Origin: Shewanella baltica
GTDB lineage: Bacteria; Pseudomonadota; Gammaproteobacteria; Enterobacterales; Shewanellaceae
DNA: 64,000 nt
Direction: 5' to 3'
Assembly: GCF_900456975.1 (NCBI RefSeq)
Contig: NZ_UGYM01000002.1
Coordinates: 4,712,001 to 4,776,000 of the forward strand
Part shown: positions 1 through 64,000 of the stretch, one piece after another
Position numbering within the stretch: position 1 is the first letter of the stretch
Layout: the number at the start of each line of letters is the position of its first letter
Notes under the pieces: generated by a model
Told to the model about the DNA's origin: nothing
The model's database searches: none
What the model saw: only the letters and a program-made list of their open reading frames with translations
Position numbers and translations under genes: made by a program

Positions 1-351
1 GTTGAAGAAGAAGCGAATCTAGGCAATGGTAGTGGTTATTACTACCCTGAATTTGTTGAAAAAGTTAAGCAGGTCAAAACTGAAATTGCGGCAGGCAAAG
101 GTGAAAGAGTACAACCAGAGATACAGAATGTACGCCTTAAACTCAATGAACAGAAACGTATTAAGCAAAACTACAAAGAGAAGTACGAAGCGGTAAGAGA
201 ACAACTAGCTAACTTTGCTGCAGCACAGCATCACCTCAATGATAAGTTAGTACAATCTTTAGCAAGAATTGAGGAATTAGAGTTTGAGAATTCGAACCTA
301 AAAGAAAAGGTCACAGAGCTTAACAGAAGTAAGATTGTGCCAATTAAATGA
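1..351 (+). CDS. C-terminal part of a coiled-coil protein (5' truncated by window edge)
   Basis: An open frame runs from base 1 to a TGA at 349-351, giving 116 visible residues; the start lies outside the window. The visible part is highly charged and heptad-like, rich in Glu, Lys, Gln and Asn, and ends in a leucine/glutamate helix followed by a short basic tail. No catalytic motif is seen. Its composition recalls the coiled-coil accessory proteins (TnpC or DUF6262 style) encoded after tyrosine recombinases in mobile elements. That is only an inference, because the neighbouring upstream gene is not visible. A hairpin followed by a T-run about 90 bases downstream would end its transcript. Confidence 0.55.
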   Translation, partial: VEEEANLGNGSGYYYPEFVEKVKQVKTEIAAGKGERVQPEIQNVRLKLNEQKRIKQNYKEKYEAVREQLANFAAAQHHLNDKLVQSLARIEELEFENSNLKEKVTELNRSKIVPIK

Positions 352-443
352 GCTGACTTTTAACTTAGATCATTTCAAAGTGAGGTATTGTAACATTAGT
401 AGATCTTGGTCTACTAGACCGTGAGATAAGATACAAATAATAG

Positions 444-488
444 CAGCCATACGTCAGCTAAAAACGAATGCGAAATGGCTGTTTTTTT
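444..488 (+). terminator. Rho-independent terminator of the coiled-coil gene
   Basis: A 7-bp stem (CAGCCAT at 444-450 with ATGGCTG at 475-481) encloses a 24-base loop and is followed by seven T at 482-488. It lies about 90 bases after the upstream stop codon. Confidence 0.6.
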
Positions 489-496
489 GTACGCAA

Positions 497-517
497 ACCA
501 GACTAGGCAAGTCTGGT
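497..517. repeat. Short perfect hairpin near the 3' end of the Y1 transposase relic
   Basis: ACCAGACT (497-504) pairs with AGTCTGGT (510-517) across a 5-base loop. A second short inverted repeat, GGTCT-ACT-AGACC, lies near 409-421. Y1 transposases act on hairpins at their element ends, so this could be an end structure or REP-like target. No matching hairpin was found on the other side of the gene. Confidence 0.4.
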
Positions 518-617
518 CCACTAGCTCACTTGGGGACAAAAGCGTGCTATGTTTTGCGCGAAATCATCTCCATTTCGGATAAACAAAAATAATCCCAAAC
601 GCTGAGTCGTGAGCAAC

Positions 618-1651
618 TTAAGGATGTAACGCTTGGCTTGAGGCATTACCTTTACACCATTTACCGCTGTTGGGCTGCTTTTTAAACGCGCACATGCTAT
701 CCCATCGACCACTTATGCCACTGTATTGACGACGAAACTCTTTGGCTGACGTGAGCCACGCATCGGGTGCAATGCCTAATTCATTGAGTTGTTTCGGCCG
801 TTGATTATCGATATAGCCTTTCTTATCAAGGCGGATGGCGCGACCCGTCTAATCAATCAGTTCGAGATAATCGGCAAAATGAAACGGAATGCCCGCTTGC
901 TCATTCAGGTGTGCTGCGCCATCGAATTGGACGAGAGACTTGTGGTAAATATGAGTTTCATTGGTTGCGGAGTCAGTTTGTAGCGTTGAGATAGCTAATG
1001 GGCGATTGGGTGAATTGAGCGAGTTAATTCGCTCCTGAATCGATGTAAAATCAGAGAATTGCAAAGAATCGGCAATACCCGCTCTGATTGGATTTAAATC
1101 GACATACATCATACACGCGAGCAGGGCTTGTTCATCTAACAGCGCTTGCGATTTAAATCGGCCTTCCCAAAAGCACCTTTGCACTCATCTTCACGATTGG
1201 CCTTGCGGGCAATTTCTTCATTTAAACAACGCATAAACCAAGAAATACTGCTTAATTGCTCATGCCACTCGGTAATTAAGCCATCGAGTAATATGTGTTC
1301 ACCGCCGATTAAAGCATCACCATTCATATACTTAGTAGCAATTGCATGGCCTTTAGTGATTTGGCACCAACGGCTGATAATATCTTTTTGCGTTAACGAT
1401 TTGGCCTTATCGACATCTATTTTAAGCACTAAATGATAGTGATTGTTCATCACCGCGTAGGCGCAAATATCGATACAAAATATCGCAGACAAGGCTTTGA
1501 TTTTATCAACTATCCAGCCACGTCGATGCTCGTAACTGCGCCCCGAAAGCTTATCCTCACCGCACAAAAAGGCCCTTCTAACACAGTGAGTTATCACATG
1601 ATAGAAGGGCGTTGTATTGGCATCAATTAGCTGTCTTCTGGCCGAAGTCAT
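618..1651 (-). pseudogene. Decayed HUH (Y1-type, REP-associated-like) transposase
   Basis: The N-terminal frame starts at ATG 1651 with GGAG six bases upstream. It carries the HUH-like segment YAVMNNHYHLVLKI, which is the HxH metal-binding signature of Y1 transposases. The frame breaks near 1175: one base is missing in the GGTGC stretch, so the conserved FWEGRFKSQALLDE block continues in another frame. That second frame is then stopped by TAG at 849-851, at a point where relatives read Trp in LIDWTGRAIR. Reading through, recognisable sequence (TGRAIRLDKKGYI and onward) runs to TAA at 618-620. One frameshift plus one amber codon make it a non-functional copy. Reassembled length is about 340 residues, normal for the large Shewanella Y1 family. 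Confidence 0.85.
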
Positions 1652-1748
1652 TGCAAACTCCACACAGACAAAATCAGAGTGATTTAAAGCCTAGTTGAAG
1701 AGTCTGAAAAACAAAAAGATATACCTGTACCTGCTATTTTCCTGTATT

Positions 1749-2165
1749 TTACGGTAGCTCGACGAATCTTCTATTTCTGTATATCTCAGTTAATTTTTCA
1801 TTATCAAACCTTAATTCGACAATATCCATAGAACTAGCATTTAAATAAAAAACCCATCTATCACTTTTTTTAAACTCTTCACCAGAGTTTTTATGAAAAT
1901 ATGGCTCAATAAAAACATCGAATCCTTTATCTGTAACAAGAAGTTTAGAAGCACTTTCTGAAACCTTGACAAGGATAAAAACTTTGTCGCCTGAACTTTT
2001 GATTTCGGAAAAGAATTTACCTAGATTATTATAAACCTTACTCTTATCATCTCCAATAGATAGTCCATATTTCTGACCTCCTTTAATAGACTCCTCGCCG
2101 TAATAATAAAAAATAAATACAGCAAGTATTAGTAACAATAAAGTAGATAATTTTAATGCTTTCAT
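1749..2165 (-). CDS. Membrane-anchored small protein, candidate immunity protein of the Rhs toxin
   Basis: A 138-residue protein with one hydrophobic segment at about residues 5-21 and a short Tyr-rich stretch, then a soluble Lys/Ser/Glu-rich domain predicted to face the periplasm. No recognised family motif is seen. It lies 24 bases downstream of the Rhs-core/toxin gene on the same strand, is A+T-rich like that gene's 3' part, and is the last gene of the locus. In polymorphic-toxin loci the gene directly after the variable toxin tip normally encodes the cognate immunity protein. The role is therefore inferred from position only. A membrane anchor would suit neutralising a toxin active in the periplasm or at the inner-membrane face. 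Confidence 0.6.
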   Translation of the reverse strand: MKALKLSTLLLLILAVFIFYYYGEESIKGGQKYGLSIGDDKSKVYNNLGKFFSEIKSSGDKVFILVKVSESASKLLVTDKGFDVFIEPYFHKNSGEEFKKSDRWVFYLNASSMDIVELRFDNEKLTEIYRNRRFVELP

Positions 2166-2189
2166 AGTGAAGTTTCCTACAGCTCATAT

Positions 2190-3086
2190 TTAATTTAACT
2201 CTTCATCGAGTTTACGTGAATCAAGTCTACCTGATACCCGAAAAACCGGAGGTGAATTACCAACGTTCACCATTGAAGATTGATTATGTCCCGGCTGCCA
2301 TCCTCCAGTTGGTACATTGGCTGTTCCCCCATCCGCTGCATGTGCGACAGCACCTGCAGCGGAATTACTATTAACTGAGCCAGTAAAAAGACTAGGTACG
2401 TATTTGTAATTCCTATTTTCTTGAACTGTACGAGCCAAGAAACTCACATCACTATCTGAAGCATCTATTGCCCTGAAAGCAACGCCACTGTTTCCTTCGA
2501 AACTTAAAGATTGCCATGCTGAACTATCGTCTTCCCAAGTTCGAGCTGCACCTCCTGAATTTACGTGATTAACTAATCCCATTTTTCCACTTTCAAGAGG
2601 ACCCCAAGAGTATACTTTGGCATTTGGATCACCAAGATATTTTGCGTGAGAGACAATAAAGTTGTGATTTCCTATTGGAGATCCTTTTAACGCTCGACTA
2701 ACAAGAAAACTATCTCTGCCATCTGGGTCAATGTATTTATACGGATTGTTATTTGCATAACTATATCGGTTGAAATTGTGAACATTATCAAACCCAACCG
2801 GATCATTCGAATAAAACCGACCTATCAGTGGATCATAATATCGTGCCTGCATATAGGTCAGGCCCAAGTCTTTATCTTGCAGATGACCTGTATACCCAAT
2901 GCCTTCTTTATCGCCACCCATGCGCTTACCAAATGGTTCATACTGGCTGCGACTGATAATATTACCCGACTCATCCGATTCTGATACGACCGACCCTAAC
3001 ATATCTGTGTGCTGGTAACGCACGCTTGCTGCTTGAACTGGGAGCGCAAAGAGCATTAATGCACATATCACATTTATCCATTTCAT
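2190..3086 (-). CDS. Exported Rhs-associated core domain fused to a variable C-terminal toxin-like domain
   Basis: The start is ATG 3086, chosen because AAGGAAGG lies 8 bases upstream; a longer frame to 3140 lacks this. The protein has 298 residues. Residues 1-20 form a signal peptide ending LPVQAA. Residues 23-124 are a textbook Rhs-associated core: HTDMLGSVVSESDESGN, YEPFGKR, YMQARYYDPLIGRFYSNDP, FNRYSYANNNPYKYIDPDGR. From residue 126 the sequence leaves the core and becomes a domain of about 170 residues with HNFIV (141-145) and NSNS (239-242), a layout seen in some papain-like or amidase effectors; there is no recognisable active-site Cys, so the fold is unproven. The Rhs shell that should precede HTDMLGS is in the separate upstream gene, 41 bases away. 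In ordinary Rhs proteins these parts form one chain. Confidence 0.8.
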   Translation of the reverse strand: MKWINVICALMLFALPVQAASVRYQHTDMLGSVVSESDESGNIISRSQYEPFGKRMGGDKEGIGYTGHLQDKDLGLTYMQARYYDPLIGRFYSNDPVGFDNVHNFNRYSYANNNPYKYIDPDGRDSFLVSRALKGSPIGNHNFIVSHAKYLGDPNAKVYSWGPLESGKMGLVNHVNSGGAARTWEDDSSAWQSLSFEGNSGVAFRAIDASDSDVSFLARTVQENRNYKYVPSLFTGSVNSNSAAGAVAHAADGGTANVPTGGWQPGHNQSSMVNVGNSPPVFRVSGRLDSRKLDEELN

Positions 3087-3127
3087 AAAATTAGCCTTCC
3101 TTAACACTGATGTTTGTCCCTGAGCAA

Positions 3128-6100
3128 TTATTGAGTACATTGGCTACCACTCAGCGTCCAGCCAGATGGGCAAGTGTAAACGATAGCGGTGGTTGCCAAT
3201 CGGCTACATTGAGAGCCGCTCAGAGTCCAACCTGAAACACAGGCATACACAGGGGTACTGGTCGCATTTTGTGATAACGTGCGAGTACAGCTAGTACCAC
3301 TTAGCGTCCAACCTGCATCACAGGAATACACAGATTTCGGCGTGGCGGCATAGGTTTCAGTGCACTCCCATAAACGCATTCCCCCACCCATTGGTTCACC
3401 CCCCGTACAAGATAATCCTGTACCAGTAGGTGGCTTACTTGATGTTTGACTAAAAAAGCGAGAACACATCGAGGTCGCTGAATTGAGCGAACCGCCTCTA
3501 GGGCAACTCAATTGAGTTGTACTGTTAGCCGTTTTGGATTCCGTCTTCTGGCAAGTCGACCCCGACAGGGTGTAACCCGTTGGGCAACTGTAGCTATAAC
3601 TGCTAATGCTGGCCGCCTGTGTTTCTGCTTTCTCACAAAGCGTTCCTGCCGTGTTTAAGCTGTATCCCACAGGGCAAGTCTTCGTTGCTGGTTGAGTGAC
3701 TGCGCATCCTGATGGCGGGCAAATATCCACTTCAGCCACTATCTGCTTACCAAGGTAAACGCTGTCTGTCTTTTTACCATTATCATCTTCACGGTACAGT
3801 AGCTGTCCGGCTTTGTTATATACGGTATAAGCAGTACCTGATGGCTTGTTCTGTTTGATTTTGCGATTAAAGCCATCATAGACATAAGCCATGTCTTTAG
3901 CGGCCACCATTTGCTGAGCACGATTAAAACTCAGTGAATAACGTCCGTTATGAGTAATATTGCCAGCGGTATCATATTGATAGCTGTAGGCATAGGCACC
4001 ACTTAAGTTATTTAAACGATTAAGCGTGTTGTAATGGTAGTTGATAGTGGAATTGTTCAAACTACGGCTAAGGATGTTACCCAGACCGTCATAGACGTAA
4101 CGTCCTGTTCCCCATTTGCCATCGGCAGACCTCAGCCTATCGACGCCATCGTAACTCAGGTTAGATATGTTGTTGCTTGAGTCAACACCATCAATCAAGC
4201 GGGTTAAATTGTCGTTACTGTCATAACTAGGGTCGAGGCTATTCTTCAGCGAGCCAGCTTTGATATCCGTTAGCGCATCAATTCGCCCAGTGGTGTCCAA
4301 TGCGACGTTACGCACAATGCCATTACCATAGGTGAATTGTTTAAGTTGTCCATTTGGATAATAACTGACTCCTGAAGCATAGGTGCCCGCTTTTGTGGCT
4401 TGACCTAATGCATTAGGCGCAAAGTCCACCACGGCACCAGAGGGATATTGGAGAGAGGCAACACTACCTAAGCTATCGTAGCCCGATGTCAACGCAAAAC
4501 TGCGACCATCAATGCTGAGAGTTTCACTCTGAGGCAAGTTGAGACTGTTATATTGATATTGCCACGAAGCCGTTCCCGTTGTTAACGACTTCAAATTGCC
4601 GTTATTGTCATAGGTATACTGTCTGTCAGGTGTTGAATCTGGGAAGTCTTCAGTCTTGAGTGCACCGACGTTGTCATAAGTAAGCACCACTCTATGTGCC
4701 GAAGGTACGGAGGCTTCATCACAAGACGTCGTACTACCAGATGTCCCCTCTGCTCGCCATATCATTTCACCAACATTATTATAGCCAAATGCTGCCATCC
4801 CCGTATCAGGACGCACCACCTTACACAGGTCGCGATAGCCATTGTACAAACGGTTTTCCGTAATCGAGCCCTGAGTAATGGCAACAATTTGGTCTAATTC
4901 ATTGTAGTTGATACTAATGACATCAGTATCAGGCGCAGCTATCTGCGTCGCTTTCTCACTCGATGGCGAGCCATAAGCCAAATAATTTGTTAGCGTTGTA
5001 TTGCCACGACCATCTGTTACTGCAGTTTGATTGCCTGATAGATATTGCGTCGTTGTCTGGCTATTATCACTTGTGCGAGTTGTGGATGTGGTGCGAATGA
5101 GCCCATCGTAAGTGATAGTGGTTCCCAGCGTCTCATCAGGTGAGGTCGATGGAAATGAAGTAAAGGTAGGCTTACCGTAAACGTTAAATGCTTGGCTAAT
5201 ATATTTAGCGGTTGCAGACTCGTTATTTAAGTCCCACTCTTTCACTAAAATAGGCCTCATTAAGCCATCGAGCGTGACCGTCTTTTTGTAGTTGCCACGT
5301 GTAATATTTTGGAACAATGCCGCATTATCACTACTGTCTAAGTCGTAGCTAATAGTTGTATCAGCCCATCGCGTATCCGCATTCTTTACATTGATAACGC
5401 GGTTATTACTGTCATAACGATAGTGAGTTTCAACACCATTAAAGTCGGTTACTTTGGTGATATTGCCACTGCCATCGACCACCATTGATGCCGACAAAAA
5501 ACAGGTATCTGGGTTTGCACAATTAGCAGTGTCACGTTGAGGGATTTTGATTAACTGCGGCTTGCCACGCATATAATTGGCAAATGCCATCCAACGATTG
5601 TTTGCATTGAACGTAGTTTGCTTTATGTTGCCATCACCATAGTAACTGTGCGTGCTGAGCAATCTGCCATTTTGATACTCTTGGTAAAGCGAAGACTTTT
5701 CGGCGGAATTATCAGGATAATAGGTATTCTTCTTGGCGGTGATATAGTTAACCCCATCAAATGAAATGGCGTTGCTATCCTCAAGATTAATTAACCAATT
5801 ATTCAAATCATGATAATACGTATTTTTTAGGTATTTCCTATTAGCATTAAAACCATTGGACTCTACCGTTAACTCGGGTGAGCCGTAGTTATTGAAGTTT
5901 AAAAACTCTTTAGTATAAGCATCAACTCTTGAGTCTTGCGTATGTTGATAGATAGTACTTTTTATATTATTGACAAAGCTATTGTACTGCGACTCATTTT
6001 CAAATGAAGCGGCGCTGCCTAAAAAAATTTTTCCGTCCCATTTACCGCTAAATAACTGCGATTTACCTATCGCACTCCCTTGGCCATAGGTCATCTCGCT

Positions 6101-7816
6101 GCGCTGCAATAATGTGGTACCGTCAGTATCGTACAAGTAGGTCGCAACCTCCTTATCTTGCGAATAGTTATAACGACGGTCAAACACATGGATTGCTTTA
6201 CTACCATCAGGAGCAACCACAGTGGTTGAACGTAAATCCATTGCTGACATGCCACTTGGTAGTTCTGGTAGACCCGATAATGCCTGTGGTGCAGGTCCAT
6301 AATCGCCACTTCCATCTACGTATTGCCCTGGGTTTTGTGAGTAACTGTAATACCAATGCAGTGGAGAAACGCCTTTCCCTGATAACGTTTTTCTAATCAG
6401 CGCAAAGTTTGAAAAACATCTATTGTGAACGTTGATCCTAATATTAGGTAGCCGTTCAAATTGCTTAGGTACTTGTGAGCGTCCAAACAGTGTTGACCGA
6501 ACCTCAAACTCAGCTTTCAATCCATTAGGATGAGTCACTCGACTAACATAAGATCGAGGCACATAATTAGGATTCATCTCAGAAAATGTGCACTGCATGT
6601 CATCTTGTTGGGAGTCGCCTAGACTGTATTGAATATGGCGCTGCTCTAAGGCATTAGTCGGTGCAAAGTCAATATCATATACCCATTCACGTCCATCAGG
6701 TAAAACAACACGATAAAGTTGGTCTGGATAAATACTAATACCTCCAATAACCTTTTTCTCAGTTGCGATTCGATAATAGTACGACCAGGTTTTTCCATCA
6801 CTTGTAATAGACTTAATACGCTTTCGTTCTACACCAGGTTCATAAGTAAAATGAATAGACCTGCCATCGGAAGAGGTAATCGAATCCAATTGGTCTGGCG
6901 CGCTGTAGTGATAGGTTACTTTATTATTAAACCTATCTTTTACCTCGGTAACCTGCATATATGCTTTAAATACGGGGGTTGTAGTTGTCCATGTAGCACT
7001 CGTTTCTTTATCGACGAAAGGGATTTCTAATATCTCTGCTGGAAAAGTGCGTAACATGCTAAACGTATAGGTAATCCCCTGTGGAGATGTGGCAATAAAC
7101 GCCTCTGAGTTGCCATTAGCCTGACAGGTGATACGCCAGTTTTTAGCAACCCGCGTGACACCTGGGGTTACCGTATTAGGTTCAAGTAATCGCTCTGAGC
7201 CTACGCTTGGGACGTTAATAAAGTCACCGTTCCAATATTGTTTCGCGACAATATAGCCCATACCATCGCCAAGGTAACTTGAACCTGGATTGAGGGAGCC
7301 TGAGCAAGGTTTGCCATTTGTCCAAGTATTAACTGTAGCATCACCATCTACTATGGTGGTAGAAATTGACGGTATATCTAACTGCCAATCCGCAAAGTGC
7401 AATAATTGCCCCTGTGAATATTGGACTCCTTTATAAACTCGAGTAATACCCATTTCGATAGGAAAATTACCAGGAATTACTAAATCAGTATTTGTCATAC
7501 TGATAGCCCCTGAATTTAAATCAACCTTTTCACCGAAAAGCTCAGTTGTTTCAGGGGTCACCTCTGTTTTTATATTCATCCTTGCTAAGGCAAGTTCAGC
7601 GGTATTTGTGGGGGATGTGTCCGAACCTCCGGTATTTGCCGCTGATACAACAGCAAATTTTGAAATACCCTGAGGCTGTTGAGTAAGACCAAAGCCAGGC
7701 TCCTCCAAAGCTTCAGCAATCACAGGATTGATGTCGGCAGCATACGCTGCACTTGTAAGGGGCGATAAAAATGTCAAAAATAATGCGGAAGACAGTTTCT
7801 TGTAACCGATATCCAT
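3128..7816 (-). CDS. Secreted Rhs/YD-repeat shell protein with a cysteine-rich repeat tail
   Basis: A 1562-residue protein with a signal peptide at residues 1-27 (SAAYAADI at the predicted cut). The N-terminal third has VDLNSGAISMTNTDLVIPG, typical of exported Rhs/wall-associated proteins. YD repeats run through the middle and C-terminal half (for example YDNNGNLKSL, YDGLGNILSRS, YDTAGNITHNGR, YDGFNRKIKQ). The chain reaches YLGKQIVAEVD at about residue 1360. A normal Rhs would continue there into the HTDxLGS core. Instead about 200 residues follow with roughly seven copies of C-x2-G-[WY]-x-L-x4-C, such as CPSGWTLSGSQC, and the protein ends right after the last copy. The core and toxin are supplied by the next gene. 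The Cys repeats may form disulfide-stabilised modules outside the cytoplasm. No type VI PAAR or VgrG domain is visible, so general export is likely. Confidence 0.85.
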   Translation of the reverse strand: MDIGYKKLSSALFLTFLSPLTSAAYAADINPVIAEALEEPGFGLTQQPQGISKFAVVSAANTGGSDTSPTNTAELALARMNIKTEVTPETTELFGEKVDLNSGAISMTNTDLVIPGNFPIEMGITRVYKGVQYSQGQLLHFADWQLDIPSISTTIVDGDATVNTWTNGKPCSGSLNPGSSYLGDGMGYIVAKQYWNGDFINVPSVGSERLLEPNTVTPGVTRVAKNWRITCQANGNSEAFIATSPQGITYTFSMLRTFPAEILEIPFVDKETSATWTTTTPVFKAYMQVTEVKDRFNNKVTYHYSAPDQLDSITSSDGRSIHFTYEPGVERKRIKSITSDGKTWSYYYRIATEKKVIGGISIYPDQLYRVVLPDGREWVYDIDFAPTNALEQRHIQYSLGDSQQDDMQCTFSEMNPNYVPRSYVSRVTHPNGLKAEFEVRSTLFGRSQVPKQFERLPNIRINVHNRCFSNFALIRKTLSGKGVSPLHWYYSYSQNPGQYVDGSGDYGPAPQALSGLPELPSGMSAMDLRSTTVVAPDGSKAIHVFDRRYNYSQDKEVATYLYDTDGTTLLQRSEMTYGQGSAIGKSQLFSGKWDGKIFLGSAASFENESQYNSFVNNIKSTIYQHTQDSRVDAYTKEFLNFNNYGSPELTVESNGFNANRKYLKNTYYHDLNNWLINLEDSNAISFDGVNYITAKKNTYYPDNSAEKSSLYQEYQNGRLLSTHSYYGDGNIKQTTFNANNRWMAFANYMRGKPQLIKIPQRDTANCANPDTCFLSASMVVDGSGNITKVTDFNGVETHYRYDSNNRVINVKNADTRWADTTISYDLDSSDNAALFQNITRGNYKKTVTLDGLMRPILVKEWDLNNESATAKYISQAFNVYGKPTFTSFPSTSPDETLGTTITYDGLIRTTSTTRTSDNSQTTTQYLSGNQTAVTDGRGNTTLTNYLAYGSPSSEKATQIAAPDTDVISINYNELDQIVAITQGSITENRLYNGYRDLCKVVRPDTGMAAFGYNNVGEMIWRAEGTSGSTTSCDEASVPSAHRVVLTYDNVGALKTEDFPDSTPDRQYTYDNNGNLKSLTTGTASWQYQYNSLNLPQSETLSIDGRSFALTSGYDSLGSVASLQYPSGAVVDFAPNALGQATKAGTYASGVSYYPNGQLKQFTYGNGIVRNVALDTTGRIDALTDIKAGSLKNSLDPSYDSNDNLTRLIDGVDSSNNISNLSYDGVDRLRSADGKWGTGRYVYDGLGNILSRSLNNSTINYHYNTLNRLNNLSGAYAYSYQYDTAGNITHNGRYSLSFNRAQQMVAAKDMAYVYDGFNRKIKQNKPSGTAYTVYNKAGQLLYREDDNGKKTDSVYLGKQIVAEVDICPPSGCAVTQPATKTCPVGYSLNTAGTLCEKAETQAASISSYSYSCPTGYTLSGSTCQKTESKTANSTTQLSCPRGGSLNSATSMCSRFFSQTSSKPPTGTGLSCTGGEPMGGGMRLWECTETYAATPKSVYSCDAGWTLSGTSCTRTLSQNATSTPVYACVSGWTLSGSQCSRLATTAIVYTCPSGWTLSGSQCTQ

Positions 7817-8509
7817 ATCACGTTGTCCTTATTTTTATTCAACATGAATTACTAATATATTTAATGTTATTCTTTAAATTTGAGATTAAATCGATCTCAG
7901 CTAAAGTTAATGTTGCCAATATCGGCACGGTAACATTTATGCGTGTAAAATAACATTGCAAACACTATTGAAACAAGTGGTTGTAGGAAGCTTGGTGAAT
8001 TCACACCAGTTAATTTTAAAGACAAAAACCTACACATTATTCAATTAGCGCCATGAACTAACCAATAGCTCAACATAAAGTGAAATTAGTCACTACAAAA
8101 AAAATTATTAGTAGTTTTATTTTTTTAATCATAGTTGCCCATCTATAGGATTTTTCGCTAACATTTCTCGAACAAAATACGGTATTTCGTCTTAGCACAA
8201 ACCTCATTGTGAGGGAGATTCATCCCCAACATGTTGAATAGATGGATAATGTCAGTTTGGTTTGGGAGGTTAACTAATATGACCCAATTTGTTACGCTCC
8301 GTTAATTGTTTAGTTTTTAGTCTAAAAATGGAAATAGCTATACCTCATCGATTGATGCATAAACGCTAGGAGTATGTTGGAGATGCCATTCTTAATTTTA
8401 CAGAATGGATTACAAAATCTCATGCATAAGTGAATGTAAGGCGATGTTTAAAAGTAAAGCGCTGAATTGCTTTGGGGCATAAACGTATAAATCCATCTAC
8501 TGTCAGATA
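7817..8509. other. Gene-free A+T-rich interval between the Rhs locus and umuC
   Basis: About 690 bases with no convincing gene on either strand. It must hold the Rhs locus promoter, but no box stands out. One curiosity is a nine-codon frame at 8279-8305 preceded by GGGAGG (peptide MTQFVTLR), perhaps the stump of a lost gene. Confidence 0.5.
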
Positions 8510-9766
8510 TCAACACTTTATCTCGGGCAGACATTTCCACTTGGTAGTGTATTGCGGTGTGAGTAAATCTCGACGCATGGCCCATTTTTGCTCGATACCT
8601 TGGGCGGCAATGAATAAGGTATCAGTACCATAACGTTGATTGATGCCATCGAGGGTTTTCATTAATGCTGGTTTGGCTTTTGAGACATTGAATAAATCTA
8701 ACTGGCCATGCTGGGTGCTGACCAAATCAATCAGACCTACACCGACTTTGTAATAACGTACGCCTGCACGGAAAAGTTGAGATGCTGCTTGTGTCATCCC
8801 TTGAATAAGCTCAATGCTGCAATCAGTGGCGCAAGCAAAGTGCACTAAGGTCTTAAAGCCTGTTGGGCGTTCATCGTAGGGAGAATTGCTGGCAAACAAC
8901 AACATGGTTTTACAGCTAGAACCTTGCTTACGCGCTTTCGCTGCGGCAATCGCCACATGCTTACTTAACGCTTGCAGTAAATCCTCATACTCGGTAATAC
9001 GCTCGCCCACACTACGAGTTGAGAATATTTGCTTCTTATCCGCCCTCGCCTCGTCCCACACTTTGCACGCTTGCCCATTGAGTTCACGCACAGTGCGTTC
9101 TATTTCAATACTAAATTGCTTTCGCGCTAAACCTGCAGGGATTTTTGCTAAGTCATAGGCGGTTCTTACGTTCATCAATTCAAGTTTTTTGCTTATCCTG
9201 CGCCCAATGCCCCAGACATCATTCACACTCATTGATTGTAAAATTGAAATCCGGTCTTGTTCATTATCGATAGCACACACACCCTGATAGCCAGGTAACT
9301 TCTTTGCCGCATGATTGGCAGCTTTAGCCAGTGTGAGTGTTGAGCCGATACCGACACAAACCGGTAAACGTGTTTCTTTCCAAACCGCTTTTCGAATCAA
9401 CTGGCCTTGGGCTTGTAAGCACTTAATGGCGGGGTAACTATTTTTAAAGGAGAGAAAGCTTTCATCAATCGAATAGACATGCTGCTCTGGTGCAAATCGG
9501 CCAATGATATTCATCATCTTTGCAGATAAATCGGCATAGAGCTCATAGTTACTTGAACAAACAATGACACCTAATTTCGTACACAGGTCTTTGACTTGAA
9601 AGTATGGTGCAAACTTAGGCACACCCCGTTCTTTCGCTTGCTTGTTTGCCGCTACGATGCAGCCATCATTGTTGCTCAACACAATCATTGGCTTACCACG
9701 CCAATCAGGTCTAAATACCTGCTCGGCACTGCAATAGAAACTGTTGGCGTCTACCAAGGCAAACAT
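8510..9766 (-). CDS. umuC: DNA polymerase V catalytic subunit UmuC
   Basis: A Y-family translesion polymerase that copies damaged DNA after SOS induction, working with cleaved UmuD. The start is set at ATG 9766, which overlaps the umuD stop as TGATG; an upstream in-frame ATG at 9802 lies inside umuD. The 418-residue product has the palm catalytic carboxylates D6 (MFALVDANSFYCS) and D101-E102 (YSIDESF), the NNDGCIVAA nucleotide-binding loop near residues 32-40, and the helix-hairpin-helix MSVNDVWGIGRRISKKL. The C-terminal little-finger domain is complete, so the gene appears functional. It is co-transcribed with umuD from the LexA-controlled promoter upstream. Confidence 0.95.
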   Translation of the reverse strand: MFALVDANSFYCSAEQVFRPDWRGKPMIVLSNNDGCIVAANKQAKERGVPKFAPYFQVKDLCTKLGVIVCSSNYELYADLSAKMMNIIGRFAPEQHVYSIDESFLSFKNSYPAIKCLQAQGQLIRKAVWKETRLPVCVGIGSTLTLAKAANHAAKKLPGYQGVCAIDNEQDRISILQSMSVNDVWGIGRRISKKLELMNVRTAYDLAKIPAGLARKQFSIEIERTVRELNGQACKVWDEARADKKQIFSTRSVGERITEYEDLLQALSKHVAIAAAKARKQGSSCKTMLLFASNSPYDERPTGFKTLVHFACATDCSIELIQGMTQAASQLFRAGVRYYKVGVGLIDLVSTQHGQLDLFNVSKAKPALMKTLDGINQRYGTDTLFIAAQGIEQKWAMRRDLLTPQYTTKWKCLPEIKC

Positions 9767-10173
9767 CAGATGTCTGCTAATAATGGACTTTGGCGATGAC
9801 AACGAATAGAACGAATAACAACACCTTCAATGGTAAAATTATCGTAATCGTGAATAGGCTGAGGTTGGTGCTGTTCATTCGACGACAGCAGCATGCGATG
9901 CTTTTTATCGAGGATTTTACATACAAATTCACCGTTGAAATTGGCAACTATCACATCACCATGACGCGCGGTTTCCTGACGGTCAACAATCAGTAAATCG
10001 CCATAAAAAATGCCCACTCCCTGCATTGAGTCACCTTTGGCGATACCAATAAAAGTCGCGCTAGGATGCACAACTAACAGCTCATCGAGGCTCAGACCTA
10101 ATTGACCATATTCAGCTGCAGGGCTTTCGAAGCCAGTGATACCGGCACTGGCATGGATGGGGATAATACGCAT
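9766..10173 (-). CDS. umuD: UmuD, self-cleaving subunit of DNA polymerase V
   Basis: A LexA-like S24 peptidase fold. RecA filaments trigger self-cleavage to UmuD', which then binds UmuC. The start chosen is ATG 10173 (MRIIPIHASAG, 135 residues); an in-frame GTG at 10185 would start on the last base of the LexA operator and has no ribosome site. The catalytic Ser is in GDSMQG and the general-base Lys in EFVCKIL. The segment ITGFESPAAEY corresponds to the cleavage loop. The dipeptide aligned with the E. coli Cys-Gly cut is Thr-Gly here, with an Ala-Gly four residues earlier that may be the true site. Confidence 0.93.
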   Translation of the reverse strand: MRIIPIHASAGITGFESPAAEYGQLGLSLDELLVVHPSATFIGIAKGDSMQGVGIFYGDLLIVDRQETARHGDVIVANFNGEFVCKILDKKHRMLLSSNEQHQPQPIHDYDNFTIEGVVIRSIRCHRQSPLLADI

Positions 10174-10184
10174 AGTTAATACCA

Positions 10185-10200
10185 CTGTTTTTATATACAG
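10185..10200 (-). promoter_or_regulatory. LexA (SOS) box of umuDC
   Basis: CTGTTTTTATATACAG is a perfect CTGT-N8-ACAG LexA operator with an all-A/T spacer. It lies 12-27 bases upstream of the umuD ATG, where bound LexA would block transcription of umuDC. Confidence 0.92.
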
Positions 10201-10233
10201 TAATTATAGGCGTTGTTAGGTAACTGGCAAGAA

Positions 10234-10464
10234 TTATTGTGATGTTTCGATGTAACACCATTGGTTCTTTTCTTTATCAAACCCCACGTCAACATTCGCC
10301 GCGGTGGTGTCACCCGTCTGGTTTCTCTTTGCAACGATATCTTTTAGTTCAGATAAATCATCAACACAGGTAGGTTCCGACAACTGCACCAGAAACATGA
10401 TAAAGAAGCCAAAAGTGGTTAAAAATAATGTTGTGACAAAGACTCGCACTGGTCTGAAGAGCAT
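10234..10464 (-). CDS. Small single-pass membrane protein of unknown function
   Basis: A 76-residue protein with a good ribosome site (AAAGGAAAG upstream of ATG 10464). A hydrophobic segment at about residues 8-27 is followed by an acidic, probably periplasmic tail with Cys residues in PTCVDD and QWCYIE that could form a disulfide. No family is recognised. It lies just upstream of the LexA box of umuDC on the same strand, but 60 bases before umuD and outside its operator, so it is probably not part of the SOS operon. Confidence 0.6.
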   Translation of the reverse strand: MLFRPVRVFVTTLFLTTFGFFIMFLVQLSEPTCVDDLSELKDIVAKRNQTGDTTAANVDVGFDKEKNQWCYIETSQ

Positions 10465-10637
10465 GGTTCTGCTTTCCTTTGCAAATAGACAACCTGTTTA
10501 GCTACGTTGAAATGTAGTAACAGCGGGGCAAAAATGCAAAATCAATCAAGATGAACCAAACTTTCATTGGGGCAAAAGCGAGTTAACTTAGATTGGCGAA
10601 TAAATTTTGCACAATTTTAAATTACAAGGAGTTAAAT

Positions 10638-10766
10638 ATGCAAATCAAACCAGGGCCTAAAAGAACAAACGAGGATGGTACGCCGGATAAAAGGCAAAGA
10701 GTTACCGAGGGAAAAAAGAAAGAACACTCCGACCTAAAACCACACAAGCACAAAAAAGGTGACTAA
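10638..10766 (+). CDS. Very small, highly basic protein (42 aa)
   Basis: ATG 10638 has the strong ribosome site AAGGAG at a 6-base spacing. The product is 42 residues, dominated by Lys, Arg, His and Gly, with an HKHKKGD end and no hydrophobic segment. Small proteins of this make-up often bind nucleic acid, but no function can be assigned. A+T-rich sequence upstream leaves room for a promoter. Confidence 0.5.
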   Translation: MQIKPGPKRTNEDGTPDKRQRVTEGKKKEHSDLKPHKHKKGD

Positions 10767-10875
10767 TATAAACCTAGAGTGCTAACTCGGAAGTTCGCGG
10801 ACACTGCAAAGGGTAAACTGAGCAGAATCAAAAAACCTCGCTAGAAATGCAATTTGAGATCAATTAGCGCTTCCC

Positions 10876-11082
10876 TTATGGCAAGAGTACTCTGATATCA
10901 CACCCTAATACTTCGGCCAACTGATAAGCCTTTTCGAGCGTGATGTTTACCTCGCCACGCTCTATTCGTCCTACATAACTACGGTCAATTTCAGCCAATA
11001 GCGCCATTTTATCTTGAGAAATACCAAGCCGTTTACGTTCTTCCCGCAGTTTCGCCCCAAATTGGATCGCTAAGTCTTTCAT
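10876..11082 (-). CDS. Small XRE-family HTH regulator of the helicase module
   Basis: A 68-residue protein that is essentially one Cro/CI helix-turn-helix: GISQDKMALLAEIDRSYVGRIERGEVNITLEKAYQLAEVLG. It resembles the small controller proteins of restriction-modification and other defence operons. It is divergent from the winged-helix protein and helicase at 11214-13176, with about 130 bases between, so it probably represses or times that operon and itself. A similar small XRE gene accompanies the VspR regulator in the Vibrio VSP-1 island; this comparison is from memory. Confidence 0.8.
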   Translation of the reverse strand: MKDLAIQFGAKLREERKRLGISQDKMALLAEIDRSYVGRIERGEVNITLEKAYQLAEVLGCDIRVLLP

Positions 11083-11213
11083 TTTTCATCTCGTTAAAGA
11101 GAAAGACTATCCAAAGTTGCGGCTTACAAAGCCACGGATTATAATCCGCATTACATTTACAATGCTCTAATAACGCTTAGAGCGATCACTAAACAGCCTG
11201 CTGCGAGAACGTC

Positions 11214-11756
11214 ATGCCTAAATCTTCAATCAAAATATGCACGACATTGCATAACATTCTCCAGGACGAGAGCTTCAATAATTTTCAAGTAATGGGCCTG
11301 AGAGACGCCTATCTCGCAGCTTCAACTAGCGCTCCTAGTCTTAGTGATACCTACAATTTCATTTATCGTCAGGTCCACAGGCTCGTGAAGAAGGGGATCT
11401 TAGATAAAAATGTGGATGAACAGACGAAGGAAACAACTTACCAAAAGACTGCAAAATTCTTTCAAACAAATTTTATTCTGCAAAAATCAGAGGCATCTAC
11501 ATCCACTACAGAATCGCCAACAAGAAACACGCAAAAAAGTAATGCAATTAATCAATTAGAAGAGCGGCTCAAGCAATCCGAAATTGATTTATTTACGAGC
11601 ATCGGCGAGTCCGAAGAGTATATGCGCTTATATCAATCCTTTCCCGACATGAAAGTACACCTCGAATCCCAGTACTTGCAGGCTCGCGAAACAAGCTCAA
11701 AACTACTTGGCCAAATCAAAGCGATTAAATCTGCTATCACCCATCAGCAAAAGTAA
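11214..11756 (+). CDS. Winged-helix-like plus coiled-coil protein, possibly VspR-type regulator
   Basis: A 180-residue protein. Residues about 5-75 read like a winged helix: IKICTTLHNILQDESF, then RQVHRLVKKGILDKN as a recognition helix and wing. A low-complexity Ser/Thr linker (about 85-105) leads into a C-terminal coiled coil (INQLEERLKQSEIDLF and onward) suited to dimerisation. The domain order and its neighbouring small XRE gene recall VspR of the Vibrio VSP-1 defence island, a resemblance that was not tested. It lies four bases upstream of the helicase ATG, so the two are surely co-transcribed. Roles as DNA-binding sensor, regulator or helicase partner all remain open. Confidence 0.55.
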   Translation: MPKSSIKICTTLHNILQDESFNNFQVMGLRDAYLAASTSAPSLSDTYNFIYRQVHRLVKKGILDKNVDEQTKETTYQKTAKFFQTNFILQKSEASTSTTESPTRNTQKSNAINQLEERLKQSEIDLFTSIGESEEYMRLYQSFPDMKVHLESQYLQARETSSKLLGQIKAIKSAITHQQK

Positions 11757-11760
11757 CCGA

Positions 11761-13176
11761 ATGCAACTTAGACAATGGCAATCAGAGTGTGTCAAACGCG
11801 CTCTAAGACACTTTCACGGTGCACATAGACACTTTCTTTGTTTAGCAACGCCTGGGGCTGGAAAATCGATTATGGCAGCCGAAGTTGCTGCGAAATTATT
11901 TGAAGATGATTTAATCGACTTTGTACTGTGCTTCTCCCCGTCAGTGAATATATCTCAAGGGATGAAACAAACCTTTTCAAGTCGTCTAAGCTGCCGGTTT
12001 GATGGCGTGATAGGTTCAGTTGGTTGCTCTTATACTTACCAAGGGATGTTGGCCTTTAAAGAAGACTTTTGGCAACTGCTAAAAAGAAATCGAGTACTCG
12101 TGATCTTTGATGAAATTCATCATTGCGCAGGGAGCTCTCTAGAAGATGCGAACGCATGGGGGGAAGAGATTCTACTCAACATACAAGATCAAGCGCAGTA
12201 CACACTAGCGTTAACTGGTACGCCTTGGCGCTCAGATCAAGCACCGATTGTTTTATCTCGATATACCGACCCTGATAATCAAATTCAATGTGACTATGTG
12301 TATGGCCTGAAGGAAGCTGTTGCCGACGGTGTATGTCGTAGCCCCCGCATTGTACTTATTGATAATGACAAAATTTTAGTTACTGACGAAGAAAACGAAA
12401 CAAAGACATACAGTTGTTTAGATGACTTATTTAAATGCTCATCGGTTTCGTACCAGTCGATCATCAAAAATCATGAAGCAATTCGACATACTTTAGCGCT
12501 AGCAACGGACAAACTTGGAATGATAAAACAGTCCAATCCTAATGCTGCCGGACTCATCGTCGCTTCATCAATATCGCACGCCGCATATATCTTTAATATG
12601 CTAAAAACAGATTTTAGTGAAACAACTCAGATAGTTACCTACAAAGAAGATGACCCCTCACTTAAGATAAATGAATTTAGAAATAGTACGACTAATTGGA
12701 TCGTCAGTGTAGGCATGATAAGTGAAGGGACTGACATCCCTCGTCTACAGGTCTGCTGCCACCTTAGCCGAGTAAAAACCGAGCTCTACTTTAGGCAGGT
12801 TTTAGGTCGTATTTTACGTACGAATGATTCGACGAACCAACAAGCTTGGCTATACACCTTTGCAGAGCCAAAACTTGTCGAATTTGCCAACCGTATAGCA
12901 GAAGAAATACCTGATATACCTGTGTTATTTAGAGAGCCAATCGAGATAAATCTCAAACGCGAGCAACCCGAAACCCATGATATGACAGTGAAAACAATGC
13001 CACCTACTAACAGCAATATTCTGAATATTGGCAGGCAATACCTCGCTAAACAGACACAATCGTATTCTGTAGAGCTTTTATCAAGGGAATTTTTAGGTAC
13101 TCCAGCATCGTTATCATTTGAGCTTTTAGGTGGTTTTAGAGAAAAAGTTGTCTCAACTTTTGACTCACCGTTTTAA
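11761..13176 (+). CDS. Superfamily 2 DEAD-like (ResIII-type) helicase, candidate defence effector
   Basis: A 471-residue ATPase starting at ATG 11761; an in-frame TTG at 11707 lies inside the previous gene and was rejected. SF2 motifs in order: the Q-like RQWQSECV near the N terminus, Walker A ATPGAGKS, motif II FDEIHHC, motif III LTGTPWR, motif V SEGTDIP and motif VI QVLGRILR. The DEIH box and compact two-RecA-domain build resemble the helicase subunits of restriction and anti-phage systems. No nuclease, methyltransferase or HamA-like partner is encoded beside it. The last roughly 80 residues after the helicase core have no recognised motif and might be an effector or recognition tail. Confidence 0.8.
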   Translation: MQLRQWQSECVKRALRHFHGAHRHFLCLATPGAGKSIMAAEVAAKLFEDDLIDFVLCFSPSVNISQGMKQTFSSRLSCRFDGVIGSVGCSYTYQGMLAFKEDFWQLLKRNRVLVIFDEIHHCAGSSLEDANAWGEEILLNIQDQAQYTLALTGTPWRSDQAPIVLSRYTDPDNQIQCDYVYGLKEAVADGVCRSPRIVLIDNDKILVTDEENETKTYSCLDDLFKCSSVSYQSIIKNHEAIRHTLALATDKLGMIKQSNPNAAGLIVASSISHAAYIFNMLKTDFSETTQIVTYKEDDPSLKINEFRNSTTNWIVSVGMISEGTDIPRLQVCCHLSRVKTELYFRQVLGRILRTNDSTNQQAWLYTFAEPKLVEFANRIAEEIPDIPVLFREPIEINLKREQPETHDMTVKTMPPTNSNILNIGRQYLAKQTQSYSVELLSREFLGTPASLSFELLGGFREKVVSTFDSPF

Positions 13177-13401
13177 ATCCAAATGTCTGAATTATGGTGC
13201 CCACTTTTCTCGACACTTTGATTTTTAGTTTCATGGTAGTTCCATAAAACTAAAAATGATTGGATACACTAAAGCCTTAAAAGCTATAGAAGCCAAAGAT
13301 AGAATACCAACAAATTTTTACCATTTTACAGATCTTTGTGTACAAAAGTGAGACTGAAAACAATCAAACTTGAAGATGCCACAAGTTTATACTATTAAGT
13401 A

Positions 13402-15906
13402 TCACACAAATACTTCGGATGTTATTTGAACCGGTGTATCAATTTGATTCATAATGTCAGTATAAAGATCTACATCAATATCGACTTCTGGTACCGCTAT
13501 GGAAATAATCATGGAATAGCGAGCTTTTTTATCCCATTTTTGCAATTTTGTTCGAGTGCGCCACCACCCCATAGCAGGGTAAATCGCAATTTGTCCTCTT
13601 GCAGCCAAATCAGCCGCAGTTCCTTTCCAGACATCTTTATGAATGGAACCTTTATGCCTAAAATCACCCAGCAACCAGTTCGGATCACTAGGAGCAATAG
13701 CAGTACCTTCTTCTGTATCTTGGGCGTTACGACTTAATCTAGCGTGGAATTCTTTAATTGATTCAGTTGACCGCTTCACATCAAATCTAAGTTGATGACT
13801 AGGGTAACTATATTTACCGGAAACATTTCTGCTTGAAGGATTTGGTTCTATAAAATAAGAGAGCGTAACCGTCATTTCGACATCCACCTCCCCTAGTTTT
13901 AATAAGCTATCCTTAGGCCATGGGATATCGTGTATATGCATATCACGTGTGCTTGGTTGCTTACCCTGCTTTTTTTCATATGGTTGTAATTCATCTTCCA
14001 CTATTAAAGCCAGAGAATTATTCATACTTTTTATAGCTTTATCTAAATTTGGAACTCCAAAACCAACACAACGGACTAAATGTGTTGCTTGTTGGCGGGG
14101 CGTTGTGCCGTGCACGAATTGTTTTTTCATTGCATCAGTCCATTCAGCTGAATGGACGATGAGCGCTCTTACCGTTTCAGGCCATATTGAGGGATAAATC
14201 GCATAAATTTCAGCTGCAAATTTACCCGAAAGTGCGGTTGCTGCACTTGTTGCTTCAAATGTAGAAAAATGCCTTTCTGTTATCTTATTATGTGTAGTTA
14301 ATAATTTCAGACTTGCAAAGCCAGAGCAGCTCAATTGGTCATAACCAACATTACCACCTTCAAAGACAACCTCGGGTTTAATTGGTGTATTTCTGTTCCA
14401 TAATACTGATGTTGTACTATAAGGACTTAATCCACCATGCGGAGCTAGTGATGAATATGCTTGAGTATCTTCTTCAGTGATATGAGTTTTCTGTGTGTAT
14501 GCACCAACAGTTAATGCATTCCATGCTTGTCCTGGATCATGTACATCTTGTAGTTGATTGTAGTCAGGATATTCCAGTAACCCAACGAGATCATCCCCCG
14601 TATTCCCTGCTGAAATAGTTATTAATCTCGGATTAAGATTATCTCCTAGCGAATCAGTAGCTAACTCATCCACTGTGCTAGACCAAGCAGATGGTCTCCC
14701 TCTATCTCTACTGTCGGAGGATGATAATGCCATTGCAAAAACACGAGTACGCTTATGATCCGATATTTCTGGTAAAGAAATAGCATCACTCATAATTATT
14801 CCATAGTGTTTGCCTTCATTATCACCTGAATGGCGAAGTAGTTTTACTGACTCTAACCTATGGCTAATATTAATAGTCTCTGTAGATGAAAGTGCATCAG
14901 TTAAATCAGACCATAAAGCAAGACCTGCCATTCCTGTACCGTGTCCATTATCATCACTTGGACTCCAATCAGGATTAACCGAGAATTGATCTACTTCATT
15001 AATAAATGGTTGTAATAATGGGTGGCAGATATTTACGCCAGTATCTAAAATACATAAATATGGTGGATTTTCGCCTTTAATCATTGTTCGAGATAAGAGC
15101 TCATTACTCCAATCTTGCTGTTCTATAGGTGATAACTCATCAAAGAACGAGGCCGTTTCCTTTGCAAGGCGTAATTCAGATATCTTACTTAGCAAAAGGG
15201 AACTATTAATGAATTGTTTTCTATTTGCTTTTGCTAATAAAACTGAGCGTTCAGGAAATTCAAGAACGTGATCTGATACCTGAATTTCTAATTCGGCTGA
15301 GAGTATTTTAAAGTCATGAATTAAAGCCTGTCTATCATCCATGACCGGTAACCAAACTTCCCACCAAAACACTTTGTGAATGTCTTCAGGTAATAAATCA
15401 GGATCGTCTGTCCATAGGGCTTCAATAGCGGCTATTTTCAGTGACTTTATAGCATCGAATAACTTTCTGTTATCAATTGGTTTTTTGTTTTTGTCTTTTT
15501 TAAAATTTAAGTAAGCTTCGAGCTTTTTTTCAATAGAGACAAGTTTGCCTTGTGGAACAAATATAGTGGCAAGAATTTGATTTTCTGAATATCGAACATT
15601 CAGTAATTCAATTCCTTGGACAGCATCCGCTAGGCTTTCAACTGCTAACTCCACGCCAGGAAAGCTTTCGAATGCTACTTGAATTCCAAGTCTTGATTCA
15701 AGCTCATACTGTGCAGCTTTTTGTTCTAACTGTGCTTGAAATTTTTTAACTAAAGTTATTTGGGATTGTATGGCGGCCCCATGAGTTGGGCGGTGTTTTT
15801 CTGGAATATCTTTATTTATAATAACCTTTTTAGGATAAGTATATGGTAAGGATGTACCATTTCTTCCAAGAAATATATGAGGCTTCGCTCCATTATTTAA
15901 AGACAT
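13402..15906 (-). CDS. ietS: Subtilisin-like serine protease of an IetAS-type defence pair
   Basis: An 834-residue S8-family peptidase with the full catalytic set: Asp288 (CILDTGVN), His322 (DDNGHGTGMAG), oxyanion Asn435 (SAGNTGDD) and nucleophile Ser554 (EATSAATALSG). About 280 residues precede the protease domain and about 240 follow it. There is no signal peptide, so it should act in the cytoplasm, unlike most subtilisins. It lies 9 bases after the AAA ATPase gene on the same strand. An AAA ATPase plus cytoplasmic subtilisin is the known IetAS arrangement, first described as plasmid-incompatibility genes and later shown to be anti-phage. Family membership is strong from this pairing; the target protein is unknown. 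Confidence 0.85.
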   Translation of the reverse strand: MSLNNGAKPHIFLGRNGTSLPYTYPKKVIINKDIPEKHRPTHGAAIQSQITLVKKFQAQLEQKAAQYELESRLGIQVAFESFPGVELAVESLADAVQGIELLNVRYSENQILATIFVPQGKLVSIEKKLEAYLNFKKDKNKKPIDNRKLFDAIKSLKIAAIEALWTDDPDLLPEDIHKVFWWEVWLPVMDDRQALIHDFKILSAELEIQVSDHVLEFPERSVLLAKANRKQFINSSLLLSKISELRLAKETASFFDELSPIEQQDWSNELLSRTMIKGENPPYLCILDTGVNICHPLLQPFINEVDQFSVNPDWSPSDDNGHGTGMAGLALWSDLTDALSSTETINISHRLESVKLLRHSGDNEGKHYGIIMSDAISLPEISDHKRTRVFAMALSSSDSRDRGRPSAWSSTVDELATDSLGDNLNPRLITISAGNTGDDLVGLLEYPDYNQLQDVHDPGQAWNALTVGAYTQKTHITEEDTQAYSSLAPHGGLSPYSTTSVLWNRNTPIKPEVVFEGGNVGYDQLSCSGFASLKLLTTHNKITERHFSTFEATSAATALSGKFAAEIYAIYPSIWPETVRALIVHSAEWTDAMKKQFVHGTTPRQQATHLVRCVGFGVPNLDKAIKSMNNSLALIVEDELQPYEKKQGKQPSTRDMHIHDIPWPKDSLLKLGEVDVEMTVTLSYFIEPNPSSRNVSGKYSYPSHQLRFDVKRSTESIKEFHARLSRNAQDTEEGTAIAPSDPNWLLGDFRHKGSIHKDVWKGTAADLAARGQIAIYPAMGWWRTRTKLQKWDKKARYSMIISIAVPEVDIDVDLYTDIMNQIDTPVQITSEVFV

Positions 15907-15915
15907 TTAACATCC

Positions 15916-16899
15916 TTATTTTTTATTTAAATGCTGACTCATTTTGTATCTTTCTTTGATTGATTTAATTAGGATCGAAGCAGTGACTCTAGGTAATCCA
16001 TTAATTAACATTTCTTTTATTGCATCATCAGAGGCACGAGTTATTTCTGCGCTACTTAGTCCTCTAGCTTGCTCTGGTAGCTTATTCCAACCAAAACTTT
16101 TTGCAACAAAAGGCATAAGTTTGTTTTTTAAAAGAGTAATAATCTCACTATCATCAGGAAGTTGATAATGTATTACATCATCAAACCTGCGGAATAGTGC
16201 ATGATCAAGAATTTCCATATGGTTGGTTGCACATACGATAACGCTATTTGAATCATCCTGTTCAATCATTTGTAAAAAACTATTTAAAATTCGTCGAGCT
16301 TCGCCCACATCGTTTGTTGAAGAACGATGTGAACCAAGAGCGTCAAATTCATCAAAAAAATATACTCCACGAACTTCATTTATAGCATCAAAAACTTGTC
16401 GTAATTTTGCAGCAGATTCACCCATAAATTTGGTGAGTATACCATCCAGCCTCACTTGAAAAAGAGGATAATCTAGCTCTCCTGCAAGAATTGAGGCTGT
16501 ATATGTTTTACCTGTGCCAGGCGGACCAACTAATAAGATTTTTCGTCTGGGTGAAAGACCATGATTTTTTAGCTTTACCATGTGCCTTTGTTCTCTAATT
16601 AGACGTTTTAATTGGTCTTTTAACTCGACAGGAGCTGTTAAATTATTCAGCTTTTCTTTGGGATGGCTAGTAAAAAGCAGACCATTGGTATCTTTTATGC
16701 TTTTTGCTATAGAAATAGGTAAGTTCTTAAGGGATACCTTTTTAGCTTGTTCTACTATATCTCTCAACTCTTGAGCTAAACGCCCGTGGCCACTCCTTGC
16801 TTCGTGCGCAGCAACTTGCAAGGTTAACGATAAAAATCGATCGTCGTCCTTTTCAATGTGTGAGCTAACTAGAGCTTTAAGTTGTTCTGAACTGGCCAT
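15916..16899 (-). CDS. ietA: AAA+ ATPase of an IetAS-type defence pair
   Basis: A 327-residue ATPase of the FtsH/spastin-like AAA class. Walker A is GPPGTGKT (125-132), the pore loop FMGESAAKLRQVF follows, Walker B is VYFFDEFDALGS (DE at 183-184), sensor 1 is ATNHMEILDHA and the arginine finger region is LFRRFDD (237-240). An N-terminal region of about 110 residues may bind partner or substrate. It lies upstream of, and is presumably translated with, the subtilisin gene. In this family the ATPase is thought to activate or feed the protease; the sequence itself shows only intact motifs and tight linkage. Confidence 0.87.
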   Translation of the reverse strand: MASSEQLKALVSSHIEKDDDRFLSLTLQVAAHEARSGHGRLAQELRDIVEQAKKVSLKNLPISIAKSIKDTNGLLFTSHPKEKLNNLTAPVELKDQLKRLIREQRHMVKLKNHGLSPRRKILLVGPPGTGKTYTASILAGELDYPLFQVRLDGILTKFMGESAAKLRQVFDAINEVRGVYFFDEFDALGSHRSSTNDVGEARRILNSFLQMIEQDDSNSVIVCATNHMEILDHALFRRFDDVIHYQLPDDSEIITLLKNKLMPFVAKSFGWNKLPEQARGLSSAEITRASDDAIKEMLINGLPRVTASILIKSIKERYKMSQHLNKK

Positions 16900-17424
16900 T
16901 TTCGCTACTTCATTGTTTTATATAGTTAAATTGCAAATTGTATTGCTAATGATACGATGATACAGCTTTTTCAAGAGATTGTCTTGCTACTCAAACGCGT
17001 CAATAGTAGGTATTCGGTTCTCGTTGATTATGATTGAGCTTGCTTGTGATTTAATAAACGTCTTACTCTTAGCCAAATTATAGTTTGGAAATTTTTACTA
17101 CATTGTTCGCTTATTTATTGCTAATTATATAGTGGCACACTGAATTTGGAATTACCCAAAATATTTGCAGCCGTATCCATAAAGTATGACATCTATAATT
17201 CCTTTTAAGACAAATAGTTGGATTAGAAACTCAATAAGTAGTCAGTATACTAAATTAAAAATTCATACAAAAAATCTTCGTTCAACAATGTGAAAACAAC
17301 GACTTCATCGGCGAGGGAAAGATCACACCTTTCACTATCTTTTTTACTTATGATTAATTAACTTAACACCATCAAGGACGAATCCAGCTGTTACTTGTCG
17401 TGACAACTACAAATGGGACTACAC
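16900..17424. other. Divergent promoter region between the IetAS and Gabija pairs
   Basis: About 520 A+T-rich bases with no gene that can be supported. Both flanking operons read outward, so their promoters must lie here. No operator or hairpin is obvious. Confidence 0.5.
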
Positions 17425-19344
17425 ATGAAGCTTAGCTGCGTACGCTTATCCAACTTCCAAAGTTTTGGACCTACTTCAACTGAACTAAATCTCGAAAATT
17501 TAACCTTTCTTATTGGCTCTAACGGTTCGGGGAAAACAGCAGCATTGCAAGCTCTCTGCAGAATGTTTGCTCTTGACCCTTCAGTACGTCGAATTAAAAA
17601 ATCTGATTTCCATGTACCATACGACGAAATCGAAATTCCGGACGAACGAAACCTTTGGATTGAAGCAGATTTTCAATTTTCCGAACTTAATGATGAAGCA
17701 GGGAATACAACTGTAGCCCCTCACTTTGGTCACATGAGGCTTGATGATGGTGACGGAATTCCGCGAGTTCGCTTTAGGTTAGAAGCATCAATTGGGGTTG
17801 ATGGTGACATCGAGGAGTCTTTTGTTTATGTACACGATCTAGATAAGCATGGACATCCACTCTCTACAGCAAAAGTTAGACGAGGTGAACGCAATCTAAT
17901 TCAGCTTCATTATCTACCAGCACGTCGTGATCCAGCTGAGCATATCACCTTCGCTACAAATGCTATTTTAGGACGGCTTCTAAGAGCCGTAAATTGGGAA
18001 GGAGAGAGGGAAGCTATAAAAGAGCACACAGAGCAAATAAGCCAAGATCTCGCTGCAAATACTTCCGTAAATGCTCTTAGTAATAGCATAAAAAGTTCAT
18101 GGGCAAGCTTACACAAAGGTGAGTTTTTTAAGGAGCCAAAAATAACTTTTGTTGCCAGTGAAATTGAATCACTTCTGCGTCATCTTTCCATTTCATTCAC
18201 CCCTGGACATGATGAAACTCTGGTAGACTTTTCGCGCTTGAGTGACGGACAGAAGTCGATGTTATATTTATCTCTCGTTTTATCATCTCAAGTCATTGGC
18301 CGCGCGGCCTTGAATGGTGATAACTCCTTTGACCCAGATAAGTTACGCCCCCCAGTTTTCACGATTGTTGCGGTTGAAGAACCTGAAAATAGCTTATCAC
18401 CACATTTCCTCGGTAGAATTGTAAGTGCTTTGAAAGAAATGAATTCCAATGGAGATGCTCAGGCATTGATTGCTACCCATGCACCTTCAATGCTAAGAAG
18501 AATCGAGCCAAAGCAAATTCGATATCTTCGACTAAATACAAGTAGACACACTACTATTTCAAACATCAGTCTTCCTGATTCCGAGACTTCAGGAGACGCA
18601 CATAAATTTGTTACGCAAGCAGTAAAAGCATTTCCTGAAATTTATTTTTCTCGACTTGTTGTGCTGGGTGAAGGTGATAGTGAAGAAATTGTTCTTCCTA
18701 GATTAATGGAAGCCAAAGGAGTACCTGTTGACGAATTTGCTATAACGGTAACGCCTTTAGGTGGCCGACATGTTAATCACTTCTGGCGTTTACTTGAAGG
18801 TTTAAACATCCCTTACGTTACTTTATTAGACCTTGACATGAGTCGGTTTAATGGAGGGTGGGGACGAGTGAAAACTTGTAATGAACAGTTAAAACTACAC
18901 AATCCAGCACAACAATTAACCGGCGACTTCGTAAATATTCCAGCGTGGGATAGTGAACAATATAAAATCAAAAACTATCTGATATATCTTTTGGAATTAG
19001 AAAAGCGCGGCATTTTTTTCTCTTATCCAATGGATCTTGACTTAGCGATGCTGAAAGCCTTTCCTAATGCATTCAAGGTACAGGCAATAAACCAGATAGA
19101 ACCTGAAGAAAGCACGATTAAAGCTGTACTTGGTAAATCCCGTACAGATGCTTCTGAGTATGAGGAAGATGAAAGGAAGTTATTCGTCACATATCACAAG
19201 CTATTCAAGCTTGGCAGCAAACCAGCAGTGCATATTGATGCACTGTCCAACATTTCCAATACACAGCTTCTTGCCTCAATACCGCCGTCATTAGGCCGAT
19301 TAGCAGACGCCGTTATCGCTAAACTAGCGGAGTTACCAGAGTGA
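17425..19344 (+). CDS. gajA: GajA-like OLD-family ATPase/TOPRIM endonuclease (Gabija)
   Basis: The start at ATG 17425 follows GGGA at a suitable distance and gives the usual MKLSCVRLSNFQSFG opening; an alternative ATG lies at 17413. The 639-residue protein has an ABC/SMC-like ATPase: Walker A GSNGSGKT (31-38), signature-like LSDGQKSMLYLSLVL, Walker B VAVEEPENSLSPH near 315, and a histidine switch in ATHAPSML. A TOPRIM nuclease domain follows, with VLGEGDSEEIVLPRL near residue 414 and the metal-binding LLDLDMSR near 469. In Gabija, GajA nicks DNA when nucleotide levels fall and works with the helicase GajB, encoded here with a 4-base overlap. All key residues look intact. Confidence 0.88.
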   Translation: MKLSCVRLSNFQSFGPTSTELNLENLTFLIGSNGSGKTAALQALCRMFALDPSVRRIKKSDFHVPYDEIEIPDERNLWIEADFQFSELNDEAGNTTVAPHFGHMRLDDGDGIPRVRFRLEASIGVDGDIEESFVYVHDLDKHGHPLSTAKVRRGERNLIQLHYLPARRDPAEHITFATNAILGRLLRAVNWEGEREAIKEHTEQISQDLAANTSVNALSNSIKSSWASLHKGEFFKEPKITFVASEIESLLRHLSISFTPGHDETLVDFSRLSDGQKSMLYLSLVLSSQVIGRAALNGDNSFDPDKLRPPVFTIVAVEEPENSLSPHFLGRIVSALKEMNSNGDAQALIATHAPSMLRRIEPKQIRYLRLNTSRHTTISNISLPDSETSGDAHKFVTQAVKAFPEIYFSRLVVLGEGDSEEIVLPRLMEAKGVPVDEFAITVTPLGGRHVNHFWRLLEGLNIPYVTLLDLDMSRFNGGWGRVKTCNEQLKLHNPAQQLTGDFVNIPAWDSEQYKIKNYLIYLLELEKRGIFFSYPMDLDLAMLKAFPNAFKVQAINQIEPEESTIKAVLGKSRTDASEYEEDERKLFVTYHKLFKLGSKPAVHIDALSNISNTQLLASIPPSLGRLADAVIAKLAELPE

Positions 19345-21011
19345 TTAGACACGATAACTGGAAACCTGCGGATGGGCTAACTCTTGAACCAAATGCTGAA
19401 CGAGCAGTAAAAGAATGCGAAAAAAATTTAGCCCTAACAGCAGGTCCTGGTGCTGGTAAAACAGAAATGCTTGCTCAGCGAGCTGACTTCTTACTCCGAA
19501 CAGGCACTTGCCGCTATCCGAAGCGAATTTTGGCAATTTCATTTAAAGTTGATGCCAGTTCAAACCTAAAAGATCGGGTAACTCGCAGGAGTGGAGATGA
19601 ATTATCATCTCGATTTGATAGTTACACGTTTCATGCATTTGCTAAGCGAATTATTGACCGTTTTCGCCCCATACTCACAGGCATCTACACGTTAGATTCA
19701 GAATATACCATTGGAAGTCCTAGAACGCCTCAGAAGCAAATAGAATTTGCAGATTTGGTTCCATTAGCAACTCGTATCCTCCAAAGTTCTGCTGTAGCTA
19801 GAAATGCCATAAGACAAACATATACTGATGTGTTCTTGGATGAATTTCAGGATTGTACAGATATTCAGTATGAGTTTCTAAAAATAGCTTTCCAAAGCAC
19901 AACAATTCGATTAACAGCTGTTGGAGATACGAAGCAAAAAATTATGGGGTGGGCAGGTGCGCTTGATGGGATTTTTGTCACTTATGCTCAAGATTTTCAA
20001 GCATTACCATTAAACATGTATCGTAACTTCCGCTCAAAGCCACAGCTTCTTCGGTTACAAAACGAAATCATCCGGACACTAGATCCTGCCTCGGTGATGC
20101 CGAATGAACTCATTGTTGGCAATGAAGGAGAAATACGAGCATTTCAATTTGAAACAAGCCAACGTGAAGCTGAATATCTAGCCGAACAAATTCAAAATTG
20201 GATAATCGTAGATAATATCCCTCCAAACGAGATTGCTATACTCATACGAAATCAACCACATTTATATGCCCAACATCTAATACCTGCGCTGCGAAATAGA
20301 CAAATACCTTTTAGAAACGAGCAAGAATTACAGGATATAACTGTGGAACCTGCTGCCCGCCTCATTGTCGATTTCCTTCTTTGTACTTTTGGTAAACGTG
20401 AACCCGCAGCTTGGTTAAGGCTAATGAACCAATTGATCCCATTTACCGATGACGAAGAAGAGCAGGATAAATATCAGCAAATCTGGCTTAACTTCATTCA
20501 ACGCCAGCGGAAAAGAATTAGGGAAAACCCAATAACAATAGATAACCAAAGTCGTTGGCAAAGTGTTCAAAGTTTTATTGAACTTGTCGGTATTGAAACA
20601 ATGACAGCACTTTCACATGACTACGAAACAGCCTCTCGTCTAAATGAAGTTCTAAGGGCAACATTTAATAAGTTAGATGAAACCTTGGCTTCAGGCCTGA
20701 CACTACTTGAAGCACTTTGCCAGTTTACAGATGATCAATCAGTAAGAATATTGACCTCACACAAAAGTAAAGGGCTAGAGTTTGATACTGTAGTACTTTT
20801 AGGCATCGAAAATGAATGTTACTTTGGGGCCCCTCAAGAGAACCTATGTACCTTTTTTGTTGGAGTTTCCAGAGCTAAATGTAAGCTATTGTTAACATTT
20901 GCAAAAGAGCGAATACGGCCAGAAGGCTTTTCTGGTCGGTGGAGTGAACAAAGAACACTTGTTAATGAGTATGCTGGTTATGTCAGGCCATTTTTATCTA
21001 ACAATAACTAA
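19341..21011 (+). CDS. gajB: GajB-like UvrD/Rep-family helicase (Gabija)
   Basis: A 556-residue superfamily 1 helicase starting at GTG 19341, overlapping the gajA stop as GTGA, so translation is probably coupled. Motifs: Walker A TAGPGAGKTEML near 32-43, motif II LDEFQDCTD near 170, motif III GDTKQKIMGWAGA, motif V TSHKSKGLEFDTVVLLG and motif VI FFVGVSRAKCKLLLTF. The length matches GajB, which is shorter than housekeeping UvrD (about 720). In Gabija the helicase senses DNA termini or unwound DNA and stimulates the nuclease. Confidence 0.88.
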   Translation: MIRHDNWKPADGLTLEPNAERAVKECEKNLALTAGPGAGKTEMLAQRADFLLRTGTCRYPKRILAISFKVDASSNLKDRVTRRSGDELSSRFDSYTFHAFAKRIIDRFRPILTGIYTLDSEYTIGSPRTPQKQIEFADLVPLATRILQSSAVARNAIRQTYTDVFLDEFQDCTDIQYEFLKIAFQSTTIRLTAVGDTKQKIMGWAGALDGIFVTYAQDFQALPLNMYRNFRSKPQLLRLQNEIIRTLDPASVMPNELIVGNEGEIRAFQFETSQREAEYLAEQIQNWIIVDNIPPNEIAILIRNQPHLYAQHLIPALRNRQIPFRNEQELQDITVEPAARLIVDFLLCTFGKREPAAWLRLMNQLIPFTDDEEEQDKYQQIWLNFIQRQRKRIRENPITIDNQSRWQSVQSFIELVGIETMTALSHDYETASRLNEVLRATFNKLDETLASGLTLLEALCQFTDDQSVRILTSHKSKGLEFDTVVLLGIENECYFGAPQENLCTFFVGVSRAKCKLLLTFAKERIRPEGFSGRWSEQRTLVNEYAGYVRPFLSNNN

Positions 21012-21324
21012 ATTAAATAGTGACTTATGATATACGATGGGTTTGCTTACAATGACAGCATGAAAGATACAATTAAACTCTAATACTACGTTGCTTACTT
21101 GAAAAATTGTGACGACTACTTGGAAAATCATTAATGATTAAGCTTCTGGAAAATGGTATGTTGATATCTACATTTTTAGGAAAAATGACCGCCAAAACTC
21201 ATTTTTCTGGAAAACACACACACGCCTTGCAGTTAAAGGCTTTACAGAAATCCTCCAGATTCAACGTGTGGCAGTATCATGTTACCATGAGGTAAAAGCG
21301 ATTTTCGCTTTGATTTCATCATAT

Positions 21325-21350
21325 TTAGGGCCAGCTAATGCTGGCCCTAA
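21325..21350 (+). terminator. Strong hairpin after the Gabija genes
   Basis: An 11-bp perfect stem (TTAGGGCCAGC and its complement) with a TAAT loop lies about 315 bases after gajB. There is no long T-run, so it may be a Rho-independent-like or processing hairpin, or mark the junction of the island with core genome. The rest of 21012-21476 holds no gene I can support. Confidence 0.5.
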
Positions 21351-21476
21351 TTGATCATAGATAGCATAAAATCATTAACTCTCACGCGACTTTCCTATAA
21401 TCTCGACTGAGTACTTTGCATTTTAAACACACAGCGCGGTTATCGCTGCGCCACTGTAATCGGGATGAATAGCGTA

Positions 21477-21677
21477 ATGCTTAAAGAACTCGCGTTCGAT
21501 GGTTTGTTATTTAGTCCATTAATTATCTTTATCCCCTTAGCTTTTCTGCTTTCCTGCATCACTCGCTTGGTACTCTATCAAACTGGGCTCTATCACAAGC
21601 TGTGGCGCGAAGCTTGGTTCGAAGTTGGGCTGTTTATCTGCTATCTGGCGTTGGTCATTTACTTGCTTGGGAGTTGA
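21477..21677 (+). CDS. aaeX: AaeX-like DUF1656 small membrane protein
   Basis: A 66-residue protein with two hydrophobic segments (about 11-30 and 46-63) and the DUF1656 pattern FSPLIIFIPLAFLL, then GLYHKLWREAWFEVGLF. The start at ATG 21477 gives the family-like MLKELAFDGLLFSP; an upstream ATG at 21465 has no room for a ribosome site. DUF1656 proteins stand first in operons with a HlyD-type adaptor and an FUSC-family exporter, as in aaeXAB of E. coli. The adaptor gene starts 6 bases later. Confidence 0.82.
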   Translation: MLKELAFDGLLFSPLIIFIPLAFLLSCITRLVLYQTGLYHKLWREAWFEVGLFICYLALVIYLLGS

Positions 21678-21683
21678 TTGTTC

Positions 21684-22547
21684 ATGGGAAAAATCTTTCG
21701 TATCAGCCTCACCCTCATTGTGGTCGCGGTTGCAGGTATAGCCGGACATTGGATATGGTCACACTACCTTTATTCTCCTTGGACTCGCGACGGCCGAGTT
21801 CGCGCCGAAATCATTACCATAGCGCCAGATGTGTCCGGTTGGGTGAACCAACTGAATGTAAAAGACAATCAAATCGTCAATAAGGGTGATGTGTTGTTCA
21901 CTGTGGACGATACCCGCTACAAGGCCACGATTGCCGAATTGAATGCCAAAGCGGAAAGCCAAAAATTGGCATGGGAACTGGCAAAACATAAGTACAAACG
22001 CCGTATCGGTTTGACCAATGACAACTTGGTCAGCAAAGAAACCTTCGACGAAGCCTTTATCAATACCGAACTGGCAAGAACCAGTTATGAACTCGCACAG
22101 GCGCAATTGAATACCGCCAAAATTGACTTAGCGCGGACACAAATTCACGCTCCCGAAAATGGCACGCTGATCAATTTAAGTCTGCGCAATGGCAACTATG
22201 TCAGCAAAGGCAACTCGGTATTTTCGCTGGTCAAACAAGATTCTCTCTATATCACAGGCTATTTTGAAGAAACCAAAATCCCCTTGGTTCACATAGGTCA
22301 AAACGCCAATGTCAGCCTTATGAGTGGCGGTCACGTCTTGCATGGCAAAGTGACCAGCATAGGTAAAGCAATCGCCAATACCAATGTCACTACTAATGGA
22401 CAGTTATTACCGCAAATCGGCCAAACCTTTAATTGGGTAAGATTGTCGCAGCGTATTCCGGTCGATATCCAGCTAGATAACATTCCTAAGGACATAGAGC
22501 TGAGCGTCGGCATGACAGTTTCCATCCAGCTACAGACTGACCAATAG
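21684..22547 (+). CDS. aaeA: AaeA-like periplasmic membrane-fusion protein
   Basis: A 287-residue HlyD/EmrA-type adaptor. One N-terminal membrane anchor (about 7-27) is followed by YSPWTRDGRVRAEIITIAPDVSGWV, the barrel/lipoyl segment typical of this family. A short coiled-coil hairpin spans about 75-145 and is followed by the second lipoyl half, APENGTLINLSLRNGNYV. It should link the FUSC exporter to an outer-membrane channel for export of small aromatic or organic acids or other toxic compounds. The substrate is unknown. ATG 21684 is preferred to an in-frame TTG at 21678. Confidence 0.88.
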   Translation: MGKIFRISLTLIVVAVAGIAGHWIWSHYLYSPWTRDGRVRAEIITIAPDVSGWVNQLNVKDNQIVNKGDVLFTVDDTRYKATIAELNAKAESQKLAWELAKHKYKRRIGLTNDNLVSKETFDEAFINTELARTSYELAQAQLNTAKIDLARTQIHAPENGTLINLSLRNGNYVSKGNSVFSLVKQDSLYITGYFEETKIPLVHIGQNANVSLMSGGHVLHGKVTSIGKAIANTNVTTNGQLLPQIGQTFNWVRLSQRIPVDIQLDNIPKDIELSVGMTVSIQLQTDQ

Positions 22548-22552
22548 TCATT

Positions 22553-24625
22553 ATGACGCTGTTACTGAAGAGTTTATTCTTTCCAGACCGACGAACCCTC
22601 ATCTTCGCGATTAAAGGCGTGATTTCGATGGCGCTCGCCTTATATGTGGCCATGTTCTTAAATCTAGAACGGCCATATTGGGCGCTGGTGTCGGCGGTAT
22701 TTCTGCAAATCCGCCCCGAAAGTGGACTCGTGATCGAAAAGGGCTTATGCCAAATCGGCGGCACCTTAGTCGGCGCGCTCGCGGGGATTGCCATACTCAA
22801 CTGGTTTACGCCCTATCCCGAACTCGCCTTAGGATTACTCGCCTGCTGGATAGGGCTAAATTCTGGGTTATCGGCCATGGTGCGCCAGCAAAACTTTGTC
22901 TATGCCTTTGCTATGGCGGGCATGACCGCCTGCTTGATAGTGCTCATTGTGATGGCAAGCCCGAGCACGGCCGATAGCGCAAAAATATTCGATGTGGCGC
23001 AGTCGAGGATCAGCGAGATTGTTGTTGGGGCGATATGCGCCGTCTTGGTCAGCTCGCTACTTTGGCCGACCAAGGTAAAACATAGTCTGCAACTGCATGC
23101 TAAAAACACAATTAATCATACGCTTAACTATCTTGCATTAGAACTCGATTTACAGGGGGAACATGCGAGTCGCCATGAACATATCGACACGATTATGGAG
23201 TCAGTATCGGCGCTGAGTGACGATTCCAGTGCGGTGATTTATGAAGGCCCCGAAGGACGCGGGCAGAGCCATGCGGCGAACTTTCTCTGCAATAAAACCC
23301 TTTCGCTATTGGCGGCAATCCAAATATTTGGCCGGCTGCAACGTAATCATTCCCATCTTGTTAGCGAACCACTCGCTAAATCCTTAGCCAATATGCGCAG
23401 TAGTTTTACCTTGATGGCGCAATCCAGTGATTACCAAGAATGCTACAAAATGGCGCGCACCTTGAGGTATCAACTCCAACAAAACCTGATGCAATACCGC
23501 GACCGCGCGCCGTTAGAGACGCGCTTACTCAAAGTTGCGATGGAATTAAGCGCCGATCTGATCATGGTGCTCAAGAGTTATAACGTGCTAACCAGTCATT
23601 CTGCGGTACAGCTCAACGCGCCGCCGATGGAGTTTCACCGAGACCCATTAATAGGCGTTACCACGGGCCTGCGCAGCATGGCGGTGTTTGTCATTGGGGC
23701 TTCACTGTGGATTGGCACAGGGTCGAGCGCGGTCCTCATGATGATCCTGCTGCCCGTCGTCTTTTCCATCATGATGGCGCGCCAACCACTGCCGATGTTA
23801 ACCACGATTTTGCGCCGCATTCTTGTCGGCATCACTATCGCTGTGCCCCTCACAGTGTTTTATGCTTTACCTTTGCTGGCACAGAGTAGCGGCGATTTCG
23901 AAATCCTCGTTTTAGTGCTCGCTGGGCCGTTTTTTATTGGCTTACTCGCCTTGGCGAATCGACCGACCTTGCCCTATGGGCTCGGCATTTGCGTGCCGTT
24001 TGCTGTGTTAGTGCAGCCCAGCAACACCATTTCATTTGCGATAGAAAACACCGTCAGCAATGCCTTAGCGATTTTTGTTGGCGTGACTGTGCTGTATTGG
24101 TTGTTTAAATTGATTACCGAACCCAGCCAGCGGTTGATGCAATATCGTCTGCTGCAATCCATCCAAAAAGATCTGGTGCATATCGCGCAGCATGATGATC
24201 CTGATCCTTGGTTTAACGCCCGCATGGGCGATCGACTGCTGCGGATCGCCAGTTATGAAAAAGGCTCGGGCAAGAGTTCGAGGGTATTTACCGATCTGGT
24301 GTTTACTGCACTTAATCTAGGCCATGTGTCGATTCGGATGCGGCGCATGTTGCAGGGCATTTCAGATACGCACTTAAACTTAGGCTTAGAAAATGCACTC
24401 AACCTCTGGCAACACAATTTAGGTCAGGCATTTATCGCCTGCGCCCACGGACAAGTCGCAGAAGAGTTTAAAATCAGCAGCGAGGCCTTATTACAAGCGC
24501 TGGCCCAATGTCCGTTACCCCACGAACAATTCACTATGATTACTGGGATGTTTGAACGCATCACTTTAACCTTCGAACGCACAGCCCACAGTATCGCCGA
24601 GCAGAAAAACACCTCAGAAAAATAG
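22553..24625 (+). CDS. aaeB: AaeB-like FUSC-family inner-membrane exporter
   Basis: A 690-residue protein with two blocks of about six membrane helices (residues about 18-165 and 370-520) separated by a large cytoplasmic domain, the FUSC/AaeB pattern. The first block has LERPYWALVSAVFLQIRPESGLV, a hallmark of aromatic-acid exporters. It starts 5 bases after the adaptor gene, completing a DUF1656-HlyD-FUSC operon for efflux, probably of hydroxylated aromatic acids or similar compounds. No dedicated regulator lies beside it in this window. Confidence 0.88.
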   Translation: MTLLLKSLFFPDRRTLIFAIKGVISMALALYVAMFLNLERPYWALVSAVFLQIRPESGLVIEKGLCQIGGTLVGALAGIAILNWFTPYPELALGLLACWIGLNSGLSAMVRQQNFVYAFAMAGMTACLIVLIVMASPSTADSAKIFDVAQSRISEIVVGAICAVLVSSLLWPTKVKHSLQLHAKNTINHTLNYLALELDLQGEHASRHEHIDTIMESVSALSDDSSAVIYEGPEGRGQSHAANFLCNKTLSLLAAIQIFGRLQRNHSHLVSEPLAKSLANMRSSFTLMAQSSDYQECYKMARTLRYQLQQNLMQYRDRAPLETRLLKVAMELSADLIMVLKSYNVLTSHSAVQLNAPPMEFHRDPLIGVTTGLRSMAVFVIGASLWIGTGSSAVLMMILLPVVFSIMMARQPLPMLTTILRRILVGITIAVPLTVFYALPLLAQSSGDFEILVLVLAGPFFIGLLALANRPTLPYGLGICVPFAVLVQPSNTISFAIENTVSNALAIFVGVTVLYWLFKLITEPSQRLMQYRLLQSIQKDLVHIAQHDDPDPWFNARMGDRLLRIASYEKGSGKSSRVFTDLVFTALNLGHVSIRMRRMLQGISDTHLNLGLENALNLWQHNLGQAFIACAHGQVAEEFKISSEALLQALAQCPLPHEQFTMITGMFERITLTFERTAHSIAEQKNTSEK

Positions 24626-24788
24626 TCAGTTCTCAAACTATTTTTCGCCCCAAAAGCCGCTCTTTTACTGCCACCAAAACCATTTAAATCCAATAGAAGC
24701 TTGATATTTGGCCGATAAAATGCCTTAATATAGCTAGATCACTAACTATATTGGTGATATAAATTCAGTTATCAACCAAGGAGAAATT

Positions 24789-24965
24789 ATGTCTACGGAG
24801 AACCCACCAGAGGAAAATCTCATCTCGCAAGTAGCAAGCTTTACCCGATTACACGCTAAGGAATCAATGCAGTTTATGTGTTTACTTGCAATATTAAGCA
24901 CCTATCTCTTTGTCATTTTGAAACCGAGTATTATTCAAAATAACAAAGCGTTAGGAGAAAAATAA
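24789..24965 (+). CDS. Small membrane protein upstream of putP (58 aa)
   Basis: ATG 24789 has a very good ribosome site (AAGGAG, 6 bases). The 58-residue product has a polar N-terminal half and one strong hydrophobic segment (MCLLAILSTYLFVILKP, about residues 30-46). Its stop is only 3 bases before the putP start, so it is in the same operon. It may be a small accessory subunit of the proline symporter, as small single-pass partners exist for other sodium symporters, but this is inference from position. Confidence 0.7.
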   Translation: MSTENPPEENLISQVASFTRLHAKESMQFMCLLAILSTYLFVILKPSIIQNNKALGEK

Positions 24966-24968
24966 CCA

Positions 24969-26465
24969 ATGAATTACCTCGCTTACATTTCCTTAGCTAT
25001 CTACTTTATCGTTATGCTCGCCATTGGCTTATTCGCTTACAAAAAATCCACCAGCGATGTGTCAGGCTATATTCTTGGCGGCCGTAAGGTAAGTCCACAG
25101 GTCACCGCACTTTCAGCGGGTGCATCTGACATGAGTGGCTGGATGCTAATGGGTCTTCCCGGCGCTATGTTTTTGGTTGGTTTCGAAACCATTTACATCG
25201 CACTTGGGCTATTGATTGGTGCTCTAATCAATTACTTGGTCGTCGCACCAAAACTTAGGGTTTATACCGAGGTGGCGGACAACGCCCTCACTATCCCGGA
25301 GTTTTTTGCTAAACGCTTCGGCAATGCCAACGGCAGTATCCGTATTATTTCGGCCGTGATCATTGTGATCTTCTTTACCTTGTATACCTCAGCAGGTTTA
25401 GTGGCTGGCGGTAAATTGTTTGAGTCAGCATTTGGCCTGAACTACGACATAGGTTTAGTCGTCACACTAGCGGTTGTGGTTTCTTACACCCTGTTAGGCG
25501 GATTCTTGGCAGTGAGCCTCACTGACTTTGTCCAAGGCTGTATTATGTTTGTCGCCTTAGTCTTAGTTCCTGTCGTGGCATATCAAGAATTTACCAGCGC
25601 TGACACTATGTTGAACTTTGCGTATCAGTCGATTCCACACTTCACCGATGCGATGCAAAACGTCACTATGTTAGGGCTTATCTCAAGCTTATCTTGGGGA
25701 CTCGGTTACTTTGGCCAACCGCATATTATCGTGCGTTTTATGGCGATTCGTTCAGTAGCTGACATTAAAACCGCCAGACACATAGGTATGGGCTGGATGA
25801 CAGTGACCATTGTGGGTGCACTGGCAACAGGTCTTGTCGGTATCGCTTACGCCAATAAATTTGGTATGAAGCTGACCGATCCTGAAACCATCTTTATCGT
25901 GTTTTCTGAGTTGTTGTTCCATCCGATCATTAGTGGCTTCTTACTGGCCGCCATTCTGGCCGCGATCATGAGCACCATTTCATCGCAGCTATTAGTGTCA
26001 TCAAGCTCACTCACGGAAGATATCTATCGCGTTATTTCGAAGAAAGAATCTACCGAGAAAGACATGGTGAAAATGGGACGCTTTGGCGTAGCAGGCGTGG
26101 CAATTGTCGCGAGTCTACTGGCGCTCGACCGCTCTAGCAGTGTGCTATCACTGGTGAGTAATGCATGGGCAGGATTCGGTGCCGCCTTCGGTCCGTTAGT
26201 TTTGTTTAGCTTGTACAAAGCGAACCTAACCCACAAAGCCGCGATTGCCGGCATAGTGTCAGGCGCAGCTACAGTGTTGTTTTGGATTTATGCTCCGGTA
26301 TTGGCAGATGGACAAGCCTTAACCACAGTGGTGTATGAAATGATCCCCGGCTTTGCCGTGAGCAGTGTGGTGATTTGGATAGTCTCGTTACTCGATACTG
26401 ATCCCTGTGCCAAAACCACTAAATTATTCCATAAGGCTGGCCGTGTTTTAGCCGAAGACAGATGA
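24969..26465 (+). CDS. putP: Sodium/proline symporter PutP
   Basis: A 498-residue member of the sodium:solute symporter family with about 13 membrane helices. The N-terminal SAGASDMSGWMLMGLPGAMF is the diagnostic PutP sodium-site segment in helix 2. Other family stretches are WGLGYFGQPHIIVRFMAI and STISSQLLVSSSSLTEDIYR. It imports proline with Na+. It is encoded in line with proB and proA, which make proline from glutamate, so uptake and synthesis share one transcription unit. Its stop overlaps an ATG in the proB frame. Confidence 0.95.
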   Translation: MNYLAYISLAIYFIVMLAIGLFAYKKSTSDVSGYILGGRKVSPQVTALSAGASDMSGWMLMGLPGAMFLVGFETIYIALGLLIGALINYLVVAPKLRVYTEVADNALTIPEFFAKRFGNANGSIRIISAVIIVIFFTLYTSAGLVAGGKLFESAFGLNYDIGLVVTLAVVVSYTLLGGFLAVSLTDFVQGCIMFVALVLVPVVAYQEFTSADTMLNFAYQSIPHFTDAMQNVTMLGLISSLSWGLGYFGQPHIIVRFMAIRSVADIKTARHIGMGWMTVTIVGALATGLVGIAYANKFGMKLTDPETIFIVFSELLFHPIISGFLLAAILAAIMSTISSQLLVSSSSLTEDIYRVISKKESTEKDMVKMGRFGVAGVAIVASLLALDRSSSVLSLVSNAWAGFGAAFGPLVLFSLYKANLTHKAAIAGIVSGAATVLFWIYAPVLADGQALTTVVYEMIPGFAVSSVVIWIVSLLDTDPCAKTTKLFHKAGRVLAEDR

Positions 26466-26476
26466 GGCGCGCAGGT

Positions 26477-27577
26477 ATGACTGACTTACCCTGGAAACGC
26501 ATTGTCGTTAAGGTAGGTAGTGCCCTGATTGCACCCCACAAACAAGGTTGCAGCAGTCACTACTTACTCGGCATTGCCCAATTTATTACTTATTGTCGTG
26601 CCCAAGGGATCCAAGTTGTCTTGGTCTCTTCGGGCTCAGTCGCCGCGGGATGGCATCACTTTGGCGAGGTTGATAAACCTAGCGTCACAGTGAAGAAAGC
26701 CATGGCAGCAGCAGGTCAGGCCGATATGATGGCCACATGGAACAAGTTATTTGATTTCCCGACCGCACAGCTACTGTTAACTCACGGCGATTTACGCAAC
26801 CGAGATCGTTACATCAGTATTAAAGATACGATTTTCAGCCTACTCGAACATGGGCTACTGCCTATCATCAACGAGAACGATGCCGTGACCGCCGACAAGC
26901 TCAAAGTTGGCGATAACGATAATCTCTCGGCCATGGTAGCCGCAGCGGCCGATGCCGATACCCTGATTATCTGTTCGGATGTGAATGGGCTTTACACACA
27001 AAACCCCCATGAAAATCCCGATGCACAGCTTATCAAGCAGGTGACCGAGATTAACGCCGAAATCTACGCCATGGCAGGCGGCGCCAGCAGTGCCGTCGGC
27101 ACTGGTGGTATGCGGACTAAGATACAAGCCGCCAAGAAGGCGATTTCCCACGGGATCGAAACCTTTATTATCAATGGTTTTGATGCTGACTCATTCAACC
27201 AATTGTTGAAGGGCCAAAACCCAGGAACCTTATTTACCCCCGATGAAAAGCCAATGCAAGATCACTTGCACTGGATGACACATACCTCGCAGGCTCAGGG
27301 CGAAGTCATTGTTGAAAATGACTTTAATATCTCCCTCGATATCCATAGCGAACAATTGACCAGCGACGATGTCGTCGCCATCAATGGGGACTTTTCTGCC
27401 GGTGACACCATTTTAGTACGCAAAGGTGATGGTACTAAATTGGCCAAGGCCAAATCCAATTACAGCAGTTGTTTACTTAGCTTTATTACGGACCAAGACG
27501 ATCGCGAGTTTGCCAGTGAATTTCAGCAAAAGACTGGACCGATCATTTCCGAGAAAAACATCGCCATTCTCGAATAA
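26477..27577 (+). CDS. proB: Glutamate 5-kinase
   Basis: Phosphorylates glutamate in the first committed step of proline synthesis. The amino-acid kinase domain starts with WKRIVVKVGSALIAPH and includes SSGSVAAGW, the glutamate-binding NENDAVTADKLKVGDND and GTGGMRTKIQAAKKA. A C-terminal PUA domain follows from about residue 275. The 366-residue form begins at ATG 26477 (MTDLPWKR); an upstream ATG at 26462 overlaps the putP stop and would add five residues. The gene precedes proA by 48 bases. Feedback inhibition by proline is known for this family. Confidence 0.93.
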   Translation: MTDLPWKRIVVKVGSALIAPHKQGCSSHYLLGIAQFITYCRAQGIQVVLVSSGSVAAGWHHFGEVDKPSVTVKKAMAAAGQADMMATWNKLFDFPTAQLLLTHGDLRNRDRYISIKDTIFSLLEHGLLPIINENDAVTADKLKVGDNDNLSAMVAAAADADTLIICSDVNGLYTQNPHENPDAQLIKQVTEINAEIYAMAGGASSAVGTGGMRTKIQAAKKAISHGIETFIINGFDADSFNQLLKGQNPGTLFTPDEKPMQDHLHWMTHTSQAQGEVIVENDFNISLDIHSEQLTSDDVVAINGDFSAGDTILVRKGDGTKLAKAKSNYSSCLLSFITDQDDREFASEFQQKTGPIISEKNIAILE

Positions 27578-27625
27578 GCATCAGCCGAATAAAACTAAGC
27601 GAGTAAACATCTAAGCGGAGTAAAT

Positions 27626-28873
27626 ATGACTTTAATCAAAAACTTATCTCAAGAAGCTGCTAAAGCGGCTCTTATTCTCGCCCAAGTTGACGAACAGCTT
27701 AAAAATACTGTACTCCTCGACATGGCGCGTTCATTACGTGAAAAGTCCTACGAAATCCAAAGCGCTAACTTAATTGACCTACACAGAGCAACAGCCGATA
27801 ACGTTGCCCCTGCTATGCTCGACCGCTTAACGCTAACACCAGAACGCGTAGAAGCCATGGCAGTAGGGATTGAAACCATCGCTGCCTTGCCCGATCCCAT
27901 TGGCAACGAACGCTATATTGGTCAACGACCTAACGGCTTATCCATCAGCAAGATGCGCGTGCCATTAGGCGTGGTTTGTATGATTTATGAAGCGCGTCCG
28001 AATGTTACCGCCGATGCAGGTGCCCTGTGCTTTAAATCCGGTAATGCCGTGATTTTGCGCGGTGGTAAAGAGGCGCTGCACACCAGTAAAATTATCGCCA
28101 CCATTTTGCAAAGCGTATTGAAACAGTACGGCTTGCCCGAGGCGTTAATCACTGTAGTGCCCGATCCTGACCGTGCCCTGATGTTGGAACTGATGCAGCA
28201 ACGAGATTATATCGATGTGATCATTCCCCGTGGTGGCGAAGGCTTGATTCAATTTGTGACTGACAACAGTAAAATCCCAGTGATCCAGCATTTTAAAGGC
28301 GTGTGTCATTTATACGTCGATAAAGATGCCGATCTGGATATTGCTTTGGACTTACTGCTCAACGGTAAAACCCAGCGCACAGGCGTATGTAATGCCCTCG
28401 AAGCCCTATTAGTGCACCAAGAAATTGCTTCGCAATTTCTGCCTAAAGTGGCCAAAGCGCTGGCCGAGCATAAGGTTAAAATCAATGCTTGTACCCAATC
28501 CGGTGGCTACTTCGAAAACTGTACTTATATGGAAGAAGACGATTTCGGCCAAGAGTATTTAGATCTCGAAATCGCCATTCGCCAAGTCGATCACTTCGAC
28601 CATGCAATCCAACACATTGCCCGTTTTGGTAGCCAGCACACCGAAGTGATTTGCACCGAAAACGAAGTCACTGCCGCACGCTTCCAACGCGCAGTCGATG
28701 CTTCAGTGGTAATGGTCAATGCCTCTTCGCGCTTCTCCGACGGCAGCGAACTCGGCCTTGGTGCGGAAATCGGCATCGCCACCACTAAGCTACATGCCTA
28801 TGGCCCAATGGGGCTCGAATCCTTGACCGCTGAGAAGTATTTAGTCTCAGGCACAGGCCAAGTACGGGCATAA
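27626..28873 (+). CDS. proA: Glutamate-5-semialdehyde dehydrogenase (gamma-glutamyl phosphate reductase)
   Basis: A 415-residue NADPH-dependent reductase of the aldehyde-dehydrogenase superfamily, second enzyme of proline synthesis. Recognisable segments are VPLGVVCMIYEARPNVTADAG, FKSGNAVILRGGKEA and IPRGGEGLI, plus the catalytic Cys in TGVCNALEALLVH. It normally channels the unstable phosphate made by ProB. AAGCGGAGT precedes ATG 27626 as ribosome site. A strong terminator follows the stop. Confidence 0.95.
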   Translation: MTLIKNLSQEAAKAALILAQVDEQLKNTVLLDMARSLREKSYEIQSANLIDLHRATADNVAPAMLDRLTLTPERVEAMAVGIETIAALPDPIGNERYIGQRPNGLSISKMRVPLGVVCMIYEARPNVTADAGALCFKSGNAVILRGGKEALHTSKIIATILQSVLKQYGLPEALITVVPDPDRALMLELMQQRDYIDVIIPRGGEGLIQFVTDNSKIPVIQHFKGVCHLYVDKDADLDIALDLLLNGKTQRTGVCNALEALLVHQEIASQFLPKVAKALAEHKVKINACTQSGGYFENCTYMEEDDFGQEYLDLEIAIRQVDHFDHAIQHIARFGSQHTEVICTENEVTAARFQRAVDASVVMVNASSRFSDGSELGLGAEIGIATTKLHAYGPMGLESLTAEKYLVSGTGQVRA

Positions 28874-28940
28874 ACCGAGAATGTAAATCATACTTTTAGG
28901 CTTAATAAGTCGGTTGGATTTCGATTCGATTGTAAAGATT

Positions 28941-28976
28941 AAAGGCCACAGTCGGTAACGACTGTGGCCTTTTTGT
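28941..28976 (+). terminator. Rho-independent terminator after proA
   Basis: A 14-bp perfect stem (AAAGGCCACAGTCG at 28941-28954 with its complement at 28959-28972) has a GTAA loop and continues into a T-run. It ends the putP-proBA transcript. The interval up to the TonB receptor at 29276 holds no gene. Confidence 0.9.
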
Positions 28977-29181
28977 TAGCTAAAGGAACTTGAGTCACAA
29001 CAGCTTCTGTTCCAAGTCGATGCCCTGAAACCGAGTTATAGTAAGGCATGCGCTAAAAGTGAAGCACTCACCGCGACCGCTTATCACAGCTCGCTGACAA
29101 ACTATTCGCCAATAAGTTACAACCCCGCTTCAACAATTTACACATTGGGCATATTGCATTTATTTTCAACAAACCTATCAT

Positions 29182-29200
29182 GCGATCGATTCTCATTTGC
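29182..29200 (+). promoter_or_regulatory. Possible Fur box upstream of the siderophore receptor operon
   Basis: Read on the minus strand, 29182-29200 matches the 19-base Fur consensus at about 12 positions; the half AATGAGAAT is good and the other half is weak. It lies 75-95 bases upstream of the receptor ATG, a sensible place for iron repression. Confidence 0.4.
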
Positions 29201-29275
29201 AACTATGTGCTTTATTTGCACTCAGGATCGCCAATCATTATTTAATCTGAAATCGCCTGAAAGGATTGAAATACC

Positions 29276-31462
29276 ATGCCTCCCCTATCTGTTTTAACGT
29301 CATGGCGCTCGCCATTGATCCCTGTACTTCTCAGCACACTCACTTTGACGGTTCAAGCCAATACGGACCCTAAGCAGGATGAGAAAGAAGATACAGAACA
29401 GATAGAAAGATTAAACGTAGTCGGAACCTACACCCGAGCGGCAATGAATAGCGCCACGGGTTTGTCTATGTCACTCAAAGAAACCCCGCAAAGCGTCACC
29501 TTAATTACCGAAGAGATGATCAGTGATAAAGGTTTGGTCACTATGGAGTCAGTGTTAAATCACACTCCGGGCGTCACTATGGTGGGCGATGCCTCTGAAA
29601 ATAGTCAGATATTCGTGCGCGGCTATGCGCTCGACAGCGGGGTGCAAATTGACGGCTTAATCACTACTTCTTCATCCCATGTTTACAGCGGCTCAATTGA
29701 TCAAGGTTTAGACCCTGTAATTGCCGAACGAGTTGAAGTATTAAAAGGTGCGGCTGGGATCTTAAGTGGTTTAGGTGAACCTTCTGCCACGGTTAATTTT
29801 ATTCGTAAACGCCCAACGGATGACACCCGTGCCACGGCAAGTATCAGTTATGGCTCATGGAATACCTATAGACTTGAGGCCGATGTTTCTGGCTGGCTAA
29901 CGGATTCTGGCAATGTGAAAGGTCGATTCGTGAGTGCGGTGAAGAAAGGCGATTCATTTATCGACCGCTATCAGCGCGATACCACTGTGCTTTATGGCGT
30001 AGTTGAAACGAGTCTCGGCATAGATACTAGCCTATCACTGTTTGCGGACTATCAAAAATCGCAAACCGACGGCGTGTATAACTGGAACTCTAATCCCGCA
30101 TTTTATACCGATGGCACAGCTGTCGATTTTGGCCGCAGCTATTCCAGCTCACAGGACTGGACCCATTGGGATGTGACCCAAAAGAGTCTCATGGCCGAAT
30201 TTAAACATAGATTCGATAACGACTGGTCACTCGTCAGTGCCTATCGTATTGCCAACGCCACCATAGACGCATTGGCCTTTTACCCTGGCGATTATATTGT
30301 CAAATCAACCGGCGAATTTGTTGGCCCTTGGGGCGATACCTATGCCGCCCAGCATGATCGCGAATCCGATACCAACAGCTTCAACCTGTACGCCACGGGT
30401 AACTTCGACTTACTCGGCCGTGAACATAGTGCGGTGATCGGTTTTAACTATGGTGACAACGAGTTTGATAACATCAACACAAACTCCGCACGCCAACGTC
30501 GCTATAACGTGGCGGATCAAGGCCATTATCCCAAGCCTAATCTGCCTAATTCACCCACCAATGGCCAAACCAATGAGCAAAGCCAATCGGGTGTTTACGG
30601 CACTGTCCGTGTCAATGTGTTGGATTCACTGAAATTAATGATCGGCGGACGCGTAAGTAACTGGTCCTATGAAAAGCATGATCTCGTGGGTAACAGCACA
30701 GATGCGACCATGGAAAAAACCGGTATTTTCATCCCCTACTATGGCCTAGTCTACGATGTGACCGAACAAATCTCTGTCTATGCCAGCCGTACTGAAATCT
30801 TCAAACCTGGCACCTATTTTGGTGAAGATGGCCAACTGCTCGAACCCGCAGAAGGCACCAACGTCGAAGGCGGCATCAAGGTCGCACTGTTCGATGACAC
30901 ACTCAATATGTCAGCGGCAATCTACGAAACCAATAAAGACAACGAACCCGAATATGCGGGTAAAGGTCAGCTCCCTTCTGGGGATTCTATCTACGAAAGT
31001 GTGGATGGCATTACCACCAAGGGCTACGAGTTAGAAATTGCCGGACGGCTTACCGACTTATGGGATATCAGTGGCGGTTATACCCATAACGACGCGGAAG
31101 ATGAAGATGGCCTACGTCGTCAAACTTATCTACCCGAAGATATTTTCAAACTCACCACTAAATATAACTTTGAAGACATTCTGCCGGGCATTACTGCGGG
31201 CGCAAGCTGGCGCTGGCAGAGCAGCACTTTCTATCAAGGCACTATTTATGGCGTCGATGGCGCGCCGAATGTGGCTTATCGCCAAACACAATCAGCCTAC
31301 TCACTCGTCGACTTAATGTTTGGCTACCAAATAACACCGTCGATTTCGATGCAAGTGAACATTAACAATATTTTCGACAAAAACTATAACCGCTCACTCT
31401 GGGGTTACGCAGACTTTGGCGAGCCACGTAATGCCACGCTGTCATTACGTTGGACACTGTAA
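29276..31462 (+). CDS. TonB-dependent siderophore receptor
   Basis: A 728-residue outer-membrane receptor. It has a signal peptide (to about residue 28), a short linker, then the plug with LKETPQSVTLITEEMISDKG, MESVLNHTPGVTMVG and RGYALDSGVQIDG, which is the ferri-siderophore receptor type (FhuE/FpvA/FoxA-like). It ends with a 22-strand barrel whose last strand is NATLSLRWTL, ending in the aromatic-aliphatic pattern needed for assembly. RLNVVGTYTR may contain the TonB box. No extra N-terminal signalling domain is present, so it does not signal to a sigma factor. It heads an operon with an RND pump and ferrisiderophore-reductase-type proteins. The siderophore is not identifiable from sequence. 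Confidence 0.9.
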   Translation: MPPLSVLTSWRSPLIPVLLSTLTLTVQANTDPKQDEKEDTEQIERLNVVGTYTRAAMNSATGLSMSLKETPQSVTLITEEMISDKGLVTMESVLNHTPGVTMVGDASENSQIFVRGYALDSGVQIDGLITTSSSHVYSGSIDQGLDPVIAERVEVLKGAAGILSGLGEPSATVNFIRKRPTDDTRATASISYGSWNTYRLEADVSGWLTDSGNVKGRFVSAVKKGDSFIDRYQRDTTVLYGVVETSLGIDTSLSLFADYQKSQTDGVYNWNSNPAFYTDGTAVDFGRSYSSSQDWTHWDVTQKSLMAEFKHRFDNDWSLVSAYRIANATIDALAFYPGDYIVKSTGEFVGPWGDTYAAQHDRESDTNSFNLYATGNFDLLGREHSAVIGFNYGDNEFDNINTNSARQRRYNVADQGHYPKPNLPNSPTNGQTNEQSQSGVYGTVRVNVLDSLKLMIGGRVSNWSYEKHDLVGNSTDATMEKTGIFIPYYGLVYDVTEQISVYASRTEIFKPGTYFGEDGQLLEPAEGTNVEGGIKVALFDDTLNMSAAIYETNKDNEPEYAGKGQLPSGDSIYESVDGITTKGYELEIAGRLTDLWDISGGYTHNDAEDEDGLRRQTYLPEDIFKLTTKYNFEDILPGITAGASWRWQSSTFYQGTIYGVDGAPNVAYRQTQSAYSLVDLMFGYQITPSISMQVNINNIFDKNYNRSLWGYADFGEPRNATLSLRWTL

Positions 31463-31501
31463 ATTTTGCACCCAACACTAAACTACATTAAGGATAATTA
31501 A

Positions 31502-32143
31502 ATGAAACAAGCACTTGTACTACTCACTTTACTCGGCGGTATCACCTTTTCGGCTCAAGCACATGAAGTATGGCTTGAGCGCAGCAGCGATGGTTCGGTC
31601 AAAGTGCAATTTGGTGAACCGGGTTCAGAGTACGCCACAGCCGAAGAGTTAGCGTCGTTAAGCGCGGCACGAATTTTCGACGCCAATGCCAAAGCACCGC
31701 TGACCGCCACAGCGCAAGCCGATCATTTGCTGGTTAAAACCCAAGATGGCAAGAGTGATGTCAGTTTCTATGCCGATACCGCGTGGCAGCCATGGAAAAC
31801 CGAAACTGGATCGCAGGCCGCAATACTCTATGCCCGCACGGGACAAGAGCACACCAAAGCGCTGCAAGATTTTGAATTTACGCCATTAAAATCAGGCACT
31901 TCCGAGTTTGTGCTTAGCTATAAAGGCGCGCCACTGGTGAATCATCCAGTGCAAGTGTATCGCCCCGGTTTTTGGAGCAAGTCTTTCACTACCGATGCCC
32001 AAGGTAAATTCGCCCTCGATACCCCAGATGCCGGCCGCTATTTGCTCGTCAGTAATCACACCACAGAAGGTAAACAAACACTCGCAGGCAACGAGGTTGA
32101 TAGCGTTTTACACATCACCACCACGAGTTTTATCACTCAGTAA
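31502..32143 (+). CDS. Periplasmic DUF4198-like protein in the siderophore operon
   Basis: A 213-residue exported protein with a signal peptide ending FSAQA, followed at once by HEVWLERSSDGSVKVQFGEPGSEY, the characteristic start of DUF4198 proteins, where the first His of the mature chain could bind metal. The C-terminal half is beta-rich with a transthyretin-like segment (GKFALDTPDAGRYLLV). DUF4198 proteins often neighbour metal uptake genes. It lies between the receptor and the RND adaptor, so it probably binds metal or ferri-siderophore in the periplasm. Confidence 0.75.
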   Translation: MKQALVLLTLLGGITFSAQAHEVWLERSSDGSVKVQFGEPGSEYATAEELASLSAARIFDANAKAPLTATAQADHLLVKTQDGKSDVSFYADTAWQPWKTETGSQAAILYARTGQEHTKALQDFEFTPLKSGTSEFVLSYKGAPLVNHPVQVYRPGFWSKSFTTDAQGKFALDTPDAGRYLLVSNHTTEGKQTLAGNEVDSVLHITTTSFITQ

Positions 32144-32169
32144 TAATCTTATAGTGAGATGGAGTTAAC

Positions 32170-33219
32170 GTGCGGTATTTAATGATAGGTTTATACCTGC
32201 TGTGTTTTGCAGTCCACGCAAGCGCAGTACCTGTAACAGTCGCCTTGCCCCAAACTGGCAGCACCAATGAACTTTTGCCACTCAGTGGCTCCATTAAATC
32301 CGCACGGGTGGCTCGCTTATCGGCACGTACCGATGGCCTAGTCGCCAAAGTGCTGGTCGATGCGGGCTCGCAAGTCCGCGCAGGCCAGCCTTTGCTCGCA
32401 CTCGATGACACCTTAGCCATACACCAATTAGCACAGCGTCAGGCCGATGTAATGGCCGCTAAGACCATGCTGGCAGAAAAGCAGCGACTCCTCACCGAGG
32501 CGCAAACACTCAGCGCTCAGCAGTTATTCCCCGAAACAGAGCGCGCGATTCGCCAAGCGGCGTTAACCGAGGCCGAAGCCAATCTGCAAAGTTTAATGGC
32601 GGCACTCGCACACCAAAAAGAGGTGGTCGCCCGCCACCAACTGATGGCGCCGTTTGCAGGGGTGATTTCCAGCAAACAAACTGAAACCGGTGAGTGGGTT
32701 AATGTCGGCACTGAAATCTTCACCTTAGTGTCCCAAGAGCAGCTCTGGCTCGACATTCAAGTGCCGCAGGAAATGTTCCAAAGCGTAGCCACTGCGACTC
32801 ACGTGGACATTGCCGCCGACATGCTGCCTGAACAAGCGTTTATCGGCCATGTGAGTGCCCTTGTCCCTGTGAGCGACCACAATGCTCGCAGCTTCTTGGT
32901 ACGCTTGACCATTCCCGAGGCAGATGGACTTTTGATGCCCGGCACATCGGCCACTGCGACCTTCCACTTACAGCGGGCGCAACACAGTGTTGTCGTGCCG
33001 CAAGATGCGCTAGTCCGTCACCCCGACGGCCAGTTCAGTGTCTTTACCGTGCAAAACAACATAGCCCAACGGCATACCGTTCAAGTGGGCCATACGAGCG
33101 CCATCGGGATTGAAATCCTTAGCCCATTACCCAAAGATACGCCCGTGGTGATCCGCGGTAACGAAAGCCTACAAGACCAACAGCCAGTCTCTGTACTCAA
33201 CTCTGTCATAGGAGGTTAG
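32170..33219 (+). CDS. RND efflux membrane-fusion protein
   Basis: A 349-residue periplasmic adaptor starting at GTG 32170, preceded by GGAG at a proper distance. A signal peptide (to about residue 20, HASA) is followed by the lipoyl halves ARLSARTDGLVAKVLVDAGSQVRAG and APFAGVISSKQTETGEWV, a coiled-coil hairpin between them, and the beta-barrel and membrane-proximal domains to the end. It pairs with the RND permease that starts 4 bases later. No outer-membrane channel gene lies in this operon, so a shared TolC is implied. Confidence 0.88.
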   Translation: MRYLMIGLYLLCFAVHASAVPVTVALPQTGSTNELLPLSGSIKSARVARLSARTDGLVAKVLVDAGSQVRAGQPLLALDDTLAIHQLAQRQADVMAAKTMLAEKQRLLTEAQTLSAQQLFPETERAIRQAALTEAEANLQSLMAALAHQKEVVARHQLMAPFAGVISSKQTETGEWVNVGTEIFTLVSQEQLWLDIQVPQEMFQSVATATHVDIAADMLPEQAFIGHVSALVPVSDHNARSFLVRLTIPEADGLLMPGTSATATFHLQRAQHSVVVPQDALVRHPDGQFSVFTVQNNIAQRHTVQVGHTSAIGIEILSPLPKDTPVVIRGNESLQDQQPVSVLNSVIGG

Positions 33220-33223
33220 TGGG

Positions 33224-36200
33224 ATGCTGAAGTTTGGAATTAAACATGGCACCTTACTGTCGGTCATCGTCTTGATATTTTGCGTATTGGGCACGGCTGC
33301 CGCACTGCGTATCCCAATCCAAATGATCCCCGACTTAGATGTGCGCACCATCAGCGTGGCCACAGGTTGGCCGGGAGCGACACCGCAAGACGTCGAAAAA
33401 GAAATTCTGCTTGAGCAGGAACGCTACCTGCGCACCCTGCCCAACTTACAACGCATGACCTCTTGGGCCGATACGGGCTCGGCATGGATAGAACTCGAAT
33501 TCCCCCAAAGCACAGAGATAAGCGATGCGCTTATTCGTGTTAGCAATGCGCTCAGCCAAGTATCGTCCTACCCTGAAAACGTCGATCAACCAAGGCTTTA
33601 CAGCAGTTCATATTCAGACAACGCTTTCATGTATTTCCGCCTCGTGCCTGTCGCGGGGAACCCGCTGAATCTAGACATAGACATGATGCGCGATTTCGCT
33701 AACGACTTTATTCGCCCACAAATGGAGCGCGTCAAAGGTGTCTCCTCCGTCACCATTCAAGGCGGCGCTGAACGGCAAATCCAAATACTGCTCGATCCCG
33801 CCAAACTCGCCCAACGCGGCATCAGCATTATGGATGTGCGCCAAGCCATTAGAGATCGCAACAAAGACACCTCTGCGGGCGATATCGACAGTGGTAAAAA
33901 ACGTTATTTACTGCGGGTGATTGGCCGTTTCGAGGATTTAAATCAACTTAAGCAACTGATTTTAAAACGCCAAGGTAATACCAATATTCTGCTGCAAGAC
34001 GTTGCCGAGATAAAACTCGACCACGCCGAGATCCGAGAACTATCCTTTGCCGAACAAGAACGTACCCTCAGCTTAGCGGTTAAGCGAGACGTCGGTTCTA
34101 ACGTTATCGCCATCAAAGCCGCTATGATGCCTGTGGTAGCGCAGATCAATCAAAATCAACTCGCCCAGCACGCCATGCAATTAGAGTTATTCAGTGATGA
34201 TGTGCGCTATGTGCAAGATTCGGTTGCAAATGTCTGGGTCAATTTAGGCCTAGGTGCCTTACTAGCAACCTTAGTGATGTATCTCTTTTTACGCTCGAAT
34301 CGAGCCACCCTGATTGGTGTTATCGGTATTCCGCTATGTACCTTAGCCGCCTTCGTCGGGCTGCTGGTGTTTGATCGCACTATTAATGTCATTTCGCTGG
34401 CGGGTGTTGCCTTTGCCATAGGCATGACGGTCGATAACAGCATTGTGGTACTCGAAAGCATTGAACAAGCCCGCAGACGCGGATTAGATCGCCTCGAAGC
34501 AGCCATCAGTGGCATTTACGATGTGTGGCCTGCGGTACTGGCCTCGACACTCACTACAGTGCTGGTGTTTGTACCCATTCTATTTATCAAACAAGAAGCG
34601 GGACAACTGTACTCGGATATCGCGATTGCCATCGCTTCATCTATTGTCGCTTCTATGTTGGTCGCAGTGTTCATCGTTCCCGCCGCTATTGCCCGTTTTG
34701 GTTTCGGTAAGATGCACTCGGCGCAGACAAACCAAAGTGAGCAGCCCAAAGCATCACGCATATTGAGCTTAGTCAGCCAACTTGTACTGTCGGCAAGACG
34801 CCGTGCCGCTGTGATTATGCTCTCGCTCGCCTTAACGATTGGGCTAGCGGCTTGGCTTATGCCTCCGGCCGAATATTTACCCGAAGGTGAAGAACCAAAA
34901 GCCTTTACCTCTATGGTCGCGCCGCCGGGTTACAACCTATCGGAAATGGCTAAAATTGCTGAAGAATTAACGACTCAGCTATCGGCGAGAGTCAATGCAG
35001 AGGCGGCATCCTTTGAACGTGGTGAGCAAAAAATTCCGCCGCTAAAATACTATACCCTCAGCGTAGGTGTCGGCAGTATTTGGGTGATGAGCGAGCCCGT
35101 TCTCAGCCAAGATATGGATGCCATGATGAGCTCACTCACCGCCTTGTTTGAGCAATATCCAGGCATGCGCGCCTATTCATCGCGGGGGTCAATTATTTCC
35201 AGCAACGATGGTGGCACCCGCGCTGTCGCCTTGGATATTTCTGGCCCGAATCAAGCCAGCCTCTACCGCGCTGCCGAAGCGGCGTATCAAGCGGCGGAAA
35301 AAGTATTTGCCGAACCACAGCTGTATTCAGACCCATCAACCTTGTCGCTAGATCAACCCCTGTGGCAGATTTCCCCTCGCTGGCAACGTCTTGTAGAACA
35401 AGACTTTAGCGGCAGCGAGTTTGGCTATGCGGTTTCGGCACTGAGCGATGGCGCCTATGTCGACGAGTTTTTCCTCAATGATAACAAAGTGGATATCTTT
35501 CTATTTAGTCTGGCAGGCAATCAACAGAGTCTGTCGCAATTGGCACTCGCTCCGATAGTCACGCCTAAGGGTAATGTACTGCCACTGCAAGCCTTGGCCG
35601 ACATTAGCGAGCAGATGGATAGCGACAGTTTACGCCGCGTCGATGGCCGCAGAACCGTGACCCTTTACATCATTCCGCCGCGCGCCATTGCGCTGGAAAC
35701 CGCAGTGGCGAAGGTGCGGGAAGAACTAGTCCCTATCCTCTATCAACAAGGGGCGGTCGGCAAAGATGTCAGTTTGGATATTTCGGGCGCAGCCGATCAA
35801 CTCGAAGCGACGAAAGCGGCACTCTCCAGCAATTTTCTGGTCGCCGTGTTGATCATCTACTTGTTATTAGTCGCAATTTTTAATCACTGGGGTTATCCGT
35901 TATTTGTGCTGATCACTATCCCGCTCGGGCTCGCAGGCGGGTTAGTCGGCTTACAAGCGCTGAATTATACTGGCAGCTTATTTGCGTATTTTGGCGGCCA
36001 AGGTTGGCACCAACCCTTTGATATGATTACTATGCTTGGGTTTTTAATCCTACTCGGCACTGTCGTTAACAACCCAATTTTGATCGTGGAACAGAGCCGT
36101 AAAAACCTACAATCGAGTCTGTTTAGTGTCGTTGACGCCGTAAAATCGGCCGTCGCTAATCGATTGCGGCCGATTTTAATGTCTACCGCGACGACCTTGT

Positions 36201-36403
36201 TTGGCCTATTGCCGCTGGTGTTATTCCCCGGTGCGGGCAGCGAGCTCTACCGCGGCGTTGGCATAGTAGTGCTGGCAGGCCTTATCGTGGCAACGCTACT
36301 CAGCTTAACCTTTTTACCCGCCCTGTTAATCTCTGTGTTGTCCTACACCAACAGGGCCAATTTAACCGCCAGTTCAGCCAAAGTGGCACGCCATCATGAT
36401 TGA
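33224..36403 (+). CDS. RND efflux permease
   Basis: A 1059-residue inner-membrane proton antiporter of the AcrB superfamily with 12 membrane helices and two large periplasmic loops. Helix 4 carries GVAFAIGMTVDNSIVVLESIEQARRRG with the proton-relay Asp pair region; the second half has GFLILLGTVVNNPILIVEQSR and NRLRPILMSTATTLFGLLPLVL. It forms a pump with the adaptor gene before it. The pump sits in a siderophore-uptake operon, which suggests export of a siderophore, its recycling, or removal of released metal. Its stop overlaps the start of the next gene. Confidence 0.9.
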   Translation: MLKFGIKHGTLLSVIVLIFCVLGTAAALRIPIQMIPDLDVRTISVATGWPGATPQDVEKEILLEQERYLRTLPNLQRMTSWADTGSAWIELEFPQSTEISDALIRVSNALSQVSSYPENVDQPRLYSSSYSDNAFMYFRLVPVAGNPLNLDIDMMRDFANDFIRPQMERVKGVSSVTIQGGAERQIQILLDPAKLAQRGISIMDVRQAIRDRNKDTSAGDIDSGKKRYLLRVIGRFEDLNQLKQLILKRQGNTNILLQDVAEIKLDHAEIRELSFAEQERTLSLAVKRDVGSNVIAIKAAMMPVVAQINQNQLAQHAMQLELFSDDVRYVQDSVANVWVNLGLGALLATLVMYLFLRSNRATLIGVIGIPLCTLAAFVGLLVFDRTINVISLAGVAFAIGMTVDNSIVVLESIEQARRRGLDRLEAAISGIYDVWPAVLASTLTTVLVFVPILFIKQEAGQLYSDIAIAIASSIVASMLVAVFIVPAAIARFGFGKMHSAQTNQSEQPKASRILSLVSQLVLSARRRAAVIMLSLALTIGLAAWLMPPAEYLPEGEEPKAFTSMVAPPGYNLSEMAKIAEELTTQLSARVNAEAASFERGEQKIPPLKYYTLSVGVGSIWVMSEPVLSQDMDAMMSSLTALFEQYPGMRAYSSRGSIISSNDGGTRAVALDISGPNQASLYRAAEAAYQAAEKVFAEPQLYSDPSTLSLDQPLWQISPRWQRLVEQDFSGSEFGYAVSALSDGAYVDEFFLNDNKVDIFLFSLAGNQQSLSQLALAPIVTPKGNVLPLQALADISEQMDSDSLRRVDGRRTVTLYIIPPRAIALETAVAKVREELVPILYQQGAVGKDVSLDISGAADQLEATKAALSSNFLVAVLIIYLLLVAIFNHWGYPLFVLITIPLGLAGGLVGLQALNYTGSLFAYFGGQGWHQPFDMITMLGFLILLGTVVNNPILIVEQSRKNLQSSLFSVVDAVKSAVANRLRPILMSTATTLFGLLPLVLFPGAGSELYRGVGIVVLAGLIVATLLSLTFLPALLISVLSYTNRANLTASSAKVARHHD

Positions 36404-36764
36404 GAAAATCGCCATGACTCAGCCGTTAATACAAAGGCTAACGCGTTGGAAAAAAGCCACTATTTGGCGCGATAGTCTGCACATAGGCAATCGCTGCCTC
36501 GCAGCAACCTTTGGTGGCTACTTGTTAAGTGCGGTAGCGACTATTTTGCTCGCGCAAATCCTGCCGTTATCTCAGGTTGATCGGGTGTTAACCGCCATGA
36601 TGCTGTCATTTACTGTGTACACCTGCGCCGTGATTTGGGTGTTCAGCGTTAAATCAACGTGGCGATACTGGCTGGATTTATTCGCGCTTAGCGGTCTGCT
36701 GTATTTAGCCTACCTTGCCGCTAAGGCGTTGGATATCAATCCTATTCAAGGTGGCGGATTATGA
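36396..36764 (+). CDS. DUF3649-like inner-membrane protein
   Basis: A 122-residue protein with three or four hydrophobic segments and the RCLAATFGGYLLSAVATILLAQ opening of DUF3649 proteins. These belong to sets with PepSY and DUF3325 proteins around siderophore receptors and resemble the small subunits of the Pseudomonas FpvG-K ferripyoverdine-reducing system. It overlaps the RND gene by 8 bases and the PepSY gene by 4, so translation is coupled across all three. Confidence 0.8.
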   Translation: MIEKIAMTQPLIQRLTRWKKATIWRDSLHIGNRCLAATFGGYLLSAVATILLAQILPLSQVDRVLTAMMLSFTVYTCAVIWVFSVKSTWRYWLDLFALSGLLYLAYLAAKALDINPIQGGGL

Positions 36765-38365
36765 AAGACTCCTTTTTTCGTTCAATGACTTGGCTACACA
36801 CTTGGGTTGGATTGCTCACCTGCTGGGTGTTGTTTCTGGTTTTTTTCGCCGGAACAGCGGCCTATTACCGTGCTGAAATCAACCTATGGATGCAACCCGA
36901 AAACCACGGCAGCCAATATGATGCCCATGCGGATAACCAACAGCTGATACTCAAAGGTCTAACGGCCTTGGCACAGCAAGCCCCCGACGCTGAGACATGG
37001 TGGGTGTATCTGCCCACACAGCGGACGCCATTACTGACCTATGCGTGGAGTGAACCTGCCGCTGAAGGCCAGCGATTTGGTGATTATCATCAAGGCTTTA
37101 TTAACCCTGCGACGGGTGAAGCCCTGCCCAAAGCACGGGAAAGTCGAGGTGGCGATTTCCTCTATCGACTGCATTTCGACTTGTACTACATGAGTGTGCT
37201 CACGGCGCGTTGGATTATCGGCTTTTGCACTATGTTCATGTTGGTCGCCATCATCAGCGGGATAGTGATCCACAAGCGGATTTTTAAGGATTTTTTTAGT
37301 TTTAGACCCGGCAAAGGCCCGCGCTCTTGGTTAGATGCCCATGTCGCCAGCTCAGTGCTTGCCTTACCTTTCCATCTTATGATCACTTACACCGGCCTAG
37401 TGACCCTGATGTTTATGTATATGCCATGGGGGCTTAACACGCAATATGGTGATGAAACTCAAGCCTTTTATTCGCAATGGAAACCCATTTATAGCTCAAG
37501 TGTCCCTAGCGGTGAAGCCGCCACTATGCAGAGTCCGCAGCAACTGCTTGCAAGCCTTAATGCTGCCATGCCCATGAGTGATGAAGCGGCGAGTCCAATA
37601 GAGATGCTACAGGTCGAGCACTTGAATGATGCCAACGCCAAGGTAACAGTTCGAATGAGTCCAGAACACAGCTTAAACCAGCAAGCACCTTGGTATCGCT
37701 TCAGCGCAATAACGGGGAAATTAACAGAAGAATCAACGGCTAAATCGGCAGCGAATAAAACCCAAAGCACTATGATAGCACTCCACAGCGGCCGCTTTGC
37801 TGGTCAAGGTTTGAGATTATTATATTTACTAGCAGGGATTACAGGCTGCGTGATGATTGCGACGGGCGCCATCATGTGGGCAGAAAAACTCGCTCAGAAA
37901 CAACAAAAAAGCGGCCAGTTCAAACCCGGCTTAGCCTTAGTAAAAATGCTGAATCTGGCAACTTTTGCAGGTCTTCCCATAGCGTTAGCCAGTTATTTCT
38001 ACGCCAACCGACTCTTACCCGTCAGCTTTATGGATAGAGAGAATTGGGAAATCCATTGTTTCTTTATCAGTTGTGCGTTAGTCGCACTGCTCGCTTGCTT
38101 CAAACGAGATAAACAAACATGGCAACGACTCTTTTTACTCACCGCCTTGCTTTATGGTCTGCTACCCCTGCTCAATGCTATGACTTCGCAGTATCAGCTG
38201 ATGAGCAATCTACAGCGCCAAGCCTATGTTCTAGCAGGATTTGATCTCATGATGCTCGCACTTGCGGCGCTGTTTTACATGGCAGCCAAACGCTTGCGTA
38301 GCCCTAAAAAAGTGCTGGCTACACGGATAACCAAAGCGACGACAGAATTAGGAGTTGAATCATGA
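36761..38365 (+). CDS. PepSY-domain membrane protein, candidate ferrisiderophore reductase (FpvG-like)
   Basis: A 534-residue inner-membrane protein. A first helix (about 10-32) follows MTWLHTWVGLLTCW, a periplasmic PepSY-type domain follows (HQGFINPATGEALPK, LHFDLYYM), then helices with GFCTMFMLVAIISGIVIHKRIFKDFFSFRPGKGPRSWLDAHVASSVLALPFHLMITYTG, in which several His could ligate haem. More helices fill the C-terminal 180 residues. The family includes FpvG, which reduces ferric to ferrous iron in the periplasm to release it from the siderophore. That role fits the operon but is inferred. Confidence 0.82.
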   Translation: MKDSFFRSMTWLHTWVGLLTCWVLFLVFFAGTAAYYRAEINLWMQPENHGSQYDAHADNQQLILKGLTALAQQAPDAETWWVYLPTQRTPLLTYAWSEPAAEGQRFGDYHQGFINPATGEALPKARESRGGDFLYRLHFDLYYMSVLTARWIIGFCTMFMLVAIISGIVIHKRIFKDFFSFRPGKGPRSWLDAHVASSVLALPFHLMITYTGLVTLMFMYMPWGLNTQYGDETQAFYSQWKPIYSSSVPSGEAATMQSPQQLLASLNAAMPMSDEAASPIEMLQVEHLNDANAKVTVRMSPEHSLNQQAPWYRFSAITGKLTEESTAKSAANKTQSTMIALHSGRFAGQGLRLLYLLAGITGCVMIATGAIMWAEKLAQKQQKSGQFKPGLALVKMLNLATFAGLPIALASYFYANRLLPVSFMDRENWEIHCFFISCALVALLACFKRDKQTWQRLFLLTALLYGLLPLLNAMTSQYQLMSNLQRQAYVLAGFDLMMLALAALFYMAAKRLRSPKKVLATRITKATTELGVES

Positions 38366-38688
38366 CAGCCACAGGCGAATTGTTAACCTGTTTTATTGCC
38401 ATGGGGCTGTTGGCCTTATCTTATTTTAGCCACCACCGAGTGGTGCGTAACCGCCCGTTAACCGATGTACAGGCACGCGGATTTCGCACCGCTGGCACTG
38501 CAATGCTCGTCCTGTGCTATTGGCTTACCAGTCGTCATTACGGCCCCGCGTACGCCAGCGTATTACTGCTCGGCTGGGTGTGTTTAAGTTCAATAATCCT
38601 AGTAATTTTACTCAGCTACAAGCCACGCTGGTTACAGCCCATATTGCCAGCCAGCACCGTAGTGTGCTTGCTCGGCTTGTTATATTAA
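38362..38688 (+). CDS. DUF3325-like inner-membrane protein
   Basis: A 108-residue protein with about four hydrophobic helices and HHRVVRNRPL between the first two, as in DUF3325 proteins. It overlaps the PepSY gene by 4 bases and is the last gene of the siderophore operon. The DUF3649-PepSY-DUF3325 trio is a recurring set for ferrisiderophore processing; its individual role is unknown. Confidence 0.8.
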   Translation: MTATGELLTCFIAMGLLALSYFSHHRVVRNRPLTDVQARGFRTAGTAMLVLCYWLTSRHYGPAYASVLLLGWVCLSSIILVILLSYKPRWLQPILPASTVVCLLGLLY

Positions 38689-38814
38689 CCAATGATTTTA
38701 AACACAAAATCACGTCAACCATGAGCGAGACTGATTGATAAAAAATCATAGAGTAGGGATTGTGAGATGAGTTCTTTTTAAAGCGATAAACACATGAGTG
38801 ACGACATAACTAAT

Positions 38815-38968
38815 GATTAAGCACTCTCATTCCAGTGACTCGCCGTGAATATATCCCTATAGGCTCGACGGCGGCATCTGATGTAGAAGGACCTACGAAT
38901 GTCGCGATCACATGGATGTGAAAGAGCGACCATGCCGCCAACGGTCACTTACATACGAGTGCTTAATC
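38815..38968. mobile_element. MITE-like 154-bp element with 12-bp perfect terminal inverted repeats
   Basis: GATTAAGCACTC at 38815-38826 is the exact reverse complement of GAGTGCTTAATC at 38957-38968. Inside, GACGGCGGCAT (38867-38877) faces ATGCCGCC (38932-38939). The element has no coding capacity and no clear target duplication at its edges. It looks like a small non-autonomous element or the Shewanella-style intergenic repeat family. The rest of 38689-39112 holds no gene. Confidence 0.6.
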
Positions 38969-39112
38969 CTGTCAATTCCCGTGCCTCTATAGGCTTCTAT
39001 TTCAAACTCAAAGACCGGAAATTAACATGATCTTCATTTGAATAATGATAGCGGAATAAATATATAATATATTCATGATCTTATGGATTACCACTTATAC
39101 GAGGCTTGTTTG

Positions 39113-39805
39113 TTATCCTTCTTGACCGAAAACTTGTTCCACTCGTTTGGGTATTATGTATGTACCCTCTAACATGTGATCAATGATTTGCATTGCTGTA
39201 TACAATTGCTCTTCACTTTGTGGTTTAACTTCATGAGCGGCTTTGTTTCCCAAATTTCGAAGTTTTTGAAGTGTCTCTGAACCTTCTTTTGTAACAACAG
39301 ACATTTTGTACAATGAGTCAATTTTATCGTAAAGATTACCGCCTTTTGCTTTTTGTTCTTTGCATACAGCTTCAATCAAAGCACGAACACCAATACCAGC
39401 CAAAATGAATAAGCCGTTACTAATTGCAGATGTTGTTTCTTGGTATATTTCTTTGACATTAATGGGCAGCAGGAATGTATTTATTTCTCTAAGTTGATGA
39501 GTTCGATTTGGAAAGTAATTTTCTCTTATATTTCGAATATGAGTATCATGTTCGTAACTATAATCACTATCTTCAGAATGAGTTAGCTCGACACGGAATG
39601 AAATGGTATCACACCCTTGGCACTGGATAATTTGATTGCGCTCGTCCCAGTCAGCATAGCAATTATTACCTGCGTCATCGAATCCGCTCTCATGATAAGA
39701 AGCCACTACAACATGAGAAGTCTCCCTTGCACATTCATTGCATATAAACTTGAACTTCTCATCCGATGTTTCTTCAAGTTTGTATTTTTTGGTTATTTTC
39801 CCCAA
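39113..39805 (-). CDS. DUF4145-domain protein with an N-terminal zinc-ribbon-like region
   Basis: A protein of 230 residues if started at TTG 39805, chosen because GAGGGAG lies just upstream; a longer frame from TTG 39862 has no ribosome site. The N-terminal half has two CxxC pairs (CNECARE and CQGCDTI), consistent with a zinc ribbon. The C-terminal half has the DUF4145 helix set: ALIEAVCKEQKAKGGNLYDKI, LRNLGNKAAHEV. DUF4145 domains occur alone or fused to restriction and defence enzymes, but a free-standing protein has no known reaction. It is flanked by repeats on both sides, which suggests acquisition as a small cassette. Confidence 0.75.
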   Translation of the reverse strand: MGKITKKYKLEETSDEKFKFICNECARETSHVVVASYHESGFDDAGNNCYADWDERNQIIQCQGCDTISFRVELTHSEDSDYSYEHDTHIRNIRENYFPNRTHQLREINTFLLPINVKEIYQETTSAISNGLFILAGIGVRALIEAVCKEQKAKGGNLYDKIDSLYKMSVVTKEGSETLQKLRNLGNKAAHEVKPQSEEQLYTAMQIIDHMLEGTYIIPKRVEQVFGQEG

Positions 39806-40019
39806 CGCTTTACTCCCTCTTGAAAACAGATACTGTATTACTCTAACTTTTACTAGACTCAATCGGAAATCATCAGATTTCTACTTACCCCCGAATTCAA
39901 CTCCGAAGTGCGACACTCGCTAATTAAGCCGCTAGCTGTTTGCCAAAACTTTGTTACTTTTATAAAAGCCGAAAGAACATAAATAGCTGATTTATTTTGA
40001 CATAGATTCACCTCTGATG

Positions 40020-40260
40020 TCGCAGAATACAATTCCCCCCTCGGAGTTGCCGCAGGGCGAATGGTAAATTCGCGTGAGTCTCGCCATGGATGGCGAGCTA
40101 GCTTTCGCAGGTGCATGGACGCATCCTTCGGAAGCGATAGCAAATTTGCCAATGAGCACAAGGGGGCTTTCAACTCCGTTGGGGGCGGCAAGGGAGATCC
40201 AAGAGGGAATTGCTGTTGATCCCCTCTTGGTCGGGTGTGGGTTGAAGACCCACGACATTA
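40020..40260. repeat. Intergenic mosaic repeat with nested hairpins
   Basis: The interval holds several inverted repeats: CCCCCCTCGGAGTTG (40035-40049) against CAACTCCGTTGGGGG (40171-40185) with two mismatches, TCGCCATGGATGGCGA near 40080-40095, and GTGGGT/ACCCAC at 40237-40253. No frame is convincing. This patchwork resembles the repeated intergenic sequences common in Shewanella genomes (from memory). It separates the DUF4145 gene from the XRE regulator. Confidence 0.5.
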
Positions 40261-40307
40261 ATCAAGCGCAGCTTGATAATAAAATCACAATAGTGATTAA
40301 CCCAAAC

Positions 40308-41816
40308 TTATTCCCCATCACACTGTGACTTACCTGCTTGATAGCAACTCGGTTGACGTGGACACACGGCGCCGCGGGAGCAAATCAGGCGGGCGTCGTT
40401 TTTGATCCCGCGCTCTATCCAGTTGATATTGAGGATTTTTGCGACGCTCACCAGATCGCTTTTAATGTGTTTGGGAATGGTGACTGAACCACCACTGGCG
40501 ACACAGGCATCTTTCAAATCGTGGGCGATAGACAGGGCATCTTTGCCTTGGGCTTCAATGGCTGGATTTAAATCAATACCGGCACAGAGCACATGCGGGT
40601 TACCCGCCGAATCTTCGACTTTAATCGACTCACAGCAGTAAATGCGGGGTTCGTTGCCGACGTTTAAAATCGAAATCTGTGCCGAAGTGCCGACCGTTGG
40701 CTCGCTGATCATCCTAAATACGGCCCAATGCTGACAAGGATCTTCCACTAGTCGCATATTGCCCCAAGGCAGTGGGATACCGTTGCCACGGTAAACGGCT
40801 TTGAGTTTGCCTGGTGCGTAAGCGTCAAAATAATGCCAATGGGGATAAGGCGATACGACCGTCATCCGCCGCATGGCGACCGAGGCCGACACTTGCAGCT
40901 GTTTATGCACCTCAATTTCGTAGCCATGGCGGTCGAGCAATTGCCGATAGGGCACTTTAGGGCACAGCAGCGCACCGGCGAAGAAGCTCGATTCAAAATC
41001 GCGCCACGCATGCAAGATATCCTGCGCGTTCAAGGTATTGGACTGCATACCCGCTTCTTCATCCACTTCTAATTTACGGCCTGAGATCATCACACTCTTG
41101 AGGCCGTCCTTGTTGTGCAACACGCAATGACCTATGTGCACGGCTAAATCATATTTGAGTCTATTGGGACGATTTTTGAGGATTTTATTTACATAAATCG
41201 TGCTCGGCGGCTCAATAAATGAGGTGACCAACTGACGTGAACTCACGCCCATTTCATCGATCACTTCCTGCGGTGTACTGTCTATCCACTTGATTTTTAA
41301 TCCCATTCCCTTAGCGATATCCAACATATCGTCCAGAGATAAGGGCATACGTTTGAGGCCGACTTCTTCGGCGGCCCGTTCAAGATCGGGGAAATGATTT
41401 TGATGGTGTTCTTGATGGGCGCGGATCAATAAATGGGCAAACTGCCGACCAGAGATCCCCGTCTGCGACAGCATTTCTGGAATCGCGATTTGTAAAATAT
41501 CATTGGAAAACAAAAAGCTGGGTTCGAGCGCCATACCGCTTATGCCACCACGTCGGCCTTTATCTGGCGTAATAGCGCTCTCTTCAGGCACATCGTCGAG
41601 GAACCAGTCGGCGTCTTTTTGAAAAACCGCGGCGATCACAGCCAGCATTCCGGCACTCGGCACTCGTTTTCCACGCTCGATCATCGACAAATATGACACA
41701 GAGGGCGCACTTCCGGCGTCGACTCGAATGCAGCGTGCCGACAAATCTTCCATGGTTAAGTTATTACGTTTCCGTAGGTTACGTATTTTTGTGCCTAGGA
41801 AGTGTGATTTTCTCAT
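40308..41816 (-). CDS. Long XRE-family regulator (ScfR/DUF3612-like, ImmA/IrrE middle domain)
   Basis: Started at ATG 41816 (MRKSHFLGTKIRNLRKRN, 502 residues); an ATG seven codons upstream is possible. Residues about 8-75 are a Cro/CI HTH with SYLSMIERGKRVPS. The middle region, including VHIGHCVLHNKDGL near residue 230, resembles the ImmA/IrrE-like part of short-chain fatty-acid regulators. The C-terminal 150 residues carry a Cys-rich tail (ICSRGAVCPRQPSCYQAGKSQC) that could bind metal. Such regulators control propionate, acetate or glyoxylate genes, apparently sensing acyl-CoAs. It is divergent from a malate-synthase-derived gene, which fits that theme. Confidence 0.75.
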   Translation of the reverse strand: MRKSHFLGTKIRNLRKRNNLTMEDLSARCIRVDAGSAPSVSYLSMIERGKRVPSAGMLAVIAAVFQKDADWFLDDVPEESAITPDKGRRGGISGMALEPSFLFSNDILQIAIPEMLSQTGISGRQFAHLLIRAHQEHHQNHFPDLERAAEEVGLKRMPLSLDDMLDIAKGMGLKIKWIDSTPQEVIDEMGVSSRQLVTSFIEPPSTIYVNKILKNRPNRLKYDLAVHIGHCVLHNKDGLKSVMISGRKLEVDEEAGMQSNTLNAQDILHAWRDFESSFFAGALLCPKVPYRQLLDRHGYEIEVHKQLQVSASVAMRRMTVVSPYPHWHYFDAYAPGKLKAVYRGNGIPLPWGNMRLVEDPCQHWAVFRMISEPTVGTSAQISILNVGNEPRIYCCESIKVEDSAGNPHVLCAGIDLNPAIEAQGKDALSIAHDLKDACVASGGSVTIPKHIKSDLVSVAKILNINWIERGIKNDARLICSRGAVCPRQPSCYQAGKSQCDGE

Positions 41817-41846
41817 CAAGCTCTGGTCATTGCGCATTTTGTAAAA

Positions 41847-41873
41847 TTCACAGTGTAAAATTTTTATTGTGAA
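41847..41873. promoter_or_regulatory. Inverted repeat, possible operator of the XRE regulator
   Basis: TTCACA (41847-41852) faces TGTGAA (41868-41873) in A+T-rich sequence just upstream of the regulator's start and in the divergent promoter region. It is suitable for autoregulation, but its use is inferred from position. Confidence 0.4.
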
Positions 41874-42088
41874 ATTGTAGTCAAAAAAAGACTAGACTAC
41901 AAATTAAGCAATCGAGAAACGACTCAAGCAAACCAGCGGAGTCAGCAATTCAAGAAATGCTTAACCACTAACCCTTAAAGCGGGCAAGCACTTAAAGCGG
42001 ACAAGCCAAGTTGAAAACAAACTTTAATAAACCAAAAGTTAAATCAAAACCCTGAATTTTTAAATTGAAAGAGTGAGAGGAACGAGCG

Positions 42089-42652
42089 ATGAATATGTCA
42101 ATTATCAAGAGCAACCAGATCCAACCGAATCTAAACAGCCTCATCGCAGAAGAAGTGCTAGCCGTGGCCCAAGTGAATGTCGCTGAGCACGAGAAGATCG
42201 CCAATGCGAAACAATTCCTCGACCGCCTCTTTCCACTCAACTCTGGTTCACACCAAGATGTGAGCAGCTATGTGGTTTACTATCAACACCTGTTGGCTTT
42301 TTTTGCCGACGGCAGCCACAGCGGTTTACGTCAGCCAAAACAGTTCGTGGCCTTTAATGGCACTAAAGATGCGCCCTGCGCCATAGTGTTGCAGGACCTA
42401 GGTTGCCACGTTGAACTCAGTTTCGACCGCAATGGCATGATAGGGGCGAGAGACGTTGCCAATCTGGAAGATATCCGAATCGAAACGTCATTAAACATGG
42501 TCGTCGGAACACAAGAGTCACGTTCAGCCGCATCGCGCCATTGGCTCAGCCTGTTACATGCGGGTATGTCCAGCGCTAACGACACCCAAGATAAGTTGTT
42601 TACCGCAAAGGATGGAAGCGATTACAACTTGAAAAGTATCGTAAATTTATAA
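42089..42652 (+). CDS. Stand-alone protein matching one section of malate synthase G
   Basis: A 187-residue protein. Residues about 42-185 read like malate synthase G roughly 155-325: FLDRLFPLNSGSHQDVSSY against the enzyme's FLDESLPLENGSYQDV, then RQPKQFVAFNG, CHVELSFDRNGMIGARDVANLEDI, HWLSLLHAG, and FTAKDGSDYNLKS near the end. The catalytic barrel parts that hold the magnesium-binding Glu and Asp are absent, and the enzyme's DCEDSVAA block is altered to GTQESRSAA. The frame is intact with a normal start. It therefore cannot make malate by itself. It could be a regulatory or acyl-CoA/glyoxylate-sensing relic; its position divergent from the fatty-acid-type regulator supports a metabolic role. 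Confidence 0.7.
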   Translation: MNMSIIKSNQIQPNLNSLIAEEVLAVAQVNVAEHEKIANAKQFLDRLFPLNSGSHQDVSSYVVYYQHLLAFFADGSHSGLRQPKQFVAFNGTKDAPCAIVLQDLGCHVELSFDRNGMIGARDVANLEDIRIETSLNMVVGTQESRSAASRHWLSLLHAGMSSANDTQDKLFTAKDGSDYNLKSIVNL

Positions 42653-42687
42653 TTTCACGCTCTGTAACCTCGCCATTTATAATCCAG

Positions 42688-42723
42688 CGAAGAAGATGAA
42701 CTGAGCTCAGTTCATCTTCTTCG
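42688..42723. terminator. Perfect 36-bp palindrome after the malate-synthase-like gene
   Basis: CGAAGAAGATGAACTGAG is followed directly by its exact reverse complement, giving 18 base pairs with no spacer. It lies 36 bases after the stop codon. It probably acts as a hairpin terminator even though no T-run follows; a protein-binding palindrome is also possible. The rest of the interval to 42941 holds the next gene's promoter. Confidence 0.6.
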
Positions 42724-42940
42724 ATTTACCCTCCTGCTTTGCCAAACCTTCTAAGAGTCAATAAAACTGATTAACTAGATAAGTTTAATTGATTTTATTG
42801 AGGCTAATACTCACAGCTATAATGCCCCCTTGCATCTGTCTCCATGATCAATCCCCATTGATCGCCATTTTGTATCCGTCACTTAATGTGAAGATCTATG
42901 GTTGGAACGATAAAACTGAATCGCTCGAGCCTAAGGCGTT

Positions 42941-43891
42941 ATGAATTCTTCATCGACATCACAGCAAGATAATAAGACTCATCGCATCGTTTTCATCTGT
43001 GCGGGCTTGTTATGCCTCGCGCCTTTTATCTCGTCGCCCATGGCGCTAGTGTTAGGTTTTACCTTAGCCAGCCTTGGCTGGGTACCTGTGCAATGGAATA
43101 TTGCCGCTCTCACCAAAAAACTCCTGTCTTATTCGATTATTGGCTTAGGATTTGGGATTAACTTAAACGCAGCGATAGAGGCGAGCACCCACAACTTCGG
43201 CTTGATAGTTGGCTCAATCTTTTTCACCCTCAGCTTAGGATTTGTGCTCACCCGCGCCCTGAAATTTGATCATGTCACTGGTCATTTGATTGCCTCTGGT
43301 ACTGCTATTTGTGGTGGCAGCGCCATTGCCGCAGTGGCTCCGGCCATCAATGCGCGTAACGATCAAACCGCCACGGCTTTAGCCTGTGTGTTTGTGCTGA
43401 ACTCAGTCGCGCTGTTTTTGTTCCCCGCACTCGGTCACTTACTCAATATGAGCCAATACGATTTTGGTGTGTGGAGTGCCATCGCCATCCACGATACTTC
43501 ATCGGTTGTCGGCGCGGCTTCAGCCTATGGCGATGAAGCCTTAAAAACCGCAACAACCATAAAACTCGCACGTGCCCTGTGGATTATCCCGATCGCACTG
43601 GTCAGCGCTATGCTGTTTGGTGGCGATAAGCGCAAACTTAACCTACCGTATTTTATCGGTTTTTATTGTTTAGCCATTGCTGTGGCGCATTGGCTGCCGC
43701 AGTTTAACGCTGTTTATGACACCTTGTTTATGATGTCGAAACGGGCATTAGTCCTGTGTTTGTTTTTGATTGGTGCAGGAATTACAGTGCAGAAAATGCG
43801 GGCGAGTGGCCCCAAACCTTTGTTGCTTGGGGTCATGCTGTGGGCAGCGATTGGTATCACGTCTTTAGTGTATATTCTTTATTTTCAATAG
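42941..43891 (+). CDS. YeiH/UPF0324-family putative sulfate exporter
   Basis: A 316-residue membrane protein with about ten helices. Family marks are [33 protein letters not shown] and [18 protein letters not shown], which define the UPF0324/YeiH group, annotated as putative sulfate exporters. The substrate is not proven for most members. It has its own promoter region after the 36-bp palindrome and is followed by convergent small genes. No LysR regulator, its frequent companion, is adjacent. Confidence 0.85.
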
Positions 43892-43914
43892 CTAAGATTT
43901 TGCGGAAAGCCAGT

Positions 43915-44067
43915 CTACTCTGCCGTCGGCTTCATTCGCCAAGCCCAGCAGAGGACGCCTACAAAGGCGGAGAATTCGATAAGTGAACGCACGAGTCCTG
44001 TGGTTTGCGTTGAAGCGACCAAGGCAATCAGGCAAAACACGATAATCAGCCAGTTTTTCAATTGCAT
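43915..44067 (-). CDS. Small membrane protein (50 aa) downstream of the LuxR-type gene
   Basis: A 50-residue frame from ATG 44067 with AGGA six bases upstream. It has two hydrophobic stretches (NWLIIVFCLIALVAST and FSAFVGVLCWAW) and a short charged end. It lies about 110 bases after the LuxR-type regulator on the same strand. It is too small for homology-based assignment. Its composition, ribosome site and lack of a better frame on either strand support it. Confidence 0.55.
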   Translation of the reverse strand: MQLKNWLIIVFCLIALVASTQTTGLVRSLIEFSAFVGVLCWAWRMKPTAE

Positions 44068-44174
44068 CTTCCTGCAAACTTAGGGGATGCTCATTATTGT
44101 TTAGAACTAAAAACTCAGCAAATATCGATTTTCAATAACAAATAGCTATAACAGCTAAGCCAATCCAGCGCAGA

Positions 44175-44720
44175 TTAAGCCGCCTTAGAACTTGATGCCG
44201 CTTCATTCGCAGCAAGATCTTGATTATGTTCTTGAATAAAGTCTTCCATAAACCAAGCACAGAAAGTGTGGCGTCCATCCACAGCCGCTTTGCCATAAAT
44301 GGTCGATGCCTGTTGTCTGACGGTTTTTTCTTTAGTCTGGCGAACTTCGGCAATTTCTTTAAAACTTAAGCCTTTAAGTAATAAAAATGCCACTTGCTGC
44401 TCACTCTTAGTAAAGCCCCAAGTCTCGAATTGCTGCGATACAGCTTGGCTGTATTCTTGTCTGGCAGAGCGCATTTGCGTCGACATATTGTCGATTTTTT
44501 TATCCGCATGCTCCAACCGTTTAGCCAACGCTTTCACTTCGCGGGAGCGACGAATAAGGTCATAACTTAAGTACATGGCACCAATCACAGTGAGCACTAA
44601 TAACATGGCTTCCTGGGCAATATGCCATTGGGGAATGCCCAATTGAATGTCGGATGAGATGTCAAAAAGCTTAAAGCATATGATCAAGGCCAACAGACCA
44701 ATAATGACAAGATCCTTCAT
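44175..44720 (-). CDS. Membrane-tethered LuxR-type transcriptional regulator
   Basis: A 181-residue protein starting at ATG 44720, with AGGAG upstream; a longer frame to 44750 is less likely. Two N-terminal helices (about 4-22 and 35-55) anchor it in the membrane. A coiled coil of about 40 residues (RSREVKALAKRLEHADKKIDN) follows, then a LuxR-type HTH: TKSEQQVAFLLLKGLSFKEIAEVRQTKEKTVRQQASTIYGKA. One-component membrane regulators of this build sense envelope or periplasmic signals. It is divergent from the metal RND operon and shares an inverted repeat with it, so it probably controls that operon. Confidence 0.8.
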   Translation of the reverse strand: MKDLVIIGLLALIICFKLFDISSDIQLGIPQWHIAQEAMLLVLTVIGAMYLSYDLIRRSREVKALAKRLEHADKKIDNMSTQMRSARQEYSQAVSQQFETWGFTKSEQQVAFLLLKGLSFKEIAEVRQTKEKTVRQQASTIYGKAAVDGRHTFCAWFMEDFIQEHNQDLAANEAASSSKAA

Positions 44721-44763
44721 CGAAAAACTCCTAAATAAAAGCAAAATCAACCAATTAATTTAT

Positions 44764-44803
44764 GGGACATATGTACCATAGACGGTTTTATGATACATGT
44801 CCC
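44764..44803. promoter_or_regulatory. Inverted-repeat operator candidate in the divergent promoter region
   Basis: GGGACATATGTACC (44764-44777) is matched in inverted orientation by GATACATGTCCC (44792-44803), whose reverse complement is GGGACATGTATC. The arms lie about 45 bases upstream of the regulator and 60 bases upstream of the efflux operon, an ideal place for a shared operator. No other repeat of this strength is nearby. Confidence 0.55.
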
Positions 44804-44865
44804 CCACGACTTTCGCCCACCAATCCCTACACTGACAGCACACTTTATTACCATAGAATCGTCCT

Positions 44866-46089
44866 ATGTCTGTCAGTACGTCTTGTATCAAGTTATGTCT
44901 GTTGGCGACCTTAGTCAGCAGCAGTTTCCTGTGCCACGCCGCGAATTCCGAGCTATCTCAAGCACTCTCCACCAGCCAAGCTAGATTACATTCTCTATCT
45001 AAATCGGGCGGCCAGTTACCGCAATCGCAAATAAGCTTAAGTAGCTCATCTTGGCTCAATGGCCTGCCGAGCATTAGCCTGAGTCACTTAGGTAGCCTAG
45101 ATGATGGTAACAGCTACGAGCAGGAACTCTCACTCAATTTGCCAATAAAATCCCCTGCTTTGCACAGCAGCGATAAGCAGATTAAACAACTCACCCAAGG
45201 CATTCAGGCGCAACAAGTCGCGCTGCAAGGTCTGTATTTATCGGGATTATTGCGACAAAGCCTGTGGGAACATCGTCTTGCAGCAGTGAAACTGGCCCAA
45301 CTAGATCGCAAGAGCCAATTACTCGACAAGCTCCATAGTCAGCAGAAGCAACTCACAGATGCGGGCGAACTGCCGATTGCCCACCTACTCTTGTTAGAAC
45401 GCGAACTGGTGGATATTGCACTGGAACGGGTCGATCTTAATCAGCAACAGGCTGAGGCGCTTGCCCTCTATCAACAGCTGACAGGACAAGATCAAATACC
45501 GCAGGACATAGCCGAAACTGCGCGGCCACTGTCAGCCAGCAGCCAACCCAATGACATTCTCGCGCAGCATCCATTATGGCAATTATTGAGCCTGCAGAAG
45601 CAGCAACAGCTACTGATCATCCAGAGTCAGCAAGCGGGAGATAAAGACCCTTGGACAGTGTCACTCACGGCCAAAAATACCGCCGATAACCAAGTTGATG
45701 ATCAACAGCTTGGCATCGCAGTTTCTGTGCCACTGACTTTAGGTTCTGCCCTATCGCAAACCGAATTATCCCAATGGCAACAAGCCAATACCGAGCACAC
45801 GCTCAACCTCGACCGTACTTATATCGAGCTAAAAACTCAGCTTAAAAAGCTAGAGCAACAGCAACAAAACTTACTCGACCAACAGACATTGCTAACCCAA
45901 GCCTTACACCTTAGCCGCACCATTACTGAAGAGCTGGCCAAGGTCAAAGACCAAAATCAAGTTAGCTATGAAGTCTGGCTGCGCCGCTATATGGATGCGC
46001 TCGATACCGAATCCCGCTTGGCACTGAACCAAGTCGCCCAGCAACAACTGCACTCCCAACAACTGCAAGCCTTAGGAATTTCATTATGA
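44866..46089 (+). CDS. TolC-like outer-membrane channel of the RND operon (CzcC-type)
   Basis: A 407-residue exported protein with a signal peptide (LVSSSFLCHAAN). It is very rich in Gln, Leu and Ser and has long helical heptads (for example LDRKSQLLDKLHSQQKQL and LKKLEQQQQNLLDQQ), the alpha-barrel pattern of outer-membrane efflux proteins, though somewhat short for the family. It is the first gene of a three-part pump operon and overlaps the adaptor start. Confidence 0.85.
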   Translation: MSVSTSCIKLCLLATLVSSSFLCHAANSELSQALSTSQARLHSLSKSGGQLPQSQISLSSSSWLNGLPSISLSHLGSLDDGNSYEQELSLNLPIKSPALHSSDKQIKQLTQGIQAQQVALQGLYLSGLLRQSLWEHRLAAVKLAQLDRKSQLLDKLHSQQKQLTDAGELPIAHLLLLERELVDIALERVDLNQQQAEALALYQQLTGQDQIPQDIAETARPLSASSQPNDILAQHPLWQLLSLQKQQQLLIIQSQQAGDKDPWTVSLTAKNTADNQVDDQQLGIAVSVPLTLGSALSQTELSQWQQANTEHTLNLDRTYIELKTQLKKLEQQQQNLLDQQTLLTQALHLSRTITEELAKVKDQNQVSYEVWLRRYMDALDTESRLALNQVAQQQLHSQQLQALGISL

Positions 46090-47114
46090 TGGCCAAGTAC
46101 GGCGCATGCCTTTTCTGTTTATCCGCCAGTGTAGCCACGTTAGCGCAGGCTGAATCCCTAACAATTAGTTCCCTCGGTAATTTAGACCTGAGTTATGTGC
46201 AACCACAGAAAGTCGCCAGCTATGAGGGCAGCCCATTGCCCGCGCAGGTTGAAATCCTCCCCGGTAATGATTACTGGATCAGCACGCCGGAGAATATCCA
46301 ACAGATCAGCTTCCTCGTCGGCCAAGGCCAGCTCGTTACTAAGGGCCAAGCGATAGTCAAACTCACAGGGCCAGAAGTGTTCCACTACCTTGCCCAAGTC
46401 GAAGCCGCAGGTAGCTTATATCAACTGGCAAAGAGCCGTTATGAGCGCAATAAACCCTTATTAAACAATGGCAGTATCAGCGCCGAAAAGTGGCGCGAGA
46501 TCAGCCAAGACTACTTCAGCACTCACCTCGAATACGAGCACATGCAGCATTTTATGGAGATAGTCAAAAGCACAGATGCCACCACAGACTCGCTAGTGGT
46601 GGGCACGCCAGTGGCGGGAATCGTTAAACTCAACCAAGTAAATGGACCTTACATGGCGGGTTCACAGCTATTTTCACTGGTGCCTAGCGACAGCATTCGC
46701 GTCAAAGTCAGCGTACCTATGAGCCAGTCACATTCGCTCTCGGCGGTGAACATCAATCAGTGCCATATCGCCATTGAGTCCATGTCGGCCATCGCCGAAG
46801 GTGCCTTCGTGACCGCTTGGTCATCACCCGTGCCGCAGGAGTGTAACTTACTGTTAGGACAACAGATCACTGTGATACCCGAGTATCAAAAGGCGGTGTA
46901 TTTATTGCCTAAAAATAGTGTTTTTAGTTGGGAGCAAGATAGCCAAGTCTTCACTAAAACCGCCGACACGCTCACCTCGATTACGATCGATATTCTTGGT
47001 TCAACCCCTGAGCAATATATCGTTGAAAGCGATCAAGATCTGAGCCAAATCCAAGTGTTATCCCAGTCGGTTGCCGCAGTCAAAGGCATAATGCTTGGCC
47101 TAGGAGGCGAATAA
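46086..47114 (+). CDS. RND periplasmic adaptor (CzcB-type)
   Basis: A 342-residue protein starting at ATG 46086, overlapping the channel gene. It has a signal peptide ending AQAES, a lipoyl-like segment (ISFLVGQGQLVTKGQAIVKL), a short helical hairpin (about 98-160) and a second lipoyl half (VGTPVAGIVKLNQVNGPYM). The C-terminal barrel domains are divergent. It is the adaptor of the pump whose permease starts 1 base after its stop. Confidence 0.85.
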   Translation: MMAKYGACLFCLSASVATLAQAESLTISSLGNLDLSYVQPQKVASYEGSPLPAQVEILPGNDYWISTPENIQQISFLVGQGQLVTKGQAIVKLTGPEVFHYLAQVEAAGSLYQLAKSRYERNKPLLNNGSISAEKWREISQDYFSTHLEYEHMQHFMEIVKSTDATTDSLVVGTPVAGIVKLNQVNGPYMAGSQLFSLVPSDSIRVKVSVPMSQSHSLSAVNINQCHIAIESMSAIAEGAFVTAWSSPVPQECNLLLGQQITVIPEYQKAVYLLPKNSVFSWEQDSQVFTKTADTLTSITIDILGSTPEQYIVESDQDLSQIQVLSQSVAAVKGIMLGLGGE

Positions 47115-47115
47115 G

Positions 47116-50100
47116 ATGTTGACCTCAGTCATCCGCTTTTCGCTCACGCAGCGCCTATTTGTGCTGATTGTGGCGCTGATTATTATGTTAGCGGGAGCGC
47201 GAGCCTGGTTTTCCATTCCCTTGGATGCCTTTCCCGATATTTCGCCCACCCAAGTGAAGATCATCCTCAAGGCGCCCGGCATGACGCCGGAGGAAATTGA
47301 AGCGCAAATTACCGTGCCGATTGAAACCGAACTGTTAGGTATTCCCCATCAATCGATTCTGCGCTCGACAACTAAATACGCCATCAGCGATATCACCCTC
47401 GATTTTGACGAAGGCACAGATATCTATTGGGCGCGCCAACAGGTGAGCGAGCGCATCGCCGCCGTGTGGGACAGTTTTCCTGAAGGTGTGACGGGCGGCG
47501 TAGCGCCAATGAGTACGCCGCTCAGCGAAATCTTTATGTTTTCACTCGAAAATCCCAATCTTTCGCTAATGGAAAGACGGCAGTTGCTCGAATGGGAAAT
47601 CCGCCCACTGTTACGCACCGTTGCGGGTGTCGCCGATGTGAATATCCTCGGTGGTTATGCTAAAAGCTTTAGTGTGACCCCTAAACCTGCGGCCATGGCA
47701 GCTGCAGGCGTGAGCTTTGCGGCACTGCAACAGGCGATCGTTGAGAATAATCACAACGAAGGTGCAGGTAAGCTCACCATTGGCACAGACACCATCATAG
47801 TGCGCGCCGAAGGCCGCATCGATGATATCGACGAACTCAAACAATTAGTGATCAAGGCCGATGATGCCAGAGTGTATCGACTGCAGGATTTGGCCGATAT
47901 TCAAATTGGCCACTTAGCCCGCTATGGCGCAGTCACGAAAGACGGCAACGAAACCGCCGAAGCGTTAATCATCGCCCTGAAAGACGCCAATACCGCACAA
48001 GTAGTCAAGAATATTAAGGAAAAGCTCAATCAAATCAGCCTAACCTTGCCAGAAGGGAGCCAGATAAACACCTTTTATGACCGCGCGAATCTGATCAATA
48101 CCGCGATTGAGACCATCTCCAATGCCTTGTTCGAAGCCGTAGTGTTGGTGATCATCTTGCTGGCGCTATTTTTAGGCAACGTGCGCGCCGCATTAGTCGT
48201 GTCACTCTCGCTGCCACTCGCCGCGCTGATGACGTTTTTGATGATGGATTACTTCAATCTTTCTGCGAACTTAATGAGCCTAGGCGGGCTGGTTATCGCC
48301 ATCGGCATGTTAGTGGATTCATCTGTGGTCGTAGTCGAAAACATGGTGAATCTCATCGCCACAAAGCAGAGATTACCCCGGCTGCATTTGATTTTTCGCG
48401 CGACCAAGGACGTTGCCATTCCCGTGGTGTCGGGCACAGTGATCGTCATGATAGTGTTCTCGCCCTTGCTGACCTTGAGCGGGCTCGAAGGTAAACTCTT
48501 TACCCCAGTTGCGGTCACTATCGTGTTTGCCATGCTGTCGGCGCTGGTGTTGTCGTTAACTGTTATTCCGGTTATCGCTTCTTATCTCGTCAACGAAAAA
48601 GCCGCCAAGGAACCTAAGGCGATTGAAAAGCTTAAACAGCTTTATCTGGGCAGTCTCAAGGGCACGTTTAGCCATCAAAAACGCTTTATAGTGATCGCCT
48701 TTAGCTTGCTTATCATCAGCCTAGGGCTGTTCGGGTTAGTGGGAAAAACCTTTATGCCGACCTTAGATGAGGGCGACATTATTCTGCAGTTGGAGAAATC
48801 GCCGTCGATTTCGCTCGAGGCTTCGATTGCCATCGACAAGCAAATTCAGCAAACTTTGCTGGCTAAAGTACCTGAAATCAAACAGATGGTGGCGCGTACT
48901 GGCGCGGATGAAATCGGCTTAGATCCCATGGGACTCAATGAAACCGATGTGTTCTTAGAACTTTTACCCCGCAGCGAATGGCGCTTTGCAAATAAAGAAG
49001 CGCTTATCGATGCGATCCGCACTGTGTTATTGGACTATCCCGGCGTTAATTTTAACTTCACTCAACCGATACAAATGCGCGTATCCGAAATGCTCACCGG
49101 CAGCATTGGCGACGTGGCGATCAAGGTCTTTGGTAACGATATCGACACCTTAGGTCAGCTCACGAGCCAAATCCAACAGCTGGTTAATGCCACCAGCGGC
49201 AGCGTCGATGTGAAAATGGCGATGATCGAAGGCAGTCCTTTTATCAACCTCACCTTAGATAACGAGCTCGCCCGAGGCTTTGGCATGAGCACCATGGAGT
49301 TTGCCCGCTACCTGAAAAGCCAGCTCGAAGGCGTAATAGTGACCGAAGTGCTACAAGGTAAAAAGCGCACCCCCGTGCTGATTGCTAACAATCAGAGCCA
49401 CTTAAGTAGCATTAATGAGCTTAAAAATCAGTTACTGGTGATGCCAGATCACTCCTTAAAACGCCTGAGTGATGTCGCCACCTTAAGCTATAAGCAAGGC
49501 CCCATCCTTATCGAGCGTGAGCAAGGGAATCGCTTTTCAGTGATAACCACCAACGTGCAAGGTCGCGATATCGTGAGTTTTGTAGAAGAGCTCAACGCTA
49601 AAATCGCGCAGGAAATCAAACTTCCGAGCGGTTATAGCGTGAGTTTTGGTGGCGAGTTTGAAAACCAACAGCGGGCCACCAGCAATTTACTACTAGTGAT
49701 CCCCATTGCTATCGCACTGATCACCCTGATTTTATTCACCACATTTGGCTCGCTTGCCAAAGCGGGCTTAATTCTCGCCAACGTTCCCTTCGCTATGATG
49801 GGCGGCATAGTTAGCCTGTATTTGTCGGGGGAATATTTATCAGTGCCCGCCTCGGTTGGCTTTATCGCCCTGCTCGGCGTCGCTGTGCTCAATGGCGTAG
49901 TGATGGTCAGCTATTACGAACAAACCAAGCACATGTTCAGCAACCTGCGCGAACGGGTGGAACAAGGTGCGGCGCGGCGTTTACGTCCCATTTTGATGAC
50001 GGCGACAACGGCGATGTTTGGTCTTATGCCACTAGTGTTTGCCTCGGGCCCTGGGGCTGAAATTCAAAAACCTTTAGCGATTGTGGTGATTGGCGGTCTG

Positions 50101-50169
50101 CTCACTTCAACCATTACCACACTGTATTTACTGCCAATTCTGTATTTTTGGCTGGAGAAACGTAAATGA
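47116..50169 (+). CDS. RND permease, CzcA/CusA heavy-metal-efflux type
   Basis: A 1017-residue permease with 12 helices. N-terminal PLDAFPDISPTQVKIILKAPGMTPEEIEAQIT is characteristic of the heavy-metal-efflux (HME) branch, as is LGGLVIAIGMLVDSSVVVVENMVN in helix 4. The C-terminal half has VGFIALLGVAVLNGVVMVSYYEQ and RRLRPILMTATTAMFGLMPLVF. It should export a metal ion such as Cu, Zn, Co or Ni, but the specificity cannot be read safely. It overlaps the following DUF3240 gene by 4 bases. Confidence 0.88.
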   Translation: MLTSVIRFSLTQRLFVLIVALIIMLAGARAWFSIPLDAFPDISPTQVKIILKAPGMTPEEIEAQITVPIETELLGIPHQSILRSTTKYAISDITLDFDEGTDIYWARQQVSERIAAVWDSFPEGVTGGVAPMSTPLSEIFMFSLENPNLSLMERRQLLEWEIRPLLRTVAGVADVNILGGYAKSFSVTPKPAAMAAAGVSFAALQQAIVENNHNEGAGKLTIGTDTIIVRAEGRIDDIDELKQLVIKADDARVYRLQDLADIQIGHLARYGAVTKDGNETAEALIIALKDANTAQVVKNIKEKLNQISLTLPEGSQINTFYDRANLINTAIETISNALFEAVVLVIILLALFLGNVRAALVVSLSLPLAALMTFLMMDYFNLSANLMSLGGLVIAIGMLVDSSVVVVENMVNLIATKQRLPRLHLIFRATKDVAIPVVSGTVIVMIVFSPLLTLSGLEGKLFTPVAVTIVFAMLSALVLSLTVIPVIASYLVNEKAAKEPKAIEKLKQLYLGSLKGTFSHQKRFIVIAFSLLIISLGLFGLVGKTFMPTLDEGDIILQLEKSPSISLEASIAIDKQIQQTLLAKVPEIKQMVARTGADEIGLDPMGLNETDVFLELLPRSEWRFANKEALIDAIRTVLLDYPGVNFNFTQPIQMRVSEMLTGSIGDVAIKVFGNDIDTLGQLTSQIQQLVNATSGSVDVKMAMIEGSPFINLTLDNELARGFGMSTMEFARYLKSQLEGVIVTEVLQGKKRTPVLIANNQSHLSSINELKNQLLVMPDHSLKRLSDVATLSYKQGPILIEREQGNRFSVITTNVQGRDIVSFVEELNAKIAQEIKLPSGYSVSFGGEFENQQRATSNLLLVIPIAIALITLILFTTFGSLAKAGLILANVPFAMMGGIVSLYLSGEYLSVPASVGFIALLGVAVLNGVVMVSYYEQTKHMFSNLRERVEQGAARRLRPILMTATTAMFGLMPLVFASGPGAEIQKPLAIVVIGGLLTSTITTLYLLPILYFWLEKRK

Positions 50170-50471
50170 GCACAGAACAACTGTTAGTACTGATCGCCCA
50201 AAATGATATTAAGGACGACATAGTCGATACCTTGATAGAGCTGGAGTTTCTGTCGGGCTTTAGCCTAGGGAATATTTGTGGTTTTAGCCGTGAACACAGC
50301 CATTTTAATATCAAGGAACAAGTGGAAGGTTATCGGGAGTTTTGTAAATTCGAAATCATGCACCCCGCTGCGCAACAAGCGGCGCTGCTCGCTGCACTGG
50401 CTTTGGTCTGCAAACATAATCCCTGCCGCTATTGGATTATGCCCATTTATCAAAATGGCACCTTGTCCTAA
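50166..50471 (+). CDS. DUF3240-family small protein of the RND operon
   Basis: A 101-residue soluble protein (ATG 50166, overlapping the permease stop as ATGA). NDIKDDIVDTLIELEFLSGFSLGNICGFSREHSHF is the DUF3240 signature, followed by EQVEGYREFCKFEIM. Such proteins end many CzcCBA-type operons, have a compact alpha/beta build, and probably sense or regulate metal at the pump. The Cys and His residues near the middle could bind metal. Confidence 0.82.
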   Translation: MSTEQLLVLIAQNDIKDDIVDTLIELEFLSGFSLGNICGFSREHSHFNIKEQVEGYREFCKFEIMHPAAQQAALLAALALVCKHNPCRYWIMPIYQNGTLS

Positions 50472-50501
50472 CTCACTGCGCCATTAACCGCGTTAAATCT
50501 C

Positions 50502-50534
50502 GGCATCCGGCCTTATCGCTAAGGTCGGGATGCC
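50502..50534. terminator. Bidirectional hairpin terminator between convergent genes
   Basis: GGCATCCGGCCTTA pairs with TAAGGTCGGGATGCC across a TCGC loop, with one mismatch and a bulge. It sits between the DUF3240 gene and the convergent PqiA-like gene, overlapping the latter's last codons. It can serve both transcripts. Confidence 0.65.
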
Positions 50535-51181
50535 TTATAAAATAGCCACAAAATTGGCGTTGGACGCCGCACTAAAAAACCACTCAAAATCGATAAAATG
50601 CAGTAAGCGGTAAAAAAGTAAAAACCGTTTTCAAATTGCGCCTGTGTTTTTAGCATTTCCCCCATAGCGCCTGAGGCGTTCCCCGCCATAAAGGTGATGA
50701 TCAGCGCCACCACAAACACATCGGCCATCGACCACTTAGCGAGTGCATTGACGACGGCATTAATCCTCAGTTTCAGACCAATCGAACTCACACATTGCTG
50801 TGCCAGCATTAAACTCAACTTCAAGGCAGGCACCACCACGCTGAATAACATCACTAATCCTGCGACGAGCCCGTTCCCAGAGTGATAAAGTTCGGTCACC
50901 GTCCCCCAAATACTACGGGTTTTCTGCAACACTTCGACTTCGCCCTTAAGGCTATTGAGCCCAAGCAAACCACTGACCATACTCAGCATACCGCGAGCGC
51001 TGTCGCGCCCCGAGTCTTCATCGAAACGTTGAGCAACTTGCTCTATGCCCTGCTCGGTCAGCTTGGCCTTATCGATAGTGCCGCTAATGCTCAAAATAGG
51101 TTGAGTCACCCCAGGGATTAATAAAGCCAAAGATAAGAGAATGATAAAAATAGGAAATAATGATTTCATAGCACTGTTCAT
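50519..51181 (-). CDS. PqiA-like inner-membrane protein
   Basis: A 220-residue protein with an N-terminal helix (about 7-27), a periplasmic loop, then three helices. The stretch GNGLVAGLVMLFSVVVPALKLSLMLAQQ and WSMADVFVVALIITFMAG are typical of paraquat-inducible protein A. PqiA proteins work with MCE-type lipid transport across the envelope, but no MCE gene is adjacent. It is a single gene facing the metal efflux operon. Confidence 0.82.
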   Translation of the reverse strand: MNSAMKSLFPIFIILLSLALLIPGVTQPILSISGTIDKAKLTEQGIEQVAQRFDEDSGRDSARGMLSMVSGLLGLNSLKGEVEVLQKTRSIWGTVTELYHSGNGLVAGLVMLFSVVVPALKLSLMLAQQCVSSIGLKLRINAVVNALAKWSMADVFVVALIITFMAGNASGAMGEMLKTQAQFENGFYFFTAYCILSILSGFLVRRPTPILWLFYKASRP

Positions 51182-51293
51182 CCCATTGCCAGACTGGAGA
51201 AGACATTCAGTTTACGGTTTTTAGCGCAGGCTCTGCAATCGTTCACACCAGCCATCGACTTAGATGACCGGCATTAGAGACAAGATTTGAGGA

Positions 51294-52484
51294 TTAATAG
51301 AAAGGCGTTGGATCGATATCCAATGAACTCGGTGACACGCCGCGCTCGATATACAACTCAGATTTTAATAAATCCACCATAGCGACATCTGTGTAACGTT
51401 TTACTTTTAAAGAATAAAAGCACTTTACGATCGGATGCAGTGCATCTCTGTCCTTCGAGGCCCAGACAATACCAATTCGGCCGTCCGATAATTCAACTAA
51501 GGAACCCACAGGGTAAACACCAATACAACGAATAAACTCATAGACCAATCCTTGATCTAAGTGAAATGGCGTCAGACTCAGTAAAATTTTAAAAGCTGCG
51601 GCAGGACTCATTGCCTCTTTGTAACAGCGCGTTGCAGTTAACGCATCGAAGATATCGACGATACAACTCATACGACCGTGGCGAGGGATTTCATCACCCT
51701 TCAAGCCCCTTGGATAACCACGGCCATCTAACTTTTCGTGGTGCATTAAGCAGATATCTTTACTGATCTGCGACAGACCAGTAGTTTCGTTCATAATTTC
51801 AAGCGCATACACTTGATGCAGCTTCATATGTTCGAACTCTTCTGGTGTCAGTTTACCCGGCTTGTGCAGCACTTTATTATCGACTTTAATCTTGCCAATG
51901 TCGTGCAAAATCCCACCGACCGCCATTTGCCGCAGCATATCGCGATCGAGCTGTAGGTATTTGCCAAAGGTTACCAGCAGAAAGGCGACATTCACTGAAT
52001 GTTCGAGTAGATAGGCATCTTTTGAACGGAGCGCAGACATACATTTAAGCGCATCAGCATCTAACATGACAGACTCGATCATGGTATCGGCTAACGCTTC
52101 GAAGGGCGCTACTTCGATGGCTTTGCCTTCGAAGGTTTCTGATAACACTTTACGAATAAGATCTTTCGCTTCGGTCAGCATGACCTTAGCTTGAGCTTGT
52201 TGCTTATCACGACTCACTGACGCTTTTCGATTGTCGGTTTGACTATCGTTGGTAGCTTTTTTCTTTAAACCGCAATGTTCTGCCGAACGCTCGGCGTCTA
52301 CCCAAACAAATTTAATACCGCTTTTGGCCAGTTTTAAAATCGCATCCTTGTGCTTAATTTGTCCAGCATTTGCAATAGCAAGTTGACCTTTATCATTTTT
52401 GTCTATGGCACTGACAAACATACCTAATGTCAATTGCGACACAGGTAATTTGATAAGCTCAACTGATTCTGCCGACTCACTCAT
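51294..52484 (-). CDS. HD-GYP cyclic-di-GMP phosphodiesterase
   Basis: A 396-residue cytoplasmic protein. An N-terminal DUF3391-like domain (about 10-70) is followed by an HD-GYP domain with EHSVNVAFLL, catalytic HD in GGILHDIGKIK (His194-Asp195), HxxYA in LHQVYALEIM, HHEKLDGRGYPRGL with the GYP at 256-258, and IVDIFDALTATRCYKEAMSP. All metal-binding residues look present, so it should hydrolyse cyclic-di-GMP. It has no receiver domain and appears to be transcribed alone. The interval 52485-52718 behind its start holds no gene. Confidence 0.92.
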   Translation of the reverse strand: MSESAESVELIKLPVSQLTLGMFVSAIDKNDKGQLAIANAGQIKHKDAILKLAKSGIKFVWVDAERSAEHCGLKKKATNDSQTDNRKASVSRDKQQAQAKVMLTEAKDLIRKVLSETFEGKAIEVAPFEALADTMIESVMLDADALKCMSALRSKDAYLLEHSVNVAFLLVTFGKYLQLDRDMLRQMAVGGILHDIGKIKVDNKVLHKPGKLTPEEFEHMKLHQVYALEIMNETTGLSQISKDICLMHHEKLDGRGYPRGLKGDEIPRHGRMSCIVDIFDALTATRCYKEAMSPAAAFKILLSLTPFHLDQGLVYEFIRCIGVYPVGSLVELSDGRIGIVWASKDRDALHPIVKCFYSLKVKRYTDVAMVDLLKSELYIERGVSPSSLDIDPTPFY

Positions 52485-52718
52485 ATCTACAACCCCAAGG
52501 ATGATGTGCCCGAATAAAATATCAACTTAACCATACGACATAAAAGCGACCTACGCTCAAATGTTCTGTTGTTATTCTTGATTATTATAGAACAGGCGTG
52601 AGGGGCATTCTAAGCCGCGCATTAGAAAATCACCATAGACTTTCTTGGTAAACAAAATGCCCTAAACAGGATGCGATGGAATAAGGGCCTAAGGCTCAAG
52701 CAAGACCCTTTCACACTC

Positions 52719-52957
52719 TCACTTTTTCAATAAATGCCTAAGGGCTAGGCATTCAAAACCGGCGACCATCCAGCGGCGATATTGGCAGTTGTAGCAGGAG
52801 CGGGGCTCATCGTCGATCTGCTCGTCTTCATCATCTGGGATAAACGCGTGCACAACTTGGCCGCTTGCCTCGCCTGTGGATATTGAGCCAATCCCGCCTT
52901 AAAAATCCAGCGGTCATCCTTTAATTCAAATGCATGTTCGACCAAGTTGAGATCCAT
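52719..52957 (-). pseudogene. Frameshifted small Cys-containing protein at the end of the TonB-ECF operon
   Basis: The frame from ATG 52957 reads MDLNLVEHAFELKDDRWIFK and then becomes non-biological. From about 52912 a second frame reads GGIGSISTGEASGQVVHAF, IPDDEDEQIDDEPRSCYNCQYRRW, MVAGFECLALRHLLKK to a TGA at 52719-52721. Adding one A in the TTTAAGG stretch near 52922 would join both parts into a protein of about 79 residues with CxxC and a third Cys, suggesting a metal or zinc site. Either the gene is disrupted or the base was lost in sequencing. No family is recognised. Confidence 0.7.
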
Positions 52958-52995
52958 TTAGCACTCTCTTTTTAAACTCTTTCACTAAACTTGCT

Positions 52996-53733
52996 CTAAT
53001 AGGCTTGCAGGGCTTGCTTGCCCGCATTGCGCCATTGCTCTGCCTCTTGATGAACGAGCAATACAAACTGGTGATCAAGGTATATGGCTTTCACTTTGCC
53101 CTTAAGCTGCACTCGCTCATCAAGCGCAAGTCGATACTTGTCCGTACTCATCACAGCATCAAGTCCGGTTTGTTCGAGGATATCGGCAACGCTGAGTTCG
53201 AGTGAAGCATCCTCAAATTGGCCAAGTTTAATCTGGCCTTTTACCCGGCCGTCGCTGCCCATCAAACGTAGCCCTAATCCCGCTAACGCACCAATCACAC
53301 CTTGGCCTGTGCCGCCATGTTCGGTCAGCAGAATATTAAGTTGTTCAGCCAAATCATAGGCCGCCGCTTTCGTGATCACTTCAACCTTGGCTCTGCGGCC
53401 AAAATCCATTAAAGATGCGGCATCATAGCGAGAGTCTACATCGAGTATGGCGATGCCAGGGTCTGCCGCAGGAGCCGATTCCGCGACCAAATGCGCAACG
53501 GCATGTTGGTGGATCTCGGCCTGCGTCAGTGGCGAGCGCAGCGCAAAACACATGGCACTGTTATGTGAGGTATAAGGAATATCGGGGTGCACAAACAATT
53601 GATGCCGCGTCACAAACGAAGCATGGCCGCCCGACATATTCGCGAGCAGATGGGCGATTTCCTCGGCAATTTCGCCCGTGCCCTTAGTGCCTATATCATC
53701 GGTATCGTCGATACAAATCAGCCAATTTTTCAT
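52996..53733 (-). CDS. DDTD-motif (TiaS N-terminal-like) enzyme in the ECF operon
   Basis: A 245-residue protein started at ATG 53733, with AGGAA upstream. The N terminus MKNWLICIDDTDDIGTKGTG has the DDTD motif known from the archaeal tRNA agmatidine synthase TiaS, but this bacterial protein is shorter and lacks the zinc-ribbon and OB parts. ADPGIAILDVDSRYDAASLMDFGRRAKVEV and EHGGTGQGVIGALAGLGLRLMGSDGR are the other conserved stretches; the second looks like a nucleotide- or phosphate-binding loop. The C-terminal 60 residues (LALDERVQLKGKVKAIYL) resemble a small beta-barrel. It is co-transcribed with an ECF transporter, so it may modify the imported compound. No reaction is known. Confidence 0.6.
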   Translation of the reverse strand: MKNWLICIDDTDDIGTKGTGEIAEEIAHLLANMSGGHASFVTRHQLFVHPDIPYTSHNSAMCFALRSPLTQAEIHQHAVAHLVAESAPAADPGIAILDVDSRYDAASLMDFGRRAKVEVITKAAAYDLAEQLNILLTEHGGTGQGVIGALAGLGLRLMGSDGRVKGQIKLGQFEDASLELSVADILEQTGLDAVMSTDKYRLALDERVQLKGKVKAIYLDHQFVLLVHQEAEQWRNAGKQALQAY

Positions 53734-53762
53734 CTGCATTTCCTAAAGCTTTAAAAAGGTTT

Positions 53763-54305
53763 TTAAAATTTGTCACGGTGTAACAGGTCATGGGCTTTTA
53801 ATCGCGTCAGCACAGGCGGTACAAGCAAGGCGCCCAGAGTGGCAAAAAAACCGCCTTTTAATACACTCAAACCCCACTGAATCAACACGACATCCAGCGC
53901 CATGCCCGCGAGCACATTGGTGAGTGCCACTTTGCCCGCCCAAGCGATACAGCCTGCAATGCCTAAGATCACGCAGCGCCAATGCAAGTTCATACTGAGT
54001 GGCAAGAGTAAGGCGACGAGATCCATTGCTATGGCAGGCAAGGCAAACTTCAGTAAAATCATAGGCCCGCCTTTACCTACGCCTAAAGCCATAGCCACTA
54101 TGCCCGCGATAGCACCGCATGCCGTCATGCTGCCGAAACGACCTAACACGCCGTAACAGATCAGATAAAAGAAGCTCATCAGGAACATGCTGTGACCAGA
54201 CAAGCCCAGTTTCAGCCTTAACATGCCCGTTAATGCCACCAGCAAGGTGGCGCAAAAGCCGACAAATAGAGAGTCTTGTAGACTCAGCGGGATTTTTTTA
54301 GTCAT
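53763..54305 (-). CDS. ECF transporter substrate-binding (S) component
   Basis: A 180-residue membrane protein with about six helices and short loops. LGLSGHSMFLMSFFYLICYGVLGRFGSMTACGAIAGIVAMALGVGKGGPM matches the shape of S components, the vitamin- or metal-binding subunit of energy-coupling-factor transporters. It overlaps the T-component gene by 8 bases and is followed by the DDTD enzyme. The substrate cannot be deduced; known classes include cobalt, nickel, biotin, thiamine and others. Confidence 0.75.
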   Translation of the reverse strand: MTKKIPLSLQDSLFVGFCATLLVALTGMLRLKLGLSGHSMFLMSFFYLICYGVLGRFGSMTACGAIAGIVAMALGVGKGGPMILLKFALPAIAMDLVALLLPLSMNLHWRCVILGIAGCIAWAGKVALTNVLAGMALDVVLIQWGLSVLKGGFFATLGALLVPPVLTRLKAHDLLHRDKF

Positions 54306-54978
54306 TTTTGTCTCTCGGTGAATGCCAATGTGTTGGCCGTTGCGCTAAACCAAAGTGACGGCTCTGCGCTGCAACGGCCATCTGGCGAGATAATTTAAGT
54401 AATTGGATTAAGACGGGAAACAACACGCAATACACCAACTCGGACCAATTTTTAGGGTTACGCAGCGCCTTAGGTGTAATGCGAGCCCCGCGCAGACACT
54501 GGATCTGATATATCTCGCGGATCTCATCTGCCATATAGGGCAATAAACTTAAGGACGCCGCGACCACAAAGGCCCACTTGGTCGGTAAAAACGCACTTAA
54601 CACTTCACCAATTCGCTCGGGAGCTGCCGTAAGACACAGCCACCACCCGGGAATGGTCGCCAAAATAATACGCGCAACCACCACGGCGCCTTGGGCTAAA
54701 TGTTCAACGCCATAGAGGATTAAATACAGACTCAAAGTGATGCTCAATTGCACTAAACCTAGCTTTAGCACGCCCCAAATACTGCCGCGCCGCAGCAAAC
54801 CGTGGATAACAAGCAGTCCATTAAGCCCAGCTAATGGCAAGAGTAAAGCAGCGGGCAATACAAAAGCACAAGCTGAAAGCACGCACACCAATAGCAGCGA
54901 CAACGCACAAAGTGCCGTTTCCCGCCGCTCATAACTCCAATGCCGCAGCGCGCGTAGGCGCCGACAACTAGCCCACAT
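54298..54978 (-). CDS. ECF transporter transmembrane (T) component
   Basis: A 226-residue protein started at ATG 54978 because CAGGAG lies 6 bases upstream; a longer frame from TTG 54996 lies inside the ATPase gene. It has four or five helices and the coupling region EIREIYQIQCLRGARITPKALRNP, which carries the Ala-Arg-Gly motif used to contact the ATPases, as in EcfT. It links the ATPase to the S component. Confidence 0.82.
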   Translation of the reverse strand: MWASCRRLRALRHWSYERRETALCALSLLLVCVLSACAFVLPAALLLPLAGLNGLLVIHGLLRRGSIWGVLKLGLVQLSITLSLYLILYGVEHLAQGAVVVARIILATIPGWWLCLTAAPERIGEVLSAFLPTKWAFVVAASLSLLPYMADEIREIYQIQCLRGARITPKALRNPKNWSELVYCVLFPVLIQLLKLSRQMAVAAQSRHFGLAQRPTHWHSPRDKND

Positions 54979-56338
54979 AACGCTCTCCTGTTTCAATCAA
55001 TTCCTCCACCAATAGACCATTACGCAAACTCAATTGCCGTGATACAGCGCTGTGTTCAATGCTTCTGTGGCTGCTGAGCAAAATAGCGCAACCTTGCGAG
55101 CTTAACCGCTTCAGCAAGTACCACACTTTGCCGTAATAATGCTTATCCATCCCCGCCAATGGATCGTCCAAAAGCAATACTTTAGGGCGTAAACAGGCGA
55201 GTGACGCTAAGGCAATCAAGTGCTGTTGGCCGTAGGATAATTTGTGGGGCGACAGCTGAGCTAAGCTAAATAAATCCAATTCATCCAACATCTGCGCCGC
55301 GCGTTCTTTGGGGAGTTCAAAACGCCTAAGGCTAAACTGCATTTCGGCCAGCACGCTGGTCTCGAATAATTGTCGACTCGGCCTTTGCATCAGCAGACCC
55401 AGCTCAGCGCCATAAATCCCTAGCTTAGGTCTTCGCCCGAGCACTTTAAGCGGAAGACGCTGCCTTGAACTGAGTACGCCAGCTATGGTTTTCAACAAAC
55501 TAGTTTTACCTGAGCCGTTATCTCCCACTAAGGTCACTATCTCACCCGCCTGCAGTTGAAATCCCTGCGGACACGCAAATAATGTAGGACAAGCATCGAA
55601 CCCAAAATCAAAGGCTTCGGCGCTGACCAAGACTTTGCCTAAATGCTCAAACTTAGGCTGATTTCGCCACGCAGGCGCCTCAATTTGCGGCGCATCGTTC
55701 ACGGTATAGATGCCTTCGGATAGCTTGCCCGCCTCTAACTGCCAGTAATGCTGAATAATCTCAGCGAAGGCCGAGGCGTTATGCTCAACCAACACCAGCG
55801 CCATGCCATCTTGGATAAGATTGTGAAGCACGACCAGCAGCTCACTTACACCGTGATCATCGAGTTGTGCCCAAGGCTCATCGAGCAGCAGTAAATGCGG
55901 CTCGCACACCAGTTGGGCGGCAATCATTAAACGATATTTTTGACCGAGGGAAAGCGTGCTGACTTGGGTATCGAGGCGCAGATACAAACCCACACGCCGT
56001 AGCGCCAATTGCACTTTAGGTAGCATTTTCTCGGCGGGAATACCGAGATTTTCTAAGGCGAAAGCCACTTCGGCGCCAACGGTTTGCCGAAGTAGCTGAG
56101 TTTGCGGGTCTTGCATCACCAGACCCGTAACCAGTTGTGGGTAACGCCAGATGTCGCCTTCATGCGGGCGATTTAATACGCCCGCCAGTAGGTTTAGCAG
56201 ACTCGATTTCCCAGAGCCCGTAGGACCGCTCACGCAATGGCATTGGCCGGTGCCAATCGCCAAGTTAACCTCCTGCAATACAGTCGGTAACTGGCTACCA
56301 TAGTTGAAGCTAACGCCTTCGAGCGCTAGGAGTTTCAT
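54968..56338 (-). CDS. ECF transporter ATPase, two ABC domains in one chain
   Basis: A 456-residue protein with two complete ABC cassettes: Walker A GPTGSGKSSLLNLLAG (near 40) and GDNGSGKTSLLKTIAG (near 275), signatures TLSLGQKYRLMIAAQL and KLSYGQQHLIALASL, Walker B HLLLLDEPWAQLDDHG and VLLLDDPLAGMDKH. Most ECF modules use two separate ATPases; here they are fused. In the second cassette the catalytic Glu after Walker B is Asp-Pro (DDP instead of DEP), so one ATP site may be degenerate. It is 1 base downstream of the TonB receptor gene. Confidence 0.88.
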   Translation of the reverse strand: MKLLALEGVSFNYGSQLPTVLQEVNLAIGTGQCHCVSGPTGSGKSSLLNLLAGVLNRPHEGDIWRYPQLVTGLVMQDPQTQLLRQTVGAEVAFALENLGIPAEKMLPKVQLALRRVGLYLRLDTQVSTLSLGQKYRLMIAAQLVCEPHLLLLDEPWAQLDDHGVSELLVVLHNLIQDGMALVLVEHNASAFAEIIQHYWQLEAGKLSEGIYTVNDAPQIEAPAWRNQPKFEHLGKVLVSAEAFDFGFDACPTLFACPQGFQLQAGEIVTLVGDNGSGKTSLLKTIAGVLSSRQRLPLKVLGRRPKLGIYGAELGLLMQRPSRQLFETSVLAEMQFSLRRFELPKERAAQMLDELDLFSLAQLSPHKLSYGQQHLIALASLACLRPKVLLLDDPLAGMDKHYYGKVWYLLKRLSSQGCAILLSSHRSIEHSAVSRQLSLRNGLLVEELIETGERYVG

Positions 56339-56339
56339 C

Positions 56340-58571
56340 TTAGATCTGCCAGTTCACACCGATGAAGATCTGTCGTCCCGCCTGTGGCAGAGCTTCACTC
56401 TGGTAGTAGTTTTCATCCAGCAAGTTAGTCGCACGTAGGTAAACATCTAACTTGTCACGAATTAATGGCTGTACCAGATTTACGTCCACTAAGGTGTAGT
56501 TATCTAACGACTGCTGTTGATATTGGGTCTGACCGCCAACCTTCACCTGCGTCGCATAGACTTGGTCTAAAATACGCTCCACGTTGAGGTGAACTTGAGT
56601 CTCGAGGGGAAACTCGTAACTCATCTGCCAACGTAACTGGTGACGTGGACGATATTGCAAGGCATCTAAGGTATCGTCGCCGTCTATCTCTTCTGAATCG
56701 AGAAAACTATAAGAGAAGCTCAGATCTAAGTGCTCAATCGTATGGTTATTGATTTGGAAATCTACCCCTTTGAACTTATAACGCCCCATATTTTGGTAGA
56801 AACCATCGACATCCTTGGCGATGTAATTTTTCGCATCAGTGTAATAGCCATAAAGGGAGAAATCGGTACTCGCCGGCAGATTCTGCTCTAAACCCAGCTC
56901 CACATGCTTAGACTCTTCGGCTTCTAAATCACGATTACCAGATAGCTGCGAATAAAAGTTCACCATAGACGGGAAACGCACTTTACGTGCCACACTTAAG
57001 CTTAAGCGGGAATCTTGCGCCGCCTGCCAATAACTGGAGGCCATGGCCGAATAGTTGCCATCGGTACTATCTGTGGTGTCGAGTGAATGATAAGCGCCAC
57101 CTAATGTGAAGCCGTACTGCAGCTCAGATTGGTACTGATACTCAGCCGCGGCCGTATATAACCAGGCAGAATCATTTAAGTTCTCGGCGCCGCCGGTGCC
57201 AGTTCCACCACCTGTACCTGTTCCACCACCTGTGCCTGTTCCACCACCTGTGCCTGTTCCACCACCTGTGCCTGTTCCACCACCTGTACCTGTTCCACCG
57301 CCTGTGCCATTTCCACCGCCGGTGCCATTTCCACCGCCGGTGCCATTTCCACCACCTGTACCTGTTCCACCGCCTGTGCCTGTTCCACCACCTGAACCTG
57401 TTCCACCACCTGTGCCTGTTCCACCGCCTGAACCTGTTCCACCGCCATTATTGCTGCCGGTATTAGCCGTATAAGTATCGACGACAGACTTCCAGCTCTG
57501 TTTCTCGGCAATGACCGAAGTCGTCAATAAACCCGCAGTATGCAAGTCTGTGATTAACTGCAGATTGACACCTTGCACAACCGAACGTCCATCTTGCGAC
57601 AGCGTCACCGCCTGATAGGCTTCATCGGCATAGGAGGCTTCTAAGGTATCGCTTTGATTGTGATAGCCAAAGCCACGCAGGGTGAAAGTGTCATCAAACT
57701 GATGTGCTAATCCCAGTTGGAAAGTATGCGCGTCATAATCATCAGTGCGTTCAAATTTGAGCTTGCCGCTACCAGTGCCGTCACGGGCGGGCTTTCCCCA
57801 TTCGCCGCTACGCAGTGCCATGTTGGCAATCAATTGAGTTTTATCAGATAACCAGTAACTGCCTTGGGCATAAACGTTAGTGACTTCTTTATCTGAATTC
57901 GCGCGCAATTCGCCGTCTTGGTATTGCGTCGGTTCAAAGTCATTCGACATAGGGAAGCCGTCAGTTTGCTGGCGACTGATACTGACCAAGCCTTGCCAAT
58001 CCTCACCCGAACCTGCGGCGCTGATATCACCATTAAATGTATTGTCTTTACCCGCTTCGAGGCGCCCAGCCAGAGCTGGTGCCGTGCTGCCCTGCTTGGT
58101 AATAATGTTGATCACGCCGCCCGCACCACTTGGGCCATAAAGCACAGATGTGGGGCCGACAGAGACTTCTACCGAGGCAATTTGGCTTGTGGGAATAATA
58201 CTCGGGTCGAACTGACCATCATCGGCACTGCTCATGGGCACACCATTGACCAATAAGGTCACATGGCGAGTTTTAAAACCACGAATATCAACCCTTGGCG
58301 TACCGTCGCCACCAACACGAATGTACACACCCGGCACATTCTTTAAGACTTGGTCTAGGGTTTGCGCTCCGGTTGCGCGGATCTCTTCCTCACTGATGCT
58401 CCAATGGGTCGTCGCCATTTCACTGGCTTCTCCGCCGTCACCATGCACGACGATCACTTCATTGATATTGAGTCGCGGATCACGGGCGATTTCATCGGCT
58501 TGAACAGTAAAACTAAGACCAATAGCTAAGGCTAAAGATGACACTCTAAAGAGGGTATTCGTGGTAATCAT
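56340..58571 (-). CDS. TonB-dependent receptor with a Gly-rich repeat in an extracellular loop
   Basis: A 743-residue outer-membrane receptor. The signal peptide ends VQADE, the TonB box is NEVIVVHG, and the plug has MATTHWSISEEEIRATGAQTLDQVLKNVPGVYIR and RGFKTRHVTLLVNGVPM. The barrel has the normal final strand QIFIGVNWQI. Between residues about 370 and 460 lies an 84-residue array of 6-residue Gly/Thr repeats flanked by NTGSNN and ENLND, which should protrude outside the cell. Its gene leads an operon with an ECF transporter, so the substrate likely crosses both membranes by this pair. The plug is vaguely BtuB-like; no cobalamin riboswitch is seen upstream. Confidence 0.88.
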   Translation of the reverse strand: MITTNTLFRVSSLALAIGLSFTVQADEIARDPRLNINEVIVVHGDGGEASEMATTHWSISEEEIRATGAQTLDQVLKNVPGVYIRVGGDGTPRVDIRGFKTRHVTLLVNGVPMSSADDGQFDPSIIPTSQIASVEVSVGPTSVLYGPSGAGGVINIITKQGSTAPALAGRLEAGKDNTFNGDISAAGSGEDWQGLVSISRQQTDGFPMSNDFEPTQYQDGELRANSDKEVTNVYAQGSYWLSDKTQLIANMALRSGEWGKPARDGTGSGKLKFERTDDYDAHTFQLGLAHQFDDTFTLRGFGYHNQSDTLEASYADEAYQAVTLSQDGRSVVQGVNLQLITDLHTAGLLTTSVIAEKQSWKSVVDTYTANTGSNNGGGTGSGGGTGTGGGTGSGGGTGTGGGTGTGGGNGTGGGNGTGGGNGTGGGTGTGGGTGTGGGTGTGGGTGTGGGTGTGGGTGTGGAENLNDSAWLYTAAAEYQYQSELQYGFTLGGAYHSLDTTDSTDGNYSAMASSYWQAAQDSRLSLSVARKVRFPSMVNFYSQLSGNRDLEAEESKHVELGLEQNLPASTDFSLYGYYTDAKNYIAKDVDGFYQNMGRYKFKGVDFQINNHTIEHLDLSFSYSFLDSEEIDGDDTLDALQYRPRHQLRWQMSYEFPLETQVHLNVERILDQVYATQVKVGGQTQYQQQSLDNYTLVDVNLVQPLIRDKLDVYLRATNLLDENYYQSEALPQAGRQIFIGVNWQI
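57193..57447. repeat. 18-bp tandem repeat (coding minisatellite) in the TonB receptor
   Basis: About 14 copies of an 18-bp unit, sense GGTGGAACAGGCACAGGT with third-position and Thr/Asn/Ser variants, encode GGGTGT, GGGTGS or GGGNGT. The unit is a multiple of three, so slippage changes loop length without breaking the frame. The copies near one end are nearly identical, which suggests recent expansion. Confidence 0.9.
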
Positions 58572-58995
58572 ATTATTGTTGTCACGTCGAAAATTTAAGA
58601 TGTGCCCGCTATTGTGAACCGCGATTATTCTGTCTCAACCGGAAAACGTTTAAAAACCAACCCAGATCGACAAATTGAAACAAAGGGAAAGCGCATGGCG
58701 TAACCAAGAGACAAAATGTCCACCAAGGGTGACTTATCCGACAAAAAGACCCACTCAAGTCACATTTTTTAGCAGCGTAAAATGAGACTATGGCGAAAGT
58801 CACACGCTGGGGGCTTACATCTTGACACTCTAGACCTTGGCCTTTAATTTGAGCGAAAGATTCTTATTTACAGGCTGAATCAACTAAAGGTAATGACTTG
58901 AAAAAGAGTACATTAACCTGAGTCGAATTCATTGACGCTGACAGAGTGACCTTCAGCTTTCGCCTTCATCCCTTATCTTTACTTTGGAGTTCTAT
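58572..58995. other. Divergent promoter region between the TonB receptor and menF
   Basis: About 420 bases without a gene. On the minus strand an AATGTGACTT half-site could be one half of a CRP site, but its partner is poor. No riboswitch fold was recognised. Confidence 0.4.
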
Positions 58996-60354
58996 TTGCC
59001 CGTTCATGCCCTGTCTGAAGACCTTAAGTCTCTCATCGACAAACTCATTCAATTAAAGCAAGTTCCGCCGACGGAGCCGATAGTGCAGTTGTCGCTTAAT
59101 ACTGTCGCTATGCCTTTAATTTCATGGTTGGCATCGCAGACGCAATTTCCGCGCATCTACTGGCATGGGCGCGACAGAATCGAAGAAGTAGCGGCGATTG
59201 GGGCATGTAAAGACTTCAGATTTGAAACCGGCATTAACGATCAACAACTGGCCATGGCCTACCAAGAGCAGCGAGCCTTATCGACGAATCAAAATATTCG
59301 CTACTACGGCGGCGTTGCCTTCGATCGCACCATAGAATCTTGGCCAGAGTTCGGTAATAGTCGCTTTATCCTGCCGCGCATTGAATTTAGACGCAGCGGA
59401 AGCAAGTTTAGCCTGTTGGTGAATCTTAATTTTGCCGAGAATGATCACCATAGCGAAATCGACAAAGCCATCGCCGCTATCGAAGCTGTGATGCCCGCGA
59501 AACCACTCTCGCCGCCGAAGAAAATCGTTCCTCTTGGCCGTAGTGACAAGCCTGATTTTGAACGCTGGAAGACCTTAGTGGAGCAAGTGGTCGAGCCAAA
59601 GTTCAATCAAGACACCCCAAAAGTAGTGTTATCCCGCTTAACTCAGCTTGAAGTGAACGAATCTATCGATCCTTGGATGGTACTGGCGTGCTGGCAGGGA
59701 CGTAATCCCAACAGCTTCCAATTTGGCTTTCAATTCAGCCCAGAACGCACTTTTATCTCTTGTTCACCGGAACGTTTATTCCGCCGCCGTCAGCAGGAAC
59801 TATTCACTGAGGCGCTAGCAGGCACAACGGTACGCGGTCTGAGCCAAGAAGAAGACATTGCGCTGGCGAATGCCTTGTTAGAAGACAACAAGAATAGCGT
59901 AGAGAACCAACTCGTTCGTAGCCACATAGTGAATATGCTCACGCCGCTGAGCAATTATGTCGGCGCCGATGAATTAGCGACCATCTTTAAACTGAATCAT
60001 ATTCAGCATTTGCACCGCGCGATTCGAGCCGAATTAAAGCCGGGCGTAAATGATTTTCAACTGTTGCAAGCTCTGCATCCAACCCCTGCTGTGGGTGGCT
60101 TGCCGCGACATTCGGCATTGAACTTTATTCGTCAGCGTGAAGGTTATACTCGTGGCTGGTACGCATGTGCCTGCGGTTACTTCAATAAGTATGAGAGTGA
60201 GTTTTCGGTGGCTATCCGCAGTGCGTTGATCGAACCGGGTCGGATTAACCTATTTGCTGGGGCGGGAATTATTGCGGGTTCTGAGCCCGAAGCTGAGTGG
60301 CAAGAGCTTGAAAATAAACTCGCGACTATCATGTCGATTCTGTTCGAAATGTAA
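58996..60354 (+). CDS. menF: Isochorismate synthase MenF
   Basis: Converts chorismate to isochorismate for menaquinone synthesis. The start is TTG 58996, because GGAG lies six bases upstream; an in-frame TTG at 58984 has none. The 452-residue protein has the chorismate-binding fold: PKVVLSRLTQLEV, FQFSPERTFISCSPERLFRR, EALAGTTVRG, ENQLVRSHIVNML, HPTPAVGGLPR, YTRGWYACACGY and LFAGAGIIAGSEPEAEW. Shewanella relies on menaquinone for anaerobic respiration, so this is likely a housekeeping copy. It is transcribed alone. Confidence 0.93.
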   Translation: MPVHALSEDLKSLIDKLIQLKQVPPTEPIVQLSLNTVAMPLISWLASQTQFPRIYWHGRDRIEEVAAIGACKDFRFETGINDQQLAMAYQEQRALSTNQNIRYYGGVAFDRTIESWPEFGNSRFILPRIEFRRSGSKFSLLVNLNFAENDHHSEIDKAIAAIEAVMPAKPLSPPKKIVPLGRSDKPDFERWKTLVEQVVEPKFNQDTPKVVLSRLTQLEVNESIDPWMVLACWQGRNPNSFQFGFQFSPERTFISCSPERLFRRRQQELFTEALAGTTVRGLSQEEDIALANALLEDNKNSVENQLVRSHIVNMLTPLSNYVGADELATIFKLNHIQHLHRAIRAELKPGVNDFQLLQALHPTPAVGGLPRHSALNFIRQREGYTRGWYACACGYFNKYESEFSVAIRSALIEPGRINLFAGAGIIAGSEPEAEWQELENKLATIMSILFEM

Positions 60355-60366
60355 TAAGCCTAAGGT

Positions 60367-61107
60367 CTATTTTTCACCATCAACCCTTCGTTTTTCAAGC
60401 GTTTCAAGGTAAAGCCTGTCCTGTTCACCCGAATCAATTAAACGTTTATGTGCAAGGTCAAAATGGTGTTTCAGCATCTGACCTTTTTCAGTATTCGCGA
60501 AGGCGAAATAGGTTTCAGCCTTGAGTACGCCTTGAATAATCACAAAATTTTGTGGCGCCTTCAGCTTAGGCACATACATAAGCAAATTAGATTTATAATC
60601 CAGCACTGCATCTATGCGCCCTGCATTTAAGCTATTGAGCATAGTCAGCATATCGCTACTTTCTTCGTAGTACATGGGCACGGGAGTCAACATATTGTAT
60701 CGATAGGCCAACATCGCCTGAACCCTCTTATGGGATAGACTCTCAAGTCCTGTCCAAGTCGCCGCTAACTCGGCGGTCACCGCTACATCGATAGAATCCA
60801 CTTCAACCGTATTCTCAGTTAACAGCGCCTTTTTAGTATCTCCCTTATAAACGCTGAGGGTGATATCGGTACGATTATGCTCAACCAGATAAAGGCTGCG
60901 GGCAAAGGGCATAAACTGCACCTTGAGTTGCCACTCTGGCTCAGGGAAAACCCGCTGAAGTAACTCGAAGTAATAGCCTGTTTCATCACGATTGGCAAAA
61001 TCATCCCACGATGCCGTCGCTACATTGACGACAATCGGCTGGGCGGCGCAAATGGATACAGGTAACACGGCTAAAAGTAAGCAAAAAATAGCAAAGAATC
61101 GTCTCAT
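60367..61107 (-). CDS. Periplasmic SBP_bac_3-like solute-binding protein
   Basis: A 246-residue protein with a signal peptide ending VSICAAQP. The mature part begins VVNVATASWDDFANRDETGYYFELLQRVFPEP, followed by FARSLYLVEHNRTDITLSVYKGD, the pattern of the amino-acid-binding-protein-like domain (Pfam SBP_bac_3). No transporter permease or ATPase genes are next to it. Stand-alone members of this type in Shewanella may serve as sensors or scavengers; the ligand is unknown. It ends 12 bases after the convergent menF stop. Confidence 0.78.
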   Translation of the reverse strand: MRRFFAIFCLLLAVLPVSICAAQPIVVNVATASWDDFANRDETGYYFELLQRVFPEPEWQLKVQFMPFARSLYLVEHNRTDITLSVYKGDTKKALLTENTVEVDSIDVAVTAELAATWTGLESLSHKRVQAMLAYRYNMLTPVPMYYEESSDMLTMLNSLNAGRIDAVLDYKSNLLMYVPKLKAPQNFVIIQGVLKAETYFAFANTEKGQMLKHHFDLAHKRLIDSGEQDRLYLETLEKRRVDGEK

Positions 61108-61279
61108 GGCTATCCTCCTTCGACGTACACAAAGTGTAGAAGAGTTTTCATTCTATGCGTACATTTAAACAGCAGGCTTGCATCTTAAAACTCGAACACT
61201 ATAATGGCGACCCGATTTCGCCTCGATGCGATCGGTAATGTTCGGTGATATTGTCGTAAACATAATAAATTGAAAATTA

Positions 61280-61316
61280 GCGGGTTCCCTCACCCCGCCC
61301 TACACAACTAAAAAGG
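61280..61316 (+). promoter_or_regulatory. preQ1-I riboswitch
   Basis: GCGGG (61280-61284) pairs with CCCGC, enclosing the loop that begins TTCCCTCA. An A-rich tail, TACACAACTAAAAAGG, follows and ends in the ribosome site of the next gene (AAAAGG, 7 bases before ATG 61323). This is the layout of preQ1-I aptamers, where ligand binding pairs the tail with the loop and hides the ribosome site. It should reduce translation when preQ1 is plentiful. The gene it precedes imports queuosine precursors, which fits fully. Confidence 0.78.
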
Positions 61317-61322
61317 CCACAT

Positions 61323-61982
61323 ATGTTAATGTTAACCACAGCGCAGCTTCGCCGTGCCTTATTCCTATTAGTAGGATTCCACATACTGATTATTTGCGTC
61401 AGCAACTACTTAGTACAATTGCCATTTCAGCTATTTGGTTACCACACAACCTGGGGCGCATTTAGCTTTCCATTCGTGTACTTAGCCACAGATCTCACTG
61501 TCCGTATTTTTGGCCAACAAGCCGCACGTAGCATCATACTCAAAGCTATGGTTCCCGCTTTGATGATTTCCTACGTGATGGGAGTCGTGTTCCATCAAGG
61601 TAGCTTCCAAGGCGCTGACTCACTTGCAGAGTGGAATACCTTTGTGTTCCGAATCGCCTTCGCCAGCTTTGCTGCTTATTTGATTGGCCAGTTAATGGAT
61701 ATTAAGGTTTTTGCCCGTCTGCGAACGAGCCGCTCTTGGTGGGTCGCGCCTGCAGCATCGACCTTAGTGGGTAATTTGGTCGATACCTTAGTGTTCTTCA
61801 GCATCGCCTTTTACGCCTCTTCCGATAGCTTTATGGCGGCCAATTGGCCCGAAATCGCCACTGTCGATTACGGTTTTAAGCTGATCGTGAGCTTAGGTCT
61901 TTTCCTGCCTGCCTACGGGGTTTTGCTAAAAGTCTTACAAGACAAGATTTTGCGCACCAATCCGCAAGAATCAATTTCCTGA
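61323..61982 (+). CDS. yhhQ: Queuosine-precursor (preQ0/preQ1) transporter YhhQ/VUT family
   Basis: A 219-residue membrane protein with about six helices. HILIICVSNYLVQLPFQLFGYHTTWGAFSFPFVYLATDLTVRIFGQQAAR is the hallmark of the VUT/YhhQ family, which imports 7-cyano-7-deazaguanine or its aminomethyl form for tRNA queuosine. GNLVDTLVFFSIAFYAS is a second conserved segment. The preQ1 riboswitch in its leader gives independent support for the substrate. Confidence 0.92.
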   Translation: MLMLTTAQLRRALFLLVGFHILIICVSNYLVQLPFQLFGYHTTWGAFSFPFVYLATDLTVRIFGQQAARSIILKAMVPALMISYVMGVVFHQGSFQGADSLAEWNTFVFRIAFASFAAYLIGQLMDIKVFARLRTSRSWWVAPAASTLVGNLVDTLVFFSIAFYASSDSFMAANWPEIATVDYGFKLIVSLGLFLPAYGVLLKVLQDKILRTNPQESIS

Positions 61983-62027
61983 TTAACTCAACTGGCCAGA
62001 CCTGTTATAATTTGACCAGTTAATAGT

Positions 62028-62069
62028 TCAGCCCTGCTCCTGTTAACGCGCGATTGGGGCTGATTTTTT
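62028..62069 (+). terminator. Rho-independent terminator after yhhQ
   Basis: TCAGCCC (62028-62034) pairs with GGGCTGA (62057-62063), followed by six T. It ends just before the GNAT gene, so that gene needs its own promoter, perhaps TATAAT near 62005-62010, or partial read-through. Confidence 0.65.
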
Positions 62070-62082
62070 ATGAGAGCAAGCA

Positions 62083-62541
62083 ATGTATTCTATCGAAATT
62101 AAAGCAGAGTCAGGTTTGACTCCCGAGTTAACCACTCAGCTTATCCAACTTAGTCAACAAATCCCTGAACTCGATCGCCCCCTCACCAGCGAAGTGCTAA
62201 ATCAGCGCTTACAGGGCAAAAAGTGTTTGATTTTAGTTGCGTATGTGGAAGGTGAACTGGCGGGATTTAAACTGGGTTACGAGCAAGAAAATGCCATCTT
62301 TTATAGCTGGTTAGGTGGCGTTGCCTCCGACTTTAGACGTTTAGGCTTAGCGCAGAGTCTACTCGAATACCAAGAAACCTGGGCACGCCGTCAAGGCTAT
62401 AACCATATTCAGGTGAAAACGATGAACCGTTTCCCTGCGATGCTTAATTTGTTGATCAGTAATCAATATTTAATTACCGAGCTCAACGCCGATCCTAAAA
62501 GCTTAGTCGACCATAAACTGCATCTACGTAAGTCGATCTAA
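62083..62541 (+). CDS. GNAT-family N-acetyltransferase
   Basis: A 152-residue protein with a GNAT fold. CLILVAYVEGELAGFKLGYE and SWLGGVASDFRRLGLAQSLLEYQETWARRQGYNHIQVKTMNRFPAMLNLLISNQY contain the acetyl-CoA-binding loop (R-R-L-G-L-A near residue 85) and the typical beta-bulge. It could acetylate a small amine, peptide or protein N terminus. The substrate is unknown. It is the only gene between the yhhQ terminator and ryhB. Confidence 0.85.
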   Translation: MYSIEIKAESGLTPELTTQLIQLSQQIPELDRPLTSEVLNQRLQGKKCLILVAYVEGELAGFKLGYEQENAIFYSWLGGVASDFRRLGLAQSLLEYQETWARRQGYNHIQVKTMNRFPAMLNLLISNQYLITELNADPKSLVDHKLHLRKSI

Positions 62542-62615
62542 ACCGTTAATGGATGAGAGCGAAACGATATTTGTAAAGATATGCACTTTTTTCAATAAAT
62601 AGCTTGCAAACACAA

Positions 62616-62634
62616 TTGAGAATGATTATCGTTA
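62616..62634 (+). promoter_or_regulatory. Fur box in the ryhB promoter
   Basis: TTGAGAATGATTATCGTTA contains TGAGAAT-G-ATTATCG, which matches the Fur 7-1-7 consensus at 13 of 15 positions. It lies between a possible -35 (TTGCAA, 62604-62609) and the start of the RNA, so iron-loaded Fur would block transcription. Confidence 0.82.
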
Positions 62635-62638
62635 ACGT

Positions 62639-62766
62639 GCGTTCCAAAACTCATCTTTAACAACGATGACTGGTAATCGACGTTGTTACGGAGCTCCTGA
62701 GTTTGCAAGCACGACATTGCTCACACACACTCTTTGTGGCCGGATTCATCATCCGGCTTTTTTTTG
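62639..62766 (+). ncRNA. ryhB: RyhB iron-responsive small RNA
   Basis: The segment AAGCACGACATTGCTCACA at 62707-62725 is identical to the core of E. coli RyhB that pairs with target mRNAs. A terminator follows: GCCGGAT (62739-62745) with ATCCGGC (62751-62757) and eight T. Upstream is a strong Fur box. The 5' end is estimated from the promoter, near 62639, giving about 128 bases, longer than the 90 of E. coli RyhB. A 5' hairpin (AACAACG with CGTTGTT) may form. When iron is scarce the RNA should shut down non-essential iron proteins with Hfq. No protein is encoded here. Confidence 0.88.
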
Positions 62767-62891
62767 CCTAAAATTCGGTGATGCAAATCCACATAAAGCA
62801 GAACTAACAACTACAGCCATATTTTAATGACATATTATCAATCGAATACAACAAACAGCCATATCTCACTCGGCAAAACTAAACCGCTAAG

Positions 62892-64000
62892 CTAATCGGC
62901 AGACATGTCGCTGTAGTTGCCCGCAATATGTAAGCCCTCATAGGGATTGTTTTGCTGATCTTCCTTCGCCTCATGGTACAAGCCTATGGTAAATAATGTG
63001 CCTTTACCTAAAGTTGAGCTCACTTCTATCGTGCCACCAATCCGCTTAATAATGCCGTAACTGAGCGAAAGCCCTAAACCAGTGCCATCCTTACGCGTGG
63101 TGTAAAAAGGGTCGAAAATCCGCCCTAGCTGCTCTGGTGCTATTCCAGAACCTTCATCTTCCACTTCGATTTTGACGCCAATCGGCATATCTTGCTGTAC
63201 CCAATCATAGGTTCGCACCCAGATACGTCCTTTACCGTCCATCGCATGCGCCGCGTTTACTACCAGATTAATCAAGACTTGCAGTAACTGCGGTCGATTG
63301 ACCTGCACTGGAAAACTGGCGTTTAACTCAGTGATCAATACCACTTCTTGTTTCTGAATCGAATGCCGCACTAACACCAACATTTCTTCAATAATGGGGG
63401 TAATCGGATGCATTTCTAGCGGGGCGTTAAATTCGCCCGGACGACTGTACTGCAGCAGACTGCGGATAATAGTACTGATCCGTCCCACCTGCTGAATAAC
63501 GAGATCAATTTCTTCTTTTACCACTTCCGCATTATCGCCAAGTTCGTAGCGCAGTAACTCCATGTTGCCGAGGATAACGGCGGTCGGATTATTGATTTCG
63601 TGGGCAATACCCGCGGTCAACTCGCCCAGAGCGGTGAGCTTTTCGTTGGTGACGAGCTGTTGACGCGTTTCATTCAGTAACGCCACGTTACGTTGCAACT
63701 CTAAGGTTTTGTCCTGCAAACTGCGGGTACGTTCTTCAACCTTCATTTCAAGCTGCTCTGCCGCCGCTTGGATCTGAGCATTTCGGCGCTGCAGCAGATC
63801 GAGCATACTGTCGAACTGCTCGGCCAAGTTCGATAACTCGTTATCCCTATCTAACCCTAAGGCGCCAATACGAATATTGCGCCCCGACTGTACTGCTTGC
63901 ACCACGTGATGGATACGCTCAATCGGCTGCAACAAGCTATAGGCGCCGCGATAAACCAGCAAGCCCGACACCAACAGCACCAACATTAGAATCGTGCCCA
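62892..64000 (-). CDS. Sensor histidine kinase (5' part beyond the window)
   Basis: The frame is open to the window edge, so the N terminus is missing; 364 residues are visible from an internal Met at 63986. They show the end of a membrane helix, a HAMP domain (PIERIHHVVQAVQSG, then DNELSNLAEQFDSML), a coiled coil, HisKA with the phosphorylated His in LGELTAGIAHEINNPTAVI, and an ATPase domain with NLVVNAAHAM, VEDEGSGIAPE, FDPFYTTRKDGTGLGLSLSYGI. The last motif set resembles NtrB/DctB-type kinases. Its response regulator is not in the window. Confidence 0.9.
   Translation of the reverse strand, partial: GTILMLVLLVSGLLVYRGAYSLLQPIERIHHVVQAVQSGRNIRIGALGLDRDNELSNLAEQFDSMLDLLQRRNAQIQAAAEQLEMKVEERTRSLQDKTLELQRNVALLNETRQQLVTNEKLTALGELTAGIAHEINNPTAVILGNMELLRYELGDNAEVVKEEIDLVIQQVGRISTIIRSLLQYSRPGEFNAPLEMHPITPIIEEMLVLVRHSIQKQEVVLITELNASFPVQVNRPQLLQVLINLVVNAAHAMDGKGRIWVRTYDWVQQDMPIGVKIEVEDEGSGIAPEQLGRIFDPFYTTRKDGTGLGLSLSYGIIKRIGGTIEVSSTLGKGTLFTIGLYHEAKEDQQNNPYEGLHIAGNYSDMSAD

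What the first reader, a model, noticed from the sequence alone, without database searches (positions are those of the whole stretch)
2190..7816. An Rhs toxin split into two separately exported proteins
The large gene ends its Rhs part at YLGKQIVAEVD. The next gene begins, after its own signal peptide and a strong ribosome site, with VRYQHTDMLGSVVSE, which is exactly the continuation of an ordinary Rhs chain. Two signal peptides and a precise junction argue against a random frameshift. A small exported core-plus-tip unit could be exchanged between shells or carried as a cassette, and two chains would have to meet outside the cytoplasm.
Basis: partly seen in the sequence, partly recalled or inferred. 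Interest (0 to 1): 0.78.

Follow-up and report, generated by a model that had tools for sequence, protein, structure and literature searches.

The report
Rhs toxin built from two proteins
A large bacterial weapon that is normally one protein chain appears here, and in many related bacteria, as two separately exported proteins, a hollow shell and a small piece carrying the toxin, and a little-noticed Xanthomonas bacteriocin looks built the same way.

Summary
The shell gene does not stop at YLGKQIVAEVD but adds a 198-residue, 16-cysteine module. The core gene probably starts at 3086, where AAGGAAGG precedes a signal peptide.

It is not a recent break. In the regions read, 44 of 45 shell-core pairs carry an extra module at the junction; 11 one-chain relatives have none (regions were picked through their cores). 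On a tree the window sits in a 10-row clade that is all split.

The Xanthomonas perforans bacteriocin Bcn-A looks like the same design. Two printed peptides of its ORF4 lead to proteins with a Rhs core. Seven loci of an unnamed, probably Xanthomonas-like family show a Rhs shell, small genes, then a core gene. In the paper, loss of ORFA or ORF4 abolishes killing, and activity needs type II secretion.

Most likely: shell and core-tip cross the inner membrane separately, assemble outside the cytoplasm and act as one antibacterial Rhs toxin. Association was not shown. A new variant of Rhs toxins.

The parts
3128..7816 (-). Shell gene, 1562 aa: Rhs/YD-repeat cocoon without Rhs core or toxin tip
   Evidence: model of residues 364-1562 matches teneurin-like, Tse5 and RhsA shells, best Foldseek E 2e-30
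7739..7816 (-). Shell signal peptide (MDIGYKKLSSALFLTFLSPLTSAAYA), end read by eye
   Evidence: passes the relaxed rule (hydrophobic mean 1.97, threshold 1.7), not the rule at 2.0
3725..7534 (-). YD shell region, from the DUF6531-like start to the end of YLGKQIVAEVD
   Evidence: DUF6531 is below its cut-off
3725..3757 (-). Junction: YLGKQIVAEVD, last conserved piece of the shell; model confidence falls two residues later
3131..3724 (-). Cys-rich C-terminal module of the shell, 198 aa, 16 Cys, CPxGWTLSGSxC repeats
3095..3102 (-). Ribosome-binding site AAGGAAGG of the core gene
   Evidence: read
2190..3086 (-). Core-tip gene from its probable start ATG (frame open from 3140)
3027..3086 (-). Signal peptide of the core-tip protein (MKWINVICALMLFALPVQAA), end read by eye
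2718..3023 (-). Rhs core domain VRYQHTD...DPDG with the DPVG and DPDG motifs
2193..2717 (-). Variable tip, probable toxin domain
   Evidence: modelled with good confidence over about residues 143-297; middling fold matches to TseH and Aichivirus 2A
1749..2165 (-). Candidate immunity gene, 138 aa, hydrophobic N-terminus
   Evidence: position only; no family match over its cut-off

Best explanation
The two genes encode one antibacterial Rhs toxin as two proteins. The shell crosses the inner membrane by its own signal peptide and folds into an open YD cocoon. The small protein crosses separately and brings the last part of the cocoon, the Rhs core, plus the toxin tip. Outside the cytoplasm the two would close into one cocoon around the tip, and the core's aspartates would cut the tip free as in one-chain Rhs proteins. 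An extra module, here the Cys-rich repeats, hangs from the shell at the chain break. By analogy with Bcn-A of Xanthomonas perforans the complex probably leaves by type II secretion and kills neighbours, with the next gene giving immunity. Shown here: the architecture, the exact junction, the signal-peptide pattern, the wide and repeated occurrence, the Rhs core in close relatives of Bcn-A ORF4 (one holding both printed peptides). Shown by others for Bcn-A: need for both genes, secretion, immunity. Inferred: chain association, cleavage, release route and target in this organism.
For: Junction exact in one-chain relatives, 11 of 11 without a module. 44 of 45 shell-core pairs carry a module between the two parts. 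Signal-peptide rule: 32 of 37 adjacent cores and 11 of 11 with a core-side module, 12 of 28 other stand-alone cores, 0 of 9 one-chain, 18.5% of shuffled segments; with real start codons 57 of 76 stand-alone cores. Split clades well supported. Own genome has three more shell-core pairs and an orphan tail plus core. Bcn-A ORF4: one search found P0243, which holds both printed helix peptides, and P0244; Rhs cores at 67 and 74 bits; P0244 46% identical to the window's protein over 142 aa. Published: ORFA and ORF4 both needed, xpsD needed, activity in supernatant, ORF5 immunity. Own genome has three secretins.
Against: No physical evidence that the chains meet. A complete Shewanella genome (G069) has three stand-alone core frames (two full-length, one broken) and no shell-tail or RHS_repeat match. 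Bcn-A's authors call ORFA the toxin and say it lacks a signal sequence; I did not see the Bcn-A sequence itself, and related shells do start with signal-peptide-like stretches. Bcn-A needs ORF2 too, and the window has no gene between shell and core. The secretins were not typed, so type II secretion here is unproven. The signal-peptide rule is crude: 18.5% of shuffled segments pass it.
Confidence: 0.78

Rival explanations
1. Two independent exported proteins: the YD shell is a surface or secreted adhesin-like protein, and the core-tip protein is a toxin that works without it.
For: G069, G098 and G001 hold cores but no shell tail at E 1e-6 and no RHS_repeat at 1e-5; G100 has no tail match either but has RHS_repeat matches in another frame. 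The Cys-rich repeats also occur in proteins with the TraN family and in other large proteins.
Against: Both Bcn-A genes are needed for killing. One-chain relatives show the core as the direct continuation of the shell. Modelled alone, most of the core is of low confidence while the tip is not.
Confidence: 0.12
2. The core gene is a displaced donor cassette, kept for recombination into a full Rhs gene, and is not used as a separate protein.
For: Orphan arrays without signal peptides exist (most full cores in L047 and L048), as does a shell-tail plus core orphan in the own genome.
Against: Most cores beside a shell keep a signal-peptide-like start, in several genera, and the shells beside them have no core of their own.
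Confidence: 0.07
3. A recently broken one-chain Rhs gene.
For: One-chain relatives exist in the same genus (L055, L057).
Against: Signal peptide and module at the break; all-split clades.
Confidence: 0.02

Closest known systems
Bcn-A bacteriocin locus of Xanthomonas perforans (PMC7259588; passages and part 1 of 2 of the Discussion read)
   Same: Large Rhs gene, then a small gene with signal peptide and Rhs core, then an immunity gene; that ORF4 has a Rhs core is inferred from sequences, the layout
   Different: TamB upstream, small genes between shell and core, shell module of another type; the authors take ORFA as the toxin and ORF4 as accessory
TcB-TcC pair of Tc (ABC) toxins (PMC11067744, passages read)
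   Same: Two chains form one Rhs cocoon with the toxin on the second chain; one TcB can pack several TcC proteins
   Different: In the solved YenC2 chain the core lies at residues 583-689, so the second chain brings some 580 residues before the core; here it starts right after the signal peptide. A TcA partner gene was not looked for
Type VI secretion Rhs effectors (RhsA, Tse5, Tre23)
   Same: YD shell, Rhs core, polymorphic tip; among the best solved relatives
   Different: One chain, and (recalled) loaded on VgrG or PAAR; here two chains with signal peptides
Bacterial teneurin-like proteins (PMC13018210, passages read)
   Same: Exported YD shell with cleaved toxic C-terminus; top Foldseek match of the shell
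   Different: One chain

Membership tests
Rhs polymorphic toxins | YD/RHS repeats | tested here: met
   PF05593 42.5 bits, cut-off 22
Rhs polymorphic toxins | Rhs-associated core with two DPxG motifs | tested here: met
   TIGR03696 78 bits, cut-off 32.5; DPVG and DPDG present, D113 and D138 invariant in the 32-row alignment
Rhs polymorphic toxins | Polymorphic tip after the core | tested here: met
   96 tips fall into 70 clusters, 54 of them single
Rhs polymorphic toxins | Shell, core and tip in one chain | tested here: not met
   two genes
Rhs polymorphic toxins | Self-cleavage of the tip | not testable with these tools
   motif only
Rhs polymorphic toxins | Cognate immunity gene | tested here: inconclusive
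   138-aa gene next to the tip, no family match over its cut-off
Tc toxin TcB-TcC | SpvB/TcdB-type N-terminal domains in the B chain | tested here: not met
   no such Pfam match in the shell at E 1
Tc toxin TcB-TcC | Second chain contributes a large part of the YD cocoon | tested here: not met
   core protein has no RHS_repeat match and its core starts at residue 40; in YenC2 it starts at 583
Bcn-A type locus | Rhs shell gene plus signal-peptide core-tip gene | tested here: met
Bcn-A type locus | Small genes between shell and core, TamB upstream | tested here: not met
   shell and core ORFs overlap in the window, so no gene lies between; the next listed gene upstream of the shell, 8510..9802, reads as another protein by eye
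Bcn-A type locus | Type II secretion and killing | not testable with these tools
   secretins present only
Type VI Rhs effectors | PAAR, VgrG or similar N-terminus | tested here: not met
   no such match at E 1; DUF6531 17.9 bits, below its cut-off of 24.1

The most novel reading that the evidence does not exclude
One exported shell is a common holder for several separately exported, exchangeable core-tip proteins, so that a cell can load different toxins into the same cocoon without recombination; the module at the break is a docking or target-binding part added where the chain is open.
Probability: 0.3. Interest if true: 0.8.

Novelty: new variant of a known kind. Interest (0 to 1): 0.65.

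Why it matters
It moves the toxin-carrying end of a Rhs toxin onto its own exported protein. That suggests how tips can be swapped or multiplied, makes the cocoon an assembly formed after export, and gives the Bcn-A bacteriocin a clear reading: ORF4, not ORFA, would carry the toxin. The genetics for a test already exist in print for that locus. The module at the break also marks a place where extra domains are added to Rhs shells.

Tried and rejected

Rows dropped: the tree used 46 rows of this clade with both parts long enough, from 84 frames with a core hit, and 34 outgroup rows. Pair counts keep the nearest core per shell, need the tail model matched past position 180, include shell fragments (for example 131-1046 aa frames in L061, L006/L007, L066, L082, L049, L152, L159, L053), and leave out the one-chain frames L101 and L102. 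The shell count (39) includes L101, which is one-chain, and some frames cut by the region's edge.

Literature: 10 searches. Their capped listings, and the passages opened, showed no paper that describes a Rhs toxin with a separately exported core; subscription papers and preprints are not held. PMC3482391, PMC13018210, PMC11067744 and PMC3818213: passages only. PMC7259588: passages and part 1 of 2 of the Discussion.

Full report
What is in the window. On the minus strand lie a 1562-aa frame (3128..7816) and a 316-aa frame (2190..3140) whose ends overlap by 13 nt in different frames. The first is a YD-repeat shell (PF05593), the second a Rhs-associated core (TIGR03696) with a variable tip. The core gene most likely starts at 3086, behind AAGGAAGG, with a signal peptide that, read by eye, ends one residue before VRYQHTD. 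The shell does not end at YLGKQIVAEVD: 198 more residues with 16 cysteines follow. In the AlphaFold model of shell residues 364-1562 the YD shell is mostly at confidence 70-90, with some weak stretches, and confidence falls two residues after the junction. The shell model matches solved teneurin-like and Rhs shells. The core protein modelled alone has a confident tip, while most of the core (residues 71-140) is at 40-56; that this is because the core needs the shell is inference.

Not a lone accident. The own genome has four more cores: three shell-core pairs and one orphan of a shell tail plus core, at 3.89-3.92 Mb. In one of these pairs the shell extension is only 40 residues long, the single pair without a module. 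In 129 Shewanella genomes 43 have a match at 1e-10; of the 50 listed places with 129 bits or more, 47 lie in frames of 239-523 aa and three in longer frames. At least one of the short frames (L054) is a piece of a one-chain protein, and several are displaced copies. Short core frames also occur in other genera of the order (33 of 295 genomes with any match at 1e-15) and class (96 of 369 at 1e-10); both counts include one-chain proteins.

The junction. A profile of the shell tail and one of the core were run over the window, one own-genome stretch, 56 fetched regions and 11 more. Eleven one-chain frames have tail and core directly following each other, with 5-13 residues between in ten and an overlap of the two model matches in one. 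In 45 pairs the shell, or a shell-tail fragment, and the core are on separate frames, and 44 of these carry a module of about 90 residues or more between them, on the shell side, the core side or both. The core-side figure is counted from the preceding stop codon, so it includes the signal peptide. Of 64 such stretches 55 fall into one related group: pieces on the core side in Shewanella match pieces on the shell side in other genera, best E 6e-30; I call them FnIII- or Ig-like by eye. The window and L038 have the Cys-rich type, and L087 and L095 share another. So the same place is both where domains are added and where the chain is cut. The regions were chosen through their cores from the best matches, so these counts are not frequencies and say nothing of shells without a core.

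Export. A simple rule (positive start, nine-residue hydrophobic stretch, small residues at the cleavage site), given the last 60 residues before the core, rings in 32 of 37 cores beside a shell that have no core-side module, 12 of 28 other stand-alone cores, 0 of 9 one-chain proteins, and 18.5% of shuffled segments; for 11 cores with a module it rings in 11, in the stretch before the module. Four of the five adjacent misses of the earlier run look like signal peptides by eye; the fifth, in L063, is a displaced second copy. With real start codons 57 of 76 stand-alone cores pass; distances from the called site to the core are 3-12 residues or 113-124 (module between), with 72 and 222 as single cases. 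For shell frames of 1150 aa or more the rule of 39, or 31 of 39 when relaxed; the window's shell passes only the relaxed rule.

Age. A tree of tail plus core columns for 46 rows of this clade (36 split, 10 one-chain) and 34 outgroup rows needs at least four changes for split, three forced by starred branches. The window lies in a 10-row clade that is all split (100/99) and a 26-row clade with 25 split (98/99). Splitting, or splitting and re-joining, happened several times. Tips are shared between forms: five of 16 multi-member tip clusters hold both one-chain and stand-alone cores.

Link to a studied bacteriocin. A paper on Xanthomonas perforans Bcn-A (PMC7259588) describes ORFA, 1398 aa, Rhs family; ORF2 and ORF3, 124 and 100 aa; [quoted passage not shown] and ORF5, immunity. 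Deleting ORFA, ORF2 or ORF4 abolished activity and deleting ORF3 reduced it; an xpsD mutant background lost it; activity was in the supernatant, mostly above 100 kDa by a figure legend and 50 kDa and higher by the text. A query made of the two printed helix peptides of ORF4 found P0243, which holds both exactly, and P0244 of Xanthomonas sp.. Both have a Rhs core over the cut-off, and P0244 is 46% identical to the window's protein over 142 aa, reading VRYVHTDGLGSV right after its signal peptide. The shell frame is 1400-1430 aa in five of the seven and 844-847 in two. In the four read in detail the gap holds two or three short frames. One locus tested has TamB upstream at 213 bits. This is the published Bcn-A layout. 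Against it: the paper says the bcnA product lacks a signal sequence, and I did not see that sequence.

Open points. G069, a complete genome, has three core frames, two of them full-length, and no shell-tail or RHS_repeat match; G098 and G001 (the latter a draft) likewise. Most full cores in the arrays of G094 (L047, L048) lack a signal peptide by the rule, while four in L152 keep nearly the same signal peptide and ribosome site. So arrays may be silent stores in some genomes and expressed sets in others. The tip resembles a papain/NlpC-like fold only at middling scores. The role of the Cys-rich module is unknown; its repeats are shared with proteins of the TraN family and with other Rhs proteins that carry it at different places.

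Noticed in passing
window 3131-3724; P0124-P0240: The Cys-rich CPxGWTLSGSxC repeats also occur in SpvB/TcdB-like Shewanella proteins of 2.3-2.7 kaa, in proteins with the TraN family PF06986, and inside one-chain Rhs proteins at several different loop positions: possibly a mobile module.
   Followed up: partly
window 2193-2717: The tip family conserves HNFIV and NSN(S/T)A in most rows, by eye; the fold lead is papain/NlpC-like, yet the usual Cys position seems to be Ser. That reading of the position is by eye and recall.
   Followed up: partly
L069 (G069): Three tandem core frames, two full-length and one broken, in a complete genome with no shell-tail or RHS_repeat match.
   Followed up: yes
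L152 7767-18794: Four core-tip genes behind one shell frame, with nearly the same signal peptide and the same ribosome-site match, plus a core fragment, in a 20-kb stretch.
   Followed up: partly
L153 7718-8412: Two small exported-looking proteins between shell and core, weakly like DUF5992 (below cut-off); by position they correspond to Bcn-A ORF2/ORF3, of which ORF2 is needed for killing.
   Followed up: partly
window 17413-21011: Gabija-like pair GajA (1021 bits) and GajB (833 bits).
   Followed up: yes
window 13402-16899: IetA/IetS-like pair, an AAA ATPase (230 bits) and a second protein (117 bits, IetS; subtilisin-like by recall).
   Followed up: yes
window 56340-58571: A TonB-receptor-like protein (by eye) with a long low-complexity GGGTGTGGGTGT insert in the middle.
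   Followed up: no
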